The position numbers and the translations under genes are program-made. The notes beneath the pieces are model-generated. The model saw only the letters and a list, made by a program, of their open reading frames with translations. It was not told the DNA's origin and made no database searches. From positions 1-29,342 of the IMG/VR virus record IMGVR_UViG_3300027759_000313: a DNA stretch of 29,342 nucleotides; one strand, given 5' to 3'. This document shows, piece by piece, positions 1 to 29,342 of the stretch (the stretch's first letter is position 1; the number at the start of each line of letters is the position of its first letter). The DNA comes from a virus.

Positions 1-147
1 AAGGATCCGTTTAGGGTATTTCATGTTGACGGAAATCTAGATAACTGTCGGCCTGCAAATTTAAAAACAGTCTGTGCTAATTGTGCTAGTGTATTAGCCA
101 AGGATGGTGTTAGCTGGCGTCAGGGAGATCTCGTTGCTGACTATTAA
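1..147 (+). CDS. HNH-like zinc-finger protein, C-terminal fragment
   Basis: The frame is open from the left edge to a TAA at 145-147, giving 48 residues. It contains FHVDGNLDNCRPANL followed by CANC. This resembles the H-x-D-G-N...N...NL...C-x2-C segment of HNH endonucleases and related phage zinc-finger proteins. The N-terminal half, including any first Cys pair, lies outside the window, so nuclease activity cannot be judged. The last 54 bases overlap the convergent dNMP kinase gene. The frame keeps a recognisable motif, so I treat it as a real truncated gene. It could be a free-standing HNH gene or a small structural zinc protein. Confidence 0.6.
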   Translation, partial: KDPFRVFHVDGNLDNCRPANLKTVCANCASVLAKDGVSWRQGDLVADY

Positions 148-747
148 TTTTGCCTGATTATACAAATCATCAATACTGCTGTTATTGTCTACGATAACAT
201 CAAAGTCTGTGCCAACCCAGGCTGTCTCACTGGCATGAATTTTACGCATCTTTAATTCTTGTACCGCATAATTGTGGCCCTGATTTGCGTTAACTGCAAT
301 ATCATACCAGTCAGGTAAGGCACCTCTCTGTACCCAAATAATTTTGCCGCCTGCATCACGGATACTTTGTATTTCGTTAGGAAAACGGCAGTCACTAATT
401 ACCACATTGTCCTTGCTGTTGCGGATTTTATTTTCTAAGCTGGCAATCCAGATGTCATCATGAAAGCCTTTGCGGCAAACTTCTGTGCCCCAATACTGTA
501 GTACCCAACGAGGTGTTAGTGTGGGCATTGCTAAACGTTCTGCCCACCAAGGATCTATTTGTTCTCGCCACTCACGTGCTTCTTTAGTGCGGCCTTCAAG
601 CATAACTCTATCCCAACCAAAGACTGCGGCCACGGCATCTTTTAATGTGTTGGCAAAACTTTCTCTACGAAACTCGTGAAAGTTAACTAGGTAGTCAGCA
701 ACTGTGTCCTTGCCGCTGCCAATGAATCCGCAAATTCCAATAATCAT
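94..747 (-). CDS. 1: Deoxynucleoside monophosphate kinase (T4 gp1-like)
   Basis: The predicted enzyme phosphorylates dNMPs to dNDPs in the cytoplasm, feeding phage DNA synthesis. A P-loop GFIGSGKDT lies at residues 7-15. Further features typical of phage dNMP kinases follow: a charged segment EGRTKEAREWRE, then QYWGTEVCRKGFHDDIW, and the strand VVISDCRFPNE. Length is 217 aa, slightly shorter than T4 gp1 (about 240). The ATG at 745-747 is preceded by AGAGGA, a good ribosome-binding site. The stop of the small upstream Cys-rich gene lies 1 base away, so the two are translationally coupled. It is the last gene of a leftward operon headed by neck gene 13, which would give it late expression unless an internal promoter exists. 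Its 3' end overlaps the convergent HNH-like gene. Confidence 0.9.
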   Translation of the reverse strand: MIIGICGFIGSGKDTVADYLVNFHEFRRESFANTLKDAVAAVFGWDRVMLEGRTKEAREWREQIDPWWAERLAMPTLTPRWVLQYWGTEVCRKGFHDDIWIASLENKIRNSKDNVVISDCRFPNEIQSIRDAGGKIIWVQRGALPDWYDIAVNANQGHNYAVQELKMRKIHASETAWVGTDFDVIVDNNSSIDDLYNQAKLIVSNEISLTPANTILG

Positions 748-748
748 A

Positions 749-955
749 TTAATCCTCTATTTGATAAAATTCTTTTATAGTAGGATCTTTAGGCGCCTGC
801 GGCCATTTGCCTTTAGGACATTCGGAAATATTCCAAACTACTTTTGCTGGCATGAAGCAAAGACATTGGTCACAGAACTTGGTCACAGAACTAAAATGTT
901 CGCAGGTTTTACAAGTAGTGTATCTTTGTTTTGCAGTTTCTTTATTGATTAACAC
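749..955 (-). CDS. Small Cys-rich (putative zinc-ribbon) phage protein
   Basis: This is a 68-aa protein with two Cys pairs (TCKTCEHF and FCDQCLCF) and a later Cys in SECPKGKW. The pattern suits a single zinc ribbon. Small proteins of this pattern (C-x2-C-E-H-F ... C-x2-C-x-C-F-M ... ECPxGKW) recur in T4-like marine phages, with unknown function. I place the start at the GTG at 953-955 because GGAG lies 7 bases upstream and the protein then begins (M)LINKETAKQRY, as I recall for this family. A longer reading from a TTG at 985 has no Shine-Dalgarno. It sits between gp13 and dNMP kinase, one base from the latter. Confidence 0.65.
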   Translation of the reverse strand: MLINKETAKQRYTTCKTCEHFSSVTKFCDQCLCFMPAKVVWNISECPKGKWPQAPKDPTIKEFYQIED

Positions 956-1008
956 CTTAGATCTCCAAGTACAGTATGTACTCAACGGATCATAATGTCA
1001 ACAGTAGA

Positions 1009-1767
1009 TTAACCAATAATGAATGAGTAGCCCTGACCGCCAGGTACTAATTTCATTAGGTCGTCAGTGAGTTTTTCAATTTCTGCTTGGGCTTCAGATT
1101 TCATTGCAGCACCATTTAATGCACTACCGCCTTGTGGCCCGGCAATTTGAGCAAACTTTTCACGTGCTTGCCCTAGCATCATTTTACAATTAGCTAGGCT
1201 AAAATCCTTAACCCATTGGCCCGCATAGACATCACTGATGATTGCAAAATCAGGTTTGGTATTGTAGACCCAAAGCATGACTTCTTCTTCGCCGCGAGGG
1301 CGTTGCATGATAGTTAGTTTATGACTCTGAGGATTCCAATTATAGTTGATAAATGATCCAAACATCTTACCAACTAACTCTTGATACTGGGCAAACAATT
1401 CGTAAGTTAGCAGGCCGCCCATGTTAGTGGAACTTAACAAATAGGTATTTGTATAGGCCAAGTTGAACGGTTCAAACACTGTTCCGCCAGTACCGTTACC
1501 AGTACGTGATCCAACGCTTCTACGGAATATTTGCCTAACCTGCTGAATTTCTTTAGGCAAAATATATTCATTTTGATCTTGTATTAAGGTTAAAAATGCA
1601 TAACTTTCTTCTACAGAATTATCACTGCGTTGTCGGAAAACTGCCAAACTTCTATTTAGTGCAGTCTCGTAGTGAATAGGGTCTAGCTCAATGTCAATCA
1701 TGCCCTCACCCAGCATGGCTTTGCAGTAGTCGTAGACTTCTTTTTTAGCTTGATCTATTTGGTTCAT
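1009..1767 (-). CDS. 13: Neck protein (T4 gp13-like)
   Basis: This 252-aa protein is predicted to be one of the two neck (head-completion) proteins that close the portal and accept the tail. Recognition rests on the overall pattern of marine T4-like gp13 homologues: an N-terminal helix ending IDIELDPIHYETALNR, the segment LPKEIQQVRQIFRR, then LTYELFAQYQELVGKMFG, and a C-terminal GPQGGSALNG followed by a charged helix. T4 gp13 is longer (about 309 aa). The ATG at 1765-1767 has no Shine-Dalgarno. A late promoter box GATAAATA ends only 5 bases upstream, so the mRNA may be leaderless. The gene is divergent from gp14, as expected for a neck-gene neighbourhood although T4 itself has 13 and 14 on the same strand. 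The gp13 name is from memory of family sequences, not a search. Confidence 0.75.
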   Translation of the reverse strand: MNQIDQAKKEVYDYCKAMLGEGMIDIELDPIHYETALNRSLAVFRQRSDNSVEESYAFLTLIQDQNEYILPKEIQQVRQIFRRSVGSRTGNGTGGTVFEPFNLAYTNTYLLSSTNMGGLLTYELFAQYQELVGKMFGSFINYNWNPQSHKLTIMQRPRGEEEVMLWVYNTKPDFAIISDVYAGQWVKDFSLANCKMMLGQAREKFAQIAGPQGGSALNGAAMKSEAQAEIEKLTDDLMKLVPGGQGYSFIIG

Positions 1768-1772
1768 ACAAG

Positions 1773-1780
1773 TATTTATC
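1773..1780 (-). promoter_or_regulatory. T4-type late promoter box for gp13 operon
   Basis: The minus strand reads GATAAATA, 7 of 8 bases of the T4 late consensus TATAAATA. It ends 5 bases before the ATG of the gp13-like gene. The same octamer lies upstream of two other leftward genes here (14854-14861 and 28152-28159), and I found no other exact copy in the window. Transcription would begin on or next to the start codon. Confidence 0.65.
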
Positions 1781-1785
1781 GTAGC

Positions 1786-1793
1786 GGTAAATA
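1786..1793 (+). promoter_or_regulatory. Probable late promoter box for gp14 operon
   Basis: The plus strand reads GGTAAATA, 6 of 8 bases of TATAAATA, and is followed by TATAACT and then the ATG at 1801. It lies back-to-back with the gp13 box, 5 bases from it, in the 33-base divergent gap. It would drive the long rightward operon starting with gp14. The match is weaker than on the other strand. Confidence 0.45.
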
Positions 1794-1800
1794 TATAACT

Positions 1801-3093
1801 ATGCCGCGACTAAGCCTTTACCGCCCCGAAAAGGGCAATGATTATAAATTTATAGACCGAAGTATTTGGGAAATGTTCCAGATTGGCGGCACAGATGTGC
1901 TTGTCCACAAATATCTAGGACCCGGAACATCCGTGCAAGGAAACACCCCTAGCACTCCTACCTACGATACAACAAATCCCACACAAATACAGGATCTATT
2001 GTTTTTAGAAAACCGTGATCGAAAGTACGATCCCGATGTTTATGTAATGCGTGGTGTATACAATATGCAGGATATTGACTTTAATCTAAGTCAATTTGGA
2101 TTATTTTTACAGAATGATACGCTGTTTATGACCTTCCACATTAACGATACTGTGGAAAAACTAGGTCGTAAAATCATGGCAGGCGATGTTTTAGAGTTGC
2201 CGCATCTAAAAGACGAATATGCTCTTAATGATTTAAACTTTGCTCTTAAACGTTTTTATGTTATTGAAGAAGTTAGTCGTGCAGCAGAAGGTTTTTCAGT
2301 AACTTGGTATCCTCATTTATATCGTGCAAAATGTAAACCTCTAGTTGACAGCCAAGAATTTAAACAGATACTCGATGCTGTACAAACTGATGCAGAGGGC
2401 AATGAGACAAATACAAGCCTACGTGACATTATGTCCACGTATGAAAAAGAAATGCAGATCACTGCTGGAGTACTTGATCAAGCAGAAGCTGATGCACCCA
2501 AGAGCGGTTATGATACAACCAAGTTTTATCATCTGCAGAAAGGTCCAGACGGTCAGGCTCAACTATTATCTGCTGAATTAGAAAATATTCACATCACTGA
2601 TGACCAACCTCAGGCTACAGATGAAAACGGTGCTCCATTATTTGACACCGAAGGTAATCCTGTATATGCAGGAGTCACTGCTGATCAAACTTATCGTTCA
2701 ATTGAACGTCAAGGCTATGGCACACTAAATGGCGGCACCGACAGTTGGTTAGACGATGCGTTACCAGCCAATGGTGCAAAGTTTACTTCAGGTATTGCAT
2801 TTCCTCCTAACCCACAAGAAGGACAATTTGCTCTGCGTACAGATTATCTACCAACAAGATTGTTTAGATACAGCGGCACAAGATGGATTAAGATCGAGGA
2901 TAATGTACGTATGACTATGAATAATTTGGGTGAGAGTGATGTTGGCTCAGGTGATAGATTTGCAGGTAAAGATGTTAGACTAACACAAAAAGCCGACTTT
3001 ATTAACAATACCAAGACAGCAACTATTCAAGGTAAGGTTGTTAAGGAGCGCCAGAGCTTGAGTAAAGCCCTTAGACCAGAGGCGGACGAATAA
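1801..3093 (+). CDS. 14: Neck protein (T4 gp14-like), extended
   Basis: This 430-aa protein is predicted to be the second neck protein, binding gp13 at the head-tail junction. The N-terminal about 190 residues carry the family-like run: MPRLSLYRPEKG, FQIGGTDVLVHKYLGP, then RGVYNMQDIDFNLSQFGLF and the strand-rich GRKIMAGDVLELPHL. T4 gp14 is about 256 aa. The C-terminal about 200 residues are extra and include a W-x-G-type fibre-like segment (LFRYSGTRWIKIED). The ATG at 1801 is chosen over an in-frame ATG at 1750 because 1750 would overlap the divergent gp13 start and because the protein then begins MPRLSLYRPEKG. No Shine-Dalgarno is visible; a late promoter-like box lies 7 bases upstream. The stop TAA overlaps the gp15 start (TAATG). 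Confidence 0.7.
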   Translation: MPRLSLYRPEKGNDYKFIDRSIWEMFQIGGTDVLVHKYLGPGTSVQGNTPSTPTYDTTNPTQIQDLLFLENRDRKYDPDVYVMRGVYNMQDIDFNLSQFGLFLQNDTLFMTFHINDTVEKLGRKIMAGDVLELPHLKDEYALNDLNFALKRFYVIEEVSRAAEGFSVTWYPHLYRAKCKPLVDSQEFKQILDAVQTDAEGNETNTSLRDIMSTYEKEMQITAGVLDQAEADAPKSGYDTTKFYHLQKGPDGQAQLLSAELENIHITDDQPQATDENGAPLFDTEGNPVYAGVTADQTYRSIERQGYGTLNGGTDSWLDDALPANGAKFTSGIAFPPNPQEGQFALRTDYLPTRLFRYSGTRWIKIEDNVRMTMNNLGESDVGSGDRFAGKDVRLTQKADFINNTKTATIQGKVVKERQSLSKALRPEADE

Positions 3094-4973
3094 TGGATTT
3101 CTTTTATGATGGGCAGATACGCCGATATGTCACACAATTTATGCGGGTGTTTATTGGATTCAAATACCAAGCAGGCGATGGCGAGGAAAGACTGGTTCCT
3201 GTTATGTACGGAGACCTTAGCAAACAGGTAGCCGGCATTATCAAAGACAACAGTGAAAACAAAATGCCCACTGTGCCTAGAATTGCTTGTTATATTACTG
3301 GTTTAGAATTAGATACCAGTAGGCTAGCAGACTCAACATTTGTCAGTAAGATGCAGGTAAGAGAGCGTACCTACGAAGATGTTAACGGTCAACGAGTCTA
3401 TGGTAACGAACAAGGTGCAGGTTATACTGTTGAACGATTGATGCCTACACCTTTTAAGTTAAAAGTTAAAGCAGATATCTGGACCAGTAACACTGATCAA
3501 AAGCTACAATTGTTAGAACAAATATTAATTTTGTTTAATCCAAGTCTAGAAGTTCAGACCACAGACAACTATATTGATTGGACCAGTCTCAGTGTGATCT
3601 ATCTCAGCAGTACTAGTTTTAGTTCTAGAACTATACCTCAAGGTGCCGCTGAAGATATTGACATTGCCAGCTTGGAATTTGAAATGCCAATCTACATTAC
3701 ACCGCCTGCCAAGGTCAAGAAACTAGGAGTTGTTCGTGCGGTGGTGCAGAATATGTTTAACAATACAGGCGATGCTGTTAATATCAATAACTTAATTTAC
3801 AACGACGGAGATATTCAAAATACCGTTGAATATAAACGCTATGGTATTGTCATGCTTAAAGGTGATAATGGAGTAGCAGGCGATTATTATATCACTATTG
3901 TTGATGTTGGACAGGCAGTTATCGATGCAGGATTAGATCTACCTCCAGAAAAAATTGGCAAAAAGTTAGACTGGCAATTGGTATTAGATCAGTATGGCGG
4001 CTATAAAGCTGGTGTTAGCCGTATTACTTTTAAAACCGCAACTGGCGGTAGTATAGTTGGTACTATAACCGTAAATCCTATAGACCCAACTATATTAGTG
4101 GCCAGCTTAGACATGGATACTGTTCCAGGAAATACAGAATTAATCACAGGAATATATCCAGATGGCTCGGTTTATAGCAGTGTTAGATCTGCTAGCAAAG
4201 GTACTATAGATGCAATTATTAATCCTTTTAATTTCAATCCTTTAACAGCCTACGGAACAAAAACAAATTATCCTGTAGGTCTAAGATACTTAATGTTAGA
4301 TGATTTAAATTTATTCTTGGCTCCTAAATTGGCTCCAAGTATTGCTACAAATATCATAGACACTGACATAGACTTCTATAGAATAACTAGACCCAATCAA
4401 AGAGAAAAGGCCAGTGTTACTAATCTTCCTAGAAGTTATGCCAATGTTTTTGAAACCAAAGTATTTGTTAATGGAGTTTCTGTGGCATTTACTGAAGTTG
4501 AAGATGGCGGCAAGTTTCAAACATTCAACAGCCAAAGCTATAGAACAGAGTCTGGAAAATACAAAATACGCTTAAATGAATTTCCTCCGTTGCAGGATGA
4601 AGACGGAAATGCCAGTGTTGTTAAGTATGTTATAGAACGTTACACCTACCCAGACTGGTACACCGAAGGTGATGATCCAGATACTATAACTGTTGAAACT
4701 GATGTTTACCTACCAGGCAAGCCTGAGCGTAGCAGTGGTCCAGAAGCATGGAAAAATCTAGATGGATCGGACACCTTTATCAAAGCCAACAGCATTATAG
4801 AATGGAATGGTAGTCAATGGGTTCGAGTATTTGACCCTGATGAGATTACTACAAATATATTCATTACTAATTTGCGAACTGGTATACAATATAAATGGGA
4901 CGGAGCACAATGGTTAAAATCTTTTGAGGGTGAGTATTTGCCAGGTTCTTGGAAATTGACCTTGAATCCCTGA
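3093..4973 (+). CDS. 15: Tail sheath stabiliser/completion protein (T4 gp15-like), enlarged
   Basis: The predicted role is the terminator ring at the top of the tail tube and sheath that docks to the neck. The N-terminus FFYDGQIRRYVTQFMRVF parallels T4 gp15 (FYNSSFRRYATLMGDLF). Later segments also match in order: MPTPFKLKVKADIWT, LLEQILILFNPSLEVQTT, then FEMPIYITPPAKV, as in T4 gp15 (NPSPIKMIYEL..., VEQILPYFQPHF..., FEVNGWMYPPV). The gp15 core therefore ends near residue 215. The remaining about 410 residues have no T4 counterpart (T4 gp15 is 272 aa). They end in two short Trp/Gly motifs, EWNGSQWVRVFDP and KWDGAQWLKSFEG, like those in phage fibre proteins. The start overlaps the gp14 stop. 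Confidence 0.82.
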   Translation: MDFFYDGQIRRYVTQFMRVFIGFKYQAGDGEERLVPVMYGDLSKQVAGIIKDNSENKMPTVPRIACYITGLELDTSRLADSTFVSKMQVRERTYEDVNGQRVYGNEQGAGYTVERLMPTPFKLKVKADIWTSNTDQKLQLLEQILILFNPSLEVQTTDNYIDWTSLSVIYLSSTSFSSRTIPQGAAEDIDIASLEFEMPIYITPPAKVKKLGVVRAVVQNMFNNTGDAVNINNLIYNDGDIQNTVEYKRYGIVMLKGDNGVAGDYYITIVDVGQAVIDAGLDLPPEKIGKKLDWQLVLDQYGGYKAGVSRITFKTATGGSIVGTITVNPIDPTILVASLDMDTVPGNTELITGIYPDGSVYSSVRSASKGTIDAIINPFNFNPLTAYGTKTNYPVGLRYLMLDDLNLFLAPKLAPSIATNIIDTDIDFYRITRPNQREKASVTNLPRSYANVFETKVFVNGVSVAFTEVEDGGKFQTFNSQSYRTESGKYKIRLNEFPPLQDEDGNASVVKYVIERYTYPDWYTEGDDPDTITVETDVYLPGKPERSSGPEAWKNLDGSDTFIKANSIIEWNGSQWVRVFDPDEITTNIFITNLRTGIQYKWDGAQWLKSFEGEYLPGSWKLTLNP

Positions 4974-4983
4974 TAAGTACTGG

Positions 4984-5373
4984 ATGCAACAGCGTGCCGG
5001 TCTTCTATTCCTTTGTAAAAAGACAAAGAGAGTCTTGCTTATTCTGCAAGACTCTAAATGGACTGTGCCTACATTTCCAAGAAAAAGCACTCTGTTAGAC
5101 GATGCACAAAGCCTTTTAACAGATTATTCAAAAGGTAAAATTGTTCCCATTGAACTATATCTCAGCGAAGATCGTGGATTTGAGTACGGAACCTATGTCT
5201 GTGTAGTTGATGATGAATTTTTAACTACCGCATCCCCAACAATATGTTGGGCAGAATTAGATTATTTGCCCAAACAATTACACTCGGGGTTAAAGGCTAC
5301 GTTAAATAATCAAATCATAAGAACCAAAATAGAAACAATTATGGAGTTAGAAAACGATGATTCAAAACACTGA
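4984..5373 (+). CDS. Nudix-fold-like protein without a Nudix box
   Basis: This is a 129-aa protein. The N-terminal strand AGLLFLCKKTKRVLLIL, the W26-x2-P29 motif and the C-terminal ICWAELDYLPKQLHSGLKATL resemble the layout of MutT/Nudix hydrolases (first strands, W-x-L-P, then the ...W..LDELP..LHPG... tail). The catalytic Nudix box GX5EX7REUXEEXGU, expected after residue 29, is missing: residues 30-48 have no RE or EE pair and no Gly-rich lead. It is therefore probably a catalytically dead Nudix fold or a binding domain. There is no good Shine-Dalgarno; it starts 10 bases after gp15 and overlaps the next gene by 17 bases. A perfect hairpin lies inside it at 5029-5055. Confidence 0.55.
   Translation: MQQRAGLLFLCKKTKRVLLILQDSKWTVPTFPRKSTLLDDAQSLLTDYSKGKIVPIELYLSEDRGFEYGTYVCVVDDEFLTTASPTICWAELDYLPKQLHSGLKATLNNQIIRTKIETIMELENDDSKH
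5029..5055 (+). repeat. Perfect 10-bp inverted repeat inside the Nudix-like gene
   Basis: The left arm is AGAGTCTTGC at 5029-5038, the loop is TTATTCT, and the right arm is GCAAGACTCT at 5046-5055. It lies 56 bases after the gp15 stop. No T-run follows (AAATGG), so it is not a standard intrinsic terminator, but it could be an RNA stability or processing structure. Confidence 0.6.
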
Positions 5374-5608
5374 AAGATTCAAAGCTGATGTTAAGCGTTA
5401 TACAGAAGCCATTGAAAAAATTCCCGAAGGTCAGTCAAAAACAGAAGCCAGAAGTCTTCTTAACAATCTCATTAATGAAGTAAAAAACATGGACAATATG
5501 TACATGGACATGGTCTATTCTAAACAGTTAACATCGTTAGGCGGAGAGATTCGAGATAAAATTACTTCCCTAAGAAAACAATTAGATAGTAGACTTAACT
5601 TCGTATGA
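5357..5608 (+). CDS. Small helical/coiled-coil protein of unknown function
   Basis: This 83-aa protein is rich in Lys, Glu, Asp and Leu with few turns. It has two stretches suited to amphipathic helices (about residues 5-47, and 58-79 ending ITSLRKQLDSRL). No motif for an enzyme or for metal binding is visible. It overlaps the Nudix-like gene by 17 bases and the first oxygenase gene by 4 bases (ATGA), so it is translated within the same operon. Small proteins of this kind near gp15 occur in T4-like marine phages; I do not know a function. Confidence 0.6.
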   Translation: MIQNTERFKADVKRYTEAIEKIPEGQSKTEARSLLNNLINEVKNMDNMYMDMVYSKQLTSLGGEIRDKITSLRKQLDSRLNFV

Positions 5609-6195
5609 ATTACAATATAGAAAACTTTGTAGGTGTATTTGAAAATGCAGTTTCGCCAGAGTACTGCAAAGAAACCATTGATTATTTTGAATCAATGCGC
5701 AGTCTCGATCTAGTAATAGACTCAAATCGATACTCTACAAAGGCCACTAACCTACGAAAAGACGAAACCGTATTTGCATTTCAACCCGAAGTGTTAGCAT
5801 TATATCCTACTCATTGGGCACTAAGAGGATTTACAGATGCATTTTGGCCTTGCTATCAAGAATATACCAAAGAATACAGTGCATTGTATAATGCTGCTAA
5901 ACACGGCATCATAGGCCTTAGAGTTCAACGTACTCCTGTAGGCGGTGGCTATCACGAATGGCATTTTGAAAATGGACATTTTGAAAATTCATCTAGAATA
6001 ATCACTATGATGCTGTACCTCAACGATGTCGACGAAGGTGGTGAAACTGAATTCTTATATCAGCACAGACGAGTCTCTCCAAAAGCAGGTACAATAGTGA
6101 TTTGGCCCACCGGATTTACTCACACACATCGAGGTAACCCTCCACTATCTAATACCAAGTATATAGTAACTGGTTGGTTAAACTTATTGGAGTAA
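5605..6195 (+). CDS. 2OG-Fe(II) oxygenase (PKHD/prolyl-hydroxylase-like) A
   Basis: This 196-aa protein has a double-stranded beta-helix (cupin-like) oxygenase fold. The predicted enzyme uses Fe(II), O2 and 2-oxoglutarate to hydroxylate a protein or small molecule. The core motif is GGYHEWHFE at 114-122, with His120 and Glu122 as likely metal ligands. YLNDVDEGGETEF at 138-150 and PKAGTIVIWP at 159-168 follow. The distal His is in FTHTHRG (173 or 175), with Lys185 in NTKYIVTGW as candidate 2OG anchor. HFEN is repeated at once (HFENGHFEN) from a 12-bp tandem DNA repeat at 5962-5988. It overlaps the upstream small gene by 4 bases and is the first member of the oxygenase island. The substrate is unknown. 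Confidence 0.85.
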   Translation: MNYNIENFVGVFENAVSPEYCKETIDYFESMRSLDLVIDSNRYSTKATNLRKDETVFAFQPEVLALYPTHWALRGFTDAFWPCYQEYTKEYSALYNAAKHGIIGLRVQRTPVGGGYHEWHFENGHFENSSRIITMMLYLNDVDEGGETEFLYQHRRVSPKAGTIVIWPTGFTHTHRGNPPLSNTKYIVTGWLNLLE

Positions 6196-6197
6196 GC

Positions 6198-6791
6198 ATG
6201 GGAACTGAGGCTATTTTTCCAACCCCAATATATTGGGCAACAGTAGATGATCCCCAAGTCCAGCAAAGATTCGAAGAAGTTTATACAAACTTAATCTCGA
6301 ACAACAAACTCCGTTATAAACCAAATTGGGCCAATACACATAAAATTAGTTCTATAGATTTTTCAGATAACCTAATAGAAGAGTCTGATCTTTTTGAATT
6401 TAAAAATGAACTAATGAATCATCTTTCAAAATACCTTGAAGATATAGGAAGAACTTCTGGTGTTGAACAGGTTAAAATAACAGCATCGTGGATGTCCGAG
6501 TTTTCTCAAGGAGATTATGCCCATCAACACTGCCACGGTGCCGCTGATATATCCGGAGTATATTATGTTAAGGCTGTTCCAGGTGATGCAAAATTTTATT
6601 TTAGGTCATCGAATAAAGGAATGAGCAGTTCTTACGCATTTAATCAGATACTTGATAAGAAAACAATTGAGCCAACAGCCGGGATGCTTATATTATTTCC
6701 AGGGTGGCTAGAACATGGGGTAGAAACACAATTGTCAGACCACAAACGTGTGAGTGTGTCATTTAATTTGGCTTTTATTCGCCAACTTTAA
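6198..6791 (+). CDS. 2OG-Fe(II) oxygenase, HxH type (TIGR02466/2OG-FeII_Oxy_5-like) B
   Basis: This is a 197-aa protein. The signature HQHCHGAADISGVYYV (residues 109-124) and the distal ILFPGWLEHGVETQ (165-178) followed by RVSVSFN (184-190) fit the small 2OG oxygenase family built on H-x-H...SGVYYV...FP..L.H.V....R.S.SFN. Candidate ligands are His111/His113 and His173, with Arg184 as 2OG anchor. The N-terminus IFPTPIYWATV is also typical. I start at ATG 6198 because GGAG lies 5 bases upstream and it follows the previous stop by 2 bases. An in-frame ATG at 6174 would overlap that gene. The family's substrates are largely unknown. Confidence 0.85.
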   Translation: MGTEAIFPTPIYWATVDDPQVQQRFEEVYTNLISNNKLRYKPNWANTHKISSIDFSDNLIEESDLFEFKNELMNHLSKYLEDIGRTSGVEQVKITASWMSEFSQGDYAHQHCHGAADISGVYYVKAVPGDAKFYFRSSNKGMSSSYAFNQILDKKTIEPTAGMLILFPGWLEHGVETQLSDHKRVSVSFNLAFIRQL

Positions 6792-6811
6792 TTTCAGAAG
6801 ACCCATGTTAA

Positions 6812-6819
6812 ACTAAATA
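6812..6819 (+). promoter_or_regulatory. Possible late promoter box before the 114-aa gene
   Basis: The sequence ACTAAATA matches 6 of 8 bases of TATAAATA. It lies in the largest gap of the rightward operon (6792-6846, 55 bases), upstream of a strong ribosome-binding site AAGGAG at 6835-6840. It could give the halogenase section its own transcript. The match is weak and AT-rich sequence makes chance matches common. Confidence 0.3.
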
Positions 6820-6846
6820 TCAAAAGTTATTTAAAAGGAGCATATT

Positions 6847-7191
6847 ATGCCATACAACCCAGAAGATCCAAATTCAGAAACGTACAAGCCATTAGGAACC
6901 AGCACATCGGTCATTCCTCCAACTGCCGATCCAGTCGCAGTTGCTGAAGAAGCAATTAGAATGTGTTTTCCGCAGTCTACTTCTAGGAATCAAGTTCCAG
7001 AAGCTTTAGCAACTGTAGAACAACTCCATAAACTTTGGAGCAGTTACAGGGATAGACAGACTTCTAAGACAGATACAATCACTGCCGTCGATGCGCTAGT
7101 ACAGCCTGCAATTACTAGAAATATTTTTGATGATGTTTGTTTAGAGTTTGTTAATAATGCTGTATCCGCAGTTAAAAACGTTAACCTATAA
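6847..7191 (+). CDS. Orphan 114-aa protein upstream of halogenase
   Basis: I do not recognise this protein. The first about 30 residues are Pro/Thr/Ser-rich and probably disordered (PYNPEDPNSE, SVIPPTADP). The rest looks helical, with a single Trp in QLHKLWSSYRD and two Cys (in RMCFPQ and DDVCLEF). There is no signal peptide or membrane segment. It has the best ribosome-binding site of the rightward operon (AAGGAG, 6 bases before ATG) after the longest gap, suggesting high expression. The halogenase-like gene starts 8 bases downstream. It could be a virion protein, a partner or a substrate of the neighbouring enzymes; nothing in the sequence decides. Confidence 0.7.
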   Translation: MPYNPEDPNSETYKPLGTSTSVIPPTADPVAVAEEAIRMCFPQSTSRNQVPEALATVEQLHKLWSSYRDRQTSKTDTITAVDALVQPAITRNIFDDVCLEFVNNAVSAVKNVNL

Positions 7192-7199
7192 GGCGATCA

Positions 7200-8792
7200 A
7201 TGATCAAGCCAGTTCATAAAATAGTAGTAGTCGGTGGCGGTTCAGCCGGATGGATGACCGCCGCTATGTTAATTAAAACTTTTCCGGATAGAGACATATT
7301 TGTAATTGAAAGCCCAGACTTCCCTATTCTTGGAGTAGGCGAAAGTACTTTGGGAGGAATCAATTCATATTGTCATTATCTAGGCATCGACGAAAAAGAT
7401 TTTATGACCTACACTGATGCCTCGTATAAAATGAGTATTAAATTTACAGATTTTTACGAAAAAGACAGTGGTGCTTTTCACTATCCGTTTGGATCTCCCT
7501 ATACTGAAGGTTTAGACGGAATGAAAGATTGGTTTGTTAAGAAACATCTAAATCCAGAAACTCCGATAGAAGATTTTGTAAGATGTTATTTTCCCGCTGC
7601 CGCATTATTTGAGCAAAATAAATTTAGCCTAAACAAATACGGGCAATTTGATAATTACAGTCCGGACTGGGATGTAGCCTATCATTTTGATGCAACTAAG
7701 TTTGGTCAATGGTTAAAAAATAATTATTGTTTACCAAGAGGTGTTAGACTAATTGCAGATACTGTAGTTGATGCCACTGTATCAGATAAAGGTATTGATT
7801 CTCTTAAACTAAACAATAGCGGAGATCTAGAGGCTGACCTGTATATTGACTGCACTGGATTTAAAAGTCTATTGTTAGGTGAATACTTAAAAGAACCGTT
7901 TAATTCTTATTCAGAAGTATTGCCTAATAATCGTGCTTGGGCTACTAGAATGCCCTATAAAAATAAAGAAGCAGAGTTAGAACCGTTTACAAATTCAACG
8001 GCTCTAGGTAATGGATGGGTTTGGAATATTCCCAGCTGGGAACGCCTAGGTACCGGTTATGTCTACAGCGATAAATTTATTAGCCCCGAAGATGCCAAAG
8101 AAGAATTTAAACAACATCTGATGAGCAATAAGATGTTGTTCCCTAGGACCAGAGAAGAGGTCGATGCACTTGAATTTAAAGATATTCCAATGAGAGTTGG
8201 TATGCACGAACGCACATTTGTTAAGAATGTTGTAGCTATTGGTCTTAGTGCAGGATTTATTGAACCTTTAGAATCCAACGGATTATTCAGTGTACATGAA
8301 TTTTTATTCAAATTATTAAAAATTCTAGAAAGGCCTGCTGTAACTCAATGGGATAAAGATGTATACAATGCAGGTGTATATGGATTATGGAGAAATTTTG
8401 CAGAATTTGTTGGATTACATTATGCATTAAGCATTAGAAATGATACACCTTACTGGCAGGCCAATGCTGAGAGAATTTATCGGCCTGGAATGCATAAGGT
8501 TGCACCGGATACCGCGCAAGGATACACTCAATTACATCATTCTAAAATGTTTGGGTCTGCAATGCCGGACGTTGCAGGTATGAATTGGGTCACTGTTGGT
8601 ATGAATTATTTTATCTATGATAAACAATCATTTATCATAGATTGTTTACACTATGACGGTGCAAGGATCAAAGAACATTCTGATAAAATAGTTCAAATAA
8701 TGGACTCAAGAAAAACAAAATGGTTAGATGCCGCAGAAAATAAACCAACTTTGTATCAATACCTAAAAGATAATATTCATAAAAAGGACTAA
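7200..8792 (+). CDS. prnA-like: Flavin-dependent tryptophan-halogenase-like protein
   Basis: This is a 530-aa protein of the PrnA/RebH family, which uses FADH2, O2 and chloride or bromide to make HOX and halogenate indoles. The FAD-binding GGGSAGW is at 12-18 and GVGEST at 45-50. The catalytic Lys equivalent is Lys77 in SYKMSIKF. The diagnostic WxWxIP motif is at 273-278 (WVWNIP). EPLESNG at 355-361 supplies the candidate catalytic Glu358, with Asn in place of the Thr that usually contributes to the halide site. Length is normal for the family (about 510-540). No flavin reductase is encoded in this window, so reduced FAD would come from the host. Homologues are known in some T4-like cyanophages. 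The substrate (free Trp, a peptide or another arene) is unknown. Confidence 0.88.
   Translation: MIKPVHKIVVVGGGSAGWMTAAMLIKTFPDRDIFVIESPDFPILGVGESTLGGINSYCHYLGIDEKDFMTYTDASYKMSIKFTDFYEKDSGAFHYPFGSPYTEGLDGMKDWFVKKHLNPETPIEDFVRCYFPAAALFEQNKFSLNKYGQFDNYSPDWDVAYHFDATKFGQWLKNNYCLPRGVRLIADTVVDATVSDKGIDSLKLNNSGDLEADLYIDCTGFKSLLLGEYLKEPFNSYSEVLPNNRAWATRMPYKNKEAELEPFTNSTALGNGWVWNIPSWERLGTGYVYSDKFISPEDAKEEFKQHLMSNKMLFPRTREEVDALEFKDIPMRVGMHERTFVKNVVAIGLSAGFIEPLESNGLFSVHEFLFKLLKILERPAVTQWDKDVYNAGVYGLWRNFAEFVGLHYALSIRNDTPYWQANAERIYRPGMHKVAPDTAQGYTQLHHSKMFGSAMPDVAGMNWVTVGMNYFIYDKQSFIIDCLHYDGARIKEHSDKIVQIMDSRKTKWLDAAENKPTLYQYLKDNIHKKD
8110..8140 (+). repeat. Perfect 10-bp inverted repeat inside the halogenase gene
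   Basis: The left arm is AACAACATCT at 8110-8119, the loop is 11 bases, and the right arm is AGATGTTGTT at 8131-8140. It is entirely within coding sequence with no T-run after it. Confidence 0.5.
8613..8647 (+). repeat. Overlapping alternative hairpins inside the halogenase gene
   Basis: Hairpin 1 has perfect 12-bp arms, ATCTATGATAAA at 8613-8624 and TTTATCATAGAT at 8631-8642, with a 6-base loop. Hairpin 2 has perfect 8-bp arms, AAACAATC at 8622-8629 and GATTGTTT at 8640-8647. They share bases, so only one can form at a time. They lie about 150 bases before the stop of the halogenase gene. Confidence 0.6.
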
Positions 8793-8793
8793 A

Positions 8794-9420
8794 ATGACTG
8801 TAGGATTATTCCCAGGTGAATTACACCCAAATGAAACCGTTGCCGGTTGTATCAGTATCTATGAAAAGGCTTGGCCAAATCCTTCGGAAGCTATTGCATT
8901 TATAGAAAGAGAAATTAGAGACCCTGATAGTGGCGTGGGTTTTCAACGAGCCACTACTGTTGGACAGGGACCGTTTCAAAAAGCACGAACTAATCAAGAT
9001 CTAGGTATTACTTGGTTAGCGCAGACTGTAGGAAATAAATTGATGAAAGACATTCATAATCAATTTTATTTTATGCTGTTGGCTGCAACAATTCCGTATT
9101 CTGAAAAATTTGGTATCCAAGAACCCTTGCACCACGAAGCATATAACATGCTAAAGTACAACACCGGACAAGAATACAAATCACATTATGATGGCGGAAC
9201 CAGGTTAGGAAGAGCTGTTAGTGCTATATGCTATTTAAATGATGACTATGTTGGTGGTGAAATTGAATTTCCGTTGCACAAAATTAAAATCAAGCCCGAA
9301 GCAGGGATGTTGATTTTATTTCCTTCCAACTATGCTTATCAACATGTTGCACATCCAATTATCTCAGGAACAAAATACGCACTGGTTACATGGTTACACG
9401 ATAGACCATTAGAAGGATAA
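8794..9420 (+). CDS. 2OG-Fe(II) oxygenase, prolyl-4-hydroxylase-like C
   Basis: This 208-aa protein has the classical P4H-type order. NMLKYNTGQEYKSHYDGG holds the metal pair His131-x-Asp133. AICYLNDDYVGGEIEFP is at 144-160 and KPEAGMLILFPS at 167-178. The distal His is 184 in YQHVAHPI, with Lys194 in SGTKYALVTW as 2OG anchor. All expected residues are present, so it should be active. Family members hydroxylate Pro or other residues in proteins, or free substrates; none can be assigned here. The ATG follows the halogenase stop by 1 base, with AAAAAGGA before it, so it is probably coupled to the halogenase. Confidence 0.9.
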   Translation: MTVGLFPGELHPNETVAGCISIYEKAWPNPSEAIAFIEREIRDPDSGVGFQRATTVGQGPFQKARTNQDLGITWLAQTVGNKLMKDIHNQFYFMLLAATIPYSEKFGIQEPLHHEAYNMLKYNTGQEYKSHYDGGTRLGRAVSAICYLNDDYVGGEIEFPLHKIKIKPEAGMLILFPSNYAYQHVAHPIISGTKYALVTWLHDRPLEG

Positions 9421-9424
9421 CTCT

Positions 9425-10084
9425 GTGGCCGAATCTACAGTATGTGCTATTTTTCCAATCCCTATCTATGTAACAGAATGTGATGTAGATATAGCTCCTG
9501 CTGTTGAGTTTTTAAAAAATCATAAAGATTTATTGCCCAATGACCATTCACAGATCTACGGAAACAAATCTGTAGACGATTATTTGTTAGATCGTTCAGA
9601 GTGTAACGAATTAAAAAGATTTATTATTTTACATATTGAAAAATATGCAGACAAAATAATGGCTTGGGATTTTGAAAGATTCGAAATTACACAAAGTTGG
9701 TTGACTATTAAACTCTCAGGAGAAGCTCACGGATTACATTTTCATCCTAATAGTGTTATCTCTGGGGTGTTTTATTTTGATGAATATCAAGAAGAAACTT
9801 CAAATTTAGTATTACACAGACCTGCAATAATGTCTCAATTAATGACTCATTTTGCTCCTGTTACTGATAGAAAAAAAATGAATGACACTGAGTTTCCCTG
9901 GAATGAATGGGAAATCAAACCTAAAAAAAATCAGCTGATATTGTTTCCGTCATGGTTGAGTCATAGTGTAAAACCAAACACTACACAACATGCTAGAAAA
10001 TGTCTAGCGTTTAATGCAGTTCCTGCTGGTAAATTTGGTTCTAAAGAAGGTGCTACAGAAATAGAGTTTAAGAGATTGGTATGA
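9425..10084 (+). CDS. 2OG-Fe(II) oxygenase, HxH type D
   Basis: This 219-aa protein belongs to the same small family as gene B. IFPIPIYV is at the N-terminus, HFHPNSVISGVFYF at 105-118 (His105, His107), and LILFPSWLSHSVKPN at 171-185 (His180). Arg191 with CLAFNAV completes the pattern. The middle (residues 120-165) is longer than in gene B. The start is a GTG at 9425, supported by AGAAGGA upstream and by the position just after the previous stop; there is no in-frame ATG early enough to keep the IFPIPIYV start. It overlaps the next gene by 4 bases (ATGA). Confidence 0.86.
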   Translation: MAESTVCAIFPIPIYVTECDVDIAPAVEFLKNHKDLLPNDHSQIYGNKSVDDYLLDRSECNELKRFIILHIEKYADKIMAWDFERFEITQSWLTIKLSGEAHGLHFHPNSVISGVFYFDEYQEETSNLVLHRPAIMSQLMTHFAPVTDRKKMNDTEFPWNEWEIKPKKNQLILFPSWLSHSVKPNTTQHARKCLAFNAVPAGKFGSKEGATEIEFKRLV

Positions 10085-10665
10085 TCGAACCAAAAATTTT
10101 AAAGCTATTTCCAAAAACTGTTTATTGTCAACAGAATCTTATGTTAGATAAGATAGAGTATCTGTATAATACCCTACACTCGTTAGATCTTCCGTGTAGC
10201 AAAGATTTAGCATTGTCAGTTAACTCATCTCACAAAACATTTCCTACCTTGCATCAACTAGAACCGTTTAAAGAATTTTCTAATATTGTTTTAGATCATG
10301 CTCGAGCTTACGGGAAAATGCTAGGTTATAGTGATACACAAAGAGATAAATTTAGATTTGTTAATATGTGGTTTAATCAAAGTTTTAAAGATGATTTTAA
10401 TTTTCCGCATCTACATAATGGTAGTATCATCTCAGGAGTGTTTTATATAAAAACAGTTTCTAAAAATAAAATTGTTTTTCAAAATTTCTCAGATCAGCTC
10501 ATTGAGCCGGACGATCCTACAGATCTAGCATGGAATATGAGTTGGATTGATACTGAGCCAGGCTTGTTGTTATTATTCAAAAGTAATTTAATACACAGCA
10601 ATCCTAGGCAAGAAGATGAAAATGAAAAATTAATTATTTCGTTTAATGTTACAATGGATTTATAA
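10081..10665 (+). CDS. 2OG-Fe(II) oxygenase, HxH type E
   Basis: This 194-aa protein is related to genes B and D. LFPKTVYC is near the N-terminus, FPHLHNGSIISGVFYI at 108-123 (His110, His112), and GLLLLFKSNLIHSNPRQ at 161-177 (His172). Lys183 with LIISFNV takes the place of the Arg normally anchoring 2OG. Of the HxH set in this island it has the least typical distal region (LFKSNL instead of LFPSWL). The ATG overlaps the stop of the previous gene. The fusion gene starts 1 base after its stop. Confidence 0.8.
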   Translation: MIEPKILKLFPKTVYCQQNLMLDKIEYLYNTLHSLDLPCSKDLALSVNSSHKTFPTLHQLEPFKEFSNIVLDHARAYGKMLGYSDTQRDKFRFVNMWFNQSFKDDFNFPHLHNGSIISGVFYIKTVSKNKIVFQNFSDQLIEPDDPTDLAWNMSWIDTEPGLLLLFKSNLIHSNPRQEDENEKLIISFNVTMDL

Positions 10666-10666
10666 T

Positions 10667-12622
10667 ATGAAAAAAAGACTAGGTGTTATTGGAGCAGGAT
10701 CGGCAGGGCTGATCAGTGCTGGTTATTTTTGTACAGTTTTAGATAACGCTTGGGAAATTGTTTTAATGCATGATCCTAAGTTAGATTCTTTAGGAGTAGG
10801 AGAAAGTACCAACGGTAATTTTGTTAAAACTCTCGAAGAGGCTATGGGTTTTACCTTTGAAGACGGCATGGTTGACCTAGATGCAACTAAGAAGTTTGGC
10901 ACTAAATTTATCAACTGGCGGGACAAACCTTTTATAAGTCCGTTGATTCAAGGAACGGCTGCTGTTCACTTTAATACTCGCAAATTTAAAGATTATACAC
11001 TAAAGAAACTTCCAGAAATGTGGCCGGAAAAATTCAAAGTGTTAGAAGGCGTAGTCGATGACCTTCAACAAAATGTCAATCATGCTGTAGTGACAATAGA
11101 TCACGAACAGCAGGTATTTGATTATGTGATCGATTGCCGAGGATTTCCTAAGAACTTTGACGATTATACCTTTAGCAACTGTACTTTGGTTAATCATTGT
11201 CTAGTGTACGACAGTCCTAAATTTAACCCTGTTGAATATACTGAGCATCATGCTACAGAAAACGGATGGATGTTCGGAGTACCTTTGCAAACAAGATGTA
11301 GTTACGGATACTTGTTTAATAATGAAATAACTTCTAAAGAAGATGCCCTTGCTGATTTTGCAAAACTAATGAAAGTATCTAAGTCTAAATTAGATTTTCG
11401 AGAGTATGAATTTAAACCCTACTATGCTAAGAAATTTTTAACAAATAGAATACTTAAAAACGGTAACAACGCTATATTCTTTGAACCAATTAGTGCCACA
11501 AGTATTTTCATGTACATACGAATCTGTGAAACTTTTTTAAAAGTAATAGTTGGAGAATACACTGAATTAGATTTAAATCAAGTTATTCGAAACGATTTAG
11601 AAGATTTAGAAACTGTTATTAGATGGTATTATCACAACGGCAGCATCCACGATACAGAATTTTGGCAGACAGCTAAATCACGAGCTACCGATCAGTTAAT
11701 GGGAGACTGGAAGTTTGAACGTTTATGTTCAATTTATAAAACTTTAGCAAAGGAAGGTAGGCCCTACGACGATGACGGAATGATTTTTACTGCTAAATCA
11801 TGGCACACCTTGGATAATATATTTGGTTGCCGGTATTTTACAGAAAATGATTTTATCTTTGACATGGAAAGAGTTGAGCAGCATCGTAAAATGCTTGAGG
11901 ATCGAATGGCTGAAGAATTAAAAAATTGTGAGTTGTTTACAAAAAACAAAAAAGCATTTGAAAAACAAGGTTATGTAGTTGTAAAGAATGTATTAGATGA
12001 ACTTACAGTTGATTTGATTACACACTATGCCCTAAATGATCAGTTACAAAATTTTAATCCCGAACTGGGAGGGTCTGCACAAATTCCAGGAACCCATAGC
12101 AAATATGCAGATCCCTTGATGGAATCATTGTTAGCACAAATGTCCCCTGTTATGGAAAGAGCTACAGGATTAAAATTATTGCCAACATACAGCTATTATC
12201 GTGTATATAAACCAGGAGATACATTACATCCACATTCAGATAGAGATAGTTGTGAAATTTCGTGTACTGTATGTTTTAATTTTAATTATGGAGAAATGCA
12301 AGATACTTATAAATGGCCGATATTTATGAGTGGTACAGCCTGCGATCTAAGTCCTGGAGATATTGCTGTCTACAGAGGTTGTGATATTTTACATTGGCGA
12401 GATGAATTTAAAGCTCCTGAGGGATCGTGGCATGTTCAGGCGTTCTTACATTACGTAGATGCTAACGGATCTCGTGCAGAGTGGCAATTTGACAAACGTC
12501 CAGGATTGGGTTTTTCTCAAGATTATCGAGAAAATATGATACAGGCGAATATAGAAGTACAACATGCCCCTGCTATTACAAATAAAACCGCCAGCAAAAA
12601 ATATATAACCTACACAGAATAA
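10667..12622 (+). CDS. Halogenase-like flavoprotein fused to 2OG-Fe(II) oxygenase
   Basis: This is a 651-aa two-domain protein. Residues 1 to about 420 follow the tryptophan-halogenase plan: GAGSAG at 9-14, LGVGEST at 42-48, and KKFGTKFINW at 75-84 with Lys76 matching the catalytic Lys. Two hallmarks are altered: WxWxIP reads WMFGVP at 201-206, and the catalytic-Glu motif EPLEST reads EPISAT at 273-278, placing Ser276 where Glu is needed. Residues about 425-610 form a 2OG oxygenase: HPHSDRD gives His523-x-Asp525, and DILHWRDEF gives distal His576; SWHVQAFLHYV follows. I use ATG 10667, just after the previous stop, because the FAD motif then begins at residue 8. The continuous frame excludes a simple mis-join. 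The flavin half is probably not a standard halogenase. Confidence 0.85.
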   Translation: MKKRLGVIGAGSAGLISAGYFCTVLDNAWEIVLMHDPKLDSLGVGESTNGNFVKTLEEAMGFTFEDGMVDLDATKKFGTKFINWRDKPFISPLIQGTAAVHFNTRKFKDYTLKKLPEMWPEKFKVLEGVVDDLQQNVNHAVVTIDHEQQVFDYVIDCRGFPKNFDDYTFSNCTLVNHCLVYDSPKFNPVEYTEHHATENGWMFGVPLQTRCSYGYLFNNEITSKEDALADFAKLMKVSKSKLDFREYEFKPYYAKKFLTNRILKNGNNAIFFEPISATSIFMYIRICETFLKVIVGEYTELDLNQVIRNDLEDLETVIRWYYHNGSIHDTEFWQTAKSRATDQLMGDWKFERLCSIYKTLAKEGRPYDDDGMIFTAKSWHTLDNIFGCRYFTENDFIFDMERVEQHRKMLEDRMAEELKNCELFTKNKKAFEKQGYVVVKNVLDELTVDLITHYALNDQLQNFNPELGGSAQIPGTHSKYADPLMESLLAQMSPVMERATGLKLLPTYSYYRVYKPGDTLHPHSDRDSCEISCTVCFNFNYGEMQDTYKWPIFMSGTACDLSPGDIAVYRGCDILHWRDEFKAPEGSWHVQAFLHYVDANGSRAEWQFDKRPGLGFSQDYRENMIQANIEVQHAPAITNKTASKKYITYTE

Positions 12623-13215
12623 TGCCAGAACCTAGAAGTTTATTAATCTTAGATAATGCTTTCTCAAAAGAACAACAAGATTATATTGAAAATTTTGTAA
12701 TTAATGATCAATTTCCTTGGTTTTTTCAAAGAGATATTGCCGGGGCAGAATACACCGCTAATGATGAAAACTATTTTCCATCTAGTGGGTTAACTCATGT
12801 TAGCTATAACTACGAAAAAATTAATTCTATATACTTTAAAGATGAGATAAACTTTGAAAAAATTGTAAGTGATTTAGCCAAAGCATTTAGTGTTGAATTA
12901 AAAGAAATTTTAAGAATTAAATTAAACTTAACAACGCCTATTCCTAGATATAAATCTAACAACTATTGCACTCCACACACTGATATTGCTACACCTCACT
13001 GGGTGTTGTTATATTATATAAATGACTGTGACGGAGATACAATATTCTTTGAAAACCCTACAGTAGGTAATCAAAATCCTTTAAAGATTACCTATAGAGT
13101 TTCTCCTAAAAAAGGCACCTGTGTGTTATTTGACGGCAGCATTTATCATACATCATCTAACCCGATAAACTCTCCTATGAGGGTAAATTTAAATGCAAAT
13201 GTAATTTTATTATGA
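12622..13215 (+). CDS. 2OG-Fe(II) oxygenase F (tandem paralogue 1)
   Basis: This is a 197-aa protein. YCTPHTDIAT supplies His119-x-Asp121, YYINDCDGDTIFFEN is the central strand-turn, and SPKKGTCVLFDGSIYHTSSNP supplies His176 in two pieces around residues 161-180. Arg187 in SPMRVNLN is the likely 2OG anchor. All catalytic positions are present. The next gene shares the same order of motifs and about the same length, so the two are tandem duplicates that have diverged strongly. The start overlaps the fusion-gene stop (TAATG). Confidence 0.84.
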   Translation: MPEPRSLLILDNAFSKEQQDYIENFVINDQFPWFFQRDIAGAEYTANDENYFPSSGLTHVSYNYEKINSIYFKDEINFEKIVSDLAKAFSVELKEILRIKLNLTTPIPRYKSNNYCTPHTDIATPHWVLLYYINDCDGDTIFFENPTVGNQNPLKITYRVSPKKGTCVLFDGSIYHTSSNPINSPMRVNLNANVILL

Positions 13216-13799
13216 TAGAAGAAATTGAAAATATTATCGACAAGTCTATACAAGATTCTATAGAACAATTTGTGTTAACTACAAACTTTCCTTGGTATCA
13301 CGGATCTACAATCAACGAGTACGACACTGACAAAGAAGACAGTAAGTTTATTGTGAAACAAGGTTTGAATCCCTATCAGTTTGTGCATAATGTTATAAAA
13401 GATTCTAGACAAAACAGTAGATTTCTTGGGTTGGTTAATCCTATTCTTGATGCCATCGGAGAGTATGTTAAAAAAGATCTTGAAGTATTAAAAGTTAAGT
13501 TTAATTTTTTACCTAGACATACAGATTCTAGCCATCATTGTCCGCATGTTGACATAGGTACTTACAAAAAAGAAAATATCAAGAGCGTTGTTTATTATGT
13601 TAATGACAGTGACGGAGATACTTATTTCTTTGACGAAACATGTCCCACTGAAAGAACAAGTTTAAATGTTATGCAGACTATTTCTCCTAAAAAAGGAAAA
13701 GCCGTAATGTTTGATTCCAACATATTTCATGCTAGCTCTAGCCCTATTCTATCAGATAAAAGAATAGTAATTAACATTGTTTTTAAAATATTGGACTAA
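13212..13799 (+). CDS. 2OG-Fe(II) oxygenase G (tandem paralogue 2)
   Basis: This 195-aa protein parallels the gene before it: NFPWYHG near residue 25, HCPHVDIGT with His112-x-Asp114, YYVNDSDGDTYFFDE, SPKKGKAVMFD, His173 in IFHASSSPI, and Arg184 in DKRIVINIV. The conserved spacing of every motif supports duplication and retention of activity. It overlaps its twin by 4 bases (ATGA). Confidence 0.84.
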   Translation: MIEEIENIIDKSIQDSIEQFVLTTNFPWYHGSTINEYDTDKEDSKFIVKQGLNPYQFVHNVIKDSRQNSRFLGLVNPILDAIGEYVKKDLEVLKVKFNFLPRHTDSSHHCPHVDIGTYKKENIKSVVYYVNDSDGDTYFFDETCPTERTSLNVMQTISPKKGKAVMFDSNIFHASSSPILSDKRIVINIVFKILD

Positions 13800-13802
13800 C
13801 AA

Positions 13803-14441
13803 ATGGATATACCTTATAATAATTATAAATTTGTAGATTTTGGTTATGTGATGGCCGATCTACCACAGAGTTTAAATGCTTCCTTATTATCCGAAGCTGC
13901 TAAGATACAATCAGATTTTTCTAAGGCGATACCTCGTCATAAAACTCTTGCTGGGCATCTTGTACACGAGTATGAACTTGTAGATAGTGCCGCTGAATTA
14001 GAAAAATTTGTTTTAGATCTAACAATGGCCTACGATCACGAATATAACTATCTAGCAGAAATTGATATATTAACTAAAAGTGTTCCGATGGTTGCAAGTC
14101 ATCCTTGGATTAATTTTCAACAAAAATATGAATTTAATCCGGTACATAACCATAAAGGTATTTTAAGTTTTGTAGCTTGGTTGAAAATACCCTATGATTT
14201 AAAAACTGAATGGGAACAAGGTCCCGGGCGCCATCGTAGTTCTCAGCTAAACTCAGCGTTTCAGTTTGTATATGTAGGGAATCTAGGACAGGCTGCTACT
14301 AAGACTATTCATATAGACAAGTCCTTTGAAGGGAAAATAATGATATTCCCTTCAAAGCTAATGCATTGCGTTTATCCTTTTTACACCAGCGACGATTATA
14401 GAATCAGTATTGCTGGCAATGTCATGCTTGACCCAAATTAA
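13803..14441 (+). CDS. 2OG-Fe(II) oxygenase, HxH type H
   Basis: This 212-aa protein is the last gene of the island. WINFQQKYEFNPVHNH at 102-117 ends with His115 and His117 and leads into KGILSFVAWLKIP. IMIFPSKLMHCVYPFY at 179-194 gives distal His188, and DDYRISIAGNV gives Arg200. The layout matches genes B, D and E, but the SGVYYV motif is replaced by LSFVAWL, so it is the most divergent of the HxH group. A perfect 12-bp hairpin lies in its last 120 bases. Its TAA overlaps the stop of the convergent 136-aa gene within TTAA. Confidence 0.78.
   Translation: MDIPYNNYKFVDFGYVMADLPQSLNASLLSEAAKIQSDFSKAIPRHKTLAGHLVHEYELVDSAAELEKFVLDLTMAYDHEYNYLAEIDILTKSVPMVASHPWINFQQKYEFNPVHNHKGILSFVAWLKIPYDLKTEWEQGPGRHRSSQLNSAFQFVYVGNLGQAATKTIHIDKSFEGKIMIFPSKLMHCVYPFYTSDDYRISIAGNVMLDPN
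14324..14357 (+). repeat. Perfect 12-bp inverted repeat near the 3' end of the island
   Basis: The left arm is CTTTGAAGGGAA at 14324-14335, the loop is AATAATGATA, and the right arm is TTCCCTTCAAAG at 14346-14357. It sits inside coding sequence, about 85 bases before the stop of the last rightward gene, where the transcript meets the leftward operon. No T-run follows. It may protect or process the mRNA end. Confidence 0.6.
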
Positions 14442-14848
14442 GAGTAATATTTCTTATCTGTAATATTGGCAATTTTACCTAGATGTGCGTTATTGACTTT
14501 ATCTAGGTAACGCATATTCCAAATATCCGGGCAATACATTTTACGATCGTCAAAGAACTGTTTGATCATAGGTCTTACATTGCGACCGTAAAATGCTTCC
14601 ATGTGATCTGGACCGTAGCGTACAACGTAGTATTCTGCGTAGGGGAACCAAGCACCGTACAAGGCCACTGCTCCGCCTCGCTCAATGATTACTTCCCAAA
14701 TTTCTACATCTTCGGGTTCAAGAACTCGATCATAGGACCAATCAGGATTTGGAGGAAGTACTACAGTATCTGAATCTTGCCAGTTTCTGTCCCATACTTC
14801 GTCTCCAAAATCTCCAAATATATTTTTATTAGTTTTAAACTGTGGCAT
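14438..14848 (-). CDS. Conserved T4-like phage hypothetical protein (136 aa)
   Basis: This is a 136-aa acidic, aromatic-rich protein with no enzyme motif. The segment DEVWDRNWQDSDTVVLPP followed by EPEDVEIWEVI resembles a hypothetical protein I recall from marine T4-like phages, of unknown function. The ATG at 14846-14848 lacks a Shine-Dalgarno, but a late box GATAAATA ends 5 bases upstream, so it probably has its own late transcript. It is separated by 21 bases from the glycine-rich tail gene upstream and converges with the oxygenase island. Confidence 0.7.
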   Translation of the reverse strand: MPQFKTNKNIFGDFGDEVWDRNWQDSDTVVLPPNPDWSYDRVLEPEDVEIWEVIIERGGAVALYGAWFPYAEYYVVRYGPDHMEAFYGRNVRPMIKQFFDDRKMYCPDIWNMRYLDKVNNAHLGKIANITDKKYYS

Positions 14849-14853
14849 AAAAA

Positions 14854-14861
14854 TATTTATC
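14854..14861 (-). promoter_or_regulatory. T4-type late promoter box for the 136-aa gene
   Basis: The minus strand reads GATAAATA, the same octamer as before gp13 and before the giant tail gene. It fills the short gap between the glycine-rich gene stop (14870) and the ATG at 14848, ending 5 bases from the ATG. Confidence 0.65.
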
Positions 14862-14869
14862 CGTTGAAA

Positions 14870-16876
14870 TTACAAGTGTCTAATAATTACGACTCCAGTG
14901 CCGCCATTTCCTGCTACACCTGGGCTTGGATGCGATCCGCCACCGCCACCACCACCGGTATTAGCACTGCCAGTACCACCGGTTACGCTTCCTCCAGGGC
15001 CATTATGGTCGCCTGCACGGCCGCCGCCGCCGCCACCTCCGGGACTATTTCCTATTCCGTAATGACCTTGTGCTGCAGGACCGTGCTGGCCACCACCACC
15101 ACCGCCTGCATAGTATACTTGTGATCCTGTAATAGAGCTTGCCAAAGCTCGGCCGCCACTGCGAAAATCATTTACTAGTCCCACACCTCGACCTTTAGAT
15201 CCAGCGCCACCGCCTCCGCCACCTGCATACAGTGTGCCAGGTCCTGGAAAATTTCCAAATCCTGTGCCGTTACCGTGGGTTCCGGCACCTCCGGGATGGC
15301 CTTGTCCCGCAATACCCGATCCTCCAGGTACCAGCATAATGTTGCCAATGCCACCGCGGGATGAGCTAGGTCCACCATAAATTCCGCCTGGGCCGCCGAT
15401 GTGGCCCCCAGGGCCACCACCACCTGATCCGCCATTGGCTTTATCTCCCGGCCATACTCCCCCACCAGCGCCGCCATATCCGGTATTAGGATTGTAATAC
15501 TGTGCGCCACTGCCTCCGCCTCTAGCTTCCAATGAAGCAAATCTGCTTGGATTTCCGCCAGTTAATCCTGCATCTGTCCATGTGGTGGCACCTGTGCCAC
15601 CTGTGCCAACAGTTACTGGATACGATCCAGCATTAACTCTGTATCGGCTTTGATAGATAAAGCCGCCTGCGCCTGCGCCACCGCCAATTGTTCCACCACC
15701 ACCACCACCACCTATCACTAGTACTTCAATAGTTGCTGGTTGATTAAATGTCATTGTACCAGGCCCAGTAAATGTTTTTACCTGGTAACCACCTGCGGTA
15801 GTTCCTGTAACTGTTCCTGAAGTTGATGAACCAACAGATGCACCTATACTGCTCCAACCACTGTTTTCCAATATTTCTGGAAGAGCAGTTGTCGAGTTAT
15901 AACGCATTTCTCCTAGAACACTGTTGTAGGCAATGATCACTACTCCTGCACTGCTGACACTGGCATTGGAGCCTGGTCCCATTCCACCGCCACCGCTGCC
16001 AAAGCCGCTGGCAACATAGGCGGTCCCAAGGTCGCCGCCACCGCCCTTGCCGCCCACTCCCCAATAAGTTCCACTGTCACTGGTTGAGCCGCCGCCGCCT
16101 GCATAATATGTAGGTGTTCCAGATATAGTGCTGGCGAGTCCATCTCCACCATAGCCAATGTTGGTATCTCCAGCTTTCCATTGCCAACCTCGCATGTCAG
16201 TTATACGTTCCCATGTACCTTCACCTTCAAAGTAACTAGTGTTAGATGGATCTACTTTTAATCCGTTACCGCCCTTGGCTCCAGCGCCCCCACCACCTGA
16301 TCCGCCGGTATAGTTGTATCTATTTCCTGTGTTTAAACCGGGTAGGCCACCGTCGTTTCCCTGGCCTGAGGTTGTTGTACCTTGTCCGTTGTAGTTACTG
16401 GTAACTCCTGCACCAGAACCTACTGAGCCAGCACTGCCTACAGGTGCACCGTTTGACCAGTAGCCGCCGCCTTGGCCGCCATAGGCAGTTTGACCAAAGG
16501 CCACAGTATTATTTCCTTGTACTGAAGCGTTGTTTCCGCCTGCTACGCCTGCACCTATCGAAACAGTATAGGTGCTACCAGGCGTTACTGTAAAGTTTCC
16601 GTTATAGATGTAGCCGCCTGCGCCACCTCCACCTCCAACGTCACCACCCCCTGATCCGCCTGCTCCAATGACCAGTAAACGAATACTGGTTACACCTGCT
16701 GGTGCTACCCATTGAGAATTTGAAATTCCCGAAGGAGTACTGCCAGTTACCACAGTATACCCACCGGTAGTCCATCGAATTACTGTTTCGCCGGTTCCTG
16801 CTCTGGCATTAGTTGCTCCAGAAGGTAATTGCAGGAAACCTGTATCATTAATTGTAAGATTTTTTAAAGTCGCCAT
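14870..16876 (-). CDS. Glycine-rich adhesin-like tail protein, double unit
   Basis: This 668-aa protein begins MATLKNLTINDTGF, as do the next two genes. It contains two glycine-rich domains in tandem, roughly residues 35-320 and 350-668. Each opens with a GGY-x-V...F/G-T strand and RLLVIGAGG or EVLVIGGGGGGG, continues with GGYIYNG or GGFIYQS and poly-Gly loops, and closes with VVIIAYN or VVIIRHL. The junction carries a fibre-type segment, GEMRYNSTTALPEI...GWSSIGA, that in the paralogues stands near the N-terminus, so two units seem to have fused. Glycine-rich loops recall the receptor-binding adhesins (gp38 type) of T-even phages. I infer a host-recognition role. No Shine-Dalgarno is visible; it starts 12 bases after the gene upstream. 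Confidence 0.75.
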   Translation of the reverse strand: MATLKNLTINDTGFLQLPSGATNARAGTGETVIRWTTGGYTVVTGSTPSGISNSQWVAPAGVTSIRLLVIGAGGSGGGDVGGGGGAGGYIYNGNFTVTPGSTYTVSIGAGVAGGNNASVQGNNTVAFGQTAYGGQGGGYWSNGAPVGSAGSVGSGAGVTSNYNGQGTTTSGQGNDGGLPGLNTGNRYNYTGGSGGGGAGAKGGNGLKVDPSNTSYFEGEGTWERITDMRGWQWKAGDTNIGYGGDGLASTISGTPTYYAGGGGSTSDSGTYWGVGGKGGGGDLGTAYVASGFGSGGGGMGPGSNASVSSAGVVIIAYNSVLGEMRYNSTTALPEILENSGWSSIGASVGSSTSGTVTGTTAGGYQVKTFTGPGTMTFNQPATIEVLVIGGGGGGGTIGGGAGAGGFIYQSRYRVNAGSYPVTVGTGGTGATTWTDAGLTGGNPSRFASLEARGGGSGAQYYNPNTGYGGAGGGVWPGDKANGGSGGGGPGGHIGGPGGIYGGPSSSRGGIGNIMLVPGGSGIAGQGHPGGAGTHGNGTGFGNFPGPGTLYAGGGGGGAGSKGRGVGLVNDFRSGGRALASSITGSQVYYAGGGGGGQHGPAAQGHYGIGNSPGGGGGGGRAGDHNGPGGSVTGGTGSANTGGGGGGGSHPSPGVAGNGGTGVVIIRHL

Positions 16877-16888
16877 AGTATGTTTGTC

Positions 16889-17983
16889 TTATGTTGTTCT
16901 GTATCTAACGATAACAATTCCAGCAGAACCATTTCCGCTTCTGTAACTGTCTGGGTGGTGTGCTGAGCCACCGCCGCTACCGTGTCCTGTTGCATCCATA
17001 TATGCCTGTGGTCCGCCGCTGTAGCTTCCGCCGCCGCCGCCAAGACTTCGACCTGCTTGATCTCTAGCATAGTTATCTGCAGGACCATGACTGCCGCCAG
17101 CGCCACCACCGGCATAATATGTTACTGCTGTGCCGGTGATCGAACTAGATGCTCCGTCGCCACCTTTGGCTTCGTAGTATAGACCTTGACGATTATAACC
17201 CATTTCTCCAGCTCCGCCGCCACCTGCGCCACCGTATACGCAAATACTAGGTTGTGGATAAACATGAGAACCTGGACCGCCGGCCGCACCATAGTGGTGG
17301 TGTCCCCATCCTCCAGGATGCCCTTGACCGATAATTCCATCGCCTGGTTTCTTTTGTCCGTAACCAGGAAAGCTGACTCCGCCAAATGTTTGTCCGTTGC
17401 CACCGCCACCGCCACCGCCACCACTTCCGCCAGGATCTCCAACGTTTCCACTATAGCTGTAGCCTCGGCCACCACCTGTAGAAATTACACCTGTAGGGCC
17501 GCCAAATATGCTGGGATTTCCAGGAGTATGTGTGTTGTTTGTATGACCAGTAGCACCTGATCCGCCTGTACCTACAGTAACAGCATAACCTGTACCGCCA
17601 GTTACTCCATAACTTCCGTTATAGATATACCCCCCGCCACCCCCGCCACCTGATAAACCAGATCCGCCACCACCACCTGCAACTACCAATAGTTCAACAG
17701 TTCCGGGATAAGTCGGGGTAAAAGTACCAGGACTGGTAAAGGTATGTACATTGAAGCCACCACGCGATGCTGCTGCTGTGTTGCCAGTAGTTGTTCCACC
17801 TGAGGCTGCTTGAATACTAGCGCCGATGGTTTTCCAAACTGTGCCGTCATAATATTCTGTTGTACTGTTAGTGGTGTTATATCTTATCATGCCAGCAGCG
17901 GCTGTTGCTCGATTACCAGTTGTACCTTGAGGTAAACGTACAAATCCTGTGTCGTTGATTGTGAGATTTTTTAACGTTGCCAT
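16889..17983 (-). CDS. Glycine-rich adhesin-like tail protein, single unit 1
   Basis: This is a 364-aa protein. The N-terminal fibre-type module is ATLKNLTINDTGFVRLP, then GMIRYNTTNSTTEYYDG and VWKTIGAS. After a spacer comes one glycine-rich domain: GGFNVHTFTSPGTFTP, VELLVVAGGGGG, GGYIYNGSYGV, a long Gly/Ser/Tyr/His region including AGGGAGGSHGPADNY, and a closing IVIVRYRTT. The layout equals that of the next gene and of the second half of the previous one. It probably forms part of a tail-fibre tip or host-contact site. It is separated by only 6 bases from the gene upstream, with no clear Shine-Dalgarno, so translational coupling is likely. Confidence 0.75.
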   Translation of the reverse strand: MATLKNLTINDTGFVRLPQGTTGNRATAAAGMIRYNTTNSTTEYYDGTVWKTIGASIQAASGGTTTGNTAAASRGGFNVHTFTSPGTFTPTYPGTVELLVVAGGGGGSGLSGGGGGGGYIYNGSYGVTGGTGYAVTVGTGGSGATGHTNNTHTPGNPSIFGGPTGVISTGGGRGYSYSGNVGDPGGSGGGGGGGGNGQTFGGVSFPGYGQKKPGDGIIGQGHPGGWGHHHYGAAGGPGSHVYPQPSICVYGGAGGGGAGEMGYNRQGLYYEAKGGDGASSSITGTAVTYYAGGGAGGSHGPADNYARDQAGRSLGGGGGSYSGGPQAYMDATGHGSGGGSAHHPDSYRSGNGSAGIVIVRYRTT

Positions 17984-17989
17984 TTTTAA

Positions 17990-19075
17990 TTAACTCGCTT
18001 TGTATCGTACTACTACAATACCTTGATAACCGTTGCCGCCTGCTTCGTTTGGATATGGATAGGTTCCACTTGCACCACCGCCACCATAATATGTACCGTT
18101 GCCACCATAACTTTGTGTGCCTCCGGGATATGCATCACCGCCACCTCCTAGGCCACCACGTGCTCTTGCCCAACCATAGTTATTGCCGGGTCCGTGATTT
18201 CCACCTGCGCCACCACCTGCATAGTATGTAGCAGTACCAGTAATTGAACTAGATGCTCCGTCTCCACCTGCGGCAACCCCTCGCATGTTTAGATCCCAGG
18301 TAATTAAACTGGCATCATCTAATTGACTTGTAGGCCAGTTGCCAACTCTACACCAGCCGTTTTCGCCTGCTCCACCACCGCCACCGCCACCATAGTGTGT
18401 ACCTGCAGGTGTACCTGGCCAGTGTGCGCCGGCACCTCCTGGAAATCCTTGTCCTAGAGTACCACCTTCAACTGCTGGCCGCCAGCTAGCACCATTAACG
18501 TGTCCGCCAGGGCCGCCTCCACCACTTCCGCCAAAGTTTTTCGGTGCTCCGCTGTCTGGTGAGGGATAAGCCATTCCGGCTCCGCCACCTAAGGCAGTGA
18601 GACCTAGACCAGTTGTATCAGTACCCCTTGTATGGCTGTCGTTGCCGTGATTAGCACCACCTGCTGCGCCACCAGGTCCAATTGATATAGGATATGTTGT
18701 ACCACCTGTAACCATTACACCTTGATTGTACAACATGCCTCCAGCACCACCGCCACCTGCAATTCCAGATGCTCCGGCACCACCGCCACCTACTAGCAAT
18801 ATGTCCACAGGACCGGTGTAGGTTGGCACAAAGTTTGCACTGCTGGTAAAGGTATGTATAGTATAACCACCTGTAGTTGCAATTGTTCCGCCAGTGGCAG
18901 TTTGTTTCTCGTCAGCTGCTACCCAACCGGCAGCAGTGTACACTTCAACAGAAGCAGTAGTAGTATTAAACCTAACCATACCTACAGTTGGGGAACCAGG
19001 TCTTTCTCCTGTGGTACCAGTCGGTAACTGAATATGACCAGTATCGTTGATAGTAAGATTTTTTAAGGTTGCCAT
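17990..19075 (-). CDS. Glycine-rich adhesin-like tail protein, single unit 2
   Basis: This 361-aa paralogue of the previous gene has the N-terminus ATLKNLTINDTGHIQLP with GMVRFNTTTASVEVYTAAG. The glycine-rich domain then runs from GGYTIHTFTSSANFVP and DILLVGGGGAG to IVVVRYKAS. It contains AGGGAGGNHGPGNNY, the same HGP motif as its neighbours. The loops differ most, as expected for receptor-binding parts. The first 38 coding bases of the three paralogues encode nearly the same peptide but differ at synonymous sites, so the duplications are old. It starts 5 bases after the S74 gene stop; AAGG overlapping that stop may serve as ribosome-binding site. Confidence 0.75.
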   Translation of the reverse strand: MATLKNLTINDTGHIQLPTGTTGERPGSPTVGMVRFNTTTASVEVYTAAGWVAADEKQTATGGTIATTGGYTIHTFTSSANFVPTYTGPVDILLVGGGGAGASGIAGGGGAGGMLYNQGVMVTGGTTYPISIGPGGAAGGANHGNDSHTRGTDTTGLGLTALGGGAGMAYPSPDSGAPKNFGGSGGGGPGGHVNGASWRPAVEGGTLGQGFPGGAGAHWPGTPAGTHYGGGGGGGAGENGWCRVGNWPTSQLDDASLITWDLNMRGVAAGGDGASSSITGTATYYAGGGAGGNHGPGNNYGWARARGGLGGGGDAYPGGTQSYGGNGTYYGGGGASGTYPYPNEAGGNGYQGIVVVRYKAS

Positions 19076-19080
19076 TTGGG

Positions 19081-20079
19081 TTATTTACCTTCTTTCAATT
19101 TGGTAATTTCTTTCTCAAGTGTTTTAATAGATTCAATTAGATAAGCAGTTAGCTTGGTATAGTAAATGCCTTCTGGGTTTCCATCTTTGTCTTTGCTGAC
19201 AAGATTTGGAATAACTTTATCTACATCTTCAGCAATTAAACCAGCTTCGCCTTTTCTGCTGCCGTCTTTACGATCGTAGGTTACGCCTACTAGACTTAGA
19301 ATAGCATCTAAAGCGTTGGTAATTGGCATTACATTTTCTTTTAATGCAATACTAGATGTTTCTGTAACTGTTGTAGCACTGATTGTAGTGCAGGTAATCT
19401 GGCCGCTTGCTCCAATACCGCCTGTAACGACCAGCGTACCTGTACCGGTAGTAGTCGAAGCTACGTTATCAGTCATTAAAATACTAGCAGTAGCTTTTGT
19501 AGCACTTGTAGTACCTCTTAGAGTTAATGTTCCACTGTTTGCCGCACTACCATAGACATTGGCTCCTAAATATGCTGTAGCAGTTAACTCGCCAGTACTT
19601 GGAACAAACGCCAAGTTTGCCCTGTTATTCAGACCAGTAACCTGACCACTGGTATATATACTGCCAGAATTAGTAGCAAATATTGGATAGTATACAGTTG
19701 CAGTAGATCCAGGATCAGTTACTGCAATACCGCCTGAAGCCAATGATGTCCAACTCAGTGTGCCATCAGTCGCCGAAGTTAGTGCATAACCAGCAACACT
19801 AGTAACCGCTGACGGCCAAGTTAGTGTGTAGTTTGTTGCAATTGTAGCAGCAGATTTGTGAGCTACGTAGTTTGAACTGTCGGCGTCTGCTAGACGCAGT
19901 TCCGACTGTGCATTAAGCTGTGCGGCTCCAACTATCTGTGTAATACCAGTTCCGTTAGGATCAATAATTATATTTTGATTAGTTACCGCGGTTGATAAAG
20001 TATTACCGGTGCCGCTGGCAATAATAGTACCCATGCCTCCACCACTACCGACAATACCAATACTTACTTTACGTCCCAT
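19081..20079 (-). CDS. Tail-fibre protein with C-terminal S74 chaperone domain
   Basis: This 332-aa protein has Gly/Thr/Ser/Ala-rich beta-structured repeats over residues 1-235. These include ELRLADADSSNYVAHKS and NYTLTWPSAVT, common in phage fibres. The C-terminal peptidase S74 (intramolecular chaperone) domain spans about 240-325: SSIALKENVMPI, VTYDRKDGS, GEAGLIAEDVDKVIP and YYTKLTAYLIESIKTLE, ending in a coiled-coil tail. S74 domains assist fibre trimerisation and cleave themselves off using a Ser-Lys pair; Ser242/243 and Lys247 are the candidates. The ATG is preceded by AAGGCGG. It sits between the adhesin-like genes and the small virion protein, in one leftward operon. Confidence 0.85.
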   Translation of the reverse strand: MGRKVSIGIVGSGGGMGTIIASGTGNTLSTAVTNQNIIIDPNGTGITQIVGAAQLNAQSELRLADADSSNYVAHKSAATIATNYTLTWPSAVTSVAGYALTSATDGTLSWTSLASGGIAVTDPGSTATVYYPIFATNSGSIYTSGQVTGLNNRANLAFVPSTGELTATAYLGANVYGSAANSGTLTLRGTTSATKATASILMTDNVASTTTGTGTLVVTGGIGASGQITCTTISATTVTETSSIALKENVMPITNALDAILSLVGVTYDRKDGSRKGEAGLIAEDVDKVIPNLVSKDKDGNPEGIYYTKLTAYLIESIKTLEKEITKLKEGK

Positions 20080-20091
20080 TTTTTATCCGCC

Positions 20092-20427
20092 TTATGCTGT
20101 TGATGTTTCGATACCGTAGGACACACAACTAATTGTTGGTGTTGCTGATGATACGTAAACTACTAGATATTTATTGGTAGAGTCTAATACCAATCCTGTG
20201 CGCTCTAACACACCGCTGGCCACAATGCTAGTGTCATATTCAAGCCATTCATCAACCGAAGGTGATGTAGAACTTGATATAGCAATTCTAACTGTTGCCG
20301 CTGTTGAGCTATTTCTATTACAAACGTTCAAACTGACCACACTAAATGTACTTGCCGGGCAAGTATAAACTGTGGTGTTTGTAGTAGTCAGTGTAATGTT
20401 AGCTGTACCTAATCTTCCTGTTGCCAT
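20092..20427 (-). CDS. Small virion structural protein (111 aa)
   Basis: This 111-aa, all-beta-looking protein starts MATGRLGTANITL and carries EWLEYDTSIVASGVLERTG, then LVVYVSSATPTISCVSYGIE. Proteins with the same start and the GVLERTG segment are found next to tail genes in marine T4-like phages as virion components of unknown position. It has a clear ribosome-binding site (GGAG). It lies 13 bases after the giant gene and 12 before the S74 fibre gene, so it belongs to the same operon. Confidence 0.7.
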   Translation of the reverse strand: MATGRLGTANITLTTTNTTVYTCPASTFSVVSLNVCNRNSSTAATVRIAISSSTSPSVDEWLEYDTSIVASGVLERTGLVLDSTNKYLVVYVSSATPTISCVSYGIETSTA

Positions 20428-20440
20428 TATAATTTCTCCA

Positions 20441-23400
20441 TTAATTTAAAAAGTAATTCCAAGCCACTGGATAACCTCTTACTCCAGCCTGGAAGTTAAA
20501 GTTAGCCTTCATTTGGATAGTTCCGCCTGTAGTTGTAGTAATTTGTGTACCAGAAATTTGAACAAAACCTGCTACGATACTATTTACATTCAAACTAGCT
20601 CCACCGCCACCAATTTGTGCAGCGATATATGCCTTGATAGCTCTCTGAGTTGGAACAACGTTATCAGAGTTTGCTGTTAAAAACGGATCTGTTGAGAATT
20701 CCGTAACTGTTGCTGAATTGCCGCCTAGGGTAATATTACCTAGAGACAATTCGGATAGACCTGCAATATTAAATGCATCAGCATTCAATGTTGCACGACC
20801 GGTTGCCTGTTCAATAACAAACAATTCACCAACTCGGAAGTTACCGTCTTGGTCAGTTGATGTATAGAATACACGACCGCCGTTGTTATCAACTGTTTCA
20901 TTAAGTTGATTTGATACCTGTGTTGGTTCACCTGGATAATTTGTTTCTGTACGGTTTCCAGTTCCAATATTTAAGAAGTCGTGTCCTGTTAAACGAACCT
21001 GTGAATACAAAATTCTAGTTGTGATTGCTGTGCCATCTGCAGGAGAATTGTATGAGCTCATGCTTGGAGAAACTTGCAAATAAGCACTTATTCCACCATT
21101 GTAAGTTCCAGATTGTGAAATCAACTGAACTAGTTTATATACAGTGTTTGGTTGTGTTGAAAACACAACATTGGCTCCGGCGTTTGGTACGCCTGTTAGT
21201 TTTCTTACAGCTATATAAGAACCGCTTTGGAAGCTATCTGCGTATCCGTCGCCTGTATCGAGTTCTGCAATAGCAGCATCGTAGCCGATTCCTCTATTAA
21301 CAAAGCTAGGATTAGCAACTGCACCGTTACCAATTCTCACACTAGTTGGAGCTTCGTATAAATTGTTAGGATCTGTTATTGTAATTGTTGGAGCCGATGA
21401 ATATGTAGATCCAGGCTCTATAAGTCTGATAGCATAGATCTTATTCTCTGAAACAAATGCACGAGCCTTGGCTGTTGCTCCTAGCACAGCACTCGATGCC
21501 GCTGTAGTTGATGCGCTTGGAATAATGGCCCAAATACCACTTTGATTTGGATTACCATGTACCGCTATAGCTGCTCCAGTACCGCTGGCTCTAGTAATAG
21601 CTCTAGTTGTCCAGTTAATACCATCTTCTGAACTAACCATGTTGTTGCTGGTAGAGTTAGTAGCAAGGAAAACTCCTTGACCGTATCTAACGTTAGTTAT
21701 TGTTTGATTTAACCAACCAGTTACATCTGTATTATACCAGTTTACACCTTTGTTAACACTGTAGGCCGGGCTTACTGCGCCATTTGAAGATACAGCTACA
21801 AACTTGTTGTTACCATAGGCAAGGCTTGTCCAAGTTGAACTTGTCGGTAATTCTCCGCCTGCTGTCCAAGTTACCCCACCGTCTGTGCTGTAGCTGGTAG
21901 TTGCAAAACCTGAGCTAACTACTACCCATGCACCTTGTCCATAAGCGATGCTGGTTCCTGTGCCTCCTGTTGTGGTTCCGCCTGCGGTCCATGATATGCC
22001 ACCGTTAGTTGAATAAGCAGTGGTTCCGTCAAGTCCTAGAACTACCCAACGTGCTACTCCTGATACATTTCCGTAAGCAACACCAACAGCTTGTCCACTC
22101 AACGCTCCTGGTAATGCGCCACCTGCAGTCCATGTTGTTCCGCCGTCTGTTGAATATGCATTAACTGTAGTACTTGAAGAAATTGCTACCAAATGGTGTG
22201 CCACTGGTGTTGCTGTTCCGCTGCCGCTGCCTGCGCCAGTAGCGACAAAATATGTTCCTACAAGTTGTGTAGCTGCGCCAATACTGGTCCAAACAGTGTT
22301 GCCTAAACTAGTGATTACATAAGCACGACCGGTTACAAATGAGCCGGCAGTTTCAACTACAGTTAGTTTACCAGTGGCTAGGCCAACCCAGTTTGAAGTG
22401 CTAGGCAATGATAATAAATTTTGACTCCAGGTAGTACCGTTGGTAGAAGTATTGGTAGTTCTTGAACCACTGGCTACTGCTACAAATGTTCCGCCTGCGC
22501 CAAATCCTGCGAATGAGAATGCTTGAATTGCGCCTGCTGCACTTACAGAAGTCACAGTGACTGTGATGTTATTAGTGCTGGTTCCGCCTAGACTTGTACC
22601 AGCTAATGTTAGTGTGTCTAATCTAGTATATCCTGTACCTGCACTAACAATAACTACTGCACTGTATTTTGTGCCTTTTCTAACCACTGTGAATGTTGCG
22701 GTGCTTGTACCTGTACCGCCTGTAGCAGACACAGGAGTGTACACACCGTATGTTGGAACATACAATGCCTGCGTGTATGTTTGTGCTGTAGCCAATGTTC
22801 TTGATGTTGAACTATATGTTGGGGCTGTAAATGATATTGCAGGCTCAATTACATAGGTAGAAGAAGCATCAGGAGCCACAATTGGTGTACCAGGAACCAC
22901 ATGATCCCAGCCTGCGCCACCTGTTGACTCTTTGGTCACAGTGGCCTCTTTTGTTCCAGCTGTGTAACTTGCAACAATACCAAACTGTCCTGCTGCTGTG
23001 CCGCCTGTGATTAACAGTTTCATTCCCACATAAGCACCTGTAATTTCATCATCAACCGCAGCAATTGTTAATGCAGATGTTGTTCCGCTTTGTGCAGTGT
23101 TGGCATTTGAAACATAGCCGTAACCGCCAAGGTTTCCGTCGGCTTCTGGTGCGGTTGTGCTGTCGTCAACATTGTCTAACAATCTAATTTGATATACTGC
23201 ACCATCTCGAAATTCATCTTGTTCAACAATAGCTCCTGAGCCGCCGCCTGACACTGACCAGTTAACCTGTGTATAATCAGTGCCTGCATTGTCGTATGCA
23301 AATCTCCATAGGTAATTAATGTTGTCTGTTAATACACTACCAACAGTAACTGCACCTGCCTTGTTATCTACTTCGCAGTAGATAGGAGTTTCATTGGCAT

Positions 23401-26400
23401 CGTAGCCTTCTGCTACAGATCCAAAATCTCCGTAGCTGTTATTTCCGTTGGTAGCACGTATGCGGCCGCCGGCTTCTGAAAGATAACCAATGTGTGAATA
23501 GTAAGTAAACACAGAAACAAGTTCTGCACGAGCATCATTAACTACCCAAGCACCGATACCGTCACTGATAATCTGTGTAAAGTCGTTGCTAACAATAGAT
23601 TTGTTTCCACCGTTGTGCAATGAACCATCAATCTTTTGACCAATCGCGGCATAACCAAATGTTGCTACGTTTTGAACATAAGGAGAGCGAGCAACAATCC
23701 ATGTGCGGAAGTCTGCTGGTCCCCAACCTGGATCTAGGCTTGCATAGGCGCCGGCAGTTACACGACTTGTACCGTAATCGTTTACAGGTGTTAAATCACC
23801 AGTCAATCCTTCTAAGGTCATGTTGCGAAGACCTGTTCCGTTGCGTAACAAGAACATGTTTTCTTCTAGATTACCAATAACAGCATTAGAATATAATCTA
23901 GCTGCATTTAATGTTGCGTAGTTTCCTGGATATTGTAGATCAAACTTAAATGCATCTATAAATTCTCCTACATCTCTTTCGCAGGTAGCCTGTGGATAGT
24001 ACATGGCCACTGTCATTGTGCCGCTTCCATTTGTTTGAACATCGAAGGCCGTATTAGAATTTCTAGTAGTGGAAATTTTAAATGTTGTTGAACTTACAAT
24101 GTTTTGAACATAGTATGTTGTACTAGTTGAAACTCCACCAAATGTTGTTCCTGAAAACTTGATAGCAGTATTTCTCTGCATCCAGCTGGTATCGCTACAG
24201 GTAAACACATCTGTTGTTGCTGTAGCCGCAGTAACGGTCGTCTTATATGTACTGTTGATATAGGCGCTGGACTCAGCTATGATATAATCTCTATTTCTTT
24301 CAAGCTGTAATCTAGCATAGTCTGCTGCACGAATTTCTGTTTGGCACAGAGATCCGTCATAGGTCGCTGCAAAAACAATATCGTCTAACAATGTCATCAG
24401 TGTTTCAATACGTGCTTGAGCGGTTGCATCTCCGCCTACGTTGGCTTTGGCCAAAGTTTTTACATAGCTAAATGCTGCACGAGTGGCAGTTTTTTGACCG
24501 CCATTGAATACATCGCTAGCAGAACTTCTTAGATATGAATATGCTGCTTTGATTGTTTGAAAGTTGCTGTTAAACATAAAGTCAAACATCACTGCTTCAA
24601 GAATCAATCTCACATCACGTTGACATTTTGTTGAATTATAAACCAATGAGGGATAATTGGTGGTGATATATGTAGTAGCTGAAGATACTATGGATTCCTG
24701 TACGCCGTCTAATACCGTCGCTGCGTTAATTAAAGCAGTGGTCGAAGTGACTGCATTGGTAGCTGTGGGGTAATCAATAATCTCTAAATCAATATCAAGA
24801 CCGGTGCCGTTGCTAAATGAAGTTAATACAATTCCACCGTAGGTTGCTGCTAGTTGGAATGTGTTGGTAGTAACTGTGCCTACTACCCAATACTTCACGC
24901 CCGCGGTTAATCCGTTGGCTGTGGTTCTTGGAATCACTGCGTCGCCTACTGCTAGGCCATGTGATGCAGATGTCAACGTGTTTGTTAAAGTGATAGTGGT
25001 CACATTGATCTGCGGAGTTAGACTAGCTGTTGAGTCACCTGCAATAATATTAATAATAACATCAACTAAGCTGCCAACTTGAGAACTTGCATTTGATCCA
25101 AGAGTTAAGTTTGTTGAATCAGTCCACTGTGTTGCAAGATTACCTGTAGATTTAGTTACGGTTGTATTTGCAATTATCTGTTGAATTACAGTTTTCATTC
25201 TAGAATAAGCAGCAGATGTTGCTCCAACTTCTGCACTGTTAATCATCAATGTTGTGCTGGAATTTCCATCAAAGTACGCTAGGCCGGCAATCAGTGTTTG
25301 ATGCTTTCCACCGTAGGTTAAATCATAGATAATTGCATCAACAATATATCCAACGTCTCTACGGCAATTTGTCTTTCCGTATTTTAATGTAGGATAATTT
25401 ACTGCAATCCAAGCTGTGATTTCGTCTTTGATAAAATCTTTATTTTCTTTTAACAGTGTTCTAGCATCTTTGTAGCCTGCCAAGAAAGTAGTATTATATC
25501 CTGTTGGATCTGTTAAAGAAACTAAATTGGTTGTTCCTAGAGCGTAATCAATTTTATGACCTGCTGCTCTTACCAATTGCTGTAAAGCAGTTACTTCTGT
25601 AGAGCTAGCAAAAGGAAATGCTCTAGATTGTGTTGCTGTATTACCTGTGCTTTCTGTTACATCAGTACCTAGTATAACTTGACCTAGTACTGTTTCTAGT
25701 CTGGTCATTGCACCTATGCTGTATTTTGCATCAGTCTTGTGTATCAAGCTGCCTGCAGGACTAACGTGTACAGAACGAACTTCGTCTCCCACAATAGCTG
25801 TTTCAGCTGGAACAATTATGGGTAAAGTTTCGTAGTAAGTTCCTGTTTTAACTAGAACAGTATTACTAGGAACTATTCTGCTAGGTAGATTAGTAGTTGC
25901 TTGATCAGTTAGTGCTGTAGTAATGATGCCAATTAACGATGATATTGTTGTTGTTACTCCAGTCTCAGCAACATAATCTGTATCAATAGTTTGAGTTACA
26001 ATTGCTGTTGAGTCAAGGGCTAATGTCTGATAAACAGTTGTCGGTGCTGTATTTGCCAACACAGAATTAATCACTGTGTTCATATAATTGTAAGTAGAAA
26101 CATCAACTGCACTTTCTGCACTTAGTCTCGAATAAGTTCCAGTGCCATTGCCGTCTTCGCCTGTAGCGTATAGAATATCACCACTCAATGCATTAATATA
26201 AGCCAAAGCAGCAGCAAGAGTTTTTAGATTTCCGCCATGTCCGATATCCCAAATAAGTCTATCTACAATAAAACCAATATCTCGTTCGCACTTGTATTCG
26301 TCGTAGTCAAAATTGTACCACTGGTTTGCAGGAGTAGGCACAGTGTTTGTATAATAGTTGATTTGATAATCAATCCAAGAAGTAACTTCACGTTGAATAA

Positions 26401-28132
26401 ATGCTCGATTCAATTCTAATAGTTTCTGAGCCTGAGGATTCTTTGCACCTTTTTCAATTTGTTCGCAGGCGTAACGAACACTTGCCCATGGTTTGTCTAA
26501 ACTAGCTCCGCAATCTGGATAAGGACGATTTTCACCTGTTGGAGCAACGTAGTAAACATGTTCAACTGATCCCCAAGTTACCCACTCTGGAATACCATCT
26601 GCGCTTACACGAAGTACTTGGCCTTCTGAACCAACTGGCAATCTAGTTGGTCCTGCGCCACCGTAATAGACCATGTCACCTGTGGTTGTTAACACAGATG
26701 TTTCGCTGCCAACTGTTACTACATTCCAATATGTACCTGTAGCATCTAGATCTGGACGGCTAAGAGCCTGTCCACCACCTTGGTCACCTACTGTAGATCC
26801 ATCGTCGCCTTCTGCACGATGTGATAGTACACAGATATAGGCATTTGATCCGTATCTTACTGTGTCTCCAACATTGTATTCTGTGTCATCAGTCCAATCA
26901 CCTCTCCAATAAAAACCATGAGAAATGTCTGTCCAGTATGCTGTGTTAGGAGGTTCTGCAGAAACTGTGGCTGTCATTGTGCCGGCAGCATCTGCGGTAA
27001 TATTAAATGTTGTTCCACCACTAGTAGTGCTGATAGTAATATAACCCGCTGCTACTGTTTTAACATAGTATCTACCACTAGTAAATACGCCACCAAATGT
27101 AGTACCAGTAAATCTCACTGTCATGCCTACCACAATACCGGTTGTGCTAGCAATGGTAAATCTATCGGTTGAGGCTGTTACTGCGGTAACTGTAAGTGTT
27201 AGGCTTGGGCTGTCTGTTGTAGCTAGATAATTATAGCCGCCGTATTGAACAACTTGACCTATTTTATAAGACGATCCGCCGGCCCAAGACTGTTGATAGC
27301 TTAGGCCTTCGGAGAATAAATCCCAATCGCTAGTGCTGGTTAATGGATTAGCTGCGGTATTGAGAGATTTTGAAACATATCTATTACCACCATAGCTAAC
27401 AACATCGCCAGGTTGGTATGCTGTGCCAGAACTCCAATCACCTTCAAATTCAAAACCTTCGTTGTATTGTGCCCAGTATGCAGAGTCAGTTGGAAATGCT
27501 GCTGCGGCTGTGTGCTGTGTAGTACAGATCCAAAGCCCGGCACCCCACTTAACAATATCATTTAATTTATAACGTGTTGCAGTAACCCAAGTTCCTAGAT
27601 ATTCTTGGCCTTGGCTAAACACTTGCCAGTTTGCAGATGAATTTTCTAATCCTAGTGCATCTGTAGCAGCAGAAGTGTGGCCTGTGATACAGACATAGTT
27701 AATGCCACCGTATCTAACAATGTCATCAAACTTGTATCTTGTTGAAGTAGTCCAATTTCCCTTCCAGTCAAATCCTTCAACAAATTGATTCCAAACTCCA
27801 GAGTTGGCTTCTAATCCCAATGTAGCTGTGGCAGCAGATGTGTGATTGTCAGTACAGATATAAACGGTACCGCCGTACTTGGCAAGATCACCTATTTGGT
27901 ATGCTGTGCTGGTTGTCCAATCTCCGGTCCAACGCTGACCGTCTGACATTAAATTCCATTTTGTAGGAACAATGTCTAAATCTGTATTAAAGTCTGCAGA
28001 AGAAGTATGTCCAATCTGGCATATATAAACTTTTCCGCCCAAACGTACAACATCATCTTTATAATATGTTGTTGCGGTGACCCATGCACCTTTCCATACA
28101 AATCTAATTCTACCTAGTTTAAATTCTGCCAT
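20441..28132 (-). CDS. Giant mosaic tail/adhesin protein (2,563 aa)
   Basis: It is probably a long tail fibre or baseplate-attached adsorption protein. Order of parts: seven Trp/Tyr carbohydrate-binding-like repeats (residues 11-475); VYYVAPTGENRPYPD and DKPWASVRYACEQI; four helical repeats of the pattern LL-x2-N-x2-FI...C-x-RDVG-x-IVDA (about 570-1420); a conserved core with HNGGNKSIVSNDFTQ and RATNGNNSYGDFGSVAEG; Ser/Thr-rich beta modules; an Asp-box propeller (about 1880-2205); and a C-terminal module GGRVFYTSTDQDGNFRVGEL with VVPTQRAIKAYI. Virion proteins with this core and C-terminus occur in marine T4-like phages. The late box GATAAATA at 28152-28159 and CGGAG before the ATG give it its own promoter and ribosome-binding site. 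Three small modules interrupt larger domains (see separate entries). Confidence 0.82.
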   Translation of the reverse strand: MAEFKLGRIRFVWKGAWVTATTYYKDDVVRLGGKVYICQIGHTSSADFNTDLDIVPTKWNLMSDGQRWTGDWTTSTAYQIGDLAKYGGTVYICTDNHTSAATATLGLEANSGVWNQFVEGFDWKGNWTTSTRYKFDDIVRYGGINYVCITGHTSAATDALGLENSSANWQVFSQGQEYLGTWVTATRYKLNDIVKWGAGLWICTTQHTAAAAFPTDSAYWAQYNEGFEFEGDWSSGTAYQPGDVVSYGGNRYVSKSLNTAANPLTSTSDWDLFSEGLSYQQSWAGGSSYKIGQVVQYGGYNYLATTDSPSLTLTVTAVTASTDRFTIASTTGIVVGMTVRFTGTTFGGVFTSGRYYVKTVAAGYITISTTSGGTTFNITADAAGTMTATVSAEPPNTAYWTDISHGFYWRGDWTDDTEYNVGDTVRYGSNAYICVLSHRAEGDDGSTVGDQGGGQALSRPDLDATGTYWNVVTVGSETSVLTTTGDMVYYGGAGPTRLPVGSEGQVLRVSADGIPEWVTWGSVEHVYYVAPTGENRPYPDCGASLDKPWASVRYACEQIEKGAKNPQAQKLLELNRAFIQREVTSWIDYQINYYTNTVPTPANQWYNFDYDEYKCERDIGFIVDRLIWDIGHGGNLKTLAAALAYINALSGDILYATGEDGNGTGTYSRLSAESAVDVSTYNYMNTVINSVLANTAPTTVYQTLALDSTAIVTQTIDTDYVAETGVTTTISSLIGIITTALTDQATTNLPSRIVPSNTVLVKTGTYYETLPIIVPAETAIVGDEVRSVHVSPAGSLIHKTDAKYSIGAMTRLETVLGQVILGTDVTESTGNTATQSRAFPFASSTEVTALQQLVRAAGHKIDYALGTTNLVSLTDPTGYNTTFLAGYKDARTLLKENKDFIKDEITAWIAVNYPTLKYGKTNCRRDVGYIVDAIIYDLTYGGKHQTLIAGLAYFDGNSSTTLMINSAEVGATSAAYSRMKTVIQQIIANTTVTKSTGNLATQWTDSTNLTLGSNASSQVGSLVDVIINIIAGDSTASLTPQINVTTITLTNTLTSASHGLAVGDAVIPRTTANGLTAGVKYWVVGTVTTNTFQLAATYGGIVLTSFSNGTGLDIDLEIIDYPTATNAVTSTTALINAATVLDGVQESIVSSATTYITTNYPSLVYNSTKCQRDVRLILEAVMFDFMFNSNFQTIKAAYSYLRSSASDVFNGGQKTATRAAFSYVKTLAKANVGGDATAQARIETLMTLLDDIVFAATYDGSLCQTEIRAADYARLQLERNRDYIIAESSAYINSTYKTTVTAATATTDVFTCSDTSWMQRNTAIKFSGTTFGGVSTSTTYYVQNIVSSTTFKISTTRNSNTAFDVQTNGSGTMTVAMYYPQATCERDVGEFIDAFKFDLQYPGNYATLNAARLYSNAVIGNLEENMFLLRNGTGLRNMTLEGLTGDLTPVNDYGTSRVTAGAYASLDPGWGPADFRTWIVARSPYVQNVATFGYAAIGQKIDGSLHNGGNKSIVSNDFTQIISDGIGAWVVNDARAELVSVFTYYSHIGYLSEAGGRIRATNGNNSYGDFGSVAEGYDANETPIYCEVDNKAGAVTVGSVLTDNINYLWRFAYDNAGTDYTQVNWSVSGGGSGAIVEQDEFRDGAVYQIRLLDNVDDSTTAPEADGNLGGYGYVSNANTAQSGTTSALTIAAVDDEITGAYVGMKLLITGGTAAGQFGIVASYTAGTKEATVTKESTGGAGWDHVVPGTPIVAPDASSTYVIEPAISFTAPTYSSTSRTLATAQTYTQALYVPTYGVYTPVSATGGTGTSTATFTVVRKGTKYSAVVIVSAGTGYTRLDTLTLAGTSLGGTSTNNITVTVTSVSAAGAIQAFSFAGFGAGGTFVAVASGSRTTNTSTNGTTWSQNLLSLPSTSNWVGLATGKLTVVETAGSFVTGRAYVITSLGNTVWTSIGAATQLVGTYFVATGAGSGSGTATPVAHHLVAISSSTTVNAYSTDGGTTWTAGGALPGALSGQAVGVAYGNVSGVARWVVLGLDGTTAYSTNGGISWTAGGTTTGGTGTSIAYGQGAWVVVSSGFATTSYSTDGGVTWTAGGELPTSSTWTSLAYGNNKFVAVSSNGAVSPAYSVNKGVNWYNTDVTGWLNQTITNVRYGQGVFLATNSTSNNMVSSEDGINWTTRAITRASGTGAAIAVHGNPNQSGIWAIIPSASTTAASSAVLGATAKARAFVSENKIYAIRLIEPGSTYSSAPTITITDPNNLYEAPTSVRIGNGAVANPSFVNRGIGYDAAIAELDTGDGYADSFQSGSYIAVRKLTGVPNAGANVVFSTQPNTVYKLVQLISQSGTYNGGISAYLQVSPSMSSYNSPADGTAITTRILYSQVRLTGHDFLNIGTGNRTETNYPGEPTQVSNQLNETVDNNGGRVFYTSTDQDGNFRVGELFVIEQATGRATLNADAFNIAGLSELSLGNITLGGNSATVTEFSTDPFLTANSDNVVPTQRAIKAYIAAQIGGGGASLNVNSIVAGFVQISGTQITTTTGGTIQMKANFNFQAGVRGYPVAWNYFLN
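21510..22500 (-). other. Asp-box (BNR-type) beta-propeller region of the giant protein
   Basis: The encoded region repeats Asp-box motifs: STNGTTWS, STDGGTTWTAGG, STNGGISWTAGG, STDGGVTWTAGG, SVNKGVNWYN and SEDGINWTTR, each preceded by a strand such as FVAVASG, VVLGLDG, WVVVSSG or FVAVSSN. About six blades can be counted, as in sialidases and Ycf48-like propellers. No sialidase Arg triad is evident, so binding rather than hydrolysis is the safer guess. The limits are approximate. Confidence 0.7.
22206..22367 (-). other. Inserted GTGTA-type module within the propeller
   Basis: The encoded segment FVTGRAYVITSLGNTVWTSI continues to VGTYFVATGAGSGSGTAT. Similar segments (…Y.I.S.G.T.W..IGA...VGT.F.ATG...GTGTA) are scattered through phage structural proteins. 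Here it splits the first Asp-box blade from the second, so it looks like a nested insertion. Confidence 0.6.
23880..26422 (-). repeat. Four divergent helical repeats in the giant protein
   Basis: Each repeat has a helix like LLELNRAFIQREVTSWI, LLKENKDFIKDEITAWI, VLDGVQESIVSSATTYI or QLERNRDYIIAESSAYI. Each then has a Cys-containing segment: CERDIGFIVDRLIWD, CRRDVGYIVDAIIYD, CQRDVRLILEAVMFD or CERDVGEFIDAFKFD. A Tyr- or Phe-rich tail follows. They are separated by longer Thr/Val-rich regions. The Cys and the R-D pair are kept in all four. Limits are approximate. Confidence 0.7.
24002..24243 (-). other. FGGV module copy 2, splitting the fourth helical repeat
   Basis: The encoded segment runs from TTVTAATATTDVFT through FSGTTFGGVSTSTTYYVQNI to SGTMTVAM. 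It lies between the first helix (AESSAYINSTY) and the Cys segment (YYPQATCERDVG) of the fourth helical repeat, a place where other repeats have only a short linker. It is a clear paralogue of the module at 26939-27211. Confidence 0.65.
26708..28102 (-). repeat. Seven carbohydrate-binding-like repeats in the giant protein
   Basis: Unit pattern: F/W-x-G-x-W-x3-T-x-Y-x2-G/D-D-x-V-x-Y-G-G-x2-Y-x-C, then HTS-type and NW-x2-F-x-x-G segments, about 45-60 residues each. Openings are FVWKGAWVT, RWTGDWTT, DWKGNWTT, EYLGTWVT, EFEGDWSS, SYQQSWAG and YWRGDWTD. The pattern resembles the CBM5/12 chitin-binding fold. I infer glycan contact. The sixth unit is stretched by an inserted module. Confidence 0.75.
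26939..27211 (-). other. FGGV module copy 1, inside the sixth binding repeat
   Basis: The encoded segment runs from LTLTVTAVTASTDRFT through FTGTTFGGVFTSGRYYVKTV to AGTMTATV. It sits between NYLATTDSPS and PPNTAYW, which in the other repeats are joined by a few residues. Copy 2 at 24002-24243 shares the order T-V-T-A...T-D-x-F-T...GTTFGGV-x-TS-x2-YYV...GTMT. Confidence 0.65.
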
Positions 28133-28151
28133 TATATACTCCGAGTATTAA

Positions 28152-28159
28152 TATTTATC
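28152..28159 (-). promoter_or_regulatory. T4-type late promoter box for the giant tail gene
   Basis: The minus strand reads GATAAATA in the 34-base gap after the upstream gene stop. Unlike the other two exact copies it lies 19 bases before the ATG, leaving room for a short leader with the ribosome-binding site CGGAG. Confidence 0.7.
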
Positions 28160-28166
28160 AAAAATC

Positions 28167-29342
28167 TTATTCCGAACTAAAGCTTCTAAAGAACATGGTC
28201 TGTGCCAACATACTTCCAGAAACTCCAGGATTCACACTACTTGGTCCTCTAAAATCTGCCATGACCGGTATGTTAATTGTCAGGCCAGCGGTACTGCTAA
28301 TTTCGGCAGGTCCAAATTTAACAGTACCTGCTACAATGCTTGGGGTTAACAAATCTTCACCACCAATGTTTAGCCTACCTCCTAGATAAGATCGTATGGC
28401 TCTTTGCGTAGGAATAACGTTATTTGAATTTTGCAAGAATAATGGATCCTTACTAAATTCTCTAATAACCGCTGTTGAGCCTACAGTAACTCCAGCTAGT
28501 CTAAGTTCAGTTAAACCTGCTAAATCAAAGAAGTCAGCACTAATGGTAATAATACCAGTGGCTTGTTCGACCGCAAATAATTCACCTGCTCTAAAGTTGC
28601 CGCTTTGATCAGTTGAGGTATAAAATACGCGGCCGCCGTTTAAATTATAAATTTCTTGGAAAGGCTGTGCCGAGTAATCGTAATTAGCATATAGGTCTGG
28701 ATAATTAGTCGCTGCAAAACCTCCAGTTCCTACATCTAAAAAGTCATGTCCAGTAATACGAACTTGACTATATCGTTCACGTATCACTACTTCCATATTA
28801 TGTTCTAAGTAACTGGCCAGTGTTGGAGCAGGACTTACCTGGAAGGTTGATGTTATAGTTCCGTCATCGTCTATAGATTCGTTAATACCCGTTACAACCG
28901 CTACAAGATAAGTTGGTCTTCCACCAATATAAAATTGTGCGCCGGGGCTTGGAACTCGTTCTAACCCTTCTAAAGTTAGATATTTTCCATTTGGAGTTTT
29001 ATCTGCAAAGCCGTCGCCACTAACAGTAACATAAGTTGTACTGGTTTTATAGGCATTTCCTTTATTTAAGAATGTAGGCTGTGCTAAAACTCCATCTGCT
29101 ACTCTAGTTCTAAACGTAGGATCTTCTGTTTTTTCTGAACATACTATTGATGTTACTGTAGGAGTACTAATGTATCCGCTTCCAGATTCCCAAAGCTTCA
29201 TTGATCCGATACCCTGTCCACTGACCACAACTCTTCCTAATGCTCTTGCACCAACAAAAACTTTATTTAGGTAAATCGATGTATCACTAGGCGCAAGTAT
29301 CCATGTTGGTCTGCTATTAGATACTGTACTGTCCCCTAATGT
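28167..29342 (-). CDS. Large tail protein, C-terminal part (runs off right edge)
   Basis: The frame is open through the right edge; translating 29229-29342 adds 38 residues without a stop (including SRPTWILAPSDTSIYLNKV), so the apparent GTG start at 29228 is internal. The 392 visible residues include AQFYIGGRPTYLVAVVTG, VRITGHDFLDVGTGG, GGRVFYTSTDQSGNFRAGEL and NVIPTQRAIRSYLGGR. The last about 190 residues are a paralogue of the C-terminus of the giant protein (TGHDFLNIGTG, GGRVFYTSTDQDGNFRVGEL, NVVPTQRAIKAYI). It is a virion protein of the same class, probably adjacent in the tail. The stop TAA lies 34 bases before the next ATG. Confidence 0.8.
   Translation of the reverse strand, partial: TLGDSTVSNSRPTWILAPSDTSIYLNKVFVGARALGRVVVSGQGIGSMKLWESGSGYISTPTVTSIVCSEKTEDPTFRTRVADGVLAQPTFLNKGNAYKTSTTYVTVSGDGFADKTPNGKYLTLEGLERVPSPGAQFYIGGRPTYLVAVVTGINESIDDDGTITSTFQVSPAPTLASYLEHNMEVVIRERYSQVRITGHDFLDVGTGGFAATNYPDLYANYDYSAQPFQEIYNLNGGRVFYTSTDQSGNFRAGELFAVEQATGIITISADFFDLAGLTELRLAGVTVGSTAVIREFSKDPLFLQNSNNVIPTQRAIRSYLGGRLNIGGEDLLTPSIVAGTVKFGPAEISSTAGLTINIPVMADFRGPSSVNPGVSGSMLAQTMFFRSFSSE

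Follow-up and report, generated by a model that had tools for sequence, protein, structure and literature searches.

Both the natural substrate of VirX1-type halogenases and the abundance of 2OG oxygenases in marine phages are usually explained by ideas about host metabolism or antibiotics. Ten 2OG genes have been described in S-CREM1 (PMC9964418) and 24 in S-SCSM1 (PMC9602691), and comparable runs of such enzymes are found in the cultured phages syn9, S-RIM44, P-TIM40, S-CREM1, S-WAM1 and Sf-CH/FR, where most of the genes are called 'hypothetical'. In syn9 (DQ149023), gp41-gp54 comprise two halogenases and then eight to ten 2OG-type genes, adjoining Gly-rich tail-fibre genes; gp49 of this phage is a JmjC_2 protein. 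In a single run, the S-CREM1 genome (OP535465) combines one halogenase with eight annotated 2OG genes and a JmjC gene; the run adjoins a collagen-like/Gly-rich gene, and the region was published as auxiliary metabolic genes (PMC9964418). Five 2OG-type genes adjoin a Gly-rich gene and neck genes in Pelagibacter phage HTVC008M, whose PrnA is placed after gp15 and the small terminase.

Here we analysed a linear-class IMG/VR fragment of 29,342 nucleotides (IMGVR_UViG_3300027759_000313; hereafter the window). It comes from a T4-like virus whose backbone is distant from T4-like cyanophages: the nearest relatives of its gp14/gp15 genes are in jumbo phages such as Phosso, Atu_ph07 and PA5oct. Positions 5605-14441 encode eight stand-alone 2OG-Fe(II) oxygenases, a complete VirX1-type halogenase, and a halogenase-like/oxygenase fusion that carries the ninth oxygenase domain at its C terminus. 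The initial annotation knew of no such density of oxygenases in a structural region and took the locus to suggest a dedicated modification pathway; the gene content and the idea of a dedicated module stand, but the density has precedents, since syn9 and S-CREM1 have comparable runs. The window fits the cyanophage island pattern of a full-length halogenase, several 2OG genes and adjoining PF21722 genes. In related uncultured phages, the number of oxygenases reaches 11 or that of halogenases five.

Unlike the window, syn9 has two complete halogenases and no halogenase-oxygenase fusion, a T4-like cyanophage backbone, and fibre genes that lie upstream on the island strand. The S-CREM1 region is likewise without the fusion, whereas in HTVC008M the oxygenases are inverted and split from the halogenase, with fewer of them near it. 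An accessory protein, phrog_7084, is present in syn9, S-RIM44 and loci L025 and L027, with BLAST relatives in S-CREM1, P-TIM40, Sf-CH3, L022 and L026; none of the window's island proteins matched it. What is new here is the lineage, the halogenase-like/oxygenase fusion, and a testable substrate.

Layout of the island

The left neighbour of the island is a gp15-type tail sheath stabiliser (3093-4973, plus strand; PF16724, 7e-23), and all genes from there to 14441 that are described below are also on the plus strand. The first oxygenase gene (5605-6195; PF13640, 1.4e-14), whose start overlaps the stop of a preceding 83-aa ORF, is followed by a PF13759-type oxygenase (6174-6791; 4.5e-18), a 114-aa protein (6847-7191) and, directly after it, the halogenase (7200-8792; PF04820 Trp_halogenase, 1e-99). 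Next come a prolyl-4-hydroxylase-like oxygenase (8794-9420; PF13640, 4.3e-15), two further PF13759-type oxygenases (9425-10084, 3.4e-21, PDB 2rg4/3bvc; 10081-10665, 1.5e-11) and the fusion (10646-12622; PF04820, 2.7e-36; phrog_2954, 2.3e-43). The run closes with two oxygenases of the phrog_274 type (12622-13215; 13212-13799, PF13640 2.1e-7 and phrog_274 6.9e-36) and one of the PF13759 type (13803-14441; 5.5e-11).

Beyond the island, on the minus strand, a 136-aa protein (14438-14848) precedes three Gly-rich tail proteins of the Gly_rich_2 family (PF21722), which we consider candidate substrates: 14870-16876 (32% G; 1.8e-17), 16889-17983 (29% G; 4.4e-10) and 17990-19075 (28% G; 5.7e-9). Pfam also recognised an S74 fibre downstream, as well as a CBM_5_12/BNR protein of 2563 aa. 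The 114-aa protein is conserved in related uncultured phages (L016, L017, L019-L022, L025, L052), as is the 136-aa protein, which there too separates the island from the Gly-rich genes (L018-L022, L025, L052); neither had a match when cultured phages were searched. We dropped the idea that the 114-aa gene corresponds to the small gene of about 150 aa that stands before cyanophage halogenases, as the two showed no convincing similarity and the former had no cultured-phage homologue.

Oxygenase and halogenase-type domains

All nine oxygenase domains matched 2OG oxygenase family profiles (Pfam/PHROGs), and each of them keeps the metal triad (HxD/E/H...H), including the distal His, together with a 2OG-binding Arg or Lys. 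The diversity of metal motifs reported initially was thus borne out. Naming the genes by their start positions, the motifs are HxE...H...K in 5605, HxD...H...K in 8794, HxD...H...R in 12622 and 13212, HxD in the fusion, HxH...H...R in 6174, 9425 and 13803, and HxH...H...K in 10081. The HxH form is usual in PF13759 (91 of 95 relatives), and therefore is not by itself a sign of novel chemistry. The protein at 12622-13215 had a weak Pfam match (3e-4) and a strong one to phrog_274 (1.6e-34); its AlphaFold2 model (pLDDT 90) resembles the solved 2OG dioxygenases PHD2, P4H and SnoN, with 476 PDB matches at E<=0.001 in Foldseek. The models predict a double-stranded beta-helix fold for this protein and for the C-domain of the fusion, and family membership predicts it for the remaining island oxygenases. 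Among solved structures, the 8794-9420 protein is closest to prolyl 4-hydroxylases (2e-7).

In the halogenase at 7200-8792, the equivalents of GxGxxG, Lys79, Glu346 and WxWxIP are all intact (VVVGGGSAGWMT, ASYK, EPLES and GWVWNIP). Its best solved relative is VirX1, the iodinating flavin-dependent halogenase of cyanophage Syn10 (PDB 6qgm, 8e-102), with which it shares family, catalytic residues and about 38% identity. A GTDB scan with narrow patterns found no bacterial relatives.

The fusion consists of a halogenase-like part (approximately residues 1-360, the PF04820 match) and a 2OG domain (approximately residues 437-619, the phrog_2954 match). Its AlphaFold2 model resembles VirX1 and other halogenases in the N-terminal part; in contrast to VirX1, EPISA and GWMFGVP stand in place of the catalytic Glu346 and of WxWxIP. 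We therefore do not file this domain as a halogenase, so that of the two halogenase-type flavoproteins first proposed only the one at 7200-8792 is complete. The same fusion, with the same replacements, is carried by locus L018, and in the L085-L090 islands the two domains are encoded by separate genes. Querying IMG/VR with a fusion alignment returned 19 loci; a scan with sampled fusion peptides alone, which were over-specific, gave no match.

Linkage to Gly-rich genes and a candidate substrate

The full-length halogenases of cultured phages are, with few exceptions, physically linked to Gly_rich_2 fibre genes, which is a new observation. For 16 of the 19 full-length halogenases in 13 cultured genomes, a PF21722 gene is found no more than 10 kb away (2.65 expected), and the same holds for 63 of 219 2OG genes (27.8 expected); none of 20,000 circular-shift draws reached either count, although the counts are not fully independent because these genomes are mutually related. 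The nearest halogenase-PF21722 distance is 1.0-3.9 kb in 10 of the 13. Uncultured loci (at least 15 kb, one per halogenase cluster) gave a similar picture: a Gly-rich gene was nearby in 14 of 15 loci with at least two 2OG genes versus 2 of 6 others (Fisher p=0.011). In L028 two Gly-rich genes are flanked directly by enzyme genes, and a separate clade (L085, L087-L090) has the order Gly-rich, oxygenase, halogenase-like, oxygenases. Short halogenase-like genes that stand alone (S-SSM5, S-SCSM1) are 33-47 kb distant from PF21722. In S-B64 a full-length halogenase lies 65 kb away, which we count against the Gly-rich proteins as substrate.

We propose that the phage uses the island to hydroxylate and halogenate Gly-rich proteins of its own tail fibres, and give this proposal about an even chance of being right. 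That the island enzymes act on protein is suggested by the prolyl 4-hydroxylases nearest to the 8794 protein and by the JmjC_2 membership of syn9 gp49, as characterised members of that family are protein hydroxylases. Two reports also describe flavin halogenases active on peptide-bound Trp (PMC10858898, PMC12518702). Late in infection, the VirX1-type halogenase would use host-supplied FADH2, halide and O2 to halogenate aromatic side chains, while the 2OG oxygenases, with host Fe(II), 2OG and O2, would hydroxylate several different residues, each oxygenase family serving a separate position or residue type. The most likely sites would be loops or Gly-rich segments of the adjoining PF21722 proteins, and the outcome would be tail tips with changed stability or receptor contacts.

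From the linkage we infer that the substrates of the enzymes are the Gly-rich proteins. A point against this is that Trp makes up only 0.5-1.9% of the window's Gly-rich proteins; at some sites the halogenated residue would have to be Tyr or His. Compared with six controls, Gly-rich proteins near halogenases are slightly richer in Tyr (4.1 vs 3.2%) and His (2.6 vs 1.5%), and 19 of 58 of them contain GQGxPGG motifs, against 0 of 6 controls, a set too small for this difference to serve as evidence. The Gly-rich protein matched no solved structure by sequence; by analogy, it may adopt a polyglycine-II fold. In T2-type phages, Gly-rich gp38 tips contact host receptors via protruding loops (PMC12892980), and modification of the window's proteins could similarly alter binding.

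Alternative roles and biological meaning

The main rival to modification of the Gly-rich proteins places an insertion hot spot between the fibre and the neck genes. On this view the enzymes would be metabolic cargo acting on 2OG pools, nitrogen signalling or small molecules of the host, and their nearness to Gly-rich genes would be positional. Both hot-spot regions in cyanophages and a 2OG/NtcA role have been proposed by Sullivan et al. (PMC3037559); Phosso, the phage with the closest gp15 backbone, has NAD-synthesis genes in the corresponding slot, which fits a general cargo slot, and 156 of the 219 2OG genes in cultured genomes are more than 10 kb from PF21722. However, beyond oxygenases and halogenases the islands contain little but a small number of recurring accessory families, and they lack the usual photosynthesis and carbon genes. 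The pairing also recurs on the differing backbones of cyanophages, of a pelagiphage and of a jumbo-like lineage, and consumption of 2OG poorly explains up to eleven divergent oxygenases. We consider the cargo explanation unlikely, if still a serious one.

It is improbable that the product of the island is a small molecule or peptide, of pyrrolnitrin-like or RiPP-like kind, that carries halogen and hydroxyl groups and for which the 114-aa protein might serve as precursor. A halogenase with oxygenases does look like a natural-product cluster, and the 114-aa gene directly precedes the halogenase in many relatives; VirX1 is said, in work by Gkotsi et al. from 2019, to halogenate free substrates. 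Against this, Pfam recognised no further pyrrolnitrin enzyme in the window, nor any gene for peptide maturation, transport or a leader peptidase, and cultured island phages have a different small protein instead of the 114-aa one. The pyrrolnitrin pathway itself was rejected, as Pfam recognised no PrnB, PrnC, PrnD or other pathway enzyme in the window.

We consider it equally improbable that the targets are host proteins, ribosomes or surface glycans, modified for instance in translation takeover or a superinfection block. The island and syn9 enzymes are related to JmjC_2 (gp49) and prolyl hydroxylases, groups that include bacterial enzymes acting on ribosomal proteins or EF-Tu; but neither the late structural-gene location nor the PF21722 link predicts a host target, and no glycosyltransferases were recognised in the window by Pfam. 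Finally, the fragment is metagenomic and rich in paralogues, yet it is scarcely credible that the block was joined from different contigs in assembly or consists of degenerate genes: the catalytic residues are intact in all nine oxygenase domains, L018 repeats the island order, fusion included, L016/L017 have parts of it, and related contigs (L019, L021, L022, L025, L052) span the island junctions, so that independent contigs sharing the order and both junctions exclude a chimera and confirm the island as a real block.

Modification of the Gly-rich proteins names a specific substrate, which can be checked by mass spectrometry in cultured cyanophages. It is possible, at somewhat less than even chances, that the island is a maturation pathway in which several flavin enzymes and a set of as many as eleven oxygenases hydroxylate and halogenate many positions of Gly-rich tail adhesins, the natural substrate of VirX1-type enzymes being a virion protein. 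Such a pathway would alter receptor-binding chemistry while the adhesin gene stays unchanged. If the Gly-rich proteins are modified, the island would be a system that halogenates structural proteins; it would also offer protein-modifying enzymes and would add a chemical layer of variation to phage receptor-binding proteins. Our analysis suggests that phages with such islands chemically decorate the proteins with which they grip their hosts.

Layout of the window and enzymes of the island

The oxygenase island (window positions 5605-14441) lies on a linear IMG/VR virus fragment of 29,342 bp. A dNMP kinase gene is leftmost in this fragment, with a gp13-type adaptor gene to its right (both on the minus strand), followed by a gp14-type structural gene, gp15 and two small genes that precede the island. 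Directly right of the island is a 136-aa gene, and then come three Gly-rich tail genes (PF21722, Gly_rich_2), an S74 fibre, a small gene, an adhesin of 2563 aa (20441-28132) that contains seven carbohydrate-binding stretches (CBM_5_12) as well as weak BNR repeats, and finally a further tail-fibre gene, all on the minus strand. The nearest relatives of the window's gp14 and gp15 belong to the jumbo myophages Phosso, Atu_ph07 and PA5oct, and the window phage is therefore no ordinary cyanophage. In Sinorhizobium phage Phosso (L063:17577-20271; L-numbers denote the loci compared with the window), genes for NAD synthetase and nicotinate phosphoribosyltransferase follow gp15, in the slot that the island takes here.

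The nine 2OG-Fe(II) oxygenase (2OG) domains of the island form four groups. Named by the window positions at which their genes start, 5605 and 8794 belong to PF13640; 6174, 9425, 10081 and 13803 to PF13759; 12622 and 13212 to phrog_274; and the C-terminal domain of the fusion gene (10646-12622) to phrog_2954. The last two groups carry the PHROGs labels 'DNA endonuclease V' and 'ferrochelatase', and phrog_3531 is also among the families so labelled. The initial annotation had predicted a double-stranded beta-helix fold for these domains, and for 12622 the structure model agrees with it: this model and its Foldseek search give a 2OG dioxygenase fold which, together with motifs and profiles, shows that the phrog_274 and phrog_2954 groups are of this fold. 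Since the proteins matching phrog_274, phrog_2954 and phrog_3531 in our set carry 2OG-oxygenase motifs, the labels of all three families look wrong.

All diagnostic halogenase residues are present in the 7200 protein. The fusion is modelled as two confident domains joined by a poor linker (residues 363-427), and its N-terminal part, as modelled, resembles PyrH, RebH and VirX1, the flavin-dependent halogenase of cyanophage Syn10 (PDB 6qgm). In this part the flavin motif is retained, as is the Lys79 position; a motif check found Glu346 and WxWxIP missing from it, in the window and in the related locus L018 alike, so that on sequence we call it halogenase-like rather than a halogenase.

The island in uncultured and cultured phages

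A scan with the 7200 halogenase retrieved 38 IMG/VR loci. The search for the same gene set in other phages succeeded, as the window's gene order, including the fusion, was found in L018, and L016 and L017 keep this order in part. Six further loci (L019-L022, L025 and L052) each hold the backbone genes, the island and the 136-aa gene on one contig, with the Gly-rich genes next wherever the contig extends far enough. Counted with a home-built profile set, cross-checked against Pfam on syn9 and L018, a locus contains up to 11 2OG genes (L020, L025) or up to five halogenase-type genes or fragments (L038-L040).

Other genes accompany these enzymes. Between gp15 and the island, L025 encodes a phage Cpn60/TCP1 chaperonin (6684-8273; PF00118, 1.2e-78), and ORFs of similar size, about 530 aa, occupy the same slot in L020, L021, L022 and L052. 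A family of unknown function, phrog_7084, recurs in islands of cyanophages and uncultured phages (L009:15580-16368, L005:15685-16392, L013:15663-16400, L025:8884-9630, L027:8197-8934) and was not found in the window. Also recurrent inside islands is a protein of 222-237 aa with an SGNH-hydrolase-like GDS motif (L016:3795-4496, L018:2342-3052, L020:13094-13768, L022:13462-14175, L025:14049-14723, L047:6806-7474), for which the L025 copy gave no Pfam match. Two islands include a Methyltransf_24-domain protein (L026:4513-6228, L027:11645-12826). Three loci with a halogenase and no 2OG genes encode a 278-aa protein with 15 consecutive Gly-X-Y triplets (L036:8151-8987, L037:13236-14072, L043:13236-14072).

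Among cultured phages, the island arrangement is shared with S-RIM44, syn9, P-TIM40, Sf-CH3, Sf-CH11, Sf-FR1, S-CREM1 and S-WAM1. The syn9 island comprises two halogenases, the 2OG-type gp45, gp47, gp48, gp50, gp51, gp53 and gp54, the DUF6445 protein gp52, the JmjC protein gp49, and also gp46, in which an HxD...H...R pattern was judged by eye. Ten 2OG genes have been published for S-CREM1 and 24 for S-SCSM1 (PMC9964418, PMC9602691). The density of the island, for which no parallel was known when it was first noted, thus has counterparts. Known phages have such enzymes and also islands of such density, so the finding does not represent a wholly new category. What is new is the lineage, the halogenase-like/oxygenase fusion, the recurrence of the module across unrelated backbones, and the link to Gly-rich proteins. 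No account of the halogenase/2OG/Gly-rich arrangement came to light in the searchable literature, whose incomplete coverage makes this weak evidence of absence; a 2010 discussion of cyanophage 2OG genes considered an effect on 2OG pools or DNA repair (PMC3037559).

Association with Gly-rich tail proteins

We mapped PF21722 and the 2OG families on 22 records from cultured phages and on four contigs from uncultured ones, and halogenases on the first 16 of these. Full-length halogenases lay within 10 kb of PF21722 in 16 of 19 cases (2.65 expected), as did 63 of 219 2OG genes (27.8 expected). None of 20,000 circular-shift draws, which preserve gene clustering within genomes, reached either observed proximity, a significance that is overstated because the draws take genomes as independent. 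The uncultured loci show an association in the same direction, and a second clade repeats the arrangement. Some cyanophage Gly-rich proteins match the tail-fibre families phrog_863, phrog_21412 and phrog_6202. By analogy, window-type PF21722 proteins may resemble the polyglycine II tip of T2-type gp38, whose loops bind receptors (PMC12892980).

The main alternative is that the island site is a cargo hot spot, as would be suggested by Phosso, whose NAD-synthesis genes occupy this site, and by the distance of most 2OG genes from PF21722; we consider this rather unlikely. A protein substrate is plausible, given that protein hydroxylases are among the nearest relatives of island-type oxygenases and that some flavin halogenases act on peptides (PMC10858898, PMC12518702). 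We propose, with about an even chance of being right, that the island modifies the Gly-rich tail proteins post-translationally: once translated, these proteins would have aromatic residues halogenated by a VirX1-type enzyme and would be hydroxylated by the 2OG oxygenases.

Follow-up and report, generated by a model that had tools for sequence, protein, structure and literature searches.

A halogenase-type flavin domain fused to an Fe(II)/2-oxoglutarate hydroxylase-type domain, encoded in an oxygenase cluster beside the tail-fibre genes of an uncultured phage

What is known about the proteins that most resemble the two halves of the viral fusion described here? On the flavin side, VirX1 of cyanophage Syn10 (PDB 6QGM), an iodinating, variant A flavin-dependent halogenase (FDH), shares with the fusion its fold, the FAD motifs, the catalytic lysine and the type of gene cluster, but differs in having the catalytic glutamate, the WxWxIP motif and a substrate insert, and in being devoid of a 2-oxoglutarate (2OG) domain; we found no statement of its native substrate in the open-access literature. 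The cyanophage 'tryptophan halogenases' of T4-GC 212, proteins of about 360-390 residues from S-SSM5, S-MS29, S-SSM7 and S-ShM2 (PMC3037559), have 29-37% identity to the FAD half and the same WxF motif, NGN motif and absence of the insert. Unlike the fusion, they are standalone, are mostly encoded outside oxygenase clusters and carry Glu or Gln at the position equivalent to residue 276, and no reported function was found for them in the open-access literature. That FDH-related flavoproteins can act on protein residues has a precedent in QhpG, a halogenase-like flavin monooxygenase that dihydroxylates peptidyl tryptophan (PMC7876137), and in LodB, both of which mature peptidyl Trp, although their profile similarity to the short viral proteins is weak, with a best score of 18.8 bits where the cut-off is 240. 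A natural FDH fusion has also been described (PMC8407142), showing that FDHs can be fused, but with a different partner domain and in a different pathway. On the 2OG side, the phrog_2954 proteins of HTVC033P, Mosig and S-RIM44 belong to the family of the fusion's C-terminal half and are standalone, with about 180-250 residues; to go by name and size only, Sullivan GC 615 ('ferrochelatase-domain') would be the same family.

The stretch of DNA analysed here, which we call the window, is the complete 29,342-base IMG/VR contig of an uncultured, myovirus-type phage, carrying genes for neck (head-tail adaptor), tail-sheath-stabiliser and tail-fibre proteins. The fusion and its parts are laid out as follows.

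10667-12622, plus strand: fusion gene, 651 residues, short halogenase-like FAD domain and prolyl-4-hydroxylase (P4H)-type 2OG-Fe(II) oxygenase
10667-11854, plus strand: FAD half, residues 1-396, with GxGxxG (9-14), Lys76, WMFGVP (201-206) and Ser276 at the Glu position
11855-11956, plus strand: helical linker, residues 397-430, variable
11957-12541, plus strand: 2OG half, residues 431-625, with the iron triad H523, D525 and H576 and a P4H/PHD-type fold
12542-12619, plus strand: C-terminal tail, mostly of low confidence in the model; the three aligned fusions have a KKYIxY motif at its end

The frame runs uninterrupted up to the stop at 12622. Its mechanical start lies at 10646; the start at 10667 (MKKR...) comes right after the stop codon of the preceding gene and is common to the four close homologues. 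Pfam places Trp_halogenase (PF04820) in the N-terminal half with an E-value of 2.7e-36, and PHROGs, run on the 658-residue reading, assigns residues 104-422 to phrog_2928 ('tryptophan halogenase') and 437-619 to phrog_2954 (E 2e-43). The AlphaFold model, built from 58 sequences, has a mean pLDDT of 90.7 and a pTM of 0.81. Pfam, PHROGs and the predicted folds thus bear out what had been read from the sequence alone, namely that a single frame joins a halogenase-type FAD domain to a C-terminal oxygenase with an HxD...H signature.

Is the joint real? As the two halves are usually separate genes, an artefact of sequencing or assembly, for instance a lost stop codon, had to be considered. However, three further viral contigs encode homologous fusions at 52-60% identity, of 641 (L012), 656 (L013) and 653 residues (L300), all with Ser at position 276, and the four contigs are separate, come from different IMG samples and agree in the joint as well as in gene order. 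In all of them a sheath-stabiliser gene is followed by a small protein, a 2OG gene, small proteins, a VirX1-like halogenase, three 2OG genes, the fusion, more 2OG genes and a 136-residue protein on the opposite strand, after which come glycine-rich genes where the contigs extend that far; L012 ends short of them. A further contig, L023, displays this gene order as well, but stops within the flavin half. The homologous fusions refute an erroneous joining of two genes, which can be dismissed for practical purposes. In the codon comparison of the fusions, dN amounts to 0.27-0.39 at a near-saturated synonymous change (pS 0.63-0.74) in both halves, and purifying selection, as judged from these sequences, acts on both; the linker is variable, with 25-33% identity between fusions across residues 401-440.

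The fusion is nevertheless rare, as the sequence-only reading had supposed when it named no described enzyme with this domain pair. It occurs in only 3 of 74 non-redundant loci with a short FAD gene (hereafter short-FAD loci), and a named collection of 50,697 phage records contains none that matches 80% of its length. A single-sequence scan of viral contigs gave no matches. Within the reach of present searches, no description exists of a flavin halogenase-type domain naturally fused to an Fe/2OG hydroxylase. In one locus, L087, two genes that overlap each encode one of the domains (2OG family at 706-1329, flavin at 1329-2504), and a glycine-rich gene is close by.

In the model, some 380 residues of the flavin half can be superposed on tryptophan halogenases (Z 38.9 for SttH, 37.1 for PrnA and 29.4 for VirX1). 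Its nearest relatives are standalone proteins of about 390 residues, present in at least 448 viral stretches and in cyanophages. Throughout the 68 sequences compared, the glycines of GxGxxG (G9, G11, G14), Trp201 and Lys76, which aligns with the catalytic lysine of full-length halogenases (K79 of PrnA and VirX1), are invariant. The catalytic glutamate (E346 of PrnA, E358 of Thal) is absent from the fusion, where Ser276 stands at the Glu of the EPLES motif; the alignment with full-length halogenases therefore leaves Lys76, Ser276 and WMFGVP at the very positions originally assigned to them, with no Glu at the catalytic site. Across the 68 sequences, position 276 is occupied by Ser in 32, Glu in 17 (two of them the full-length halogenases), Phe in 14, Thr in three and Gln in two. 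Instead of WxWxIP the fusion has WMFGVP, the second Trp being replaced by Phe in all 66 short members, and alignment with VirX1-like proteins shows about 54 residues to be missing from the region, between Lys strand and FAD helix, that forms the substrate-binding insert. Conversely, NGN, Tyr283 and mostly His194 are common to the short members and absent from the full-length halogenases. In a quick tree calculated with position 276 excluded, the 49 Ser/Phe/Thr sequences form one well-supported group, so that the Glu was probably lost once, at the base of this group. Standalone relatives of the flavin half, with no 2OG neighbours, also occur in seven bacterial genome bins (L292-L298; Vampirovibrio, myxobacteria and others); the six whose motif was read have Val or Ile at the Glu position.

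What does the loss of the glutamate imply? It had been taken to mean that the domain was repurposed. The active site is indeed altered, and the alteration is conserved, but the conclusion was too strong, as phenol halogenases lack this Glu too (PMC8407142) and Lys76 is kept in every sequence; in PrnA, exchange of the Glu for Gln slows the enzyme about a hundredfold (PMC8407142). Loss of the Glu does thus not exclude halogenation, and we prefer to say that the flavin half has probably been retuned, given that its altered site (Ser276, WMFGVP, missing insert) is conserved. A catalytically dead FAD half that only positions the substrate for the 2OG half would be in line with Ser, Phe, Thr, Val or Ile at the Glu position and with the loss of the motif's second Trp. 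We regard it as improbable, for Lys76, the FAD glycines and Trp201 persist in all 68 sequences despite their wide divergence, the flavin half appears to be under purifying selection, and the standalone members lack a 2OG domain that they could assist. Likewise, the purely substrate-holding role that had been suggested at the outset is unlikely, because every FAD and Lys residue is retained. The short family, constant in its FAD and Lys residues but variable at the Glu position, is most readily understood as active on a different substrate. Among the genes of the window that were scanned, none was recognisable as a flavin reductase.

Folded by itself (pLDDT 93.3), the 2OG half yields a double-stranded beta-helix. 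Its best Foldseek match is the Pseudomonas putida prolyl-4-hydroxylase PPHD (4J25, E 3e-10), followed by PHD2 and others, and a second aligner ranks SnoN (Z 18.0) and the P. putida enzyme (16.9). P4H/PHD enzymes hydroxylate prolines in proteins. PPHD (4J25/4IW3), PHD2 and SnoN are the closest solved folds, at Z 16-18, but with only 14-17% identity of PPHD and PHD2 to the 2OG half their preference for protein substrates is not transferable. All three aligned fusions, and all 45 of the 2OG-domain sequences compared, keep the iron triad of H523, D525 and H576. The conserved HxD...H triad marks the half as being of the hydroxylase type; an Fe(II)/2OG halogenase of the HxG/A type is ruled out, the Asp being kept in all 45. 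With regard to the basic residue that in such enzymes binds the C5 carboxylate of 2OG, R578 directly follows the HW and other Arg residues are invariant, but no Lys or Arg is invariant at the usual +9 to +12 past the distal His. The ferrochelatase function implied by the name of phrog_2954 is a label only, as the 2OG half has a P4H fold and the protein no Pfam match besides PF04820 at E<=1. Among phrog_274, phrog_2954 and phrog_3531, the names 'DNA endonuclease V' and 'ferrochelatase' are attached to families with 2OG-Fe(II) members in the window, this identity resting on Pfam for two genes (12622-13799) and on predicted fold for the fusion; these names probably mislead the annotation of many phages.

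The setting of the fusion, which had not been used before, constitutes a larger finding than the fusion itself. Between the neck and tail genes and the glycine-rich tail-fibre genes, a cluster at 5605-14441 holds eight further 2OG oxygenase genes and a full-length halogenase, which is the closer relative of VirX1 in the window.

5605-6195, plus strand: 2OG-Fe(II) oxygenase, PF13640
6174-6791, plus strand: 2OG-Fe(II) oxygenase, PF13759
7200-8792, plus strand: full-length VirX1-like flavin-dependent halogenase (VirX1 E 8e-102), with Lys, Glu and WxWxIP intact
8794-9420, plus strand: 2OG-Fe(II) oxygenase, PF13640
9425-10084, plus strand: 2OG-Fe(II) oxygenase, PF13759, TIGR02466
10081-10665, plus strand: 2OG-Fe(II) oxygenase, PF13759
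12622-13215, plus strand: 2OG-Fe(II) oxygenase, weak PF13640 (below cut-off), phrog_274 'DNA endonuclease V'
13212-13799, plus strand: 2OG-Fe(II) oxygenase, PF13640, phrog_274
13803-14441, plus strand: 2OG-Fe(II) oxygenase, PF13759
14438-14848, minus strand: 136-residue protein (L012:9721-10131; L013:9745-10155; L300:10453-10860)
14870-19075, minus strand: three glycine-rich proteins (28-32% Gly), proposed substrates, PF21722 in the two scanned
19081-20079, minus strand: tail fibre protein with Peptidase_S74 chaperone domain

The conserved 136-residue protein (MPQFKSxKNIFGDFGDEVW) at the border between oxygenase cluster and glycine-rich genes has no Pfam or PHROG match. For the glycine-rich protein at 14870-16876, tblastn gave no match in phage records, perhaps due to the low-complexity filter. 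Further along the minus strand, at 20441-28132, lies a 2563-residue virion-type protein with seven CBM_5_12 carbohydrate-binding modules, probably a host-attachment fibre. PADLOC assigned neither the fusion nor the VirX1-like protein to a defence system; its generic '2OG' model, listed with CRISPR-Cas systems, matches the neighbouring 2OG proteins only. A scan for sigma-70 promoters and terminators gave little more than shuffled sequences did.

For the 2OG genes of cyanophages, DNA repair or 2OG signalling has been proposed (PMC3037559, PMC2984593), and by extension the oxygenases of the window could reduce the host's 2-oxoglutarate or take part in DNA repair, with the flavin half as an accessory. 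Against this stand the nine different 2OG domains and the halogenase in one cluster, which argue for diverse, specific substrates, and the position of the cluster beside fibre genes rather than metabolic or repair genes; we consider such a role very unlikely.

How general is the association? We compared short-FAD loci with 75 viral loci drawn at random by means of an arbitrary 14-mer. The counts rest on local profiles from the window's own genes and fetched relatives, applied to loci of unequal length, with near-duplicates removed but kinship among loci ignored; read in this light, 2OG genes are 15 times denser around short-FAD genes (1.92 against 0.13 per 10 kb), other 2OG genes occur in 31/49 short-FAD loci against 5/75 random ones (p 1e-11), and a full-length halogenase is near the short-FAD gene in 35/74 loci against 0/75. 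Glycine-rich genes accompany the 2OG family of the C-terminal half (26/65 loci against 5/75, p 3e-6).

Equivalent modules are found in named phages. VirX1 itself is CPUG_00131 of Syn10 (L372:8004-9596), where three glycine-rich genes and a second halogenase precede it and a run of 2OG/JmjC-like genes follows, ending with a member of the fusion's 2OG family; its position between glycine-rich fibre genes and 2OG/JmjC-like genes is suggestive as to its natural substrate. S-RIM44, S-CREM1 and Sf-CH11 have arrangements of this kind beside fibre genes, that of S-CREM1 including a gene annotated as collagen-like, and pelagiphage Mosig has such a module without halogenase.

Taken with the predicted folds, the catalytic residues, their conservation and the gene setting, these modules suggest that the fusion is a two-domain oxygenase belonging to a module with which the phage modifies virion proteins, a reading to which we give an even chance and in which substrate and chemistry are inferred. 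The flavin half would take FADH2 from a host reductase, form the C4a-hydroperoxide and, via Lys76, oxidise, that is halogenate or hydroxylate, an electron-rich aromatic side chain, most simply tyrosine; a Tyr-like target would not need the Glu, so that the Glu-less domain fits such a residue. The fused 2OG half would hydroxylate an aliphatic residue close by in that polypeptide, most likely the glycine-rich or collagen-like product of an adjacent fibre gene; an active site left open by the missing insert would suit a protein substrate. Being joined, the two domains would make their modifications in a set order or stoichiometry, whereas other phages have separate genes for the two steps.

Several observations weigh against fibre modification. 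Around short-FAD genes, glycine-rich genes are not clearly enriched (6/49 loci against 5/75). Several standalone short-FAD genes, as in S-MS29, S-SSM7 and P-TIM40, are near replication or metabolic genes, and the bacterial relatives stand alone. In a Rosetta-stone test, a separate gene of the 2OG family near the short-FAD gene is weakly enriched (8/74 against 2/75, p 0.056), which is suggestive at most. Matches to T4-type late promoters in the window are not above chance, with none for TATAAATA and four, below chance, for CTAAATA. In S-SCSM2R, finally, the fusion's 2OG family is encoded among glycosyltransferase, sugar-modification and radical SAM genes, so that non-protein substrates are possible.

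The main rival is the tailoring of a small molecule or glycan, in which fusion and neighbours would make a modified metabolite or sugar for infection or for attachment to the virion. It owes this rank to the short-FAD genes in replication or metabolic regions, the glycosyltransferases of S-SCSM2R and the standalone bacterial relatives. The substrates of known FDHs are mostly small molecules. The radical SAM gene of S-SCSM2R and carbamoyltransferase genes in some clusters (L051) also speak for tailoring, as does the antibiotic-like product proposed for cyanophage prnA (PMC2984593, PMC9964418). Yet the window showed no gene for building a scaffold, such as an NRPS or PKS; in several phages the clusters have fibre and neck genes as neighbours; and the short family is devoid of the substrate-binding insert. 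On this evidence, we judge tailoring to be rather unlikely.

If virion-protein modification is correct for the fusion, a broader proposal can be formulated, which we advance tentatively and with more doubt than confidence: many marine and freshwater tailed phages may possess a dedicated line of flavin halogenases, their Glu-less short relatives and several 2OG hydroxylases for oxidising or halogenating residues of their own glycine-rich or collagen-like tail fibres, with such a fibre as the natural substrate of VirX1 and the fusion as a two-step enzyme of that line. In the open-access literature we found nothing on virion modification by such clusters, nor a link between these genes and fibres. 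The proposal would provide VirX1 with a natural role that can be tested on the virions of an existing phage. Fibres with halogenated or hydroxylated residues would, if present, add a new layer to host recognition and offer a source of enzymes for protein labelling, the fusion being of particular interest as it pairs two chemistries that may act on one substrate.

Some further gene families recur in these loci. A family of 230-280 residues, one member of which matches DUF6065, accompanies halogenase clusters in 21 short-FAD loci against one random locus (L030:1017-3159, L372:9580-10368, L374:9685-10392, and in L346, L073 and L332). Carbamoyltransferase genes, a further tailoring activity, are found inside halogenase/2OG clusters at L051:4208-5998 (by Pfam) and L073:3033-4817 (by its similar start). 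Phage GroEL/GroES genes adjoin such clusters at L055:9734-11706 (Cpn60 and Cpn10 by Pfam) and, by their look, at L345:4956-6918.
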